A stretch of 64,000 bases of DNA from Strigamia acuminata. Taxonomy: Eukaryota; Arthropoda; Chilopoda; Geophilomorpha; Linotaeniidae. A program made the position numbers and the translations under genes. The stretch spans positions 52,273,162-52,337,161 of the forward strand of contig OX442314.1 of the NCBI GenBank assembly GCA_949358305.1, in the 5' to 3' direction. Shown here one piece after another: positions 1 to 64,000 of the stretch (its first letter is position 1; each line of letters begins with the position of its first letter). The notes below the pieces were generated by a model. That model was not told the origin of the DNA and made no database searches. It was given only the letters and a program-made list of their open reading frames with translations.

Positions 1-1182
1 CGGGGGGCAGGGGTTCGCCATCATTTTTGTCGCTATCTATTTTGCCCGGAAATCTGGCCTTTTGGCCGGTAATAAGTTTAAAAGAGGAATAACAAACATT
101 AACTTTACTGCTCAAAATAAATAAAAAATAAAAGTAAAAATTTTCACAGACAACAGGGTTTGAACCTGTGTGGAAAGATTCCTGATTCATTGCTTTAACC
201 ACTGAGCCACCACAACACACTATTGTTGCTTCATGCAGGTAGTCATGTTGGTGAACAAAGTTGTGATGTCATATGGCATGTGATATCAAATTACCTGGGT
301 TCCAGAGTAAGGTTCGAACAGGCTAATCACCAAGTGTAGTGCTAAACTTGATCTTTTTACTCAAAAAAATCAAAAAATGGTGTTTTAACACACCGTAAGG
401 AATCCTGTGTGTTGTAACTGTTTGTAACAATGTGAGAGAGAGGTGCATTTTAATATGAAAAAAATAGATTGTTTAGGTCATGTGAATGTCTTATTTCCAA
501 AAAAATTTAACAATTGTAGATTACACACTCTTGCGGTCTCCTTTTAAGATAGTGAGTGCGAATCCTGTCAGGTTCGCCATGTTGTCACGATTAATTTTAG
601 CTGTGATAAATTAATTGAACAAATATCGCGCAAAAGCTAATTTGACGCAATGAGTTGGGCAAAGGTTCGTAGTTTCCTCTAAAATATGTCGCCTTCAAAT
701 GTGGACATCCGGTGACTAAAAGGATCCGGTCTCGCAGTGACTAGACATTATTTATATTCGACAGTTCTTCTACTCACAATTGGTGCAGTGGAGGTAAAAT
801 AATGAGTATGCACAATTGAATTAACCTCAGGCATATGAAATGTAAGATAAATGGCTTAAAAGAGGCGCAATAGGGTTATTGTGAAATATAGCACTTGTTA
901 GGGCGCAAATTATAAAGTGACATCCTCTAGTTGGAATCTAAAAGAGATAGTTCTCGATCTTGACCGAAAGCAAGGAGAGAAGTGATTCTAGCTGTGATGG
1001 ATGGAATTAGGTGAACTTGGTCACATGACTGGTCGGAGTAAAAGTGAATCAAGGGGTGAAAGGTAGAAACAAAGATTTGATTGTTGGAAATAATAACATG
1101 CATAAAGTCTTATTTGCGCATCTATTAACAAGAGATGAGTCAGCAAATAAAAAGAAGATAAATTTAAAGAATAAATAGAAAA
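1..1182. other. No protein gene seen; repeat-derived flank
   Basis: AT-rich sequence with no convincing coding region. Apart from the tRNA-like stretch near 145-214 there are short RNA polymerase III B-box-like strings near 315 and 565, but no complete cloverleaf. I see nothing else in it. Confidence 0.5.
100..218 (-). repeat. tRNA-derived SINE fragment or tRNA pseudogene
   Basis: On the minus strand there is an A-box-like string (TGGCTCAGTGGTTAAAGC) followed by a B box GGTTCAAACCC set in a perfect 5-bp T-arm (ACAGG/CCTGT, plus-strand 153-169). The D arm pairs only 3 bp and the anticodon arm does not fold cleanly, so it is not a functional tRNA. The 3' side on that strand is a T/A-rich tail. 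This is the usual layout of a tRNA-derived SINE head; a decayed tRNA gene is the alternative. Confidence 0.35.
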
Positions 1183-1184
1183 TA

Positions 1185-1618
1185 CCGTACTGCCTCATTT
1201 AAACGCCCGGGCGTTTAAATTTTTTTTTGGGCCGACTGCCAGGCGGTAATTTGAAACCAGGCGGTTAAATGAGCCAGGCGTTTATCCAGAAAAATTGTTT
1301 AAAAAAAAAAATCCGGAAAACAAAGTACCAAAAAATAATATTTTTTTGAAAGAAAATTGTTATTTATAACTGTGCTAACACGATAACATGGAAACAATGT
1401 GATAAACAAACAATGAAGGCAATTTATATACCGGACAAAACGTAACGTGTGCGTACGTTATGCAGACGTCATTGCTTATTGCGGGTTTACCCGGCGCCAA
1501 TTTGAAACCCGGCGTCAATATGGGGCCGGCGTTAATAAAATTTTAGACGTACGTCTGCCCGGCGTTAAAACGGGCCCGGCGCCTAAGTGAATCCAGGCGT
1601 TTGAATGAGGCAGTACGG
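1185..1618. mobile_element. TA-flanked MITE, 434 bp
   Basis: The element starts CCGTACTGCCTCATTTAAA and ends with the reverse complement (one mismatch over the first 19 bp), flanked on both sides by TA (1183-1184 and 1619-1620). It has no coding capacity. The interior is built of degenerate subrepeats around GGCG and AATTTGAAACC, in both orientations. TIRs plus a TA duplication fit a non-autonomous Tc1/mariner-like element. The superfamily is inferred from the TA alone. Confidence 0.75.
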
Positions 1619-1775
1619 TAGGATGGTTTAGTCTAAGTTGGAATAAATAGAAAAAGAGGGTGGGTAGCCTGCCCGTGACAATTTTTTTTGTCATTGCACA
1701 GTACACACGCAAGAGGAACACAGGGCGGAAGATAGTGAAATCGTTAATCATAAATAACATTGTAATTTCAATATA

Positions 1776-2547
1776 CAGGGTGTCCCAAAAGTCTGAACCA
1801 TCCTAAATATTTCGTGAGCAATTGCATCTAGGTCAACTTTGATGAAGCGATCGTATAGGAAGTTGGGTGAGAGCAATCCAATGATGTCATGAAATTTGAC
1901 CTTGAAAGCCATTTTCAAGGTTATTCACTTGCTAATTTCTAAGCCAATCAGGTTAGAGCAAAATTTCCAATTAGAAAGTTGTAGAGAATCGCCTAATTAG
2001 TTTAGAACTGTTTTTAAAAAAGTTATCTCTTCCTGAAAAGTTTTGAGAAAAAAAGGTTTGAAATGTTAGTCAACTCAGCTTTGAAACTCAGCTTTGTAAC
2101 CTAAAACTATTGAGGCAACCAAGCTAATCCTCAATTAGGACACTTTATTGGGTCATACTTGTAAGTGGAAGAGAGGAAACACAAAAGAAAGAAAATAATT
2201 TTTTTTTGGAAATACATTTCACATGATAGTTTCAGGTTACAAAGCTTAGTGGACTAACATTTCAAACCTTTTTTTCTCAAAACTTTTCAGGAAGAGATAA
2301 CTTTTTTAAGAACAGTTCTAGACTAATTAGGCCATGCTCCTCAACTTTCTAATTGAAAATTTTGCTCTAACCTGATTGGTTTAGAAGTTAGCAAGTTAAT
2401 GACCTTGAAAATGACTTTCAAGGTCAAATTTGATGACATTATTGGATTTCTCTTACCCAACTTCCTATACGACCGTTTCATCAAAGTTGGCCTAGATGCA
2501 ATTTCTCACGAAATATTTAGAGTGGTTCAGACTTTTGGGACACCCTG
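1776..2547. mobile_element. Palindromic foldback transposon, 772 bp, TA-flanked
   Basis: Ends are CAGGGTGTCCCAAAAGTCTG and its exact reverse complement, flanked by TA at 1774-1775 and 2548-2549. Nearly the whole element is one inverted repeat: the left arm (about 1776-2150) is mirrored by the right arm (about 2175-2547) with scattered mismatches and a short AT-rich centre. There is no transposase. A transcript through it would fold into a hairpin with arms of about 370 bp. A single-armed relative lies at 11155-11375. Confidence 0.8.
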
Positions 2548-2689
2548 TAGGTTAAAAAATTTATTTCAGCAAATACTTGATGTATACCTTTTTACAACTT
2601 TGGTTATCGACATTGTTCATCAGGCTTGCATTTAAACCCAGCTGGATTTTTGAATTATTACTGGCGCAACATTTTGATTTCAAAAAATT

Positions 2690-2990
2690 TCGGAAAAAAT
2701 ATAAAATAAATGGCAACTTGGGGACGAGGGGAATCATGCTCACGTCAATAATGAGACAGGAACTCCAGATTGGGTTGTTGGCCTCTACACCACTCACAGT
2801 CAGCTCCCTCCTTCCCTACACTAGGTCATAGTGCTTCCCAAGGGCGGGATGACCTCGGAGCCATTGGGCAGTGTGTGACAGTGAGGCAGGTGACCTTTGG
2901 GTGGCCAAGCGGTCACAGCAGTTGGAAGCAAGTGACTAAGCAACTATTAGTAAACAGTCGGATGATCAATTCAAAACAAAGTTTGAGAAA
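2690..2990. repeat. Dispersed repeat copy, related to 6490-6720
   Basis: GC-richer than its surroundings. Shared strings with 6490-6720 include CTCCCTCCTTCC, GTGACCTT/GTGACCTTTGGG and GGGTGGCCA(A/G)(A/G)CG followed by TCACA. Neither copy has a clear intact reading frame. It is probably a piece of a retroelement, but the type is not established. Confidence 0.4.
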
Positions 2991-4497
2991 CAAATCATTG
3001 AATTAGTTCTGACATTTTGTACTTTCTTACATGACAAAAATAGTTTAGCAACATACAAAATGAATTTAAACTTAATAAAATAAAATTGTAATTGGTTACT
3101 ACCTATGACATGTTGTGCGTGCTGCTGCAACAGAGTACAGTTGGCGTCTGGTACAGTTTATGTTTGAAATTTACATTTAGAACGTTTTATTTATTATTCA
3201 TTCTGTCTTGTTGGTACGCCCACGACGAAGAAGAAATTACAGTCATTTCAGTGTTTTTAAGTTTACTCACCAGGTGCTTGAAGTATCTTAAATTTCAGTG
3301 GAAAAAGCATGTGGGCGTTTGTTTCTCGATACAGGGGTCAAGGCTAAGGTTGTCTGGACCACTGTTAAAAAACCACACCAATGGTAAGGTGGTTTAATCT
3401 CTTCTCGGCAAGCAAACCATCAAAATATTTAAACGTAGAAATAAAGACAAGTTTATTTCTTTCACTGGACTTTCCAAATCGATATTTATAATAGAAAAAT
3501 GAAACGTTTTGCTTTTTGAATGCTTGCAATGATCAATAATTCATGAATTTTATTTCCGGTGCATTTCAGAATCAATTTTCTGACGTAGACAATTTTTTTT
3601 GTATCTTTGAACGTAGTAAGTAGTGTAAATAAATCATCACCGAGGAGATGATGAGTGAGTCACTCGAATTGCGAACAGTTTCTTATAAGCTCAATTGCCA
3701 AAATGGGGTCAATGCAAAACTGAATAATTTTGAGTTAAATAAAAATCTTGGGTGTAGTTTGAGCTTGCAGTCAGTCAAATTTCAATTTTAAACAAATTTG
3801 AATTTTTTGTTTCTGTGGATCTTATTTTAGAATTGATTTCACCATTGCTTAAAGGAACAATTTTATTAATATTTTAAATACATAAATGGCCACTTGATGG
3901 CAGCACCAACTAGACTAGCAAACAAATGAGGAAACATAGCTTCAGTCAAAAAGTGAAAAATACCCTGTTGGTAATCTAAATGGAGTTAATTGACACAGTA
4001 TTTCTGATTTAATGCAAAGTAAATTGAAAATGAAAATCAACAGTCATTTATTTATGCCGCAACACATTTCCCTTTCGCGTCACCAAAGTGCATTTTGTGG
4101 TGATTATTGAAACTTTCACGGTTACCAAAAACAGTCAAAACTTGTTTTAAATTCATATTGTGCAACATAAACTTCAAAACCAGACAAAAGTTCAAAAAGT
4201 TAAAAACTCGAGCTTTTTATTGCCTAGTGTGACTGATATGGTCTTCGCCAGGGCAGTTAGGGGACTAATTACACTGGTGTGGGATGCATACTCACATAAA
4301 ATAATAGAGACTCCCTAATATTGGTTGGTTGGCCTTTATTATGTTGTCTAGGGGTATGGGGAAACCCGTTACCGGTTGCAGGGGTGCCACGAAGGCACAC
4401 CGTACCGGCATAACCGAGCTGTCACACACTGGGCGAGAGCCCAATGGGTGACGTGGTCGGTTCAACTCTACATTCATGTACTCACCTACGACCCGCA
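2991..4497. other. No gene seen
   Basis: AT-rich sequence. The longest open frames (up to about 100 codons near 3092-3397) have no recognisable domain and no supporting splice or start context. The last 200 bp (4290-4497), GC-richer and ending at the insertion site of the gag-only LTR element, continue after 6382 and look like older repeat DNA. Confidence 0.5.
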
Positions 4498-4502
4498 GTA
4501 GC

Positions 4503-4717
4503 TGGAGTGTTTTGCACTCCATCTTCATTCTTTAATTGTGGCGCACGTCGCGTTCTCGTGACATTACGAGATCGCGTACAGCGCCACCTGTATGTTTATG
4601 GTAATAAATTCACTTATGCAAATATTCCCGTACGTACTGCCTCGTTCCTTTACCACCTCCAACACAATCCGATTGAATCCACGGGAATCCAAAGTCATCC
4701 ACGCACAGAACACATCA
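4503..4717 (+). repeat. 5' LTR of gag-only element
   Basis: 215 bp, begins TGGAGTGTTTTGCACTCC, itself a small palindrome (GGAGTG/CACTCC), and ends in CA. It matches 6163-6377 with a single substitution. Confidence 0.85.
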
Positions 4718-4921
4718 AATGGCGACGAGCGGATGAGACATTTCAACCCAATTAATTTCCAGTGACTTTTTGGTGTTGTTGTGTGCTTTTTCGAACACTT
4801 CCGGTCTCCAACCACGCTGTCCTCCGACCACGCTGTCCACGCCTTTCCAGTGCAGGCCTAATTCAGAACGTGTGAGTTTTTACGTGTGTTTTCGCCGATT
4901 TTATTCTTCTAAATCTACGAG

Positions 4922-5773
4922 ATGCCTCGTCTTGTTGGTGACCCTGATAAATACGATCCAGCAGACGACTGGAGCACTTACACTGCCCAGCTAAAGTGCG
5001 TTTTCACTTGCAATGGAATTACCAACGACAAGCAGAAAGTTAATACCTTGTTGGCTTGCGTCGGCATTGCAACTTTTAAAAAAATCACGGACTTGGCGTT
5101 CCCGAAAGATCCGGCCGAAATGCTGTACGCTGATGTGATTAAGCTGATGGAAAAGCACCAGAAGCCCAAGCCACTGGTCGGCGGCGAGCTGTTCCGCTTC
5201 CGTCGGCGACGAAAGCCCGATGAATCCGTTGCAGACTTCGCGGCCGCACTCCAAGCGCTAACAAGATACTGAGAGCTTGGCGAATCGCTCAATAATGAAC
5301 TTCGCAACCAATTCATCTGGGGTTTGCAGATGAAGCACGTGCAAAATGCGCTCATCATTCAAAGCGACTTGACGTTCGAAAAGGCGCTGGATGCTGCGAC
5401 CGCCGCAGAATTGGCCTACGCCGACGTTTCCAGTTTTGAGGACCCTCCTACGGCAGTCCACGCGATCCAGAACGAAGGGAACCGCCGACGGAACACCCAC
5501 CGTGACCACAGTTCTTCCTCTCACGGCCCGGCGCCTCCGGCGGATCCTGCGAGCCTCCAGCCCCGATCGAGTGACGACCGCCACAAATGCTTTTCGTGCG
5601 GCGCCACGGACCATCGTAGGCACGAGTGTAAGTTTCGACGGTCCCGGTGCCATGCGTGCGGCAAGATTGGCCACATTCAGGCTGCCTGCTGGTCCGGTGA
5701 TAAGCAGTCTGTAACTGCGTCGGCCCCCGTCAACACGTTACATGTTGAGCCGCGCAAATTGCAGTTTTATTAG
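4922..5773 (+). pseudogene. gag: gag (capsid-nucleocapsid) of gag-only element, one nonsense codon
   Basis: The frame opens at ATG 4922 (MPRLVGDPDKYDP) and shows a retrotransposon capsid-like region, with a basic FRFRRRRKP segment and the conserved NNELRNQFIWGL-type block. Two CX2CX4HX4C zinc knuckles follow near the C-terminus (CFSCGATDHRRHEC and CHACGKIGHIQAAC). The frame is interrupted once, by an in-frame TGA at 5270-5272; downstream coding continues in the same frame to the TAG at 5771-5773, so this is a single point mutation and not a frameshift. Gag packages element RNA in the cytoplasm. With only one lesion and nearly identical LTRs, other copies in the genome may be intact. A read-through role for the TGA cannot be excluded but is less likely. 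Confidence 0.8.
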
Positions 5774-6162
5774 CTGTTTCCAGCTTTTTGGGGGAGGGGA
5801 GAGTTATTGCAATTTCTAACTGTTACAATTTCGTGCAGTGTGCTGCATCACTGTTACAATTTCATTCAAGTTCTTACCGTGCTAATGTTTTCAATTACAA
5901 TGTTCAATTTGATCAATTTGTGTTTCAATGTTTAATATTGTGTTACAAATTTCGTGCAACTCTTTGCATTATACTGATACAAATTTTGTGCAACTCTTTG
6001 CACTATACTGATACAAATTCTTGCAACTTTTTGCGCTACTATTCTTGTGTTCAATTACAATTCAAAGTGTTCAATTTATGTTTTTAATTCCAATGTTTCT
6101 TCATCAATGTTACTTTTTTAATTGCTCTCCTTAATTGCACTGTTTCGCAATTGAGGGGATAC
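5774..6162 (+). other. Non-coding 3' internal region of gag-only element
   Basis: About 390 bp of low-complexity sequence with repeated ACAATTT, GTGCAACTCTTTGCA and GATACAAATT strings, ending in a purine-rich tract next to the 3' LTR. It occupies the place where pol would lie in an autonomous element. Confidence 0.6.
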
Positions 6163-6377
6163 TGGAGTGTTTTGCACTCCATCTTCATTCTTTAATTGTG
6201 GCGCACGTCGCGTTCTCGTGACATTACGAAATCGCGTACAGCGCCACCTGTATGTTTATGGTAATAAATTCACTTATGCAAATATTCCCGTACGTACTGC
6301 CTCGTTCCTTTACCACCTCCAACACAATCCGATTGAATCCACGGGAATCCAAAGTCATCCACGCACAGAACACATCA
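6163..6377 (+). repeat. 3' LTR of gag-only element
   Basis: Same 215-bp sequence as 4503-4717 apart from one base; followed by the second copy of the GTAGC target duplication at 6378-6382. Confidence 0.85.
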
Positions 6378-6382
6378 GTAGC

Positions 6383-6822
6383 CACTCATGGAGGATGCAT
6401 CATGGAAACCGCCATGACACTGAGCGTCACTGTGGTGAATGGGAAGAAGCGCAGAGTCCACACAGCCGGGACACGTCTTGTCCCTTTAATGGTTACAGTT
6501 CCTCAGACTCTCTACACACAACCGTCCTGGTTGGTGTCCGCACTCTCTCTCTCTCTCTCTGCCTCTCCTCCCCACACCACTCTGCTCCCTCCTTCCGCCA
6601 GGCTAGGTTACCTTGCCCAATGAGGGGGTGACCTTGGGGCCATAAAGTGGTGTGTGGAGTGACATAGGTCATCCTGGGTGGCCAGACGATCACACATATT
6701 ACAAAAGTCATCTCCGGTTGTAATCGCCTTCTTGGGATAATTTCTAAGTTGGCGTCTAATTTTTGCTACTGTTGGTCCGTTACGTTTCCTGTATTTGTCC
6801 ATAATTCGTTCCCGGTTAGTTT
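6383..6822. repeat. Older retroelement-like repeat, host of the LTR insertion
   Basis: Contains a short CT microsatellite (6542-6562) and the block shared with 2690-2990. A minus-strand open frame ending at 6608 (start about 6919) includes a Cys-containing stretch (GDDFCNMCDRL) reminiscent of the C-terminal end of LINE-encoded proteins, but it is too short and degraded to assign. Confidence 0.35.
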
Positions 6823-7352
6823 TTGCTTCTTGTGCCTGGGGTGGCTTTGATATGTCGTTTGGAGGGGGTTCAGCAGCTTTTTGCTCATGTAGTACATCGC
6901 CATTTTTATCGTTCATCAACGTACAAGTATGAGGATATTCTTAGGCTCCCTATGATTAAGTCTTTATTAGTGATGCGTGAGGCTCTTTTTGTTTCTAACT
7001 TGATCCATGGGCGGGTTTGTTCTCCCCGGCTTCTGAGTACACTTAAGTTTTATGTACCAGTTTATCCTACGGGTAAGCATCGTATCTTTGTTCCTTCTTC
7101 GGTGGACTTTTTGTATCGTTTTTGTGTTTGTATTTATGATTTGCCTAATGATTTTGATAATTTCATGTTGTCATTCGGGGAATTTAAGCGGGCTTTATTG
7201 ATTTTGTTGGGTTAGTTGTGAGTTTTGATTGTATTTGATTTTTCTGATCTTATTTTGTTGTTTTGTTCTGTCCTGTCTCTCCCCCTGTAGGCTACGGCTG
7301 TTGAGAGGGACAGGAATACCCTTGTAATACCAATAAACAACTATTATTATTA
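6823..7352 (+). mobile_element. 5'-truncated LINE, 3' end of the RT ORF and tail
   Basis: The plus-strand frame ending in TAG at 7213-7215 encodes the characteristic C-terminal end of a CR1/Jockey-like LINE ORF2: a block with LPMIKSLLVMREALFVSNLI, then RVCSPRLLSTLKFYVPVYP, then LPNDFDNFMLSFGEFKRALL. It is followed by a short 3' UTR and an ATT-type tail (ATTATTATTA, 7341-7350), typical of LINEs that end in a short simple repeat. The 5' part is missing, as is usual for incomplete reverse transcription. Family assignment is from recall of motif shape, not from a search. Confidence 0.6.
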
Positions 7353-7615
7353 AAGGTCATACGTAGGAAGAGAAATAAAAATTTTCTCTAATCTCTTTAA
7401 AATAACCTCATAAAAGGTTATGTACCATTTTTAACTGTCAAACTTAAGGGGTATTATTTAAAAGCATTGTTAAACTTCTATTCTAACCGAGCAGTAATTA
7501 TTCCGCCATGACGATTTTCAAACGTTTATAAATACTGTCTCTGAGTTGCGTTATTTATACGACATCGACCACAAACAAGCAGGTGAAGTCAAGCACAAAT
7601 TTGCGATTTTAGCCC

Positions 7616-8160
7616 GTTTTTATGCATTAGTGACGAAGACTTGACTCCTGCACATTTCCTGACGAGAGAAAGAATCACCTTTTTGCCAGACCCCAACTAT
7701 ATCAGCCAAATCGAACCAATGCAAGAAGCTTTTATTCGGCAGTGGCATCATCGCCAAAAAACTCTACTCGCCTTTTGGAATTGTTAGCAAAAGGAATATC
7801 TGACTGATTTGAAAACACAATCTGGAAAATCAGGTTCCCTCGAATTAAAATTGGACGATATAGTATTGGTCGAAGAGTAAGGCCGACCTCAACTCCAATG
7901 GAAGATGGGTCGCATTACAGAAGCTTGCGTTGGCAGTGATGGAAAAGAGAGATCGTGTGAACTCATCACTTCAAATGAGACTAACTTGTAAATTGAGTTT
8001 GAGACGCCCCATTCAGCGTTTGGTTCACTTGGAAGATAAGAGTGTGATCGGAGCTGCATATTTCCGGCAAGCGGAAAATGGATTGTACCCTGCAATTGTC
8101 GCCAACGGCCGAAGGTACAATTTGTACGTTCGACCGTTGCCGACAATTTTTCTGAGATAA
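7616..8160 (+). pseudogene. BEL/Pao pol remnant (integrase C-terminus, DUF5641-like)
   Basis: The translated plus strand shows LTPAHFLT, then RQWHHRQKTLLAFW, then KEYLTDLK, then PQLQWKMGRITE in order. This is the C-terminal block of BEL/Pao integrase polyproteins, here broken by at least two in-frame stops. The same order and near-identical residues occur at the end of the longer remnant at 23440-23866, so both come from the same family. No LTR was found around it. Confidence 0.65.
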
Positions 8161-9110
8161 TAATTGTTATTATTTCCTTGCTTTGGATCAATGTAATAGT
8201 GTGTATAGTAAAATTTACATATTTCTAATCAGATGTGTGTAAAAGTTTGATTTCACATACATTTTCCCTTGGTTTGCTTCCCAATCGCATGTGCATCGCA
8301 GCGAAGCCATCAGTCCAAAACTACAAGTGTTAGACTACAATTATTTTCACTTGATTAAATTAAAACCAGATGAAAGTGCTGACAATGCATCTAATCTAAC
8401 GATGGCAAAGTATTAAAGCTGGGTGGGGCAATCTTTTGGTGACCCAAAATTTGACCTTAGGATGTTCCTTCAAGGTCATTGGAAAATTATCTCGGAAACC
8501 GTTAGAGATAGACAGAAATTTCCAATTGTAAACTTTTAGACCAACATTTATTTAGTCTAAAAATGACCACTCCTCAAATCTTTTGTACTAAAAAATTGTA
8601 AGAAAATTGCAAGTCGGTGGTCAAGATCTAGCAAAGTCGTTTGAAGACATCGTGGCCCGAGAATTAAACAATAGGAAGAGATATTTGCAATGTAGTATTG
8701 GCCCCCAAATCGCGTGCATCTGCGAAAATACCCAGCGGTTTGGCTGACCAACTCGATGTCTTTGAGGCAAAGGCTAGCTATAGTGTATTCATATAAATTG
8801 GCCTAATTAATTAAGTAACTTTGCAAATTGTTATACATACCACTGATTGTTGATTGAAAACTATGTAAATATAAATATGTTGTTATGGAAGCGATTTAGA
8901 ATAAAGCAGTCGACATTACAAAATTGATGAGTAAACAGTTGTGAGTTTGTGTTTGGTCCCAAAATGAGAGAGAAATAACCGTGGGATTTAACAGTGGTAT
9001 CCACGATGCTGTAAAGGACAATTATGGTGATGTATCGATGCGTTTTGATGGAAATTAAGTGGAATAATTGACGTTTTGTTTGTTTGGCCCGTTCCATTTG
9101 AGTTAACCAG
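8161..9110. other. No gene seen; possible 5' LTR/leader remnant at its end
   Basis: AT-rich sequence. Around 8890-8993 an ATAAAG string and a TTTAACA end followed by GTGGTATCCACGATGC could be the end of an LTR and a primer-binding site serving the gag at 9174, but no matching 3' LTR pair could be aligned, so this is weak. Confidence 0.35.
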
Positions 9111-9173
9111 CGGGGGCGAGCGGTTTCGTCTGGGCGATTTTCAAGCGTTGTTCTTCTGTGTACGGACTTCGCC

Positions 9174-10998
9174 ATGGCACAAGTGATATTGGGAGTAGTT
9201 CCCCCATTTTCGGGAATTTCCTTGCAAGACTGGACATCTTGGAAGGAAACGTTTGAGCAATTTGTGGCGCTCAACGTGTCGCGTCCTATCTGGTAGGTCT
9301 TTAAATAGCTAACGTGTGATACTTTACCTGTGATCTTATTATGCAAATACCCAAATGAATACCAAATGTATGTAAATGAACAAGTAATTTATTCAATAGG
9401 CTTGAGGGCCTTAAAATACACTCAGTATAAACTAGAGTCGACTTGGTCAGAGTCGAACAAAGGATTTCTCAAGATGGCGTCGTTAGTTCCGCGTGGTCGA
9501 CGGAACAAAGGCGGCGTCTCGAGTTGTCGTTAATTCGTCACGGATTCGTCGTTCACGGACGCGGTGGAATGCTCTTTCGAGTCTTCTATCTGTGTCTGTT
9601 GTCTAGGTGTTGGTTTTAGCGTCGCAGAGGCCTCGTTTGGGAACTAGGGGTTCCTAACAAAGCACACGGACGCTTACTTCGGTGAATAATCGTGGGGGCG
9701 ATTATTCTGGGTGATTTCACATGGGCTATTCACTTGCTTTCGCCGGAATAGCTCTCAAGTGACTTCGTGAGAGTTGCAGTTGCACTTTACTCAGCGATCC
9801 TCGATCAATCCTAACTTGTACTTGAAGTTGGCCTGACGGTGAGGTAGTTGCTGTGTTCTTGGTGTCGTTTTTGTAAGTTCTGTCTTTTAGGCGGGAAACA
9901 CAGCCTTTTATGCAGTGGGGTGAAAGGCTGGCGATCAACCAATGGGGGCTGACCACCAGCCGTTTCCGACCCTTCGGGGCTCGCACCTGCTATGGGGAGG
10001 TGGAGCCAACACGGAGGGGAATGACTTCGTTATCATGGTGACTCAGGGGGAAGGTATCCGCTTCGGGGGGACACATTTCCAACTGGGTCACCACAAACGA
10101 TATTAAAGACGACAAGAAGGTGCCGTTGTTGCTCACGGTGGTGGGCGTGCCGACGTACAAGAAAATGAAATGGCTTGTACAACCAAAAATTGTGGTTAAC
10201 ACGCCGCTGGACGAGATTTTGGCCGCCATGAACGGATATTACGCGTCAATTAATACGCCGTATGCATCCCGACAGAAGTTTGGTGCAAAGAAACGGCAAA
10301 AAAGTGAATCAATTGAAAAATATATTGCGGATTTGCGAATTTTGGCACAGCGGTGCGATTTTAAAACCAAGGACGAGACCGAGAGCGCCCTTATCGACCA
10401 GGTGGTTCAAGGGGCAAGGAATGCACCGCTGGTGCGTGAAATCTTGCTTAAGATGCCCATGACGGTCACTGAGCTGACGAAACTTGCGGTTGCGCACGAG
10501 ATGGCACATGTGGCGTCGTCAGAGAGCAACGAAGTGTTGCCCATTACAGAGAGTGAGAAGAGTAAGACGGCTGCAGTGATGCAATTAGCTGCTGGACGAG
10601 GCAGAGGTGGTTTCCGTGCGAGACCATACAATTAGCAAACGACCGCGACGGTGACGAATGCGGCGGCAGGCGCATCAGGGTCCAATTTTCAGCAGCGAGG
10701 CAACACACGACGACCATGGAAAGGCAGACAGGACGTCGGAAGAGAACGAGGAGGTCCTCCAGTGGGCAGAGACGGACAGCCCATTAAATGTTTTCGATGC
10801 GGGGGTCCACATTTCGTGCGGGACTGCGCTTTTGATCCAGTGTACGGGAGCCTGGCGTCGCCAACAACATCGTCGGGAACCCGACCAATTCCGGTGTGGA
10901 AGAGACGTCAGCGAGAGACGGAGGTGGAATGTGGGAGTGTTGGTTTTCGAGACCTAATATTATCGATGCAATATGGATTCGAGCATTTTATCCGTTGA
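9174..10998 (+). pseudogene. gag: Gypsy-type gag, split by a solo LTR and carrying a stop codon
   Basis: Coding starts at ATG 9174 in a good context (GCCATGG) and runs to 9276, is interrupted by a solo LTR at 9277-10095 plus its 4-bp duplication, and resumes in frame at 10100. The resumed part contains a canonical gag capsid stretch (FGAKKRQKSESIEKYIADLR ... ESALIDQVVQG). The frame stops at TAG 10633-10635 and then stays open in the same frame through a Gly/Arg-rich stretch and a zinc knuckle CFRCGGPHFVRDC, which is one residue short of the usual CX2CX4HX4C spacing. No pol follows. The gene is therefore non-functional by insertion and by a nonsense codon. Confidence 0.7.
9277..10095 (-). mobile_element. 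Solo LTR (family 1), minus orientation, TSD AACG
   Basis: 819 bp running from TGTCGCGTCC to GGGTCACCACA, flanked by AACG at 9273-9276 and 10096-10099. It is the reverse complement of the solo LTR at 47550-48372 throughout. In its sense (minus) direction it carries a TATA box in GCATAAAAGG and a downstream AATAAA. No internal region or second LTR is present, so it arose by LTR-LTR recombination inside the gag gene. Confidence 0.85.
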
Positions 10999-11152
10999 TA
11001 TCGGCATTTCAGTGTGTTATTCAATTCAATAGTTTAGTCAATTATCCGTGTTATTTACGCTATTTCCGATTATTTAGTCATTGTATTGCTTTTTCCAGCA
11101 TGTGGCATCATGCATTTGTTATCTTTCTTTTTATTTCGATATATTTTATGTA
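10930..11152 (+). repeat. Possible 3' LTR remnant after the split gag
   Basis: A purine-rich run (GAGAGACGGAGGTGGAA) is followed directly by TGTGGGAGTGTTGG, the normal arrangement of polypurine tract and LTR start. It would make the split gag another gag-only element. The downstream end meets the foldback copy at 11155 and no matching 5' LTR was found. Confidence 0.3.
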
Positions 11153-11154
11153 TA

Positions 11155-11375
11155 CAGGGTGGAAGAAAAGTCTGTTCCCCTCAAATATTTCCTGAGCAAT
11201 TGCATCTAGGCCAACTTTGATAAAGCAATAGTACAGGAAGTTGGGTGAGAGCAATCCATTGATGTCATCAAATTTGACCTTGTAGGTCAATTTCAAGGTT
11301 ATTTACTTGCTAACTTCTAAACCAATCAGGTTAGAGCAAAATTTCCAATTACAAAGTTGTAGAGCACCATCAAAT
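11155..11375 (+). mobile_element. Single-armed copy of the 1776-2547 foldback element
   Basis: Preceded by TA (11153-11154). It begins CAGGGTGGAAGAAAAGTCTG and then follows the left arm of the 772-bp element closely (TGAGCAATTGCATCTAGG, GGAAGTTGGGTGAGAGCAAT, AACCAATCAGGTTAGAGC) up to about 11365. The mirror arm is absent, so it is truncated or derives from a full-length parent. Confidence 0.7.
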
Positions 11376-13110
11376 TAGTACTATCCAATTTATCTAAGTC
11401 ATCTTAAGTTAAATGATTGCTTTTTTAAAAGGAAACAAATTGAAAAAGAAATCAGCAAAGTGAAATTTTTTATTCTTGTAAAAAAAAAATTATTGAAGCA
11501 TTAAAGAAAGATAACTCCCTCTGTCCCAAATTATGGTATACATTTCAGGTTTTATTTTATTTTTATCATTATAAAAATGCATAATTCATATAATTAAGTT
11601 AAATTATAAATAAATTAAGTAAACAATAAATCATATGGAGTAAATAATAAGAATAAAAAATAAAGAGTAAACAATAACAATAAATAATACTCCATAACAA
11701 CAACTTGTAATGATTGCCCTGAATTTGTGAATTTTGTAATTGTTGCCACTCTTTGCTATCATTCCTGATTCCATACAACATTGCAATGTCAATGTGAGAA
11801 CCGAGTTGATTGAAGATTGAGCAACTACTGCGTTTTATTCTGCTGAATAATATTAGGGAAGGGTTGGTCAAAGTACAAGTACAAAGTACAGAGTTTGTTA
11901 TTCGATATTAAAACAATGAGGCGATATTATTCGATATAGCTGGCGATATTATTCGATTATACATTTAAACTAAACAAGCGATATAAAACGTATATAGGGA
12001 ATATTATTATTTAATTTCCACATAAACTAATCATTACTTTTCTTTTTTTCAGATTTTCAGATTATCCTATTGCGGACGAGCTGATAGCAGCTGGAGCGCG
12101 GATCACCGGTAGGTAAGCAATTGGGAAAACAACACCGAAAAACAACACACACTTACCGCCAGGATGAAGAAAATACAATTGATGATACTGTTTGAGAAAA
12201 ATAAAATTGTAAACCACTTGTAAATTTGTAACATGAATAAAACACTTTTGAATTTTAACCGAACATTTTGTGCATTTATTTAAGCAATTTAACATTTAAC
12301 GGTAAGTAAAACACTTTTTAGCTTGAATAAAAGTTAGGCTTAAACACTGCCGATGAAAAAAAAATACTTAAAAAATACAAAAACTATTCATTTGGCACTA
12401 TAAAGGTCCTTAAAAAAGACCTGGCCACTTCCCGGTGGGAGACAGAGTCGCCACGCCGATCATTCGAACCGATGCCCGCTGACCAAAACAACTGTATAAC
12501 TGAATAACGTAACAAATCAACGTTCCCAATATAATTCACATCGTGTTTTTTAACCCTAGACAACAATAGCCACAAATAATCAATCGTGATTATTTAGCAA
12601 CAAATCGTATCCGCCACGAAGGCCCGAGAATTATTTTTAATAATTTGTAATTAAACTGATTTAATAAAAGGTATTTTATTTTGTATTCAAAGCGTAATTA
12701 TTGTCCCAAAGGTAAAGTATTTCTCATCCATTTATCCACAGTTTTAATCTTCAGGAAAGTGCCATTACAAATTGAAGAAAAATTTGTTCAATTTTTTGAA
12801 CATGGTCAGCCATCATTAGCTTAGCAAATCCACAATTTTCACATAGTGATAGTGGTCTAACAAAAGCCACAAAATAAAAAAACTTTATTATATTAGCCTA
12901 CAATAAATTACATGTCTGTAATGATGGATTTCAAATTGTCATTTAACTTAAAATTCTTGTTGCCAATTAGCAACAATGTGTGGCTTCATGACGATTAACG
13001 TCCGCCATACGTTTTGAATTGACGACTTGACGTATATAAACAGCAAGTCAAAGTAGTCACAGTTATTCATCCTTTCGTGGTGTTTCAACAATACCACGTG
13101 AAACCAGCCG
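11376..13110. other. No gene seen
   Basis: Very AT-rich for the first 700 bp, with repeated GATATTATTCGATAT strings near 11905-11965. A short segment 12060-12107 is bounded by an acceptor-like TTTTTTTCAG and a donor-like GGTAGGTAAG but has no recognisable coding. A B-box-like GGTTCGAATGA lies on the minus strand near 12460. Nothing here can be called. Confidence 0.4.
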
Positions 13111-13117
13111 TGTTTCC

Positions 13118-13303
13118 CGCGCGGGCTAATTCTGCCGTTTTGGAAAGAAAAGACGAAGTTTTGTACAACAACTCTATTGTTATTCCGACACACCCGATTT
13201 GGAAAACTTTATCGTTTGCCAAATCGGGTGTGTCGGAATAACAATAGAATTGTTGCACAAAATTTCGTCTTTTCTTTCCAAAACGGTAGAAATCGCCCGT
13301 GCA
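13118..13303. repeat. Hairpin: 85-bp inverted repeat with 16-bp loop
   Basis: The left arm (13118-13202) and right arm (13219-13303) are reverse complements with about eight mismatches. The loop-proximal CCGATTTGG/CCAAATCGG and the block around CGTTTTGGAAAGAAAAGACG are conserved in both. Arms of this length suggest a small foldback element or a source of hairpin RNA; there is no coding. Confidence 0.7.
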
Positions 13304-14031
13304 AACACTCACAAAGTAAGCCAAACTAAGGGATGCTCAGCGTTACTTGTGGAAAATTCTGATCAAGTACCTTTTCGTATTGCTCTGTAATTTCCATAAA
13401 AATATTCTTCACTTTTGTGGAAAATATTCAAATTTGATTTTCATATAACCTTGTGCACCAAAAAAAAATTCTATTAATTCAAGCGTTTCTTTTTCGCCGT
13501 GGCTACGTTTACGTCCGACGTGAACGTATTATTTTCAAGGCGCGCTGTGATTGGCTGAGAGCTATCGATGTCGGTTCGGTTCTCAAATCTCTTTTGATGA
13601 ACTGCTTATCATCTTAGACCTCTTTTGATGGTCTATTCCCGATTTCAGACCTCTTTTGATGGACTATTCCCTATTTTAGACATCTTTTGATTGATTATCC
13701 ATCATTTTATTCCTTTACATTATGTTTCTTATCCTGATGGAAAAATTTGAAGTAATAAAAGCAAAAAAGACAAATTATAAAGATACTTTTAACACGAAAT
13801 AAGCACCATTATACCTTTAGTTCAATAAAAATCGCCTGCCAATTTATGCAGCTAAGTGGACAGTTAAATGGAAGTCAATTAATCAGCGATACAATTAATA
13901 GCTGAAGAAAAACGAAAGGAAATACAACATTTTTTTTTCGTTTATTTTTCGTACAAAATTCCGATTAAAATGTGATGAAATTAATATATTTTTAACTAAA
14001 ATTATGTATAATTCGAAAGATCAACAAAAGC
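13304..14031. other. 3' flank of the LRR gene; short direct repeats only
   Basis: Four degenerate repeats of about 35 bp built on CTCTTTTGATG(G/A) occur at 13587-13700. The rest is AT-rich, including the likely 3' UTR of the minus-strand LRR gene. Confidence 0.45.
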
Positions 14032-16518
14032 CTATGTTGCGCCGTACGGAAAGTGCCCGTTGTCTTCCGGCGGCGGAAGGAGTTCTTGCAAGTCACTTTC
14101 GGTCTCCGCAGCTTTCCCATTGTCCATGACGAAATAGAGTTTATTCCCCAGTCCGTTGTGAGTGGCCGTCTTAAGTCCGAACGTGCCTTCCGACACCGTC
14201 ACAATGGACACCTCGTCGCGTTGCGGCGAGTAAGATATCCGTCCGTCTCGTTTGACCACGCCGGCACACGAGCCGTTGTGTTGGCACCTGTAGACGAGGA
14301 TTGCCGAAGCCGAACCCACAACCACCAACAAGATTCCCGCTACCAACGAAGTGACCAGAATCAGGAACTGTCGGTCGTCCGGCGTGTCGTCAATGGCGAC
14401 AAGAGTCGTTTCAGTGATGGGTTTTTTAGTTTTTGACAATGTTGTCTGCAGTTCGGGTGTTGTGGTGGGTTCAAAAGTGATTGGTACAGTTGTAAGAGGC
14501 AGCAAAGTAGTTGTAGTTGTAGGCAGCAAAGTAGTTGTAGTTGTTGGTAGTACAATTTGTGCAGTTGTTGTTCTCCTGCGAGTTCTTGAAGTTGGATCCG
14601 TTTGAGGGTTGGTTGTTGTTGTTGGAATTGCTGTTGTTGTTGTTGCTTGACGATTTTTTGGTGTTTTTGGGTCCGTTTTACGAGTTTTTGACGTCGTTGG
14701 ATCCGTTTTGCGGGTTGTTGTCGTTGCTGTTGATGTAGTTGGGTCCGTTTGGCGACTTCTTGGTGTCGTTGGATCCGTTTTACGAGTCGTAGTCGTTGCT
14801 TGTGATGTGGTTGGGTCCGTTTTTCGGGTTGTAGTTGTTGTAGTTGTTGTTGTAGTTGTTGTAGTGACTGGCACAGGGGTAGTGCTTGTGCTGGTAGTCG
14901 GGAAATCCGCTTCGGTTAAAGTCATGACAGGTTTGTTCTGCAATTCCTGCGGCGTCACACATCGGATGCTGTAACTTCTGTAGAACTGAACCTCCGCTTT
15001 CTTAATCCACTGCGCCATCCACAGAATGCCCGGCTCGCAGTGCCAGTTGTTTCCGCTCAGTTTGACCTCGCGAAGCGCGGGAAAGAAGTGCACAAAGTCT
15101 GGCCGAAGACTCTGGATGTTGTTGTGCATCACGTTCAGTTCGCGGATATTGCGCAGCGCGTGCAACACCCGCGTCGAATTCAAAACCAACTGCGCAAACC
15201 CGGCGCTGTCGTACAACTCCAACACCTCCAAGCGATTCAGAGCGTCGAACGCGCCGTCGTCGAACCGCGGCACCGTTTTCACCCTCGACATGCGCAAAAT
15301 GTGCAACGAATCCGCACCGACGAAGCACGACGCCTGCAGCACTTGCAGCGGGTTCTGCGACAAATCCAGCGACTCCAACTGCGACAGATTCGCAAAAACG
15401 CCTTCCCGGACACTGTCGATCAAATTAAACTGCAAATCCAAACTGCGCAGGCTCGACAAATCGCAAAAAGCACAAACCGACATCTCCTTGATCTTATTCC
15501 GCTGCAGAAAGAGTTGCTCCACGCTCACCAGACCTCGAAAAGCGTAGGGCGGGAGCGCCTCCAGTCGATTCTCCTCGATGTACAACGTCTTGAGCGCGGG
15601 CGGCAAACCGACCGGAACCGTGGGCAGCAGATTCCCGTTGAGCCACAGCCGCAGCAGCGACGCGTGCCTGCCGAGGGCACCCGCCTCGATCTCCGTGATT
15701 TGATTGTCGTCCAACACGAGCAGTCCCAGATGCGGATACCCGTCGAAATCGCCGTTCCGGACGCGCGTCAGGTTGTTTTTCGCCAGACGGAGGTCGCGCA
15801 CCATCTGCGTCAACGACTGCGGCACGCGCAGCAGTCCGACGTGCGAAATGTCGATGTAGAGCAGTCGCGCGCTGAAGAAATCCAAGCGGGTCAAGTTCGA
15901 CATGGGATTGTTGCTGACGATGAGATGCACGAGGTGCGTGAGCGCGCGGAACGTGTCGATCTGGATGGAAAACACGCGATTCGAGTCGAGATTCAAGTAC
16001 TGCACTCGCTGCAGCCCGACGAACGTCTCGCCCGTCAAGTAATTCAACCGGTTGTCGCGCAAATTCAACTGCTCGACGTTCTCCATGTCCGCGAAGGCGC
16101 CGCTCACGTTCGCCAGTCGGTTGCTGGACAGGTCGAGGTAGCGCAGCGCGATCAGCCCCGAGAACGTGCTCCGACTGATGTTTGCCAGCGAGTTCTGACT
16201 CAAATCCAAACGCACCAACCGCGATAAATAAACGAACGTCCCGTCCGCGATTTTCTCCAGGTGCGTCTGCTGCAGCTTCAGTTCGCTCACGTTGGTCAGG
16301 CCGGTGAAATGATCGGCCGTTAAGGTCCCTATGGCGAAGCTGCGCAGCTCGAGACGGGTCACGGTGCCGGGGATGTCCGGGGGTGCCTCCCACGCGCCGT
16401 CGCCGACGCAATTGATGGAGATCCACGACTCGTCGCAGTAGCACGCGCTGGGACACGTAATTGGCGCTTCGTTCGCGCGTGTGCAGCAGATGAGCGTGAG
16501 GAGGAGCGCGATTTTCAT
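14032..16518 (-). CDS. Leucine-rich-repeat type I transmembrane protein with Thr-rich stalk
   Basis: A single-exon 828-aa protein. Residues 1-16 are a signal peptide (MKIALLLTLICCTRA). A cysteine-flanked LRR N-cap follows (CPSACYCDE...C), then about 17 LRRs with the LxxLxLxxNxL pattern (residues 50-480), and a C-terminal cap (NNWHCEPGILWMAQW...C, near 490-535). Residues about 545-710 are a mucin-like Thr/Pro/Lys stalk made of TTTTRKTDPTTS-like repeats, probably O-glycosylated. A transmembrane helix lies at about 718-742, and the cytoplasmic tail is about 83 aa, tyrosine-poor, with no TIR or kinase domain. It is therefore a cell-surface adhesion or recognition receptor, not a Toll. The CDS is much GC-richer than its flanks. 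The start is the first ATG and gives an immediate signal peptide. Ligand and family member are unknown. Confidence 0.9.
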   Translation of the reverse strand: MKIALLLTLICCTRANEAPITCPSACYCDESWISINCVGDGAWEAPPDIPGTVTRLELRSFAIGTLTADHFTGLTNVSELKLQQTHLEKIADGTFVYLSRLVRLDLSQNSLANISRSTFSGLIALRYLDLSSNRLANVSGAFADMENVEQLNLRDNRLNYLTGETFVGLQRVQYLNLDSNRVFSIQIDTFRALTHLVHLIVSNNPMSNLTRLDFFSARLLYIDISHVGLLRVPQSLTQMVRDLRLAKNNLTRVRNGDFDGYPHLGLLVLDDNQITEIEAGALGRHASLLRLWLNGNLLPTVPVGLPPALKTLYIEENRLEALPPYAFRGLVSVEQLFLQRNKIKEMSVCAFCDLSSLRSLDLQFNLIDSVREGVFANLSQLESLDLSQNPLQVLQASCFVGADSLHILRMSRVKTVPRFDDGAFDALNRLEVLELYDSAGFAQLVLNSTRVLHALRNIRELNVMHNNIQSLRPDFVHFFPALREVKLSGNNWHCEPGILWMAQWIKKAEVQFYRSYSIRCVTPQELQNKPVMTLTEADFPTTSTSTTPVPVTTTTTTTTTTTTTRKTDPTTSQATTTTRKTDPTTPRSRQTDPTTSTATTTTRKTDPTTSKTRKTDPKTPKNRQATTTTAIPTTTTNPQTDPTSRTRRRTTTAQIVLPTTTTTLLPTTTTTLLPLTTVPITFEPTTTPELQTTLSKTKKPITETTLVAIDDTPDDRQFLILVTSLVAGILLVVVGSASAILVYRCQHNGSCAGVVKRDGRISYSPQRDEVSIVTVSEGTFGLKTATHNGLGNKLYFVMDNGKAAETESDLQELLPPPEDNGHFPYGAT

Positions 16519-17224
16519 CTTCGGTGGTCAGCGAGAGGTGGAATTAATGTGTGGTTAATGTGTGGCTTTGGCACATGATTGTTTTGCCGGAAATTGTGCG
16601 TGCTAATTAGTCGTGCATCGCTTTCCTGTTGACGGCGATTAGAGTGAGTGAACGAGCACGGTGTTGCGGATGAATCTTGCGTCGTCTTGTCGCCGAGTTT
16701 GAGGGATTGAGAATGAAGGGAGGAAGTGCGGGGACGTGACTGGACGTCGGAATGGGTGTCGTTGGTGGTCGAAGATGAATGCAAACTCGATTTTTATGTC
16801 GTGTGGGTGTTGGAAGGATGTGAAGTTTTGTGAAGTCGTGTGGATGTGAAAGTGTGAATTGTTTTTAGTTTTTCGTGGTTTGGTGAATGCAAAAGTGTGA
16901 ATGCGTTTGAGAAATGTTTTACAACTTGTTTTGTTTATTTTTGTGAAGGGAAACGGTGTTGGATTTGATTTAATTAATTAATTGTTTGTTGGTCAATAAG
17001 TAGTTTCCGTTCTTTGCGCTAATCTGTGAATTAAGGGGTTGACGAATTTTGATAGGCGAGTTTGTTTGTTTGTTTTTATTTCGAGGCTGCAAATGTAGAA
17101 TTAAAGCAAAATTCTTGTGGAAATATCTTAAAAATTTACTTTACTTACCTGTAAAAGTTAACATTTGCACATGGAAAAACAGCACGTGTCGTATATCCTT
17201 TAATAGTCTGCTAACCTCTAATTG
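16519..17224. other. 5' flank of the LRR gene
   Basis: Upstream (minus-strand) leader and promoter region of the LRR receptor. There is no recognisable gene; open frames across it lack domains. The AT-rich part merges into the minisatellite at 17225. Confidence 0.45.
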
Positions 17225-17985
17225 CGCACCTGTTTTGATGAAATATTCGATTTTTTGATGAAATACTCGATTTTTTGATGAAATATTCGATTTTTTGATA
17301 AAATATTCTTTTTTTTGATGAAATATTCGATTTTTTGATGAAATATTCGATTTTTTGATGAAATATTCGATTTTTTGATGAAATATTCGATTTTTTGTTG
17401 AAATATTCGTTTTTTTGATGAAATATTCGATTTTTTGATGAAATATTTGATTTTTTGATTAAATATTCGATTTTTTGATTAAATATTTGATGAAATATTT
17501 GATTTTTTGATTAAATAGTTGATGAAATATTTGATTTTTTGATTAAATAGTTGATGAAATATTTGATTTTTTGATTAAATATTTGATGAAATATTTGATT
17601 TTTTGATTAAATACTGGTATTCGATTTTTTGGTGAAAGATTTGATTTTTTGATTAAATATTCGATTTTTTGGTAAAATATTTGATTTTTTGGTGAAATAT
17701 TCGAATTTTTGGTGAAATATTTTATTTTTTGGTGAAATATTCGATTTTTTGGTGAAATATTTGATTTTTTGATTAAATATTCGATTTTTTGGTAAAATAT
17801 TTGATTTTTCTTTATGAAAAATTTGATTTTTTTATGAAATATTTGATTTTTTGATTAAAAATTTGACTCTTTGGTAACATTTTTGATTAAATATCGTTTT
17901 TTTTTAAATTAAATATTGTTTTTTTTAAAATTAAATATTGTTTTTTTTTATTCAATATTCGATTTTTTGAATTAAATATATGAGA
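17225..17985. repeat. 20-bp A/T minisatellite, about 35 degenerate units
   Basis: The basic unit is GATGAAATATTCGATTTTTT, nearly perfect from 17238 to 17460. It then decays into variants with TTGATTAAATA and GGTGAAATATT and into oligo-T runs by 17985. It lies between the LRR gene start and the Sox gene end. The 20-bp period, with one A/T tract per unit, matches the period of the satellites at 36775-37125 and 38155-40160 although the sequence differs. Confidence 0.85.
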
Positions 17986-18313
17986 CAGCTCAGCAAAGAT
18001 CTCGGGGGTCAATCAATGGAGATGTACCACCCACACTACCGTACATTTTTTGTTTTGAATGGATTTTATTATATTTATTATTTAATGAGAGCAAACCCTA
18101 GGAAATGACACCGATTAGCAAGCGGAAATCATCAATTCAAAAAACAAACACAAACAACTACCATACTTTCAAAATTCAACTTACAACACAAATAAATCCA
18201 TCCAACACAACAACAAACTCTCCAAACACTCCTACGGAACCCCCAAAGCCCCACTCATCATTCCCACCAACCAAAAAACACAAAACCAACCAAAAATCAA
18301 CAAACAACCACCT
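17986..18313. other. 3' flank of the Sox gene
   Basis: Likely 3' UTR and downstream region of the minus-strand Sox gene. A-rich on the plus strand, with no convincing gene. Confidence 0.4.
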
Positions 18314-18853
18314 TTATTCAAATTTACAATTCCTATTCCAATCGTACAAGCGGTAATCCATTGGTTGATAACCAGACACCGACTGATAAAACAACGGCGC
18401 CGAATAAGCAAAAGAATCCGGCGCCAACAAAGTCTCACACACGGCAGCCGGCGAGCAAAACTCGTCCTCCGGTGCAACCACGTATTGCCAACGCGGCGCG
18501 ACCGAATGCAAACACCGCACGGTCGGCGCGGCACGACCGTCCTCGTGGTCCGGATTTACGGGCACAGGAACTTCATCGTCGCACTTTTTCTTCGCTTTCC
18601 GCTTCGGCCGATACTTGTAATCCGGATGATCGCGCGCGTGTTGTTCTCGGAGTCGTTTAGCTTCGTCCACGTAGATTTCCTTCTCCGATTGGTCGAGTGT
18701 GTGCCACGCGAAACCGAGTCGTTTGCTGATTTCGGAGTTATGCAACTTGGGGTTCTCTTGCAATATGTTTTTCCGTTTTATTCGCGACCATAGAATGAAA
18801 GCGTTCATGGGTCGCTTCACGTGAAGGGGTTTGGTCGGATCTGGCGCAACCAT
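18314..18853 (-). CDS. Small Sox-family HMG-box transcription factor
   Basis: An intronless 179-aa protein. The HMG box occupies residues 11-90: [12 protein letters not shown] near the start, [20 protein letters not shown] in the middle, and [20 protein letters not shown] followed by the basic PKRKAKKK at the end. The RPMNAF and HPDYKYRP signatures are specific to Sox proteins and the box is nearest the SoxB type, though with substitutions ([10 protein letters not shown] in place of MVWSRGQRRK). It binds AACAAT-like sites in the DNA minor groove in the nucleus. The remaining 90 residues, with several aromatic residues at the C-terminus ([11 protein letters not shown]), show no known domain. 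At 179 aa it is short for a SoxB. The ATG in GCAACC-ATG-GTT context (minus strand) is the first in frame. Its upstream region is occupied by the CAGCTG-rich foldback element. Confidence 0.9.
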
Positions 18854-18988
18854 TTACGAAATGTCAGATTATTGCGGATTGTATTGTTGTTGTTGGTCGA
18901 TCCTCGCGATCTGTGCACCTGGCTTTAATAATGACGTAACTGGTTTCTACTTCCGGGTGCTTTGGGACCCTCGCGAGGGTCGCAGGTA
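18854..18988 (-). promoter_or_regulatory. Short Sox upstream region with a perfect 16-bp palindrome
   Basis: GACCCTCGCGAGGGTC at 18966-18981 is a perfect palindrome around TCGCGA, and a second CTCGCGA lies near 18903. A CRE-like TGACGTAA occurs near 18934. These resemble core-promoter elements of animal genes, but no experiment supports this. The region ends at the 8-bp target duplication of the foldback element. Confidence 0.4.
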
Positions 18989-18996
18989 CTAAATGT

Positions 18997-20437
18997 GGGA
19001 TGGACTAATCGGCAGCTGTCAATCGTCAGCTGTCAGCTGGCAGCTGGCAGCTGGCAGCTGACGAATCGGATTATGTCGCTAATCCGTAAAAAACGCCGAA
19101 ACTAATCGGCAGCTGGCAGCTGTCAATCGTCAGCTGCCGCCGATTTTTGGCTCCGATTTTCGACCGTCAGCTGCGCCGGTTTTTGGCCGACAGCTGCCGG
19201 TAGCTGCGTCGGTTTTAGACCGGCAGCTGCGCTGGTTTTGACCGGCAGCTGGGCCGGTTTTGGGCCGGCAGCTGCGCCGGTTTTTGATCGTCAGTTGCCG
19301 GCGATTTTCGATCGTCAGCTGCCGCCGATTTTTGACGTACAGCTGACGAATTTTGGTCGGCAGCTGCGCTGGTTTTGACCGGCAGCTGGGCCGGTTTTGG
19401 GCCGGCAGCTGGGCCGGTTTTGGGCCGGCAGCTGCGCCGGTTTTTGATCGTCAGTTGCCGGCGATTTTCGATCGTCAGCTGCCGCCGATTTTTGACGTAC
19501 AGCTGACGAATTTTGGTCGGCAGCTGCGCTGGTTTTGACCGGCAGCTGGGCCGGTTTTGGGCCGGCAGCTGCCGGCGATTGATTTTTGGCGGACAGCTGG
19601 CGATTTTTGGTCGGCAGCTGCGCTGGTTTTGACCGGCAGCTGGGCCGGTTTTGGGCCGGCAGCTGGGCCGGTTTTGGGCCGGCAGCTGCGCCGGTTTTCG
19701 ATCGTCAGCTGCCGGCGATTTTTGACGTACAGCTGACGATTTTTGGCCGGCGATTTTGGCCTGACAGTATTTCATTTCATTTGTAGTATTTCATTTCATT
19801 TGTAGTATTTATTTCATTTATATTTGTATTCATTTGTATTCATTTATATTCATTTATATTCATATATATTCATATTCATATTTATTTGTAGTATTTCATT
19901 TCATATTTTGTAGTATTTCACGTGTATTTCATGTGTATTTCATAGCGCTGACGGTCGAAAACCAGCAGCTGACGGTCAAAAATCGTCGCAACTGCCAGTC
20001 GAAAATCGACGCAGCTGCCGATCTAAAACCGGCGCAGCTGCCGGTCAAATACACGATCGAAAATGCTGCCATCAAATTCAAAAATCGTCAGCTGTACGTC
20101 AAAAATCGGCGGCAGCTGACGATCGAAAATCGCCGGCAACTGACGATCGAAAACCGGCGCAGCTGCCGGCCCAAAACCGGCCCAGCTGCCGGTCAAAACC
20201 AGCGCAGCTGCCGGTCTAAAACCGACGCAGCTACCGGCAGCTGTCGGCCAAAAACCGGCGCAGCTGACGGTCGAAAACCGGAGCCAAAAATCGGCGGCAG
20301 CTGACGATTGACAGCTGCCAGCTGCCGATTAGTTTCGGCGTTTTTTGCGGATTAGCGACATAATCCGATTCGTCAGCTGCCAGCTGCCAGCTGACAGCTG
20401 ACAGCTGACGATTGACAGCTGCCGATTAGTCCATCCC
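18997..20437. mobile_element. hAT-like foldback element packed with CAGCTG motifs
   Basis: The ends are GGGATGGACTAATCGGCAGC and its reverse complement. The host octamer CTAAATGT is duplicated at 18989-18996 and 20438-20445. Both arms are built of the same short modules (GGCAGCTGCGCCGGTTTT, TGACGTACAGCTGACGA, GATCGTCAGCTGCC), inverted around an AT-rich centre (19760-19940, TTTCATTTGTAGTATTTC-like). The left arm is further amplified by duplication of a block of about 180 bp (19225-19400, 19355-19580 and 19605-19780). The palindromic hexamer CAGCTG recurs dozens of times. There is no transposase, and the open frames are low-complexity artefacts. The 8-bp duplication fits hAT (P-type elements also make 8 bp). 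Confidence 0.8.
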
Positions 20438-20445
20438 CTAAATGT

Positions 20446-21574
20446 CACTGAAAAATGACCTAAATAATGTTTTTTTAAACTTGTGAAAAGCTAAATTCTT
20501 ATTGGTTATGCAATATTTATTATTTCTTTCGAGTCTCTTTGGTGTGTTTCATCTTAGTGATTTCCAGTAGTTATTTGCATTAATTTAAGTAAAATTTTAG
20601 GTTACATCTAACATGGTACATTTTGACATCACAAGTGCAGTTTATGATTATTAAAACCGATTGAATTAATTAAATTCAAGCTCTCAGAGTCGGTTCGTGT
20701 CAATCTTCAATTCCAAATTATAAAAACCGGATCCGGAAACGGGCGATAAGACAATCGAGTCGTACTCCTTGGGAATTGTATGTTGAATCTGAAAATATGT
20801 ATATATATGTATGCAATATATGATGACTTTTACTCAATATACCTGATGCTGGTTTTTTCATTTATTATATCCCAAACTTTAAAATTAAATAAAAGACAAA
20901 GAGCGACAGCAACAGCTTGATCGATTCACCGCAAATTCCAGGCACTAATTCTGTCTTGTTATTTTGCACTATTGGCAGAAGATATTTCTTAAAACCAGAG
21001 CATTCTTCCATCTTTAAAAATTTATCTATCTTATAATTTTGTCCGAAATGGGCCCGTACACTAGAAATTTATTTCCATAATTCTTTAGCAACAAGATCAC
21101 GTGCTCGTCATAACAGCGCCGCAGTGAACCGTTGCCCAAGCTTTTGCCACTAGGGGTAAATTAAAAAAGAACAAAAATATCTATTTATATGTTTTTTTTT
21201 AAAGAAAAAATTATGGAGAATTTGTTTCACTTGTATAATTGTATAATTCCTCAATTTAAGGAAATTTTAAAATATTCAAATATTCATTTGAAACAATGTC
21301 GTTGTTGTTTTGTTTTATTTATTTTTTTCCTCAATTATGTTTATTATTTAAAAAATTAATAAGGTTGGCAATGTTGTAATATTACTTTTTCCTCTTTTCT
21401 TGTCTCATAACGATTTCCAAATAAAACTCTTTGGAAAAATTGGAAAAATTGATCAAATGGAATGGGAAAACTTATTCGGTTGAATATTGCCATGGATTGT
21501 CAACCCAGATTAAATACAAAATAATTATCAAGTTGCAGAACAAAGATTTTTAAACTTAATTAAACGTTTCAGAA
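20446..21574. other. No gene seen
   Basis: AT-rich intergenic sequence between the foldback element and the BEL/Pao remnant. It may include the decayed 5' part of that element, but no LTR could be recognised. Confidence 0.4.
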
Positions 21575-23866
21575 AGCAGCAAATTTGTTTTTGGAGTACA
21601 AGAAAGTAATCGATGACCAAGTTGATCAACTGGTGCAGGGAATTGTAGAAGAAATACCTCCAGAAGAGGAAAATGGATCCATTTACTATATGCCCCATCG
21701 ACCAATGATCAAAGATGAAAGACTGACAACAAAACTTCGGATCATTTTCGACGCTTCGTCGCACAAAAAAGGACAACCGTCCTTAAATGACTGCCTGTCA
21801 ATAGGGACAAACCTTTTACCATCTCTAATGTTCATTTTATTAAATTTTCGTTCCAGAAAAATAGCAATCATGCCGGACATTACAAAAGCATTTCATATGA
21901 TTAAAACAGCCCTCAGAGACCGAAACGCAACAAGGTTTTTGTGAGTGGACAAAAATTGGGACGGAATAGGCCGCGCCATCATCAAAATTCTACGACAAAT
22001 GCGCATACTATTTGGAGCGACCCCAAGTTCGTTCTTGCTTAGCGCGACGATCAAACACCACCTCAAAAAACACATGGCAGATTTTCCAGAAACATGCAAC
22101 CTAAAAAAAAAGTTCCTGTACATGGACGATTTTATTTCGTCATTAGACAATGTCGAACAGGCTTTGAGAGTGTTTCATGAATCCCGCGCAATTCTTTCAA
22201 CAGCTGAAATGGAGCTGGCAAAATGGCAAACAGACTCACCAGATTTGCGAACCAAATTCCGAATGAAATACCCACTGACGCTGACAACACTAACGACCGA
22301 CAGCCTCCACATCAATTCCGAAACAGAAGAAATCGATGAAATCCACGTCAAGGCAATTCAAAGAAAAAATAATAAACTTTTTGGTTTTGAAAATTACAGC
22401 TCGTTTAGCACAATAAATCGAGTGACTACATGGTGCCATCGTTTCAACTTCAACGCAAAACCAAACATCAGGCTAACACGTAAAATGGGTCCACTGACGG
22501 TTGCTGAACTCAAACATGCAAACCTGTCATTGGTCATCGCCGCACAACACGAGTCATACGGCACAGAAATAAAACAACTGAAAGACGGAAAACGACTGAC
22601 CGCAGACTCAAAAATCCAAACGATGCATCCATTTCTGAACAATGAGGGAGTTATGCGACTGAGAACTCGACTGCACAACTCAAAGAGACGAAACTACAAC
22701 TGTCCAACCAATCGTCCTACCCCTGAAACACAATTTAATGAAATTAATTCTTTTATTTTGTCACTCACAGGTTCTCCATTGCGGACTCACGGCAACAATA
22801 TCATATTTTTTAGAGACCTACCGGACGCCAACCGCAAGGAGAACCTTGAAGTCCATTTTGAAGATGTGTGTTATTTGCAAGCAAATACAAGGACGACTGA
22901 TGAAAGAGTCACCGGGCCTACTACCATTCGACAGAGTGACCTGCTGCGAACCATTTGCAGTCACTGGAATAGTCTTTACTGGACCTATCTACATTTGAGG
23001 AAGGAAAACCAAAGCATACGTTGCACTTTTTACGTGCGCCAACATAAGAGCGGTCCACTTCGAATTGGTTCCTTCAATGAGCACTCCAGATTTCGTTGAT
23101 GCATTTGAGCGTTTCGTCAGCCGCAGCAGGCTCCCAAAAACAATCTACAACGACAACTTTTCACCGAACAGACAAAGAACTAAGTGCCCTGTTGAGTAAC
23201 ACTGAAAACAATTCATTTCGAGCATATTTAGGCAACATGGGCATCAAATGGACATTTATTGTAGAGTATGCACCGTTTAGAGGGAGGATTCTGAAAGCGG
23301 ATGGTCAAAGCCCTAAAAGCCAGATTAAAGAAATCACCAGATCCGCTTCCCTCAATTTCTTTCAATTAAATACACTCTTCACTCAAGTTGAAGCCGTCAT
23401 CAATCGAAGACCAATGACTTACGTGTATGATTCGCCCAACGAGTCTAAGGCACTCACCCCAGCGCACTTCTTAACTGGAGAAACACTCACTTCACTTCCG
23501 GACCGCCTGTTACTTAACCGACTCAGAGTCAACTCAGGAGAAGTTCGTAAAGCAGTGGCGTCATAGACAAAAAACTCTTTTTTTCATTTTGGACACGATG
23601 GTGTAAAGAATATCTCACCGACTTGAAAAATCAATTTGGCAAAGAGAGTGAAAACATCTTAAAATTGAATGATGTCTTCATTGTGGAAGAACAATTTAAA
23701 CCACGCCTCCAATGGAAGATGGGTTGTGTTACGGACGTTCGGGAGGGAAGAAATGAAAAGATTCGCTCTTGCAAATATAGTTCTCGCTGACGGAACCAAG
23801 TTGAGGCGTCCCATTCAGCGCCTTGTAAATTTGGAAATCCAGCCATCAGTTGCGGGGGCAGTATAA
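21575..23866 (+). pseudogene. pol: BEL/Pao retrotransposon pol remnant (RT, RNase H, integrase)
   Basis: Reading across several frames, the order is as follows. A BEL/Pao reverse transcriptase N-terminus is at 21585-21941 (MIKDERLTTKLRIIFDASSH, IMPDITKAFHMI), ending at a stop at 21942-21944. The RT palm continues at 21945 with the catalytic-like YMDDF motif (22119-22133). A decayed connection region follows, then integrase with a GPIYI and a DAFERFVSRSRLPKTIYND block (23085-23160). The C-terminal part has INRRPMTYVYDSP, LTPAHFLTGE, KEYLTDLKNQFG and PRLQWKMG (23400-23725). At least four frame changes or stops are present, and gag, protease and LTRs are missing. Its C-terminal part is a clear relative of 7616-8160. 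Confidence 0.8.
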
Positions 23867-24345
23867 AAACTGAGCGTTTAATTCTGTTTCAAGTACCATT
23901 TTTATATTCCATAATTTTTATATCTCCTAATTTTTTTTATTTCCTATTTTTGAATTTTTCAATGTTTCTTGCATTTTTATCTCAACTTTTAAAACTCAAT
24001 TTATTTTCTAAAAATCATGCACTAATTATATCTCCTACACCCTAAATTCCATATCTTGCAACTTCCATCCAAACCTTCTTTTTTTACGTAATTTACGTAA
24101 ATTCCGGTTTTCAGATTTCGAACCAACCCCGCGGCTACACGTGGTAATGTTTATTTTCACCATCAGATGTCTCGTGCATACCCCAGAGAACTCACCAGCC
24201 TATAGAATCAGAGGATTTCAGTTCAAGTTCCGGATCTTGATCCATAGCGCCAGTATTTAAGCAAAAAATTCGTCTGATTTCTGCCGATCAAGATAAATCC
24301 CAGTTGACATCAGTTTTCTTTCGTCTTCGCAGACGACGATCGAGG
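23867..24345. promoter_or_regulatory. Upstream region of the small secreted-peptide gene
   Basis: No gene. A TATA-like TATTTAAG at about 24254 lies roughly 90 bp before the candidate first ATG at 24346. The rest is AT-rich. Confidence 0.3.
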
Positions 24346-24787
24346 ATGACATTCATCCAATCTGATTTGGCTTTCGCCGTTTCGATAGGGTTACTTGTGA
24401 GTAAATTTAGTAATATATAATTTATTTATTTCTATTTTTTTTTATTTTTTTCGCATAGTTATTTGTCCACAGAACCGTTTGTGTTTCGGTGTCTGCCGAA
24501 ATGAGAAAAGTCACATTTGTAAAAATTTCCAATCCTTTTATTTTTTTAAAAAATACTAATATGTATGATTATAGATGCAGGCAACGTTGTACACGTTTTT
24601 GTTACTGGCATTTACCGCGGCTGAGGTATTGTGCGGAACGATAGTCTACCATTCAAGCAACGTGGCCGTTCAAGCGTCGATGGTTAACCCCAACAGTAAA
24701 CCCGAGGGTTTCGGCAACCCCACGGATAACGCCGAGGGTATCTATAAAAAAAGGAGTGAAAACACCCAACCTTGTGCGTCGTTCTAA
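24346..24787 (+). CDS. Small secreted peptide precursor, two exons
   Basis: Exon 2 (24575-24787) encodes a 70-aa protein from its own ATG. It has a clear signal peptide (LYTFLLLAFTAAEVLCG), a mature part of about 48 residues, and a tribasic KKR site ten residues before the end, leaving SENTQPCASF. An exon 1 (24346-24396, 17 codons) joins it in frame through a GTGAGTAA donor and a TTATAG acceptor; translation could start in either exon, but the exon 2 start puts the signal peptide at the N-terminus. AATAAA follows at about 24892. The KKR site suggests proteolytic maturation like a neuropeptide or small hormone, but I recognise no family, so function is open. Confidence 0.55.
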
Positions 24788-24944
24788 ACGCCTAAGAAGA
24801 CGAACCAGCTTATATCTGCACACAGATCAACGTGTCGAAACCCCCATTGCCGAAAATGAATGACTTACCGTAATTGATAAATCTAAATTGTAATAAAATA
24901 GTCAAATTAAAACAAATAGTAATCTGCGCATTAACTGCAAAATT

Positions 24945-25075
24945 TACTTTTTTAGCTAGAAAAAAAATTTTTCATCCAAAAATTTAATTTTTTAGCTAAA
25001 GATTTAATTTTTTTAGCCAATAGTTTAATTTTTTCAGCCAAAAGTTCAATTTTTACAGCCAAAAGTTCAGGTCAG
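24945..25075. repeat. Degenerate 20-21-bp tandem repeat
   Basis: About six units around AATTTTTTCAGCCAAAAGTT. The unit is similar to the AATTTTTGGTCCAAAAGATG satellite at 36775-40160, so it looks like a decayed relative of the same family. Confidence 0.55.
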
Positions 25076-25768
25076 CTGTTCTTCACTCACCAATTGGAGA
25101 GTGCCACCTACCCCTTTTCCCCCACTATAATTCTCTAGTCTTTTTGAAATAAATACAAACAGTGTTCTTTTTACAACTCACAAAGAAGGTCTCCTTTTAT
25201 TTTCACCAAAATTCCATTCTCAACCAGAACCTGAAGATATTTATAAGTTTGATTTCACAAAATAGAACTTGACGGCCGAGGACGATGACCAATTGATGGC
25301 CTATGAAACCACGCTAGCCTTAACCAATGTCGTTTAATTTACTTTGTATCATGTGTAGTTGTTTACTGCAATAAAATCTATTATCTTTCATAATTCCATT
25401 ACTATATGAACAAAATTTAACTTGTGATTTGAGTCATTGTCCAAAGAAACGACGAAAAGGCAAAGTCTATTTATGATGACACCATATGATTCTATCCCAC
25501 AGGATGATACAGCTAATGTTTCAAAGAAGAGAACCTCGGGGATTCTTATGTTATTACATGCCCGACAGAAACATCCACCTTATAAATAACAATCCTCAGA
25601 CCTTATGCTAAAGGCAGAAAAAGTCGCTTTCTTGCAATTCCAGGTCAAAATAATGGCTAATTATGGTTAAGAAACCATTGCTTTTTTCCTACAAAAAAGA
25701 GAACTACCATGGTTTTATTGTACTTTTAATATTTCTTGTTATTATTATTATTATTTGTTTCATTGTTA
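25076..25768. other. Mostly non-coding; one conserved-looking exon fragment
   Basis: AT-rich sequence downstream of the secreted-peptide gene. Apart from 25263-25337 nothing can be supported. Confidence 0.4.
25263..25337 (+). pseudogene. UNC-45-like exon fragment
   Basis: After an acceptor-like CACAAAATAG the frame reads 24 codons including LTAEDDDQLMAYETTLALTN before TAA at 25335-25337. This resembles the armadillo-repeat stretch of the myosin chaperone UNC-45 (pattern YExLxALTNxA). No other exon was found nearby, so it is most likely a relic or a captured exon. The match is from memory and short. Confidence 0.25.
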
Positions 25769-27119
25769 TTCCATTTAGTTCTAAGTCAGAAAGTGCCTGA
25801 GCATCATTAACTGCGTTCGATTCATTTAACAGACAAAAGCTTATCATTTAGCACAAATAGGTAGTGTAGCATGTAGCATTCCATCCTTATTAACTAAGAA
25901 TGACTTTGTTGTTATCAGTTTTTGGAACTTCAAGAATCCATTTTAAATTGCAATTTCTTAGTTATTCTGCACTGTGTACCCCAACTGTACTATTCGCTGT
26001 TGTACGTGTTGTAGTGATCTCAAAAAACTTTTAGGCAATTGTGTAGTTTGCCAAAAACATCTGTGCAAAGAATTGCTATTAACAGTGGAACAAGGCAGCT
26101 AGATGTTCACTTCTGCTAGATACCCGACCATGCCATAAGTATTAAGGGTAATGGCCTTTGGAGCCAATCGAATTAATTGGCCGTTGATTAGTTCATTTGG
26201 TCTTCTGGTCTTCCGAGCCCAATTTGATAGCATTAATGTATGAAAACGGAATTGGCACGGATGGAACGCGTGCGTAACATTGTTAATGTGGGCTTAAACG
26301 AACAGGAAGTGTTCGCACCCGCAGTATTGGTGTGGCTAATTAATACTAACCAAATTGTTCCTTTAATTTTTAATTTATTTGTTAATAGTTGTTTCAGATC
26401 TTTTATTATAATCTTAATGCTTCGCCAATTTCTTTTTTGCCTGAAAATACCATTTTCAATAATCCACCTGTAATGGTGGAAATTTAATACTTTTCTTTTA
26501 TTTTTTAGATAGTTAATAACAATTTAGAAAAGCTTATAGGTGCCCACCATGAAGCAATAAAAACTGACTTGTGAGACAAAAAGAAAGAGAAAGGAAGGCG
26601 ATGGATGTCAATCAGAAGACCAGCTGATATATTTAAGAAATTGAGAATTAACTAACTATGGTCGTCTTTGCATGTGTGGCATTCAGTATACCACGCTTTA
26701 ATGTTGCGTGTTTCTCAATTTTTTTATTTATTTAATTTATTTGTAATCAATAGATTCAAGAATAAATGGCATTTGTAGGTTGATTGAACTTGGGTGTGAC
26801 TTTATAATTTATTTAAACCCAGAGATCAATTTTTATTGCTCCACTCTTATGGAGGCTTCATTCATTCACGCACTATCTGGACTACGAAATGAGTTCAGAG
26901 TCAACGGAGACATATAATGCCGAAAATTACTGACGGTTATTTCATGATGTGTGCAAACCATACGGGTTGTCGAGGGTATTCAATAAAAACGGACGTAGCA
27001 AAATTGAGAGCACCCAGGCATAGAATTTAGAGGAGAGCAGCACCTCTTTTCCCAGATTAGGCTAAATAAGGGATAAATAAAATCCTGTTAAAATGATTTT
27101 AGCACTTCTGCACTTCTGT

Positions 27120-27317
27120 AGAAGGAATAGATTTACCAGGAATAACCTGTCCTGAATGCAAACGTATCATTCGAATTGTAAGTATATTTTTTACTACCGG
27201 TAATTATATTTATTAATGAAATTAATTTTTTTTTCATTTTTGCAGAGCACATGAAATTTAAAACGTCGAAAACAAATGAAAAATTGAAAGAAAATAAATT
27301 GTCACGGTCCTGACTTT
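27120..27317 (+). pseudogene. Partial copy of the CxxC coding unit
   Basis: It retains the last part of the zinc-ribbon exon (LPGITCPECKRIIRI), the GTAAGTAT donor, the intron, the TTTTTGCAG acceptor and the basic C-terminal exon ending LSRS-stop. Upstream exons are not present in matching form. Confidence 0.45.
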
Positions 27318-27659
27318 AGACAGTAAAATTTTTTTAAATTTTGAGCACATTTTGCGTTTTTTCCCTGATTTTTTCCCATTTTTATTAGGAAATTGTTTTG
27401 ATTTCTCTAATTTATTTCATTTTCCCCTAGTTCTAAATTTATTGTTTTATTTTGTTTTATTTCCTTTATTTTTATCATTTATCCTTAATTTAGCCTGGTC
27501 ATGCTCACCCCATCCAGACATTCATGAGAATTTTGCCATAAATTGATGTATTCGCGCTCTGAAAATTTCTGCCATTATTCCATCAGACAACAAAAACAAC
27601 CTAGATATGAACTACAATACCGATCAATGTCAGGCCCTTGCGCCTGTGATCGTCTCAGG

Positions 27660-27760
27660 CAGGGGCGGATCTACGTAGGTCGCTATTAATAATTTTGGTA
27701 AAGGGACCCCGAAAAAAACCTCAAACCCCCAGGGCCCTCGAAAGGCTAGGTCCGGCCCTG
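27660..27760. mobile_element. Tiny hAT MITE, 101 bp
   Basis: Begins CAGGGGCGGATCTACG and ends CTAGGTCCGGCCCTG, imperfect terminal inverted repeats typical of hAT elements. It is flanked by a perfect 8-bp duplication GTCTCAGG at 27652-27659 and 27761-27768. Non-coding. It is inserted in one copy of the duplicated blocks. Confidence 0.85.
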
Positions 27761-27769
27761 GTCTCAGGT

Positions 27770-28560
27770 CATCAGCAGAATGTTGTACTTATTGACTATG
27801 TATGATTTTTTTGTCAAAAAAAAAACAAACGATTTACCGTAATAACTTTTTCATATTTTATCAATAGAAGATGTCTGTTGCGTTGTGAACTGAAAAGTTT
27901 GACAGTAATACAGTACATCACTTATTTTATCAAGTACTCCGTATATTTTTTTCTTATCATTAGAGTTTTGCTTATTTCCATTCATGCAAACATGTTGTTT
28001 CTCAGATAATTATTCATAGGATAATTCTATATTATATTTTCAACAACATACATGTATGTACCAGTAAATTGTTATAATATAACATGAGGAGATTTCTAAA
28101 TGAATTCAAAATCCATGAGTACCAAACAGCGGTACCAATGGCTACCGTCACCAGCGCTAAACCAATTCAACCAGAATTAGCGTTACTGTCGGCTACAGTC
28201 AGATAAAAACGAATCTTGATTTTCCATCTACGATAGTAGGCACTCTCGAATGGCCAAATTATCAACCCGCAGTCTCGTTCTCCTTTCTATTTACATACAC
28301 ATACACGGATTTCGCCGCGAAATCTACAAGTCTTTTATGTCGAACCAGGAACATAAAAGCTACCGGTCTCGATGAAAGTAGTAGTTCAGAAATATCTGAA
28401 ATACGGGTATCAGAAATATCGTCACTTGAGTCAGCTTCCGAGTCGGATTTAGCTTTGGCCAAGGTAGACAGCGTTGTTATTTTAACAATAAAATAGTAAG
28501 GAGATAAGGATTTTTCTGTCATTTGGTCTCTGTGATGGTTGGGATCTTGTTCTAGTAGAG
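27770..28560. other. No supported gene
   Basis: AT-rich sequence. A minus-strand frame at 28262-28522 has an acidic Ser/Asp run (SDSEADSSDDISD) but no domain, and the opposite strand is equally open, so I do not call it. Confidence 0.35.
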
Positions 28561-29668
28561 GGACTAATTAAAACTAACACCAACCAAATTGTTCCTGTAA
28601 TTTTTAATTTAATTGTTAATAGTTGTTTCAGTTTTTTTTTTATAATCTTCACCAATTTTTTTTAATCTGAAAATGCCATTTTCCATAATCAACCTGTAAT
28701 GGTGGCAATTTACTACTTTTATTTTATTTTTTAGATAGTTAATAACAATTTAGAAAAGCTCATAGCAATAAAAACTAAGAACGCAAAATAAAGAAGAAGC
28801 AATGCAAGTAGATGCAGATCAGAATGCTCAAGACCTAGCTGATAGATTTAATAAATCAAGAATTAACTAACTATGGTTGTCTTTGCCATCATCGTGCATG
28901 TGTGGCATTCAGTATCCCACGCTTTAATGTTGCGTGTTTCTTCATTTTTATTTTATTTAATTTATTTGTAATCAATAAATTCAAGAATAAATGGCATTTG
29001 TAGGTTGATTGAACTTGGGTGTGACTTTATAATTTATTTAAACCCACAGATCAATTTTTATTGCTCCACTCTTATGGGGGCTTCAACGACAGAAGCATTA
29101 AAAGCTAAGAAATCACTGTGATAGATAATGCTTCTGTGCAGACAGCAAAAGTCTATCTGGAAGTGGATTTTCTAGATTATAGTGTAAAGGTTGTTGGTTG
29201 GACACCTTATGCTCCTTATTTAAACCTCACAGATAATGTTTTGGGGCTTATTACAACGTGAGAAATTAAAGACTGTCATTGTTGCTAAATGAAGTGCAAT
29301 TGAACTGTATACGTTTATAAAGTTTGTATCACTGCCGTAAAGGAAAGATTATTGCATCTATCATTTCTGGACAGCAAAATTATAATTTGTTCAATTTCAT
29401 TAAATGACTTTGTTTGCTCTTGTTCAAAGCTTGTTGAGCTGCTGTTGTGGACCCCCAGATACCCTCCACAGGTAGTTAATTATTTTATGTTGTGTGCAAA
29501 CCGTACGGGTTGTCGAGGGTATTCAATAAACACGGACATAGCAAAATTGAAAGCACCCAGGCATAGAATTTAGTGGAGAGCAGCACCCCTTTTCCCAGAT
29601 TAGACAAATTAAGGGATGAATAAAATGTCCTGTTAAAATGATTTTAGCACTTCTTCAATTGTGAACAG

Positions 29669-30243
29669 GATGGAAAGCGGTTGCTGCTAAATTAAAGTTG
29701 TCATGGAATTACACCCAACAACAAAATTTATACACTTGGGAACCAACATGTCTATTTTGCAAATACAGGCAAAAAAATTCAGGCGGCCAGGTAAAAATTT
29801 TCAGTTAACATGGCGACCGGGCACCCATTTCATTAGATCAAAAGGAAAATGCTACCATCTCATAGATTGGAATGCACGTTTACATTTCCCGCTTACACTT
29901 CCCATCACATGTGCCATTAAGTAAGTAGAGCGAACTTCACTTTTATTACATAAAATTTATAGTCATATTTGCTTTCTTTTAGATGTATGTAAAGATTGTC
30001 TTGCAGTGATCAACCCTTATAATACACCAAGATTCAAATTTCACCTTGTTGGAGGAATACATCTACCAGGGATAGCCTGTCATGAATGCGGACGTATTAT
30101 TCAAATTGTAAGTATATTTTTACTACCGGTAATTATATTTATTAATGAAATTAATTTTTTTCTTTCATTTTTGCAGCGCACATGAAATTTAAAACGTCGA
30201 AAACAAATGGAAAATTGAAAGAAAATAAGTTGTCACGGTCCTG
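29669..30243 (+). CDS. Unrecognised multi-exon CxxC (zinc-ribbon-like) protein, partial
   Basis: An in-frame model links four pieces by GT-AG introns. The first, 29669-29795, follows a TGTGAACAG acceptor and contains EPTCLFCKYRQKN. The second is about 29866-29921. The third, 29982-30108, contains VCKDC and IACHECGRII; its donor is GTAAGTAT. The fourth, about 30176-30242, is a Lys-rich tail ending LSRS-stop. The three CxxC pairs suggest zinc binding. No start exon was found, so this is either the 3' part of a gene or a repeat-borne gene fragment. Partial copies at 27120-27317 and 31245-31400 keep the same reading frame in their shared parts. I do not recognise the family. Confidence 0.35.
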
Positions 30244-30924
30244 ACATTAGACAGTAGAAATTTTTAAAATTTTGAGCACATTTTGCGCCTTTTCCATGAT
30301 TTTTTCCCATTTTTATTAGTAAATTGTTTTGATTTCTCTAAATTATTTCATTTTCCTCTAGTTCTAAATTTATTGTTTTATTTTGTTTTATTTCCTTTAT
30401 TTTTATCATTTATCCTTAATTTAGCCTGGTCATGCTCACCCCATCCAGACATTCTTGAGAATTTTGCCATAAATTGATGTATTCCATTTAGTTCTAAGTC
30501 AGAAAGTGCCTGAGCATCATTACCTGCGTTCGATTCATTTAACAGACAAAAGCTTATCATTTAGCACAACTAGGTATTTCATTATTATTCTCTTAGTATT
30601 TAAATAAATATTTCATTTCTTTTCACAAATATTTTTATTTAATTTATGCCATTATTCCACCAGACAACAAAAACAACCCTGGACCTTAGATCTAAAATAC
30701 CACACCCATCAATGTAGTCTTCTGGTCACTTATCTCGACTGGTATAAAATTATGCTCCAAACATTTCCTTTTTAAAATTTTTAAAAATTATTTTTGTATC
30801 ATTTTTGTATCAGGAGCATCGCTATTAAGAGAGGTTCATCACCAATCACTTGATATGGTCAATGAAATTAGAGTTTGAAACTATTTAACTAGTGTATGAA
30901 CATATTACAACTTGTAGGTTTTGA

Positions 30925-31125
30925 TTAATACTTTGTTTTGAATTTGTCTAAGTCAATGAATCCGGCCTCCCCGACCTCCGGCTGGTTTTTCGTGCAGTCC
31001 TGCCCAAATTCTTGAGGCAGCTGCACCCTGAAGATGTCAGGCCCTTGCTGAAGATGACCATCAAACCAGAATGTTGTAGCATAAGCATTTCCGCAAGTGC
31101 CAGGCCAGATTGACATTTTTAGCAT
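30925..31125 (-). CDS. Unrecognised short ORF with coding-like composition
   Basis: A 66-codon minus-strand frame, GC-richer than its surroundings, containing GNAYATTFWFDGHLQQGPDI and ending KFKTKY-stop. The mix of W, C, G and charged residues looks like real protein, perhaps a terminal exon, but I do not recognise a family. A diverged relative of its middle may exist around 27620-27790. Confidence 0.25.
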   Translation of the reverse strand: MLKMSIWPGTCGNAYATTFWFDGHLQQGPDIFRVQLPQEFGQDCTKNQPEVGEAGFIDLDKFKTKY

Positions 31126-31244
31126 TGAATTTAGACGAGAGCAGCACCTCTTTTCCTAGATTAGGCAAATTATGGGATGAATAAAATGTATAAATCCTAT
31201 TGAAATAATTTTAGCACTTCTGCAATTGTGAACAGGATGGAAAG

Positions 31245-31400
31245 AGGTTGCTGCTAAATTAAAAACCATCAAGTTGTCATGGGATCACACCCAACAACAA
31301 AATTTATACACTGGGGAACCAACATGTCTATTTTGCAAATACACATGAAATTTAAAACGTCAACAACAAATGGAAAATTAAAAGAAAATAAGTTCTTCAA
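31245..31400 (+). pseudogene. Rearranged third copy of the CxxC unit
   Basis: It starts with the same GAACAG-GATGGAAAG exon and keeps EPTCLFCKY, but after TTTTGCAAATAC it jumps straight to the final Lys-rich exon (ACATGAAATTTAAAACGTC). The middle exons and introns are missing and the join breaks the frame. The junction shows ACA microhomology. Confidence 0.4.
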
Positions 31401-32636
31401 AATTAAAAATAAGAATTCCGTAATAATAAATATGCTTATTTGAGTGACAAAAATGCATTTTTTTTAAATGATGGTTGTATTATTTATCACTTTCATCAAA
31501 ATATTATTTCTGTATGACTAAAATGCATTTTTTTTTAAAAATCTGAACATATTAATTTTAATCAAATTGGGGAATGCTACACTCGCATATTCGAATGCAG
31601 GCTTACAACACCCAAACGATTTGTCAACATTATCCCAGAATAAATGAATAAACAGGGAGAAATCTGAACCAAATCAAACCATCGTCTCAAAATCCTATCT
31701 TAATCCAGTTCCTTGGTTGTGCGTGGATATAATTCTTAATATATACGATCGAAAAACAATGGTGATTCTGAGAATTATCGAACACATAAAAATGCAAGAA
31801 TTCCGAGAAAAAACACCAGATGAAAATGGCGTGCAAAATGAGACTTTCGACCATGAAGAAATGTTAACTCAAATCAAACCATCGACACGCAATCCAACCT
31901 TAATCTAGTTCCTCGGTTATTCACTGATTATAAACTGCATTAATACGAGGAAAAAACCACGGGAAATTGCGACAAATACCGAACCGAATATGATTCGATG
32001 CGAGAAGAAAGAAACAACGGCTCAAGGCGAAGTCTACGGAGTTTACAACATAGAAAACACGAGATTTGGATAACAGTAGAAGCAATCTTCAAACTACCGT
32101 ACTACGTATCTTTGTGGATTTCGTTCTTTAGATTTTCGATAGATATTATGTAATTTCTGCAAAAAATTAAAACTAAATATATTTAATTAAAGAAATTTCA
32201 TTAATAAATATAAAGAAAGAAAACCGATTTGAACTCGAGAGCTTTAAAATGTCGTCACTAGTCTGCACTGTCATGTGGAATGATTACATGATTTCATGGC
32301 TCATATTTGACCAAACACGTTTTTTACAATTTTATTTCAAAATGCTAATCTAACACATGTAAAAAGGTTCAATAAATAAAAATATTTTTTTTCCTTCCTT
32401 TTATTAAAAGTTATATTCCATAAAAACATCCTGCAACAAAACATTCTCTTTTCTTTTTACAACAAACAAATTCTACGTTCGGTAGGCCTACTAATGTATT
32501 GCCAATTTTAGTGCAAGTGAAATGAATCGGAAGAGACCCAAAAGTGCTCATCTAATTTTACAATTAATAAAAAAAAAACTAAAAACATTAGGCAACAAAA
32601 TCAGAGTTCAATAAAAGTTAACAGACTCGACTCAAG
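31401..32636. other. No gene seen; 3' flank of PABPN1 at the right end
   Basis: AT-rich. Two related blocks (AATCAAACCATCG... CCAGTTCCTTGG / CTAGTTCCTCGG) occur around 31675-31725 and 31870-31920. The last 250 bp probably include the 3' UTR of the minus-strand PABPN1 gene. Confidence 0.4.
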
Positions 32637-33251
32637 TTAATACGGCGTAGCCCTGACATTCCTGTTCCTGAACTTCGAATTCCGACTCGGACCAAACCCA
32701 CCACCTCTGAATGGTCGTCGAACATTTCCCCTGGACGGGTTTGTGGCCGAATAAATTCCCGGTCGATTTGTCCGTTTCGGAGAAACGGTAATTTGCCTTC
32801 CCCGGAAAACAGTGGCATTCAGAACGACGGCAACCGACACCGAATCCACATCCTTAAACTCAACGAACGCGAATCCCTTGGATTGGCCACTCAACTTATT
32901 GGTCAAAATGGTCACTCTATTGACTGCTCCGCAGCCCACGAAATATTGTTCCAACTCCTCGCTCGTCGCGCCGTAATCCACATTTCCGACGTAGACGGAC
33001 CGCGAATCCAATTCATTCTTGTCTATCGGTAGATATCGATTTGCTAAATCGATTTGCGTTTGCTTCAATTTCGCACGTTCTTCTTCCAATTCCTTCTCCA
33101 AAGCTTTCATTTCTTGCGCCCGCGCTTTATCTTCAACAACAACTTTATCTTCTCCAAGAAGATCGTCTTCGTTCTCCACCTCGATGTCACAGTTGTCACC
33201 CTTCAGCAGATTCTCTTCAAATTCCTCAACATTTTCGTAACAGTTGGCCAT
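32637..33251 (-). CDS. PABPN1: Nuclear poly(A)-binding protein 2 (PABPN1)
   Basis: A 204-aa intronless gene. It has an acidic N-terminus (residues 1-40), a Glu/Lys coiled-coil (about 42-75), one RRM (about 85-160) with RNP2 VYVGNV at 86-91 and RNP1 KGFAFVEF at 125-132, the family signature PKRTNRPGI (158-166), and an Arg/Gly/Phe C-terminal tail ending ATPY. This order and the VDYGATSEELEQYF stretch identify PABPN1, which coats the growing poly(A) tail in the nucleus and stimulates poly(A) polymerase. The acidic part is shorter than in vertebrate orthologues and the alanine stretch is absent. Lack of introns could mean a retrocopy, but the frame is intact and the motifs are conserved, so I treat it as functional. 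Confidence 0.9.
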   Translation of the reverse strand: MANCYENVEEFEENLLKGDNCDIEVENEDDLLGEDKVVVEDKARAQEMKALEKELEEERAKLKQTQIDLANRYLPIDKNELDSRSVYVGNVDYGATSEELEQYFVGCGAVNRVTILTNKLSGQSKGFAFVEFKDVDSVSVAVVLNATVFRGRQITVSPKRTNRPGIYSATNPSRGNVRRPFRGGGFGPSRNSKFRNRNVRATPY

Positions 33252-33512
33252 TTATATTTGTATTTGGGAGTGAATTGATGCTTGGTGCTTGGCTAGGGTT
33301 GCAACTTGAAATGCTGGGTTAACTCAAAGCGTGTGTTTTATATGAAGTCGACTCTGGGCACGTCGTTTATACGCGCCGTAATCACGTGTAATGAACGTTT
33401 CTATTTTGAGATTCCTTATCCGGCCACGTTTTTCAAACGTTATGGAAACGATTTTAAAACAAACCAGTTCAATTACCAGAACATTAGCGAAATTTGAAAT
33501 TTTGAAATTCAT

Positions 33513-34215
33513 TCTCTACGACAGCGTTTCCCAAACTGAGGTGCGGTGGCTGTCAAGAGGAAAAGTGCTAACAAGACTTGTGGAACTCCGCGAAGAAGTT
33601 GCAATATTTTTGGGCGAGAAAAATGATGCAGCAAAATCATTGCGTGATGTGGAATTTGTTATAAAGCTCACATATTTGGCAGACATATTCACGAAACTCA
33701 ATGAATTAAATTTATACTTGCAAGGCACAGGAGGAACCGATATATTTGCAGTTCATGACAAAATTAGAAGATTCATCAAAAAAACTCCCTACTGTGGAAA
33801 AAAAATATTGAAAATCGCAACTATGACATTTTTTAAACATTTCAGACTTTTGTAATCGAAAATGATGTAAACGTGTCTGATAGCATAATTGCTGATATCT
33901 CAGAACATTTGAACGCATTGAAAGAGAATTTTGATTATTACAGTACTTTATCCAAGAAATGAAAAACTGTGAGGAGAAGAACTGCATTGTGAATCCCTTC
34001 CAAGAAGACATAACTACTGGGATATCAACAAAAGCTGATGAAGAACTTATCGACCTATCTGAAAGAATTTTAATCCTGACAAATTGATACAATTCTGGCT
34101 GTCTGTTCAAGAAACTTGTCCAATTCTTTCTACCGAAGCTTTGAAGACACTGCTCCCTTTCTCATCTTCATACTCGTGTGAAGTTGGATTCTCGGCAATG
34201 GCAAAATCATTATGC
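33513..34215 (+). pseudogene. hAT transposase remnant (ZBED5/SCAND3-like)
   Basis: The translation contains TEVRWLSRGKVLTRLVELRE, then LTYLADIFTKLNELNLYLQG, and after frame changes IQFWLSVQETCPILS and LLPFSSSYSCEVGFSAM. These are the RNase H-fold and C-terminal dimerisation blocks of hAT transposases of the type also domesticated as vertebrate ZBED5. Stops and shifts occur between 33855 and 34080. The 5' end starts at CAGCGTTTCCCAAACTG (33522-33538), which is itself a typical hAT terminal inverted repeat, joined directly to the middle of the transposase, so an internal deletion is likely. Confidence 0.7.
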
Positions 34216-34400
34216 TACCAAAATATGCATTATCTCACGGCAAAATGCATTATTTCACCACAAAATGCATTATTTCACCAAAAAATGCATCCTTTTGCAT
34301 AACAATGCATTTTTTTCTGTTCAAAATTAATTTCTTTCTTATAAAAATGCACTTTTGCGTTTGCAAACGCATATTTGCACTTGTGTGGAATGTTTGGGGG
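34205..34400. repeat. Degenerate AAAATGCATTATTTCACC tandem repeat
   Basis: Five to six units containing ATGCAT (AAAATGCATTATTTCACC and variants) follow the hAT remnant and may belong to its 3' sub-terminal region. Confidence 0.5.
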
Positions 34401-34619
34401 TCCCTGACACAAGTGCTCCATGTCCTTCTTTCCCAAACCAATTTAAATGTGATCAGTGAACTCTAAAACGCGGTTAGCTCGTTTAAAACACGAAAATTGA
34501 TGCAAATAATGGAAATAAATAAAATTTAATAAAAATACAATTTACACACGACCTCCGAGATATACAATATATACAATGTGCAACGGTAATAACACTGTAC
34601 TGCACATTGCCGTAAAAAG

Positions 34620-37600
34620 TTATTTCGGAGTATCTCTATACGACTTTTTCCACCAATGACGTTTCTGTTTAGGTAACGGCGCTTCTTGTAATCCCGCGAG
34701 AAACTCCCGATATTCGTGCCCGCGCGGCACATTCGTTAAAGACGAAATCCGATCATCTTTCGGTTCTTTATTGTCCGGCACTCTTAAGTGATGCTCTTGA
34801 CTTTTCATCATCATATCGTGAAGCAAATGTGATTCGCTCTCGGTAGCTCCTAATGGTAGCGGTGCTTCTAGGACCTGTCTCTCATCGTCTTCTGTTAACA
34901 GGTAACGAGCCGTCACTGCAATTGCCACTGCACCCACAGGAGCCGTGATAAGAATGGCCAAAGCAGAAATGCTCATTATCTATTGCGAATAGGAAAAAAT
35001 TGGCAATCGCCATTAGAAAGATGGTACGTTTACACGAGTAATATCCTGAGTGCTAAATACGAGTGGTCGTAACGGTAATTCGTTATAATGATAATTCGTT
35101 ATAACGAGAAATCGTTATAACAATAACTCGTTATGTCAAATGACATTTTTAGGTATTCGTTATATTGATAATTCCTTATATCGAATGACATTTTTAGGTA
35201 TTCGTTATATCGAATGACATTTTTAGGTATTCGTTATATCGAATGACATTTTTAGGTATTCGTTATATCGAATGACATTTTTAGGTATTCGTTATATCGA
35301 ATGACATTTTTAGGTATTCGTTATATCGAATGACATTTTTAGGTATTCGTTATATCGAATGACATTTTTAGGTATTCGTTATATCGATAATTCCTTATAT
35401 CGAATGACATTTTTAGGTATTTGTTATATCGATAATTTCTTATATCGAATGACATTTTTAGGTGTTCGTTATATCGATAATTCCTTATATCGAATGACAT
35501 ATTTAGGTTAGGTATTCGTTATATCGATAATTAGTTATACAGCGAAAACTCTTTATAATGAATCGGAAGAAACCCAAAAATCTATTCGTTATAACAAGAA
35601 TTCGCTAACGAGAATTCGTTTAACGAGAATTCGTTATAACGAGAATTCGTTATAACTAGAATTCGTTATAACTAGAATTCGTTATAACGAGAATTCGTTA
35701 TAACGAGAATTCGTTATAACGAGAATTCGTTATAACGAGAATTCGTTATAACGAGAATTCGTTATAACGATAATTCGTTATATCGAATTTTTTTCAACAT
35801 GGTGTTCTATGGCCGGCCAACCAAACCAGCCATTTTTAGGTATTCGTTATATCGATAATTCGTTATATCGCGATTCGTTATAAATAGTTTCGACTGTATT
35901 GTCACAACACTAATCTTTTGTTTACGTTTTGTGCGTACTCCAATTCGTTTTCTAAACCTGTTGTATTGCCTTTTTGAATATGATCCAATGCAACCGGTCC
36001 CATAGCAGCCTAGACAAAAATGGCCACTTTTTCATTGTGTTTCAATGCCAAACCATTGGTTTTATACTTGCACAGTTGCTTTCGGTAGCCACGCCAATGC
36101 AATAAAGATCCTTTCTTTAAACGTGAAACCACAACCCCAAACCACGGAAGCGGCAGTCACGGACCGCAACGAAAGTCCAATAGCTAAAACACCGAGGCCT
36201 CTATCTGAAATTAAACAATTCCAAACTAATCAAGCAACAACAATCTGCAAAAGCAGACTGGACACCTTACATATTGTATCAGGATTCATTTCAGCAAAAC
36301 AAATTTCCTTGCCAACCAAACCAAACAACATCGGTTGAAAGAACATCCACAACCTCGCGTACTGATGAGAAATCTCTCTCTGCAAATTGTCATCGATTAA
36401 AAACCAATGCAGCCACCATTCATTAATGCTCATAATCACCAAACCAGCAGATGACAAATCCTCTCTCCAGTTGTAACCGCTAACAAAGGACAAAACCATG
36501 CAACTCATGGCCCCCGCGCCAGGGAAGCCAACCTTTTGAGAACCAAACAAACCGGCAGTGCTGGCAACAAAAAGCAATCCCATTCTCAACCAGGCCACAT
36601 AACGAGGTCTCTGCAAAGACACAAAATACACTCATAAGTAAAAAAGCTGCTATTTTTGCGGACTAAAAACAATAAAATTGCGGGCGGAAAGCGGATCAAA
36701 AAACAGCCCTTTTGCAGACGCATTGCGGAGTTATTGCGGGCTCATTTTTGGGTGTAAATAATAATTTTTTGAACCTAAAAATGAATTTTTGGTCCAGAAA
36801 TTAAATTTTTGGTCCAGAAATTAAATTTTTGGTCCAAAAGATGAATTTTTGGTCCAAAAGATAAATTTTTGGTCCAAAAGATGAATTTTTAATCCAAAAG
36901 ATAAATTTTTGGTCCAAAAGATGAATTTTTGGTCCAAAAGATGAATTTTTGGTCCAAAAGATGAATTTTTGGTCCAAAAGATGAATTTTTGGTCCAAAAA
37001 ATGAATTTGTGGTCAAAAAAATAAATTTGTGGTCCAAAAAATGAATTTTTGGTCCAAAAAATGAATTTTTGATCGAAAAAAAGAATTTTTGATCGAAAAA
37101 AAGAATTTTTGATCCAAAAAATGAATATTATTTTTGCAAGACACCCAACTTGCGGTACAACGGTCCGATTGCAGAAATTGCGGACCAAAAAAATCCTCAG
37201 AATGCAAAAATTTTGGTGTCAAAATGCTCCATTTGCCCTATCCACAAGTATGGAAACATTTTAAACAACATTTATTTTCCGCAAAAATACCAGCTTTACT
37301 CATAAGTAAAAATCTTAAAAATTTAACGAGTTTATATTCACCCCTGACAACGGGTCTGGGAAGTACCACAGTAATATTCCTACAACTGTTCCGTACAAAA
37401 TGCCAATACACACTTCTATTGGTCCGTGAAATATCGACATCAATAGTTCCTCTATGCAGGGAAAAGTATATTAACATTTCAGCATTACAAAACTCTACTG
37501 TTTTACCTTTTGAAAACGTGATGCTCATGCAAACTCCGAACCCACCAATTGCAAGAACATCATCGATGCTGGACGACGCTATGAGTAACGTCGGAAGTCC

Positions 37601-40600
37601 TTTTTCTGCAGACAAATGACGCCTTTGGACGAGCAGCATTCCAGGTACGACAACGGCCGGAGAAACAGCGGCAAGGGTAAAACTTGAACAGAATTTTTCT
37701 TATTAAAATACCATACGGCACACCTTTACATCAATGCCTACCCGAGCATAAAACAATACATCCAGGCCATCCCGAGTAAAAAGTGAGCAGCCACGGTCGA
37801 TACGAGAGCCTCAACTACACAAGGAGCAAACGCCAAGCGGAAGCAAACAAAACTTAAACGACGCAAGGCTGTGGGATTCAGCCCTAATCCTGCTCGAGTT
37901 AAAATGATTCCTAATGCGGTACTCCTGTAACGTAAACAACATTGTAACCCGAGTTAGGTAAAGATGCGATTAGATATATTAGACAGTGGTCGGCAATTAA
38001 TTTTAAGTGGGGTCCAGATACTATTGAAAATTTTTATCGAGGTCCAGAAAAAAACACTTAAAAACCTTACTAAAAACTTAAGAAAACGAAAAAAAACACT
38101 TAAAAACCAAATAAACCCCCCCAATAAACACACACAACCCAAAAATAACCAAAAATGAATTTTTGGTCCAGAAATTAAATTTTTGATCCAAAAAAAGAAT
38201 TTTTCATCCAAAAAAGGAATTTTTGATTCAAAAAAAAAATTTTTGGTCCAAAAGATGATTTTTTGGTCCAAAAGATGAATTTTTGGTCCAAAAGATGAAT
38301 TTTTGGTCCAAAAGATGAATTTTTGGTCCAAAAGATGAATTTTTGGTCCAAAAGATGAATTTTTGGTCCAAAAGATGAATTTTTGGTCCAAAAGATGAAT
38401 TTTTGGTCCAAAAGATGAATTTTTGGTCCAAAAGATGAATTTTTGGTCCAAAAGATGAATTTTTGGTCCAAAAGATGAATTTTTGGTCCAAAAGATGAAT
38501 TTTTGGTCCAAAAGATGAATTTTTGGTCCAAAAGATGAATTTTTGGTCCAAAAGATGAATTTTTGGTCCAAAAGATGAATTTTTGGTCCAAAAGATGAAT
38601 TTTTGGTCCAAAAGATGAATTTTTGGTCCAAAAGATGAATTTTTGGTCCAAAAGATGAATTTTTGGTCCAAAAGATGAATTTTTGGTCCAAAAGATGAAT
38701 TTTTGGTCCAAAAGATGAATTCTTGGTCCAAAAGATGAATTCTTGGTCCAAAAGATGAATTTTTGGTCCAAAAGATGAATTTTTGGTCCAAAAGATGAAT
38801 TTTTGGTCCAAAAGATGAATTTTTGGTCCAAAAGATGAATTTTTGGTGCAAAAGATGAATTTTTGGTGCAAAAGATGAATTTTTGGTCCAAAAAATGAAT
38901 TTTTGGTCCAAAAGATGAATTTTTGGTTCAAAAGATGAATTTTTGGTCCAAAAGATGAATTTTTGGTTCAAAAGATGAATTTTTGGTCCAAAAGATGAAT
39001 TTTTGGTCCAAAAGATGAATTTTTGGTCCAAAAGATGAATTTTTGGTCCAAAAGATGAATTTTTGGTCCAAAAGATGAATTTTTGGTCCAAAAGATGAAT
39101 TCTTGGTCCAAAAGATGAATTCTTGGTCCAAAAGATGAATTTTTGGTCCAAAAGATGAATTTTTGGTCCAAAAGATGAATTTTTGGTCCAAAAGATGAAT
39201 TTTTGGTCCAAAAGATGAATTTTTGGTCCAAAAGATGAATTTTTGGTTCAAAAGATGAATTTTTGGTCCAAAAGATGAATTTTTGGTCCAAAAGATGAAT
39301 TTTTGGTCCAAAAGATGAATTTTTGGTCCAAAAGATGAATTTTTGGTCCAAAAGATGAATTTTTGGTCCAAAAGATGAATTCTTGGTCCAAAAGATGAAT
39401 TCTTGGTCCAAAAAATGAATTTTTGGTCCAAAAGACAAATTTTTGGTCCAAAAGATAAATTTTTGGTCCAAAAGATGAATTTTTGGTCCAAAAAATGAAT
39501 TTTTGGTCCAAAAGATGAATTTTTGGTTCAAAAGATGAATTTTTGGTCCAAAAGATGAATTTTTGGTTCAAAAGATGAATTTTTGGTCCAAAAGATGAAT
39601 TTTTGGTCCAAAAGATGAATTTTTGGTCCAAAAGATGAATTTTTGGTCCAAAAGATGAATTCTTGGTCCAAAAGATGAATTCTTGGTCCAAAAGATGAAT
39701 TTTTGGTCCAAAAGATGAATTTTTGGTCCAAAAGATGAATTTTTGGTCCAAAAGATGAATTTTTGGTCCAAAAGATGAATTTTTGGTCCAAAAGATGAAT
39801 TTTTGGTCCAAAAGATGAATTTTTGGTCCAAAAGATGAATTTTTGGTTCAAAAGATGAATTTTTGGTCCAAAAGATGAATTTTTGGTCCAAAAGATGAAT
39901 TTTTGGTCCAAAAGATGAATTTTTGGTCCAAAAGATGAATTTTTGGTCCAAAAGATGAATTTTTGGTCCAAAAGATGAATTCTTGGTCCAAAAGATGAAT
40001 TCTTGGTCCAAAAAATGAATTTTTGGTCCAAAAGACAAATTTTTGGTCCAAAAGATAAATTTTTGGTCCAAAAGATGAATTTTTGGTCCAAAAGATGAAT
40101 TTTTGGTCCAAAAGATGAATTTTTGGTCCAAAAGATGAATTTTTGGTCCAAAAGATGAATTTTGGACACAAAAACACAAAAACACAAAAAAAACAAAAAA
40201 AAAACAGGAAAAACAAGAAAAAAACACCGAAAAACCAAAGATTCCGGATACGGACCGCGGCCCGCCTATCACTTACCGTATAACTACGACAGTTGCTTTC
40301 AGGTCTTCCGCAGGTGCAAAAAAAGGGAAAGGAAACGGTATGTTCCCCAACGCCATTCCAGTTAAGAGCATACCTGCAAGACAAGACTCAAAACACTATA
40401 AATTACACATTGGCGTTATCTACCAAACAAAGGCGGCAGGTGAAGCAACTTGATTAATTCCCCTCCTATAAACGCAGTAGTTTCAATAAAAAACACCGTC
40501 CACACTATTCCGCCAGGATACACATCGTCTCCAAATATGCCAAAGAGAGTAATCCACACGCAGGCGACGATTAGAATAAAGTAAATCACTTTCGCCGGAT

Positions 40601-41091
40601 ATCTGTGCGGTGGACAGCGGAATAGGTCCATACAACTTTGCATAAACGTGGGATGGTCGTCCAACGGGTGATTCTCGTACAGGCATTTCCCGCACCATTT
40701 TGGACACGGGGCGGCCGTTCGCACTATAACTGTGTCTGGAGGATAAACAACTGATTCTCTGGCTGAAATTTAAAAGAGATAAAATCAAATTTGTGTCGAG
40801 TATTTGTTTCGGGCTCGGAAATACGTACGTGTGCTTCTGAAAATAGATTTTCTTCTTGGTGGTTGAGTAATCGGTTCGCCTTCGCCTATTTAACGAACGA
40901 ATGGATTATAATGTGTATTTTTTTTGGTTTTTAAATAAAAGAGATTTGTTTTTACTTCCACTCCTGCTAATACTTTCCGTGTTTTTACTTCCGCCGCTCA
41001 TGCTGCTGCTTCCCATGCGATTTGGAGGTGGCATTGGCTTGCGTCGGTCACCACCACCTCTTGGCCTCGCACTCGTCGAAGGCACGTCCAT
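34620..41091 (-). CDS. SLC9B2: Na+/H+ antiporter of the SLC9B/NHA (CPA2) family, 11 exons
   Basis: Exons in transcript order are 41091-40989, 40885-40829, 40762-40424, 40373-40277, 37924-37742, 37682-37507, 37451-37342, 36610-36271, 36204-36068, 36009-35926 and 34979-34620. All junctions are GT-AG with consistent phase, and the sum is 1986 nt (661 aa plus stop). The basic cytosolic N-terminus is followed by hydrophobic segments matching SLC9B2/NHA2 throughout: YPGGIVWTVFF, ALGIILTRAGLGLNP, AAVSPAVVVPGMLL, the ion-binding pair in SSSIDDVLAIGGF (Asp300-Asp301), FHGPIEVCIGI, ALAWLPKATVQAAMG and ALAILITAPVGAV. The C-terminal tail is about 90 aa. It exchanges Na+ (or Li+) for H+ across the plasma or an endomembrane. 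The first-exon donor (GTAAAA) is the least certain junction. Most introns are 50-103 bp; three are swollen by tandem repeats. Confidence 0.88.
35040..35905. repeat. Tandem repeats in SLC9B intron 10
   Basis: Two arrays sharing a CGTTATA core. One has units of about 29 bp built on TTTTTAGGTATTCGTTATAT plus CGAATGACA, about 10 copies, 35128-35560. The other has 16-bp units CGTTATAACGAGAATT, about 11 copies, 35585-35790, each containing the palindrome TTATAA and a GAATTC. Together they fill most of the intron. Confidence 0.85.
36775..37125. repeat. 20-bp satellite, about 17 units, in SLC9B intron 7
   Basis: The unit is AAAAGATGAATTTTTGGTCC with variants (TAAATTT, GATCGAAAAAAAG). The same family as the large array at 38155-40160. 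Confidence 0.9.
38155..40160. repeat. 20-bp satellite, about 100 units, in SLC9B intron 4
   Basis: A highly homogeneous array of AAAAGATGAATTTTTGGTCC. Variant units mark a higher-order structure: paired GAATTCTTGG units recur near 38720, 39100, 39380, 39660 and 39980, and an AAAGACAAAT/AAAGATAAAT pair recurs at about 39434 and 40034, exactly 600 bp (30 units) apart. This points to recent expansion by unequal exchange. The unit is not a multiple of three, so all three minus-strand frames are open and encode the same 20-residue period; these are not genes. Confidence 0.95.
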
Positions 41092-43060
41092 AGTTTTATT
41101 GAATTCTCTTTGAAATCACGCTTGAATGCATGCTTTTATTCAACAAACATTTCCACCATTTAAAAACAGCAGAAACAATCGTATTCTAAATTCGGCTCTA
41201 CGGAGCTTGTTTGTTTGTTTGTTTGTTTGTTTGTTTTGTCACCAGCTGGCGCGGTTATCACTAAAGTGGCAAAGTTAGACATTAAAAGATTAAAATAGAA
41301 CTGTAATGCCAAGTTTGTCGACGATTGCGAATTCTAGCGGAAAAGGGCGCGGATTTTATGGACAGATTGTGCGGCACACTGGGACTGCACTTTGGAGATT
41401 CACAAAGTCGATTTGTAATTAATTCTAATCGAAACTGTGTATAATTACGGATTTTACTGATTTTCTGGATCCTCGAAATAAAACATGCCTTTTTAGATTA
41501 AGAACAAGTTTATTATAATTTCTGGGAATCGCAAATACAAATTCAAGGGAACAAAGGGTGAAACTAGACAATTTACGACACTTTTACAGCACTTCCAGTC
41601 ACGGGTCAACGAATATCGCTCAAAAGCACATCCTGCGTGTTGGTTTCTCTGCGCTGCACCGCGCTATTTCACTCGAACTCGTACGACTTTGCTATTTCTA
41701 AGAGCGCCAGTTTTTACATGGACATCACGGTGTGACGAGCAGCCATCTGCGTTGCAGGAGCGGTTAATTTGGATGGTGTAATCGGAAGAAGTCCGCTTTC
41801 GATCGCGAAGGCAGCCCTGGCGTGCCTGGTAGGAGGATTGGGGAAGTGGGAGATGCGAGCGAGGCGACGATTATGAAGCTGTACACGCTGATCCACCCCA
41901 TCCCAGCCCAGATGTTCCCTGATGATTTCGTGTTTGCCATTCCGATCGCTAAGTCTGATGGCCTAGTCTGATTACTCAGAACTGCAGTTGAACTACTGCT
42001 ACGAGGAAAAGTAGTTCCCTATAATTTTTAGTCTTTTCCAGAAAAAAATAAAAAAAAATAATAATAATAATAGAAATAAAATATGTTTTCTATTTTTGAA
42101 ATAAAGTTTTATGTTGTTTTTAATTAAAATGCAATTTCCAAACAATAGGAAATTGATTGCAATGTCTGTACTTCTATTTATATCTGTATGTCTGTATCAC
42201 AGTGTACTGTGGTCTGTATAATGCATTTCTGGTGTTTTGGTTCTTTTTTCTGTATCAATAACACAAGTGAGATGGCTCGGCCAATGGGGGCCAAGCTTCC
42301 AGGGATCCTCTTGAGTGTGGAAAGAGTATAGTAATTATTATTTGTTAATTATACACTTTGATTTATACTGTATGATTATTTTCAATGCATGATTCGTTCT
42401 GTATAATGTTATTACGATTCTGTTGTCATGTGTTGTGACTCATAATAGCCTTGAACTCAGATTTGTTCACTCTGTTGTTGCTTGGCTTAGGCATTTTCAA
42501 GCACATTGGAAAATGTTTTGTCATTTGAACTCACCAAACATCATAATTGTTTCCACAGCCATTTCTGTGATATTTCTGTGTTAGCCATTGAAAATCCACT
42601 TCAGTCTGATGCTGTATGAGACGAAAAAAAGTGTCCAACTATGGGAATTGAGCTAGTAGAAGAAGTGATGATCAGGTCGCTTCCTAACAATGAAAAACTA
42701 AAACAATTATCCTTCTTTCAGAGAGCAGAGCACATTCCCTGGTGCTGAGTAATTTCCCAAACGTTACTATTAGGGTGTTAAAAATTAATGGGTTGTTGTT
42801 TATTGTCACACTATTTATTCTTTATTTTTCACTAAAATTGATTTTATTCCGCACTACTTTTTTTCGCACAAATTTTACTTTTTTTTGCACTGCAGATTAC
42901 TTAATGCCACACTAATTTTTTTACACTATTTGATTTTATTGCACACTGAAAATAACTGAATTCCTCACTAAAGTTTAAAATTATACCAACAGCGCCTTTT
43001 TGGCTTAAGATGGCCTACCCGGTTGTTGGTAGACTACTTCACTTTTTGTGCACGGTGAAC
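41092..43060. other. No host gene seen; one retroelement-like minus-strand ORF
   Basis: Contains a (TTTG)n microsatellite at 41208-41236 in the SLC9B 5' flank, an (AAT)n run near 42055, and AT-rich sequence. At 41714-41950 the minus strand encodes HEIIREHLGWDGVDQRVQLH and then RRLARISHFPNPPTRH, which resembles the region near the C-terminus of LINE ORF2 proteins; it is partial and unassigned. Confidence 0.4.
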
Positions 43061-43067
43061 CAAAAGA

Positions 43068-44262
43068 ATGCCCAACATGAGAAATGAATCGGGGAAAGAG
43101 GACATGGTTCTGGACATGGTCAAGCCATATTTTGGTTCTGGGAGGGGAGTGACGGCAAATAATTCTTTTTCAAGTAAGGCTTTAGTCGATGAGTTATTGC
43201 TGCAGAATTTGACTTATTTGGGCACTATTCGCAAGAATAAAAGGAAATTACCACCTGTCTTAACCAATGTAAAGGGTCATTGATATTGTGAAAACCAATC
43301 GTTTTACAAGTTTATCACACTCACTTTTACATTTTCTTTAATGTGTCCATTTTATTATAATTTGTTCTATTTCATTTTGTTTTATTGATTTATTAATATT
43401 TCCATTTTATTTGATCTGATTCTGTAATATTTTGTTTTGCTAACTTTTATTTTATATTTTAATAGTATTTAAGTGGGTTAGATTTTATTTTTGGTTTGAT
43501 TCGGCCTCAGCACCCAACTTTGGAATGTGGCTGAGGCAATAAAGAGAGCAGTTTTTGAATCAACACATCCGAACATCACGACGCCAAGATTACTAACAGA
43601 GATAACAAAAAGCCTAATATCATTCTTATGCATAATTTGACAATGGGCGGTGTAGATACTATGGATCACTTACTCGTGCCAAAGAGCATCACGGCAATGA
43701 CTAATGAAAACCTTTTTTTAAATGATTGACACTGCAGCCTTCAATGCATTCATTATTTGGAAGCAAAATATTCCTAAATGGCAACAAAATACTTCTTGTG
43801 GCCGTCGCGTATTTCTTACTCAACTGGCTCTCGATCTTGTGACAGATCATGTTGAGAGGAGATGGAAGTCACACAAGCTGCACTTAAAAATAGCATCTGA
43901 TTGGATGCTGCATGTTCCGACACTAGCGCCCTCTACACATTTAGTAGCGAACTAAAAAAAAAAACCTAAACATCACTTCAACTAATTATTGATCTGCAAA
44001 TTGTCCATATATTCGTAATGCCGGCACATTTTACCCTTATGCCTCCGAGAGTTAAAGCCAGACCAACCATCTCTGAAAGTCCTAATTTATCAGCGTTTCA
44101 TCATCAGACGAACAACATGGATACTTGCAACAAATGCATATCCAAACAAGCGTGCCACTTCCACTGGCGGAACAATGCTGTGGTCATTTGCAGAAGTATT
44201 TTTGTGAGAACTGCTGCCAAAAATCGGACAAGGAATGTGCGACAAAAGTTAGGTGGCTCGTG
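43068..44262 (+). pseudogene. piggyBac transposase remnant
   Basis: Three pieces in order match piggyBac (DDE_Tnp_1_7) transposases. The first is at 43080-43280: DMVKPYFGSGRGVTANNSF, ELLLQNLTYLGTIRKNKR. The second is at 43630-43950: LTMGGVDTMDHLL, then AAFNAFIIWKQNIPKW and LVTDHVERRW. The third is a Cys-rich C-terminal finger around 44115-44250 (CNKCISKQACHFHW). AT-rich filler at 43285-43600 separates the first two, and several stops and shifts break the frame. A TTAA target site could not be identified. Confidence 0.75.
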
Positions 44263-44560
44263 ACGTGCAACTATTCCTTGAGCGCATTTTGCAAGGCCAA
44301 AACTGGACCAACCGAATACGGGTCTCTCTTCAACCGCCGCAGAGGAGACTTCAAGATTTCCAGACCATCTACACCGCCAGCAGTTCCAAAAGTGATGAGA
44401 AGGTGGGAGCAGCCGGCGTGTGTTATGGACGAAGCATTTCCAAAGTTTTAAATGGAAATGCATCGCCATTCGAGATGAAACTCGAAAGAATCACTGTACA
44501 ACATCATGGACTGCAATCACGAAACAAGCAGGGATTTGTAATGCAGGGAAGCATTACATA

Positions 44561-45357
44561 TTAGACTTCTAAACCCCTTCTACACTTTTCTTCAATCTTT
44601 TAAAATATTTTTTTTTTCAAATTTTCCTTCCATTTGTCCAATTTTCATTACATTACATCACGTTTCGGTCACGGCTTCAGTCAGGTGGCGCTCCGCTTCA
44701 CTTAAATTTTGCCGTAATTTGCTTTTTTCGCCTTTATTACTATCTTTGATCCAAACACTAATGACGCCATCGTTTTCAGCGCCAAATTACACGTAGGAAA
44801 CCTTATTTAATCATTAAAATTGTTCAGTTTTAAAAATCAGTCTTTTTCAAATTTCCCACCAAATTTGCCATGTGGTCGCCGACTTTGGTGGATCGTAACG
44901 GTACTTTTTCTTGACCAAATTAAAAAATAAAAGATACAGGCAGGTGCAGATTTGGATTTCCAGTCGAATGAGACTGGTTTCAAAATTTATAAATCTCATT
45001 TCGAGATAGAAAACAGCATTTTTCAGTTCGCGACGAAGATTTTTGCCTCCATTATAGCTTACGGGATCCGCCAGGTGACGCTGTTTTCCATTACATTTCG
45101 CCATAATTTAGCATTTTCTCCATTTTAACTATATTTAATGCCAATTTCATATTTATAATTGGAAAGTAGACCAAAAACTGCACCAGAAAAGTCTACTTTC
45201 CAATCGTCTGATTAATTTTTTAATTCTTTTTTTTGGGATATTACATAAACCGGAAGTACCGGAAGTAGAAACATTACAATCAGGTCACTTGACCGGACGT
45301 TGAAGACAGACAGAGCCGTTTCATTAGACTTTCTAAACATCAGGTTTAGAAGTCTAA
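44561..45357. mobile_element. Non-autonomous element with 15-bp terminal inverted repeats
   Basis: It starts TTAGACTTCTAAACC and ends with the exact reverse complement. The interior has two degenerate direct repeats (around 44685-44760 and 45070-45140, both with CAGGTG(G/A)CGCT and TTGCTTTTTTCGCC/TTAGCATTTTCTCC). No coding. The target duplication is ambiguous, and the right end folds on itself (TTAGACTTTCTAAAC-ATCA-GGTTTAGAAGTCTAA), so the boundary is slightly uncertain. Confidence 0.5.
45159..45206. repeat. Perfect 14-bp inverted repeat, 20-bp loop
   Basis: ATTGGAAAGTAGAC and GTCTACTTTCCAAT flank a 20-base loop inside the element at 44561-45357. Confidence 0.7.
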
Positions 45358-45447
45358 AAGTAATCAATCATTTATACAGACTGCTTAGACGCGCTGCAGC
45401 GTCCGAGTGCGCAAAAACCTCAAGTGTCATTACTATTTACTATTTCA

Positions 45448-45547
45448 GGTTTGACAAGCACGTGTAACGTTCGTTTCTGCTGGATACCCAGCCACAAAGG
45501 TATCCTGGGAAACGAGGAGGCAGATGAAGCCGCAAGATCTGCAGGGT
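45448..45547 (+). pseudogene. LINE RNase H-domain fragment
   Basis: Encodes RFCWIPSHKGILGNEEADEA, the conserved C-terminal RNase H motif of LINE ORF2 proteins (WIPSHxGIxGNExAD). It ends at an AGGGTAAG string. No RT domain is adjacent. Confidence 0.55.
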
Positions 45548-47545
45548 AAGTTAGGATGATTAACTACACAATTTTACATTTTGTCCCACGATTGTGGACA
45601 AATGGCATTCTAAAGTGGTCGATTTATAGTTGATGGTCAATTGGGACTGGCGCCTTTAGCACCTAGTTTCTCTAGTCAAAGCCCTTCCTAGGCTTAAGAA
45701 ACATTCTGATTGTCGTTTTGTTTAGTTTCAGGTTTCTTGGTTGTTAATTAAGTTATGTTTGTTTATTAATTGTTTATAAATTGTTTATAAATTGAATAAG
45801 CACTCAGAGTGCGTACACTTGTAAGGCTATTACTGCAATATGAAGGAACATGGGAGCAAGCGGTCAAACAACGTGGCCGCAGTAGTGGTCCCAATGTCAA
45901 CATTTCCCAACAGAAAGAGGAACCTATTATTATTCAATGTTCTTTCTTTTTTTTCTTTTAGTTGTTTCAGTTGTCCAAGACACATGGCAGCAAATGAGAA
46001 TTGCCCTTTGGTATATAAACCAGATACATTATCTTCTAATTCAGGATCAAATATGTTAATTTTTCCAGTCCCGACCCGTCCCGTCCCGAAATGTTCCAAT
46101 TTTTCCAGTCCCGTCCCGTCCCGTGTCCCGAAATGAATTTCGCCACATGGAAACTGGAAATTTTAAGTTTTTTAAGTAATATGATGTACAGTAAATACAA
46201 CAGCAGTATTTTTTTTCTTTAACAATAAATGCTGTCTCTGTGACATGTGGGCAGCCATTTTGAAAATGTGACAGTGACGCCACTAGCAACCCCTCATATG
46301 AAAATGGCAAAGCGAAGCTACAATGCAAAGCAAAAAACACCCGGACAAGTTTTAGTCCCACACGTGAAATAAAATCCAAGGGCGTTTTACACATGGATAT
46401 TTAGGGTCCTGCAATGGTAATGTCCTTGTGTCATATTATTAATTAATCATTGCAGATGTGGATAGAAATTATGAAACACAAAAATGAAGTGTTATCCCGA
46501 ATCAAATCATGGCAGCGCCAAGTAAAAGCAAGCAACCACGAAGAAACACAAATCATTGTAGTTTGTAATTGATATGACCCGTCACTGCAATCCACCGTGA
46601 ATCCATGTTTAATTAAATTAAGTTAAGTTTGAATTAGAGTTAGATTCAGGGTCACAACACCGTCAAGGAACTTGGTTGAAAAATCCAGAAGCAAGTTTGG
46701 AATAACATATACAAACCAATCTAACGAGGCAGGAATCTTCCTTACCAACGCATCAACCATGAGAGCCACCAAAAATGGCTGATTTAGACAGCGACTCATG
46801 TGGCCCCACAATAGTCTACCGGAACCTGATGATTTTCGCAGAAGCAGACGAAAAGCTTACGAAATTGTACACAACACCTTAGAATCATTTATAGAAAAGC
46901 AGAATTTGCGAATTTTTTGTATTTGTTCATTCTGTGTGTATATTTCCTCCTTGACTTTATCTAAACAATATTAGTGACAAACAGCCTGATAAATACCAAA
47001 TTCATTCAGGAATGCGGGCTTACAATACACTTATGTAAATGCCACATTCATTCAAGAATGCTGGCTTGCAATACAAAGAACAAGGAAATGCTGCGTAAAT
47101 GTGGAAATGCAGTCAATGTGGAAATGCAGTCGTACAAGACTGAATTCAAAACCCAGGAAATAATGTTAAGAAATATATATTAGAGAAATTAAAAATTTAC
47201 CAGAGCTCTCTTCTGGTTTCACAGTCAGACTAATTGAGTCATCAGTTTATCCAGGGGTGACCACGTGGAGGCAGAGTTGGATTTTACACCCCCTAATTAA
47301 GAAAATACTAAACTTGCTTAGGCGCATTTAACAAAGACCACATCATTAAATCGAAATGCGAGTCATCAAATGGAATAATTAAAAATAAGCAACTTTAAGT
47401 TTAAAAAAAAAATTAAATATTCCCGGAAATATTTTATAAGCTGAGATAATTGGACTTATATTTGATAAATGTGTGAAAATCGTTTGGACAAACTTCAATT
47501 CGGTAGAACACGACTTACTAGAATTTGAAAACTTCTCACGTTTTT
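45548..47545. other. No gene seen; simple repeats
   Basis: Includes a CCCGT-rich microsatellite (46066-46135) and a duplicated short segment (TTCATTCA(G/A)GAATGC(G/T)GGCTT, near 47001 and 47047). Nothing else can be supported. Confidence 0.4.
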
Positions 47546-47549
47546 AACG

Positions 47550-48372
47550 TGTGGTGACCCAGTTGGATAGGTGTCCCCCCAGGGCGGATACTTGTCCTCT
47601 GAGTCACTGTGATTGAAGAGTCGTTCCCCCCCGAGTTGGCTCCACCTCCCCATGGCAGGTGTGTGCCCCGAGGGGGAGGAAGCGGCTGGTGGTCAGCCCC
47701 CATTGGTTGATCGCCGGCCCTTCACCCCACTGCATAAAAGGCTGTGTTTCCCGCCTAAAGTCAGAACTTACACAAAACGACACCAAGAACACAGCAACTA
47801 CCTCACCGTCAGGCCAACTTCAACTACAAGTTAGGATTGATCGAGGATCGCTGAGTAAAGTGCAAACTGTAACTCTCACGAAGTCACTTGCGAGCTATTC
47901 CTGCGAAAGCACGAGAATAGCCCTTGTGAAATCACCCAGAATAATCGCCCAGACGATTATTCGCCGAAGTAAGTGTCCGAGTGCTTTGTAGGGAACCCCA
48001 AAGTTCCTAGACGAGGCCTCTGCGACGCTAAACCAAACCCTAGACAACAGGCACGGATAGAAGACTCGAAAGAGCATTCCACCGCGTCCGTGAAGACGAA
48101 TCCGTGACGAATTAACGACAACTCGAGACGCCGCCTTTGTTCCGTCGACCACGCGGAACCGACGACGCCATCTTGAGAAATCCTTTGTTCGACGCTGACC
48201 ACGTCGACTCTAGAATTATTACTAAGTGTATTTTAAGGCCTTCAAGCCTACTGAATAAATTACTTGTTCATTTAAATACATTTGGTGTTCATTTGGGTAT
48301 TTGCATAATTGATCACAGGTAAAGTATTACACGTTAGCGCTATTTAAACCGATCACCAGGTAGGACGCGACA
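47550..48372 (+). mobile_element. Solo LTR (family 1), plus orientation, TSD AACG
   Basis: 823 bp from TGTGGTGACCCAG to GGACGCGACA, flanked by AACG at 47546-47549 and 48373-48376. It carries a TATA box in GCATAAAAGG (about 47733) and AATAAA (about 48254). It is the inverted counterpart of 9277-10095. Its start (TGTGGTGACCC) resembles that of the large Gypsy LTR (TGTTGTGACCC), suggesting related lineages. Confidence 0.85.
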
Positions 48373-48616
48373 AACGAAAACGCAATTCCGAGAAAGCGTG
48401 CATTCCGATAATAAAAAATGCTAAGATTGAAAATGCGTATACATGAAACAAATTAAAGCCGATTAAAGAAGAAAAAAGCATCGGGAAAACAACCAGATTC
48501 AATATGTCCGCCACATCTGCCTCCTTCGTGCAACGACACGATTTACCGTGACGTGGACATTTCTCCAGTTTGTGACTAAAACTCAGCTTTGAGCTGCGGT
48601 AAAACAAATTCTTGCA
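48355..48616 (-). CDS. Possible terminal exon of a membrane protein, 3' end altered by the solo LTR
   Basis: The minus-strand frame opens after an acceptor (CTTCAATTTCAG) at 48616. It encodes a Cys/Lys segment (KLEKCPRHGKSCRCTKE), then a hydrophobic stretch of about 40 residues (VADILNLVVFPMLFSSLIGF onward), and ends GMHAFSELRFR. Without the LTR, the next codon would be TAA at the insertion point. With the LTR the frame reads six more codons (LSRPTW) to a TGA inside the LTR. The hydrophobic end is reminiscent of the fourth transmembrane segment of Cys-loop receptors, but I am not sure. No upstream exon was identified. Confidence 0.35.
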
Positions 48617-48960
48617 CTGAAATTGAAGATAAACAAAACAAATTACTACAAATTAATGAGAAAAAGACCATCGGAAATACCCATCTGATCAAACAAGCCA
48701 GAAGCCAGCGTGCTGTCGTGAGGAGTAAAGTCTACGGGGTTTACATTTGAAAAGACACGAGTTTCTCGTAAAGATAGAACGAATCTTCAAAATAAATTAA
48801 TTTGTTGGATTTAGTTCTTTCGAGTTTCGACGTTTATAAATCCGTTCGTATCCATCCAAATTTTTTAAATTTTTTTTTTTTCTACATTATCAATACTAAA
48901 ATATACATTTGTTTATGAAAAAAAGTTTAATCAATTAAAAATAAATGACCATATTGCGTT

Positions 48961-49345
48961 AAGTCAGCCATTAAAGACACCATGAAACAGTTACTAAACG
49001 GCGTCCACTACTTACACGAGAACAGCATTCTGCACAGGGATTTGAAACCGGAGAAAATTCTCTTCACCAAAACCGAAGTGCTAAAAATTATCGATTTCGG
49101 CCTAGCGAGGCCGATGCTAAACACTCCAAACTGCACGAACGAAGTGGTGACCCTGTGGTATCGCACACCGGAATTGTTGCTAGGCGACTGCAGTTATGGA
49201 ACTTCAATGGACCAATGGAGTGTCGGGTGCATCACGGCCGAAATGTGGATTCGCATCCCGTTGTTTCCGGGTACGAGCGAGCAAAGCAAAATCAATTAAA
49301 ATTGATCCAAAATCTCTGCGGCTCAATTTGTGTAAAGAATTGACC
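48961..49345 (+). pseudogene. Cdk9: Cdk9-like kinase fragment
   Basis: The frame contains the catalytic-loop and activation-segment half of a CDK: MKQLLNGVHYLHENSILHRD, LKIIDFGLAR, VVTLWYRTPELLLGD and CITAEMW. The NEVVTLWYR...PELLLGD and the QLKLIQNLCGSI block that follows in another frame are closest to Cdk9, the kinase of P-TEFb. The Mg-binding Asn after HRDLKP is replaced (PEKIL), the frame shifts near 49290, and the N-lobe and C-terminal parts are missing. The fragment is intronless, so an old retrocopy is likely. Confidence 0.6.
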
Positions 49346-49541
49346 CAATGTTGTTTTATTATTATTTGTTTCAAATACAAATATACAAATACAAATATTT
49401 GTATTTATTTTATGCCATTATTCCACAAGACAACAAAAAAAAAACAACCTTGGACCAAGATCTGAAATACCAAACCGATCAATGTAGTCTTCTGGTCAAA
49501 ATACATGTGATAAATAAACTTCTAGTCACGTCACGTGCAGT

Positions 49542-50560
49542 TGTTGTGACCCGACTGGACCGGGGTCAACGAAGAGTTTCTCTCGTGACCTCGTTTCGGG
49601 TGTAAGGGGAGCCGCAAGCGCGTCTCCCTTCCCTCAGTGCATTGACATCTAGTCAATGGACAGGCGTCTGCCCTGAGGGAGTGGGGATGGCTCGTCCACC
49701 CCACCATTGGGTGATTCCGGTCACCTGTCAACCCCGCTTTGTGCAAAGGAATGTGCCTTGCACTGAGCGGGCAGAACCAACACAACCATCAAACGAGAAA
49801 CACACGTAAACCCGTCGTCCTACAAGATCAGGCCCAAGTAAATATACTGGGATTGACCAAGGACAAAGGACAATTTACCGTGAGTACGTTTGGTCAGTGT
49901 CAAACTCCGCAGAGTAACCTGCGAGATAAGATTACCACACTATTTTAGCACACCAGCTAGAAATAGTAAAAACCACTCCAGTTTAGCGAGTTGTGCAGAC
50001 AAACGGTCGCACAAGCCTAAACTGCAGTAAAACCACGACGAGCGTTCCCGCCGCTGTGTGACCGCCGGGAGCCAGAAGAGTCCGCCGCTGTGTGATCGCC
50101 GGACACCACACAAAAACCTAGACAACAGCCCGAAGTAAGCCTTTTAACTAAGCATTCACTCGCGCCCGACCAGCGTGAGCCCGAAGGACCAGCCAGAGAC
50201 GAGCCGAGGACGCCATATTGCCACGCCGGCCCAAGACGACACCACGTTGCCACAACGAGGACGCCATCTTGGACACGACCGAGACAACAGACGACCTCGC
50301 CGATTCCAGCCAGCTTTCATCATACCTTTACCTTTCCATTTCCCTTCACCCATTCCGATTTACCTTTTACCTACCTTTTATATATATATATATATAAGAT
50401 ATATCTGTACATTGTCCCACAGAATAAATCTATATTATATTTTACCTTTTATATCTGTGTAATCATTTCTTTGGGTAAACCGCTTGAGCAAAGCGGTAGT
50501 GAGTTAGTCGAATTAAGTAATCAACCCACGAGTTAGCGACGGTTAGAGTTGAGCGCGACA
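49542..50560 (+). repeat. 5' LTR of the Gypsy element
   Basis: Begins TGTTGTGACCCGACTGG and ends GAGCGCGACA. A (TA)n tract at about 50378-50400 may serve as TATA, with AATAAA at about 50424. Short open frames in it occur identically in the 3' LTR and are not genes. Confidence 0.93.
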
Positions 50561-50562
50561 CG

Positions 50563-50580
50563 TGGGGGCCTGTCCGGGAT
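50563..50580 (+). promoter_or_regulatory. Primer-binding site
   Basis: TGGGGGCCTGTCCGGGAT starts two bases after the 5' LTR. It is close to the complement of the 3' end of tRNA-Pro (two differences from the TGGGGGCTCGTCCGGGAT used by some retroviruses), so tRNA-Pro or a similar tRNA is the likely primer. Confidence 0.65.
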
Positions 50581-50632
50581 CAAGTCGAATAACTGATTCT
50601 AACCTGTGATTACATCATACCCAAAGCAAGAA

Positions 50633-53600
50633 ATGGCAGATAATACCCGAGTAACAGATTCCGACTCCGACGCAAACAAGAGAGCCGGCAGTCGTAAAGG
50701 CGCCGACTATCACTTGCGATCTGGAGGTCCCTTACCCAAAGCCTCAGCGCACGAAGCGAGGCAAAAACGGCGTAAGCCTAAACCCGATCGTAGAAGCGCA
50801 TCCGAGGCATCGCACCCGTCTCGCACCGAGACGAGGCAGCGATTGGACGAGACAGAGCGGGGTGAAGAGCAATCTCACTCCAAACTGCCGCGTTCTAACC
50901 GTGACGGCGAGACGAGCGGAAACGAGGTTTTATCCCGTAACCAATCGCCTCGTCTAACGCACGACACCGAGGTGGGCAGTCCGAAAGCAGCGTCTCCGAT
51001 ACAAAAGACGGCCTCAAATACGACCGCTAATTCGGCACTAAACACGCCAATTACGCAAAGCCGCCCAGCTTCGGTCAGGTCCGAAGGACACAAGTCCAAC
51101 TCATCCTCTGTCAAGCGTGTTTCGAGCCAGCCTTACAGCGTCTCGGGCACCTTGATTGATGCGATGCAATTGGCACAGGCGGAAGGAGTGAGATACACCC
51201 TTCCGACGGGGAAAATTACCGTGTACGAAACGTTACAGATCGTACGTGCAGCTTTAAAAGCGCACAGTGTATCCCCACAAATCACCATTGTTGAAGGTGC
51301 ACACGCTCAACAATTGGTTGATTCCGCTCAATTTGAAGCGGATGCAGAGAACGAGGCTCGTCAAGCCATTCGCGAGAGACGGAGGAAGCTGGCGGAAAGA
51401 GAAGCGCAAGCTCTCGAGTACGGCAGAACCCAGCCCAATCCGACTACTCCCGAGGAGGTAGAAATAGTTGACCGAGCCCTGAGAGCACATCGATATGCTT
51501 TCCACTCGCAACAAGAAGCAGAGCGAGCATTTATGGCCAGATTGCGACGAGATGACCCGAAATCCGTCCGCAAACCAGAGGTCAGTTCATCCGAGCTGTC
51601 CGACGAGAGCCTAGAGGGAGACCCAAAGCGCACGCCGAAGGCCAAACCCAAACCCCAGCCGGAGAGAGCAACACCAGCTACTCCGCGCAAGAGAGATGCG
51701 TCGGCCAGAGAACAACAAACTCGGCCCCGCATGCAAGCTCTCGATTCAGCCACAAATAATGCGATAACGCGATTAATCAACGCTAATAATGCTAGGCGAA
51801 ATGAAGAGCAAGCTCTCACAAGCCAACAGCATGATAATCCACAAGGGACTGAGTGGCAACAACCAGTGCCCATCCTTAAAGACGACGAGTCGTCAAGGAG
51901 ACAATCGCATGATCGCACCTCTTCGCGAGAAGAAGGCAAACGCGATGAAAGACCGAAATATTTTCACTACGGAAATAGTGATTCGTCGTCAGATGGACTG
52001 GAGTCAAATGCACCCAGTCATCACGATTCGGAGAGAGGTTCCGGAGAAAGACGAAGGGAAAGAGAACGCGATGAACGCAGAGAAAGGGAACGTGACGACC
52101 GTCGTAGGGGCCGGAAAGAGTCAAACTCTTCACGGCGCAACCCGCCACGCCGCTCACCGTCTCCCGACCCCAGCTCCGACCCCTCATCCAACGACGACAG
52201 ACGAAAGGAAAAATCAAGTAATCGCCGGAAGAGATCCAACTCTCCGCGCGATAGAGAGAAACGACGTCGATCGGAAAATAGCGACCACCGACGGGAGGAG
52301 TTTCAGGACCTTCCCCGACAAAGCGCGTTTACCGATTCGACGGGTCGGCAGTATACGATGGGAGAGCTTGGAAGAGCCCTACTCGGCTCGTTAAAAGCCG
52401 AGGGAATTGATCTGAGCAAACGAAACGATCGTAATCGTAGCACTGGTGACCGCGTAAAGAAAAAATACGCTGCCTCCCGACGTGACACCATGAGTGTTAC
52501 CGGGAATATTAGGTGGCAATTTTATATTCAGAACCGTTTCGACGGGTCATGGAAAGCGGGAGATCGCTTCCTTGACGAAGTAATTCGAATTAAGACTGCC
52601 ACTAAAGCCACCGTAGGAGACATGCTCACCCACGGTATTGTCGAGCTAATGACAGGCTCGGCACGTGAGTGGTACCAAGGATTGAAAGGCGTCAATTGGG
52701 ACGACTTTTTAATGAGATTCGACCTGCGCTACGGCGAGACACCCGAAGAGGTGAGCCGAAAGATGCGAGGTCTTCGCCAGATGCCTGGTGAAACCATAAT
52801 GGATTACGACATTCGCGCCAGATTGTTGTTCGAAAAGGCCCCGATGGAATTTCACGCCACGGGATTCAACCTTTTCTTTCTCGGCGGTTTGTCGGAATAC
52901 TCGCAAAGGGTGCTACTTGAAGAAAGGGCACCGACAGGAGGTAGCTACGAGGAGATGAGCGCCTTCCTGTTCGAGAACACGATAGATATCGAGAAGAGAT
53001 ATTATTCCGCTTTACCAGAAGCGGAGAAAGCAGCGACCGCAAAACGTCTCAAGTTGAGTGCGGAAAGATATGGGGCGACAGATAAGATTATGCGCCCTAC
53101 TGAATATCTTAGCGGTATAATGGAGCTGGCAGAAGCTAGCGTTGGTTTGCAAATAAAAAATAAACTGACATCCCCGCTGCCTTCCAACCCTTTGGCCGCC
53201 CCTAAAAAGGCACCGACAGCGTCAGCCATGCAAGCGACACTGGAGGAGGTCAAGGAGGGGGAGGAAGCCGAACAAAATGTCGGAAAATCAGACGAAAAAG
53301 AAGAAAAAGACGATTATTCGACGGACGAAGAAATACGAAGCTATCGCGATACCTTATCAACGGGTTGCGATGAGGAAGGACCGCTAGTACATCTCATCCA
53401 TCGAGATAGAGCGGTAGAAGAATTTCGCGCCAGGTTAAAACCAAATGCCGGTCGAATTCCGAAGTATTTTCGGAAAAATTACACGCCACCGTCGAAAGCA
53501 GACCCTGAAAAGAAAAAATCGACTGAAGCCCCAAGAGACAAATCAAATATTCGCTGTTTCAAGTGTAACCAACCGGGCCACTACTCCAATGAGTGCCCAA

Positions 53601-53716
53601 GAACAGCGAAAGAAGACGCTAAGTTTGACGCGATAATGAAGCAGATGGCAGAGATTAAACTCGCCATGGCAAAAAACGAGTCAAAAAACGAGTCAGCGCA
53701 GGCGGCGAAGAAATAA
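50633..53716 (+). CDS. gag: Gag polyprotein of the Gypsy element
   Basis: 1027 aa from the ATG at 50633 (GAAATGGC context); an in-frame GTG at 50606 is not used as a start in eukaryotes. The first 600 residues are a long charged, Ser/Arg/Glu-rich disordered region with RERERDERRERERDDRR near 475-490, far longer than usual for Gypsy gag. Residues about 620-800 form the capsid-like domain (RWQFYIQNRF, GSAREWYQGLKGVNWDDFLM, MRGLRQMPGETIMDYDIRAR). One zinc knuckle CFKCNQPGHYSNEC lies at about 975-988, followed by a Lys-rich tail. It assembles element RNA into particles. Near its 3' end lie two slippery heptamers that lead into pol. Confidence 0.93.
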   Translation: MADNTRVTDSDSDANKRAGSRKGADYHLRSGGPLPKASAHEARQKRRKPKPDRRSASEASHPSRTETRQRLDETERGEEQSHSKLPRSNRDGETSGNEVLSRNQSPRLTHDTEVGSPKAASPIQKTASNTTANSALNTPITQSRPASVRSEGHKSNSSSVKRVSSQPYSVSGTLIDAMQLAQAEGVRYTLPTGKITVYETLQIVRAALKAHSVSPQITIVEGAHAQQLVDSAQFEADAENEARQAIRERRRKLAEREAQALEYGRTQPNPTTPEEVEIVDRALRAHRYAFHSQQEAERAFMARLRRDDPKSVRKPEVSSSELSDESLEGDPKRTPKAKPKPQPERATPATPRKRDASAREQQTRPRMQALDSATNNAITRLINANNARRNEEQALTSQQHDNPQGTEWQQPVPILKDDESSRRQSHDRTSSREEGKRDERPKYFHYGNSDSSSDGLESNAPSHHDSERGSGERRRERERDERRERERDDRRRGRKESNSSRRNPPRRSPSPDPSSDPSSNDDRRKEKSSNRRKRSNSPRDREKRRRSENSDHRREEFQDLPRQSAFTDSTGRQYTMGELGRALLGSLKAEGIDLSKRNDRNRSTGDRVKKKYAASRRDTMSVTGNIRWQFYIQNRFDGSWKAGDRFLDEVIRIKTATKATVGDMLTHGIVELMTGSAREWYQGLKGVNWDDFLMRFDLRYGETPEEVSRKMRGLRQMPGETIMDYDIRARLLFEKAPMEFHATGFNLFFLGGLSEYSQRVLLEERAPTGGSYEEMSAFLFENTIDIEKRYYSALPEAEKAATAKRLKLSAERYGATDKIMRPTEYLSGIMELAEASVGLQIKNKLTSPLPSNPLAAPKKAPTASAMQATLEEVKEGEEAEQNVGKSDEKEEKDDYSTDEEIRSYRDTLSTGCDEEGPLVHLIHRDRAVEEFRARLKPNAGRIPKYFRKNYTPPSKADPEKKKSTEAPRDKSNIRCFKCNQPGHYSNECPRTAKEDAKFDAIMKQMAEIKLAMAKNESKNESAQAAKK
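53671..53689 (+). promoter_or_regulatory. Tandem -1 frameshift sites A_AAA_AAC
   Basis: AAAAAAC occurs at 53671-53677 and again at 53683-53689, both in the A_AAA_AAC phase relative to gag. The -1 frame is open from there through 53740 into pol. Gag ends at 53716. This is the standard arrangement for making Gag-Pol by -1 ribosomal frameshifting; the duplication of the site is unusual. I did not fold the downstream RNA. Confidence 0.75.
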
Positions 53717-53739
53717 TTTCTCGACCGTCTGCGCCATTC

Positions 53740-56700
53740 ATGAAGAAAAAGGGGTTTAACAAAGGGTTCGATAAGCCGCCACCAGTCAAAGAAATGGGTA
53801 GTGACATAGCTAACGCCCAAATTCAAGACAGGGCCAACAACGCTTTGCAGGTAATTACCGCAAACGCTGAGGCTGAGGCGGAAGAACCGAACCTACTGCT
53901 TGAAGAATTACCTCAAGTAGTCGAAGACACAGAAGAATTTCGTGTTTTCATGTGCAACGTGGCGGTCGAATACACCAACCGCCTATGTATGTTGCCCATG
54001 ACAATAGAACGTGAAAAAATTATGGGACTACTAGACTCGGGAGCAGATCGCTCGTTCGTTTCCGAAGACATAGTAGCATCATTGGGTCTCACCGATAAGA
54101 TAAAAGGCGTTAATAAAAATATACGTCTAAAAACCGCCAACGGAATGGCGCGTCCAAAAGGAGTTATATTATTGACCATGGAGTGGCTCGGAGGAGTAGA
54201 ACAGCACCCTTTCCTGGTCCTGCCCACATGCGACAGAATTTTTCTGTTGGGCTTAGACCTCATGGCGTCAATGGAAATACAACCCAATCCAATAACGAAA
54301 TCTTGGAATTATATCAGAAATGATAAGGAAAGACCCGCAATTGTCGTGCCACCAGCTCTTGTAAAAGAAGCGGCCGACAAGACACAGTGGGAGAAAGGCC
54401 TAAAGAAATTCGTTCAAGATTACGATTTTAAAGCATTCGTAACAGAATTGCAACGGGACAATGTAGTGGAAACGCTTGTCGCCGACGCCGCTTTAGAATT
54501 AAACGAAGCGGCAGCCCTACGAAGGGTCCTACTTAAATATGAGGGGATCCTGTCGAAAAAACCGGGCCGAACGAATAGGGCTATTCACGAAATTAAATTG
54601 ACGGATAATAAACCTATACGAGTTGCGTATAAGGGAATGAACCCGCAAAAACGTGAAATAGTGCAAAAAATGTGCCAAGAAATGCTAGACAGTGGCATTG
54701 TCTCCGAGGCCCAGGGAGAATACGCGACGCGAGTTGTGCTCGTGATGCGCCCGGGCTCGGACCCACGCCTATGCATTGATTACCGCCCATTAAACGCGGT
54801 GACAGAAATAGATCCCATACAGATGCCGTCTATCGAATCCATTTTGAGAGAGCTTAGCCCCTTTTCTTGGGTTACGACGATGGATCTGTCGAAGGGATAC
54901 TGGCAAGTTGAGATGAGGCCAGAGGATAAGTTAAAAACAGCATTTTACTCGCCAATTGGACGGTTGATGTTCAACGTCATGCCATTTGGTTTAGTGAATG
55001 CTCCCAGTACCTTTCAGAGACTAATCGAAAGCGTATTGGGTGATATCCTGCATCAGTTTGTGTGGGCATACCTAGATGACATAGTTATTGCCTCTAAAAC
55101 ATTCGAAGAGCACATTGAGCACATCGACCAAGTGCTCACCCGGCTGGCAAAAGCTGGGTTACACGTGCATCCGGGCAAAAGCAAGTTCTGTCGAAAGGAG
55201 CTTGCCTTCCTGGGTTATCGCATTGGAGTCAATGGTTTAGCTATTGGCCCCGAAAAAATCGATGCGATTAATCGTTTCCCACCACCCGAGGACGTTAAAG
55301 GTGTCCAACGGTTTATGGGAATGATAAACTTCTTCGGCAGGTTGCTACCGGGTCTAGCTGAAGTGGCAGCCCCAGTTACCGACCTCCTGAAGAATGAAAA
55401 CGAATTTGTATGGTCAAATGAGTGCAACATCGCATTTAATGCAATAAAGAGGATGCTGACGGAAGTCGGCGTAATGCCTCTACCCGACTTAAACCGGCCG
55501 TTCATATTACACACGGACGCCAGCAGAGTTGGGTTAGGAGCGGCGTTGCTCCAAACACACGTGCGCGACGGAGTCGAACAAGACCTGCCGTGCATGTTTA
55601 TAAGTCGCAAACTCCAAGGCGCTGAAAAGAATTACAATGCCACCGAGTTGGAGTGTTTGGCCGTTGTGTGGGCCATAAGGAAATTCAGAGATTATCTCGA
55701 ATATACCAAATTTGTGGTCCACACAGATCATCAAGCGTTACAATGGCTGATGAAATTAAAAGAGCCAGCCGGTCGACTAGCCAGATGGCAGTTAGAACTG
55801 ATGGCATGCGACTTGACCATTCAATACAAGCCCGGCAAATATAACGTCGTGGCTGACGCTCTGTCACGGGCACCAGTGTCAGATCCAATCGACGCTGACG
55901 ATGATGGCGAGGATGACTCCCGCATCATTTATTGCCCTACGAGTTGTCACCGTTGGGATTTAAGGAAGATGAATGAAATTCCCACCGCGTCTCCGGCAGA
56001 TGTAAAATTCTGTGGATTTTGGACGCGGTTATACCAACCAGCTGCTGACAATTACCCAAATGCAAGGAAGGAATTTAAGCTAGAGCGGAGAATAAATGAC
56101 CCGCTTCTAAGCGCCTTCCACGCTCATGTCGGCGAGCAGATGCAAAGCAGTCCCCCGACAAGGGAGGAAATAATTGTGCAACAAAAATTAGACAAGAAAT
56201 GTCAGGACAGAGCTAGATTCGTACTGACAGGAAAATATCCGCCCAATCTAACCAGAAGGCAGAAGCGTCGTTATGCACACGAATCCATAGATTACCTATT
56301 GGATGACGGCCTTTTAGTGAAACATCACCCAAATCACCAAGATGACTTGAGTGAATCGGACACCGCAGTAAAGGTAGTAATACCTGCTTCCTTAATCGGT
56401 CGCGTGCTGTGGTTGTTACACGGGCACCCGCTTGCGAGCCATGCGGGAGTAAGCAGAACACTCTATCGTGCTACACAGCTTTTTCACTGGACAGGGATGA
56501 AAAAAGATATTGCTCTTTTTGTCCACCAATGTCAGCGATGTCAAGCGTGCAAGCCGAGGAGTAAATCACCATTCGAAACTATTTTCTTAGGGCCTTACGC
56601 GCCTTTTGATTGTTTAAGTGTCGATGTGATGGGCCCAAAACCCGTTACGGGAAATAAAAATGCGTACATTATCGTTATAATGGACGTGGCAACTCGTTGG

Positions 56701-57810
56701 CCCGAGTTGTACGCCGTCGCTAGACCTTCAGCAGAGAAAATCGTTGAATGTATCTACGACGTGGCGTTACGTTACGGATTTCCACGTAAAATTATATCCG
56801 ATAACGGACCCCAATTTATCTCGAAAATTTGGGGTAAGTTTTGTGAGAAATTCGGGATTGTGGCGTCACATACTTCGACCTACAATCCCAGAACAAATCC
56901 CGTTGAGCGACTCAACAGGGACATTAAATATGCACTAAGCATATTCACTGACATCCACAATAGGTGGGATGAATACTTGAGGGAGATCGCGTTCAGCATA
57001 CGAACAACAGTCTCGAGGACGAGAGATTTTTCTCCGGCCTACCTCAACTTCGCCCGAGAGCTACGAGTGCCTTGGGACCCACGAGTGGCAGAGTCGGTAA
57101 ATGTGGTGGACCCAGAGAAACCACATGAGTATGTATATAAATTGGAGCAAACAATTTCGAGCACATACAAACATATGATGGCGCACATTTTTAACATGCG
57201 CGACCGCATTTTACAAGATAAAAGCGGTGGAAAATTTGTGAATTTCGAGAACAATGATTTAGTGTGGAAGGACACACACATCCTCTCAAATGCAGCGAGA
57301 GGAATCACCGCCAGCTTGGCCGACAAGAGAGATGGTCCGTATGTGATCATCGGCAAGCATGGCGGTAACGCGTATAAATTACGCAAGCTCGAGGACAACA
57401 CCGAGCATAAGTCGATACAAGTACGAGAGTTAACTCCGTACATTCCGGAATTCCCGCAAGAAATGTGGGCCAAAGGCCAAGTCAAGTCTAAAACTGACGG
57501 CCAAATCGTCGATATGTTCGCTGGCGAGTCGGAAAAAGCACCGCCAAGTGACAACGAGGAGTATTTCGACGCCCCTTCACCTCCGGTAAACGAGATAGTT
57601 GAATCCGTTCCGGATCCAATTTTGGTCGGGGGGGAAACAGGAGAAACTCCTGAAACAAACACAAAAAACACGGATAAAAAAGAAAACAATAATGAGGAGG
57701 TACAGACACAAAAAACAACAAAAAATATCGTACCTGCCTCGATCCGTAACCTGCGACCAAAAAGAGATAATCCGTTCATAAAAGGCGGAAAGGTCGTAGG
57801 AAAGAAGTAA
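53740..57810 (+). CDS. pol: Pol polyprotein (protease, RT, RNase H, integrase)
   Basis: 1356 aa from the first ATG of the frame, which is also open upstream to the slippery sites, so the product is probably a Gag-Pol fusion. Aspartic protease: LLDSGADRSF, Asp99. Reverse transcriptase: CIDYRPLNAVT, TTMDLSKGYWQ and the catalytic YLDD at 444-447. RNase H: HTDAS near 591-595 and HTDHQAL. Integrase: zinc-binding HHCC (HASHAG...CQRCQAC region), catalytic Asp962 (SVDVMGP), Asp1021 (SDNGPQF) and Glu1056 (NPVERL), then a GPY/F-like module (DGPYVIIGKHGGNAYKL). The C-terminal tail of about 120 residues is acidic, then basic. All catalytic residues are present and there are no stops. It makes and inserts the DNA copy. 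Confidence 0.96.
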   Translation: MKKKGFNKGFDKPPPVKEMGSDIANAQIQDRANNALQVITANAEAEAEEPNLLLEELPQVVEDTEEFRVFMCNVAVEYTNRLCMLPMTIEREKIMGLLDSGADRSFVSEDIVASLGLTDKIKGVNKNIRLKTANGMARPKGVILLTMEWLGGVEQHPFLVLPTCDRIFLLGLDLMASMEIQPNPITKSWNYIRNDKERPAIVVPPALVKEAADKTQWEKGLKKFVQDYDFKAFVTELQRDNVVETLVADAALELNEAAALRRVLLKYEGILSKKPGRTNRAIHEIKLTDNKPIRVAYKGMNPQKREIVQKMCQEMLDSGIVSEAQGEYATRVVLVMRPGSDPRLCIDYRPLNAVTEIDPIQMPSIESILRELSPFSWVTTMDLSKGYWQVEMRPEDKLKTAFYSPIGRLMFNVMPFGLVNAPSTFQRLIESVLGDILHQFVWAYLDDIVIASKTFEEHIEHIDQVLTRLAKAGLHVHPGKSKFCRKELAFLGYRIGVNGLAIGPEKIDAINRFPPPEDVKGVQRFMGMINFFGRLLPGLAEVAAPVTDLLKNENEFVWSNECNIAFNAIKRMLTEVGVMPLPDLNRPFILHTDASRVGLGAALLQTHVRDGVEQDLPCMFISRKLQGAEKNYNATELECLAVVWAIRKFRDYLEYTKFVVHTDHQALQWLMKLKEPAGRLARWQLELMACDLTIQYKPGKYNVVADALSRAPVSDPIDADDDGEDDSRIIYCPTSCHRWDLRKMNEIPTASPADVKFCGFWTRLYQPAADNYPNARKEFKLERRINDPLLSAFHAHVGEQMQSSPPTREEIIVQQKLDKKCQDRARFVLTGKYPPNLTRRQKRRYAHESIDYLLDDGLLVKHHPNHQDDLSESDTAVKVVIPASLIGRVLWLLHGHPLASHAGVSRTLYRATQLFHWTGMKKDIALFVHQCQRCQACKPRSKSPFETIFLGPYAPFDCLSVDVMGPKPVTGNKNAYIIVIMDVATRWPELYAVARPSAEKIVECIYDVALRYGFPRKIISDNGPQFISKIWGKFCEKFGIVASHTSTYNPRTNPVERLNRDIKYALSIFTDIHNRWDEYLREIAFSIRTTVSRTRDFSPAYLNFARELRVPWDPRVAESVNVVDPEKPHEYVYKLEQTISSTYKHMMAHIFNMRDRILQDKSGGKFVNFENNDLVWKDTHILSNAARGITASLADKRDGPYVIIGKHGGNAYKLRKLEDNTEHKSIQVRELTPYIPEFPQEMWAKGQVKSKTDGQIVDMFAGESEKAPPSDNEEYFDAPSPPVNEIVESVPDPILVGGETGETPETNTKNTDKKENNNEEVQTQKTTKNIVPASIRNLRPKRDNPFIKGGKVVGKK

Positions 57811-58286
57811 AATAAATTACGAGTCGATGGCGGCACTAAAAATAAATGTAATCGACCGATAGTGCAAGCCATCACGTCGCAGAAAATTTCGCTAAGTCCA
57901 ACAAAGCGGATATCGGTCGAATTCGCGTCACGAGATGGCGTGGAAACGCGGGACCCGTAGCAAAATTATCGGCACGGGTCGGATACCGCGTGCAAAAGAC
58001 CCCGTAGCAGCAATCGCGCACGGGAGTGAGAACAAAGGAGACCCGTAGCGTAACATGCGCACGGGTAGGTGCGCACTAGTCTCAAACACCCGGGTTCTGG
58101 AGTATATTACCCAGAATCCATCGCGATTACCTCGTGTTCACACAGACTTCCGCTTTTCACAGCTGATCGCTGCATTCGTGCGTGATCCTCGTTTTTAACG
58201 TTTTACCGAGTTTTTCACCGAGTTTTTGAGATAGTTTTATCATCCTTTTTAAATCGTGATTGAGATTTTTGTGCGCGCTCCTCGCC
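57811..58286 (+). promoter_or_regulatory. Pol-ORF3 intergenic region with three hairpin modules
   Basis: Three related modules open with (A)CCCGTAGC and close with GCACGGG(T): 57953-57979, 58000-58024 and 58041-58066. Each can form a 5-6-bp stem (ACCCGT/ACGGGT). Downstream are a TATTAC-containing AT patch (58112), an acceptor-like CTTCCGCTTTTCACAG ending at 58162, and the strong start context CGCCATGG at 58284-58291. These could be RNA export, packaging or splicing signals, or an internal promoter for ORF3. Confidence 0.45.
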
Positions 58287-61200
58287 ATGGACGAGGAAGA
58301 GAACGACGTGCTGGCCATCGAGCACGAGGACGAGGAAAACTGGGACCGCGATGTAAACCAAGTCCATCCCGATCAGGTAGAAGTCGGCATCGGCACATGA
58401 GAACTAGTTCCGTGCTGCTGAAGAAGAAATTTTGTTGACTAATACCTGACATGAGTGCTTTGCACTCACAATAGCGTATAATTAATTATTAACCGCGATC
58501 GCTCACACGATCGTATTTTTTTTCTTGTTAATTTGTTTTCGGGGTGCGAGCGCAGACTTCAAGTCGCCTCGCGTCTCGAAAATTCCTCATGACTTGAGTC
58601 ACGAGCGAGACAATGGGCTCGAGCCATAAATAATTTTATGACAAGGGGAGAATATTCTGTAAAAGAATATTTTTCTCCACAAGTAATTTGACGCATCAAA
58701 TTGATGCAACTTCACATTCGTACGATGAATTTTTCGATGTGTTAGATAAATTTAATTTGACTTTAACTTTTTTTAAAAATTAGACAAAGTCCGACTTCGG
58801 AATAATTCTTTATTAGATTTATTTATTTAATAAAATTTCGACAAGCACATTTATTGTGCAACTTTAGTAATAATTTACACCCGACGAATTCTTTTTACGA
58901 ATGACTGATAATTATTAATTTAATTATTGGTAATGTTCTAATTAACGTTAGAATTAATTTAAAGTAAAAATCTGATGATAAAAATCCGGATTAAAGGCTC
59001 GATTCCGTCTCGCTGTGCGTTTTGGACATGAGACAGATTTTTCACGTGATGACTTCTCTTTTTCTATCCGACGAGGGACAATTCGTCCTACGTTTGCACC
59101 GATAGACAGGAATCGGTCTCGACGGACGGCTGCACGTATCGGCAACGTCCCTCGAAACCAACCATTTATCTACGTATTTAAATATTAACTTTTTATTAAT
59201 TGTTTATTTCTCCATCCTTCCAGATGGCACTACGTAAAACATGGGGACCATTAGACCCCGCTTGCATCGCTCGTGGCGGGATATTTCGAGGCGCGCTGCC
59301 CGAATTTTACCGACGATGTTTCGGCGAGGACGCCGACCCTTGGCGCCTGCGAATACTACATTCCCGATGCATCGCCCGACGTTGGGTACGAGACTGCACG
59401 CTCCTGGATACGTTCCCGGAGGGAATGCGCGAAGGCATCGCCACAGAGTTAGCTCGTGACGATGACCCGAAATCGCCGATTTTCCACCCCGGATTGTCAA
59501 GTCAGTACACTGGCAACCCGGCGGAGGAACACGTGCTGCATGCGTGGCGAGCAGCCGAGACAGAAGAGGCCCGTGAGGCCATCTACCAGCATTATAGACA
59601 ACAGCTGGTGGATACCGCTACGGCAGTGGCCGAGCGCATCCTCCAAAACGAGGGGATGACCGCGGATGATATTCATCTGTGGTTTGAGAGGCTGCGATTG
59701 GGAGAGAGTACGCCCCAGTGGAGACCTCGGATGGGAATTTTGACGTCCCAAGCCGAGATGTGGCAGCTCCACTACCTGGGGATTTTGGGGCCCAAGAGCA
59801 GCTACCCGCGGAAGCGCAAGCGCTCCAAAGGCGCCGGGGACAGCCAGTCGCGTTCCCCAGCGACAACCAAGAAGCAGCGTGTCGCTCAAAACACGACTGA
59901 AGGCAACGAAGCTGGGCCATCCACTAGTACGGTGCGTGACCCTTCGCAGTATTCCCGACCGCGAATTTTCATAAACCGTCAGATTAAAGACGGTAAGGAG
60001 TGCAAGGAGGTTTGGATGTCTGGTGACGAAGAGCGAGTCTCTCGTCCCAGCACTTCTAGACGTCCGCTGACTCATCGCGAGCAGCGGAAAAAAGATCGCA
60101 AGGAGCGATACTTCGCGAGGTGCGAAGCTCGGGGCCGTCCCATCCCCGAACCCGCCTACATCTCCAAGAGAGCGGGTCGACGAAGTGGTAGCCAGTCAGG
60201 TGAGCGACACGTCCCAGCGGCAGATACGCGGGACCTTCGCGAGATTCTGACTCAGATGAAGCGGACGAAACTGACACGTTTCGATCCCGCGATGAAACAC
60301 GCCAGGAAGATGGGTGTTGTCACCGACGGGAAGGTGACCCCACACGAGGTGGCAAGGTGGCTCGCAGACTACATTAATTCGCGACCACGACCCGATGGCA
60401 TGCCAACCGCCATCGTGCAGCCTTCAGGCTCCGGACAACATCTCCCGGCGCTCCAAGTCGCAATGACTGGAGTGCAGACGACGGAGACGCCACCACCGCC
60501 GACGCAGCCAACACCACCGCTGCCGACGCCGACGCTGCCGACCAAGACGCAGCCGCCTCCGAACCTGCCGCCGCCGTCGTTGTTGAATTCGAGCGATCCG
60601 CCGGATTTACCCACCGACCGCTCAGTCCCTCTCCCCGTTGGACAGAGCATTGCGCAGGAATGTCGAGCCAATTTGACCGGCATTTACAGGCCGAGCCAAC
60701 CCCGATCCGGTTCCTCGGCCCTGTTTTTCGAGAGGCGAGACGAAGAAGCGCGACTCGCGAGAGAAGCCGCCAATCCGACTATCTCCGAGCTCTCAGCGTT
60801 TCGCTTCGTGATGGAAGACCCAAGAGTCTCCGCGCCCGCCTTGCGAGGTGTGGATCAGGCCCAGCGATATTTCATCGAATGGGCAACGGCGATGATGAGT
60901 AAGCTCTCGTGTGCCTTCACTGCGGATTCGGAGCGATCGAATCCAGTGAATCGTCGCAGCCTACAGCTATCATTGACCAAGGTCATGATGCAGCTGCTAA
61001 CCCCAGCACTCTTCGGAGAAGGGCGTCAGGCGATGGCCGCATGGTCTGTCGTGGACAGAGAGGGTGTACAGGTTCCCCGTGCACTCCTCGCAGAGTGGAG
61101 CTCCATTCTGCCCGACCCTGTGTTGACTCGGTACGAGCTAACCAGGGATGTGGTAAACCCCGAATTTGAGGGGTACAAGTTGCGAAGCACGGCGTTTCGT

Positions 61201-61989
61201 TATACCTCCGCCACCTGGACAGCGGCGCCTACCCAACAACTGCGCGCCTTGACCATCCAGACGGAAGAATCGGCAGAGGATGTAGAAATGGTGATCTCGC
61301 CGACGAGCGGAGTTCCGATTCCGCCACCGATGCCTGCGGAGATATCCCCGCAAGGACCCGCCCTGTTCGAAGTGGCGGGTAAACCAAAGCGCTTGCTGTG
61401 CCGAACGCCACCCGTCAGGTCCGTCGAGCAAACGAAGCCGACACCGCCCGGGACCTCACCGGCCCGAGCGGCGACAACGACGCAAGCCGCTATTCCCGCG
61501 GCCACCCAGAAGCCGAAGCCGGCACCGCCTCCGCCAGACTATTACGGGCGAATCATCGAAGAGTTTCCCCATCTCTCGATGACGACGGCGACCAGGAGGT
61601 TTATCCTCGCGCAGCGGGACAAAGGCAAATCAGTCTTCATCTGGCTTCACAACCAGATCCGGAAGACTAGAGACCTCATCTTCCACCAGAGGTTGCTGAG
61701 AGCCCACCGTGTGCCAGTGACGCCAGCGGAAGCCAATGCCATCCGGCATACGAACACCGGCTTCTCCGCCTACATCCCGAGCGTTTGGTTACACGAGAGG
61801 ACGCGTGCCCCGCATGAGCCAGTTGACGGCCATGCATTATGCTTCATTACGGAGCATGAGGACCCCCGAGATCGGTCCTCGGCGTTAGTAGGCGATCTAC
61901 CCGCGCCACCCGGCACTCAACCGCCTGTCCCTGGAGTGAGTTACGCCCAGGTGACGGACTCAGTGTCGGGTCCCCCAGGAAAGAAGTGA
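58287..61989 (+). CDS. ORF3 of the Gypsy element, spliced, unrecognised protein
   Basis: The main exon (59224-61989) encodes 921 aa from ATG 59224. The bases right before this ATG are a textbook acceptor (TTTATTTCTCCATCCTTCCAG). Upstream, ATG 58287 opens exactly 30 codons of very acidic sequence (MDEEENDVLAIEHEDEEN...) ending at CAG|GTAGAAGT (58376/58377). Joining 58376 to 59224 keeps the frame and gives 951 aa. The main exon has an Arg/Trp-rich N-terminal helical region, a nuclear-localisation-like PRKRKRSK at about 195-202, a Pro/Thr-rich linker (about 420-460), a second predicted globular part (about 530-700) and a C-terminal region with RRFILAQRDKGKSVFIWLHN. No signal peptide, transmembrane segment, furin site or fusion peptide is visible, so it is not an envelope. 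It is clearly GC-richer than gag and pol. I do not recognise the family. Confidence 0.8.
58377..59223 (+). other. Putative intron of ORF3
   Basis: 847 bp, GTAGAAGT at the 5' end and a long pyrimidine-rich stretch ending TTCCAG at the 3' end. AT-rich compared with the flanking exons and full of stops in all frames. Confidence 0.6.
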
Positions 61990-62015
61990 TCGCTCAGCCC
62001 CACGGTCTGAGCTCG

Positions 62016-62025
62016 GAGGGGGAAG
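62016..62025 (+). promoter_or_regulatory. Polypurine tract
   Basis: GAGGGGGAAG directly precedes the 3' LTR. It is the primer for plus-strand DNA synthesis in LTR elements. Confidence 0.85.
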
Positions 62026-63044
62026 TGTTGTGACCCGACTGGACCGGGGTCAACGAAGAGTTTCTCTCGTGACCTCGTTTCGGGTGTAAGGGGAGCCGCA
62101 AGCGCGTCTCCCTTCCCTCAGTGCATTGACATCTAGTCAATGGACAGGCGTCTGCCCTGAGGGAGTGGGGATGGCTCGTCCACCCCACCATTGGGTGATT
62201 CCGGTCACCTGTCAACCCCGCTTTGTGCAAAGGAATGTGCCTTGCACTGAGCGGGCAGAACCAACACAACCATCAAACGAGAAACACACGTAAACCCGTC
62301 GTCCTACAAGATCAGGCCCAAGTAAATATACTGGGATTGACCAAGGACAAAGGACAATTTACCGTGAGTACGTTTGGTCAGTGTCAAACTCCGCAGAGTA
62401 ACCTGCGAGATAAGATTACCACACTATTTTAGCACACCAGCTAGAAATAGTAAAAACCACTCCAGTTTAGCGAGTTGTGCAGACAAACGGTCGCACAAGC
62501 CTAAACTGCAGTAAAACCACGACGAGCGTTCCCGCCGCTGTGTGACCGCCGGGAGCCAGAAGAGTCCGCCGCTGTGTGATCGCCGGACACCACACAAAAA
62601 CCTAGACAACAGCCCGAAGTAAGCCTTTTAACTAAGCATTCACTCGCGCCCGACCAGCGTGAGCCCGAAGGACCAGCCAGAGACGAGCCGAGGACGCCAT
62701 ATTGCCACGCCGGCCCAAGACGACACCACGTTGCCACAACGAGGACGCCATCTTGGACACGACCGAGACAACAGACGACCTCGCCGATTCCAGCCAGCTT
62801 TCATCATACCTTTACCTTTCCATTTCCCTTCACCCATTCCGATTTACCTTTTACCTACCTTTTATATATATATATATATAAGATATATCTGTACATTGTC
62901 CCACAGAATAAATCTATATTATATTTTACCTTTTATATCTGTGTAATCATTTCTTTGGGTAAACCGCTTGAGCAAAGCGGTAGTGAGTTAGTCGAATTAA
63001 GTAATCAACCCACGAGTTAGCGACGGTTAGAGTGGAGCGCGACA
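62026..63044 (+). repeat. 3' LTR of the Gypsy element
   Basis: 1019 bp, matching 49542-50560 apart from one base noted near the end. Followed by the second CAGT target copy at 63045-63048. Confidence 0.93.
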
Positions 63045-63303
63045 CAGTTGGAAACGCATTTCACAATTTCCAGGACTTTGTACCTTGTGTCGTGTTTGAA
63101 AAAATAGTTTTTTGATAGCCAGAACTATCTCTTTAATCCCCTGATACAACACGTGTTTCCAAAGTCACCAAAAATGGAAATGATTCAACGGGATTGGATT
63201 TCGGAAATGATTGAATTTTGATTAAAATAGTAGATAGTCTATCTAGTTTTTCCTCTGATTTATGCTGTTTTGCATTTCAGTCGACATTATTCCATCCGAC
63301 AAG

Positions 63304-64000
<697 letters not shown>

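Follow-up and report, generated by a model that had tools for sequence, protein, structure and literature searches.

What is the gene that lies between pol and the 3' LTR of this Ty3/gypsy element, is it real, and what might its product do? Non-envelope third genes of LTR elements have often been noted but seldom demonstrated to be real, and such a gene, expressed by splicing in a young element, was the original prediction for this locus. The 64,000-nucleotide stretch of Strigamia acuminata DNA analyzed here (the window) holds a Ty3/gypsy element with gag, pol and a third gene (ORF3) between two LTRs, all on the + strand, as are the element features below. The 5' LTR (49542..50560; TG...CA, 1019 bp) and the 3' LTR (62026..63044) match with one difference (an exact 1008-bp match plus one mismatch), and the TSD CAGT was read in the flanking sequence on both sides (49538-49541 and 63045-63048). 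The insertion is young, and the element is recently active. A tRNA-Pro-like primer binding site (TGGGGGCCTGTCCGGGAT, 50563..50580) and a polypurine tract adjoining the 3' LTR start (GGAGGGGGAAG, 62015..62025) are present; together with the TG..CA LTRs and the short TSD (4 bp here and likewise in the spliced copy described below), they are as expected of Ty3/gypsy (Metaviridae). It should be noted that a tRNA-Pro 3' end occurred just twice in the genome, neither occurrence being placed in a tRNA gene, and that neither ARAGORN (tRNA) nor Rfam at the gathering threshold gave a match in the whole window. The gag gene (50633..53716 from its first ATG; the ORF is open from GTG 50606) encodes a Retrotrans_gag domain and a CCHC knuckle (Pfam PF03732 and PF00098), and the Pfam domain order in pol (53740..57810), protease-RT-RNase H-integrase, is also that of Ty3/gypsy (Metaviridae).

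ORF3 consists of two exons behind pol. The main coding exon (exon 2, 59224..61989) has 921 codons plus a stop, and its ATG stands directly 3' of TCCATCCTTCCAG, as had been predicted. Exon 1 (58287..58376) is a 30-codon acidic leader with a net charge of -12, which begins 476 bases 3' of pol, outside the 5' leader, and ends in CAG|GTAGAAGTC; joining it to exon 2 gives 951 codons in frame, again in agreement with the prediction. Between them lies an 847-nt GT-AG intron (58377..59223; 36% GC). When the 237.5-Mb genome was searched for the predicted-junction 24-mer with up to 3 mismatches, one occurrence was found, with 1 mismatch, and the reversed-pattern control gave 0. This spliced copy (C6:10318250) lacks exactly the 847 intron bases and reads natively as one 951-codon frame; it carries its own flanking TSD, its LTRs differ at 1/1020 positions, its gag is stop-free, and its pol is identical to that of the window across 53740-57750. 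Thus, the intron is real, as the retrotransposed spliced copy proves, and the expected splicing is supported by a processed genomic copy. The donor GT was intact at 55 of the 57 loci examined, the exceptions being the spliced copy and a copy truncated inside the intron (L007); by this measure the intron was retained at the other loci spanning it. The acceptor site was found at 180 genomic places, and its conservation in L030-L059 is by construction since these loci were chosen by acceptor site.

The predicted non-envelope character of the product was borne out. No hydrophobic helix was found (best 19-residue Kyte-Doolittle mean 1.07), the furin-like R-X-[KR]-R pattern was absent, and no signal peptide was apparent from charge and hydropathy at the N-terminus, whose first 30 residues are acidic (net charge -12) and lack a hydrophobic stretch. 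Exon 2 comprises an N-domain (residues about 1-190), helical in a low-confidence model, a KRKR cluster from residue 197, a Pro-rich linker and a conserved C-half (residues 501-921). NLS-like K-[KR]-X-[KR] sites numbered 5 in exon 2 vs 0.67 on average in 300 shuffles, which confirmed the proposed NLS-like cluster, and the KRKR cluster is the same in a diverged-subfamily copy. The motif scan of exon 2 gave no leucine zipper (L-x6-L-x6-L-x6-L) and no NES match, and neither CxC nor CxxC occurs, so the exon is without a Cys-rich loop. A distinct GC-rich composition had also been proposed; this holds against gag and pol (60% GC in ORF3 vs 52% and 47%), but the composition is not clearly foreign to the host, because GC3 is 0.648 in ORF3 and 0.676, 0.581 and 0.505 in three presumed host ORFs elsewhere in the window.

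Sequence searches offered no identity for ORF3. Comparison with Pfam, NCBIfam, PHROGs and PDB sequences gave chance-level matches at most (for example, Peptidase_M16_C, E 0.26), and viral contigs and plasmids gave no match. Two protein-database searches, in which the 7993 and 7995 candidates with most shared words were scored, gave no match at E<=0.01, although the same database contains arthropod retroelement proteins, which were matched by pol. Annotated insect genomes often mask retroelement genes, and database absence of ORF3 relatives is for this reason weak evidence. A known-domain identity was dropped on these results, as was an envelope identity on the transmembrane, furin and domain tests; gag duplication as a source was rejected as well, the ORF3-gag similarity being unconvincing (best E 0.071). 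Both AF2 models were too poor for use (pLDDT 40 for the full-length protein, 52 for the N-domain), and a Foldseek search with the N-domain model alone gave no match at E<=0.001 in either the PDB or the viral set; at E<=10 there were 26 matches in PDB and 64 in the viral set. Nothing recognised as describing this element was found in the literature covered, which lay mostly outside subscription papers and Repbase.

ORF3 was open through codon 503 in 27 of 30 loci chosen by acceptor site. Among 28 sequences chosen regardless of ORF3 integrity, shared polymorphisms were 27 nonsynonymous (N) to 29 synonymous (S), whereas a ratio of 2.7 is expected under neutrality (p about 7e-5, ranging from 1e-5 to 3e-4 under other transition weights). 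Both ends of ORF3 evolve slowly, with dN/dS of 0.11-0.31 in the N-domain (13 older copies) and 0.12-0.20 in the C-half (all three older full-length copies), and the middle is faster-evolving (0.40-0.91); for comparison, the 3' part of pol gave 0.12-0.18 in three shortened copies. Coding indels up to codon 503 come in threes, save one single-base insertion in one copy, unlike those of the intron and post-pol region, where many are of single bases. The one diverged-subfamily copy retains the donor, exon 1 (31 codons, with indels in threes) and the part of the N-domain that was examined, at 77% protein identity; it gave a dN/dS of 0.058 with saturated dS, and codon-position differences of 38/22/82 of 167. 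Judged from these sequence comparisons, ORF3 is under purifying selection and intact in most copies examined, and it is an old, resident gene of this Ty3/gypsy family. The original prediction of a young element therefore stands for the insertion but not for the acquisition of ORF3, which was not recent because the gene is older than subfamilies whose synonymous sites are saturated. No copy without ORF3 altogether was found among those read; RT sites (309) outnumber ORF3 3' sites (197), and the excess was sampled at one place, in the diverged subfamily, where the ORF is present.

Two separate deletions join the C-terminal part of ORF3 in frame to Pol. One links pol 57758 to ORF3 60558 (19 junction matches) and the other pol 57794 to ORF3 59983 (2 junction matches, read from 3 pattern matches); these copies, 21 junction matches together, have lost the N-terminal part of ORF3 along with the intron and exon 1. 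Their dN/dS values were 0.22 and 0.24, most of the divergence being older than the fusion. The genome supplies its own experiment: the spliced copy reveals the intron, the diverged copy selection on both exons, and the deletions the part that is kept. Since the family has many young copies, it is open to test.

Between pol and exon 1, a block of 130 nt (57882..58011) is identical between two subfamilies, with much lower similarity in the sequence to either side. It belongs to a stretch of repeated CCCGTAGC..GCACGGG hairpins (z -2.8 for the RNA fold of 57900-58090) and is a candidate cis-acting RNA element. The identity could instead mark a recombination tract rather than a conserved RNA element; in the diverged copy, hairpin 3 keeps its CCCGT/ACGGG core and has lost the flanking pairs, as read by eye.

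The reading we prefer, at a probability of about 0.4, is that ORF3 may be a nuclear regulator of the element's own unspliced RNA, by analogy with CERV for Cer1 and Rev for HIV. Full-length LTR-to-LTR RNA would carry the intron between exon 1 and exon 2, and the RNA that is reverse-transcribed would be mostly unspliced, with a spliced fraction that we infer from 1 junction match vs 180 acceptor sites. The spliced RNA would encode the 951-residue protein, which may enter the nucleus via the KRKR cluster and aid export, or splicing escape, of the unspliced intron-containing RNA, with the hairpin stretch as its candidate target. Its C-terminal part may in addition serve as a Pol tail, as the two independent in-frame fusions suggest. 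Intron loss in a TSD-flanked copy with the intron kept elsewhere, purifying selection, the NLS-like sites, the 130-nt block and the CERV precedent are in support. Counting against it are the missing zipper, NES match and Cys-rich loop in exon 2, the lack of a confident fold from AF2/Foldseek, the lost flanking pairs of hairpin 3 and the possible recombinational origin of the 130-nt identity. The spliced and Pol-fusion copies also count against it, having retrotransposed without the intron, although ORF3 could have been supplied in trans, as do the 7 N vs 2 S changes between the ORF3 of the spliced copy and that of the window, where no constraint is visible in the spliced copy.

The mRNA may start at an internal promoter, or it may begin in the 5' leader and undergo an additional splice. 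It is possible, if doubtful, that ORF3 was captured as a transcription unit of its own, together with promoter, 5' UTR and intron, the splicing of LTR-initiated RNA being accidental. The separate ATG of exon 1, 476 bases 3' of pol, the gene-like intron and GC3, and a TATA-like GAGTATATTACCC near 58100 (by eye) agree with this, but acceptor-like sites also found before 58146 and 58163 permit a retrovirus-like upstream splice, and no source, whether a host gene or another mobile element as originally suggested, was found by searches whose reach stopped short of a single-copy relative in the same genome. This alternative concerns expression and is compatible with any proposed function.

Rather unlikely, in our view, is that ORF3 is a particle- or integrase-associated protein that serves nuclear import or the targeting of integration sites. 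In the fusion copies its C-terminal part follows integrase, the position that chromodomains occupy in chromoviruses; the fusions arose by two different in-frame deletions, and the C-half is strongly conserved in full-length copies. However, two of two fusions would be in frame by chance with a probability of 1/9, divergence after fusion is too small for a test of selection in the fused class (3 changes between fused L062 and full-length L070), ORF3 is normally a separate product outside Pol, and neither a chromodomain nor any other Pfam match above the cut-off was found in it. An independently evolved Rev/CERV-type system, in which nuclear ORF3 controls genomic-RNA splicing or export via the hairpins and has a C-terminal part usable as a Pol tail, is unlikely as a whole; if true, one gene would couple RNA export to the integration machinery.

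It seems improbable that ORF3 works against silencing by the host, such as that of the piRNA pathway, or regulates in trans in some other way, and is kept because it shields expression of the family. For insect retrotransposons, suppression of silencing by accessory domains has been discussed (PMC6338049), and the large family-specific protein has NLS-like sites and a fast middle (0.40-0.91) between slow ends, but the parts tested gave no sign of positive selection and there was no domain evidence. Finally, a diverged envelope or cell-to-cell transfer protein is highly improbable for a product with no transmembrane helix, no furin site, an acidic non-hydrophobic N-terminus and no Pfam env match.

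Several known systems resemble the element with its putative regulator in part. Plant LTR retrotransposons also carry, between pol and the 3' LTR, sense ORFs whose role is unclear, with splicing reported for Bagy2, but their hosts are plants and these ORFs are termed env-like (PMC7264820). The sORF2 of the Drosophila MDG1-group is likewise an accessory protein of env-less insect LTR retrotransposons, but it is a short transmembrane protein encoded upstream of gag (PMC11952523). Bdelloid rotifer LTR elements carry variable non-envelope third ORFs with typically spliced messages (PMC5408684, whose main text does not use the word 'intron'); these contain recognisable GDSL esterase or DEDDy exonuclease domains, neither of which was found in ORF3 at Pfam E<=1. 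Errantiviruses with env-F have a spliced third gene in the same place, but the env exon is joined to an AU dinucleotide or to an exon that lies in gag or upstream of it, and Env has the signal peptide, furin site and transmembrane domain that were not found in ORF3 (PMC12992720); Env-F homology was not seen above the Pfam cut-off or at E<=0.01 among the scored candidates. The closest working analogue found is CERV of Cer1 in Caenorhabditis elegans, a nuclear protein made from a spliced third ORF and needed for genomic RNA export; its 517 aa are encoded in 5 exons, of which three share the gag frame, and it contains a Cys-rich loop, a G-like domain and possibly a leucine zipper (PMC10309623). 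A nematode host for the present element was rejected: the genome gave 18,915 overlapping matches to TTAGG arrays and 2 to TTAGGC. Both are large, non-envelope sense ORFs between pol and the 3' LTR with spliced RNA and K-[KR]-X-[KR] NLS sites; CERV is described as without obvious homology outside nematodes, as ORF3 is without a match found, both primer binding sites begin TGGGGGCC, and the last CERV exon shares its reading frame with the Cer1 polyprotein (PMC10309623), just as ORF3 shares that of Pol in the fusion copies. ORF3 differs in its 951 aa and two exons, both behind pol, and was not filed as CERV because the Cys loop and leucine zipper are missing from exon 2. If ORF3 does control the unspliced transcript, this gypsy lineage would have evolved Rev-like regulation separately from retroviruses and from Cer1.

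At the end of the window lies a complete Ty3/gypsy element, flanked on both sides by CAGT, in which the 5' LTR (49542-50560) is followed by the PBS (50563-50580), gag (ATG 50633 to 53716), pol (53740-57810), a non-coding stretch, a third gene that we call ORF3 (exon 1, 58287-58376; intron, 58377-59223; exon 2, 59224-61989), a PPT and the 3' LTR (62026-63044). The insertion is young, judging by a single mismatch across the 1019 positions of its LTRs. Within gag, about 600 Arg/Ser/Glu-rich low-complexity residues (50633-52600, by eye) precede the Retrotrans_gag domain (residues 679-762, numbered from 50606). A cathepsin-L-like gene, recognised by eye at 63300-64000, starts about 260 bases past the 3' LTR, and the element is located in or near its 5' region. 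Elsewhere in the window, BEL/Pao-like remnants were seen by eye at 21945-23566, repeats at 19215-20304 appear as PAQNRPSCRPKTG-like units in ORFs of both strands, and a long tandem repeat on the minus strand (37954-40384) encodes FWTKNSSFGPKIHLLDQKFI-like units in several overlapping open frames. The host has TTAGG telomeres, which are common to many insects.

The original prediction placed a splice at 58376/59224. We searched the 237.5-Mb genome with a 24-mer of the spliced junction, allowing up to three mismatches, and found a single match (one mismatch); the reversed pattern, used as a control, gave none. This match belongs to a copy on C6 (from about 10.309 Mb) with two LTRs (1 difference of 1020), the TSD AGTT, no stops in gag and a pol the same as that of the window across 53740-57750. 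The bases absent from it are exactly 58377-59223, which leaves a natural frame of 951 codons, as predicted. The intron is real, and the two-exon gene structure is established. Since CAG is common to the exon end and the intron end, a deletion through 3-base microhomology is formally possible for this copy, but it would have landed on both predicted splice sites by coincidence. Exact intron loss in an LTR-bearing copy thus indicates that LTR-to-LTR RNA gets spliced and that the product can retrotranspose. On the other hand, the acceptor 25-mer was found at 180 places (up to three mismatches) versus one for the spliced junction, and therefore the reverse-transcribed RNA is mostly unspliced. Another copy (G000:C13:7725340-7731129) is broken off within the intron at window 58701, with other sequence joined there.

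ORF3 is widespread in the element family. When the same ORF was looked for in 30 loci chosen in genome order by the exact acceptor 25-mer, it was open through codon 503 in 27 of them; four of the 30 (L050-L053), all within 66 kb and with identical alignment figures, are probably duplicates. All 49 best-scoring ORF3 matches were full length and stop-free, a set biased to intact copies as scoring took in only 49 of 2225 candidates. At G000:C1:45.68-45.72 Mb, three copies (L004-L006, L051-L053) with matching alignment figures follow one another head to tail at intervals of 14.84 kb. Together with a fourth (L050), 36 kb away, they probably represent a segmental duplication, not separate insertions. 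Other 25-mers, again with up to three mismatches, were found at 309 (RT), 652 (LTR) and 197 (ORF3 3') places. RT sites outnumber ORF3 sites, and a single place from this surplus, the diverged copy described below, was examined. Pairing of the first 100 LTR places gave 46 pairs (35 with the full spacing of 12.4-12.6 kb, 3 with about 9.67 kb and 8 other) and 8 unpaired places.

ORF3 is also under selection. Across the window and 27 loci (28 sequences in all, picked regardless of ORF3 integrity), polymorphisms of codons 1-503 present in at least three copies included 27 nonsynonymous and 29 synonymous changes versus a neutral ratio of 2.7. The p value for this deficit (about 7e-5; 1e-5 to 3e-4 with other transition weights) is limited by the dependence of sites on the copies' ancestry. 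The N-domain alone had 6 nonsynonymous to 11 synonymous shared changes, and rare polymorphisms comprised 14 nonsynonymous, 15 synonymous and 2 stops. After removal of duplicates and two loci, exon indels to codon 503 were of 3, 18 and 39 bases, except for one single-base insertion in one copy, whereas single-base indels were numerous in the intron and post-pol stretch. Compared with the window, dN/dS in 13 older copies ranged from 0.11 to 0.31 over codons 1-205 and from 0.40 to 0.91 over codons 206-500; for codons 501-921 it was 0.12-0.20 in all three older full-length copies, similar to the 3' part of pol (0.12-0.18, three shortened copies). Young copies have too few changes for dN/dS; ORF3 of the spliced copy shows 7 nonsynonymous to 2 synonymous changes versus the window.

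An element of a diverged subfamily (C1:26509455) has an RT 25-mer identical to that of the window. Over window 57605-58624 it is 78% identical, the first 100 bases (pol tail) being the same and the likeness then falling. Its exon 1 has 31 codons, with every indel in threes and the donor context unchanged. By arithmetic, the intron that follows spans about 801 bases; 422 of these were compared, and roughly the first 250 align with the window. The ORF3 portion compared, codons 41-207 (501 bases), is gapless, with 71.7% DNA and 77% protein identity (129/167), codon-position differences of 38/22/82, an unaltered PRKRKRSKG cluster, and a dN/dS of 0.058 at saturated dS. With exon 1 and the donor kept, and the N-domain stretch compared conserved at saturated dS, this one copy indicates that the two-exon gene is old in the family. 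The subfamilies may have a common gag-pol backbone with differing 3' modules.

Between pol and exon 1, the diverged copy shares with the window 130 identical non-coding bases (57882-58011), with flanks far less alike. They lie in a region where CCCGTAGC..GCACGGG hairpins recur, of which the third retains its core alone in the diverged copy; the fold of 57900-58090 has a z of -2.8 (0 of 200 shuffles equally good), and no match was found in Rfam. This block is a possible packaging, export or recombination element, judging from sequence and predicted fold, and a recombination tract would also explain the identity. Window 57994-58065 occurs repeated in the alignment of two older copies (L030, L043), and a 42-base insertion after window 58031 in two copies is apparently an extra hairpin unit.

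Fusions of Pol to ORF3 are established as well. Copies with 9.67-kb spacing have about 57759-60557 deleted (19 junction matches in the genome), and in the two read (L062, L063) Pol enters ORF3 in frame near residue 445 and continues to the ORF3 stop; the C-half of L062 has just 3 changes versus a full-length copy. A second deletion, read in one copy (L067), joins pol 57794 to ORF3 59983, also in a frame open throughout the stretch examined, and its pattern gave three matches, two judged true junctions. As the chance expectation for both joins in frame is 1/9, selection for the fusion is suggested.

With regard to function, a sequence scan of the ORF3 product, whose N-terminus is acidic, agreed with the original prediction in finding neither a TM segment nor a furin-like site. 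Searches for a known domain or relative in Pfam, NCBIfam, PHROGs, PDB sequences and the protein database gave nothing above chance, and a structure search of the N-domain, with poor models, gave no fold match. A nuclear accessory protein would fit the position, splicing and NLS cluster of ORF3. The problem facing the element would be that intron-containing RNA must leave the nucleus, and CERV, the nuclear protein from the spliced third gene of the worm element Cer1, is reported to solve it there (PMC10309623). Because of this need and this precedent, we favour a CERV- or Rev-like role (probability about 0.4), in which the ORF3 protein would act in the nucleus, in trans, on an RNA target. A role as an integrase tail is placed second and seems rather unlikely.

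The Cer1 study also describes the last cerv exon as in frame with the Cer1 polyprotein, as ORF3 is with Pol in the fused copies. CERV has a possible leucine zipper and a Cys loop; both were tested for in ORF3 and neither was found, and therefore ORF3 is not counted as a CERV member. Leaving membership aside, ORF3 may work like CERV.
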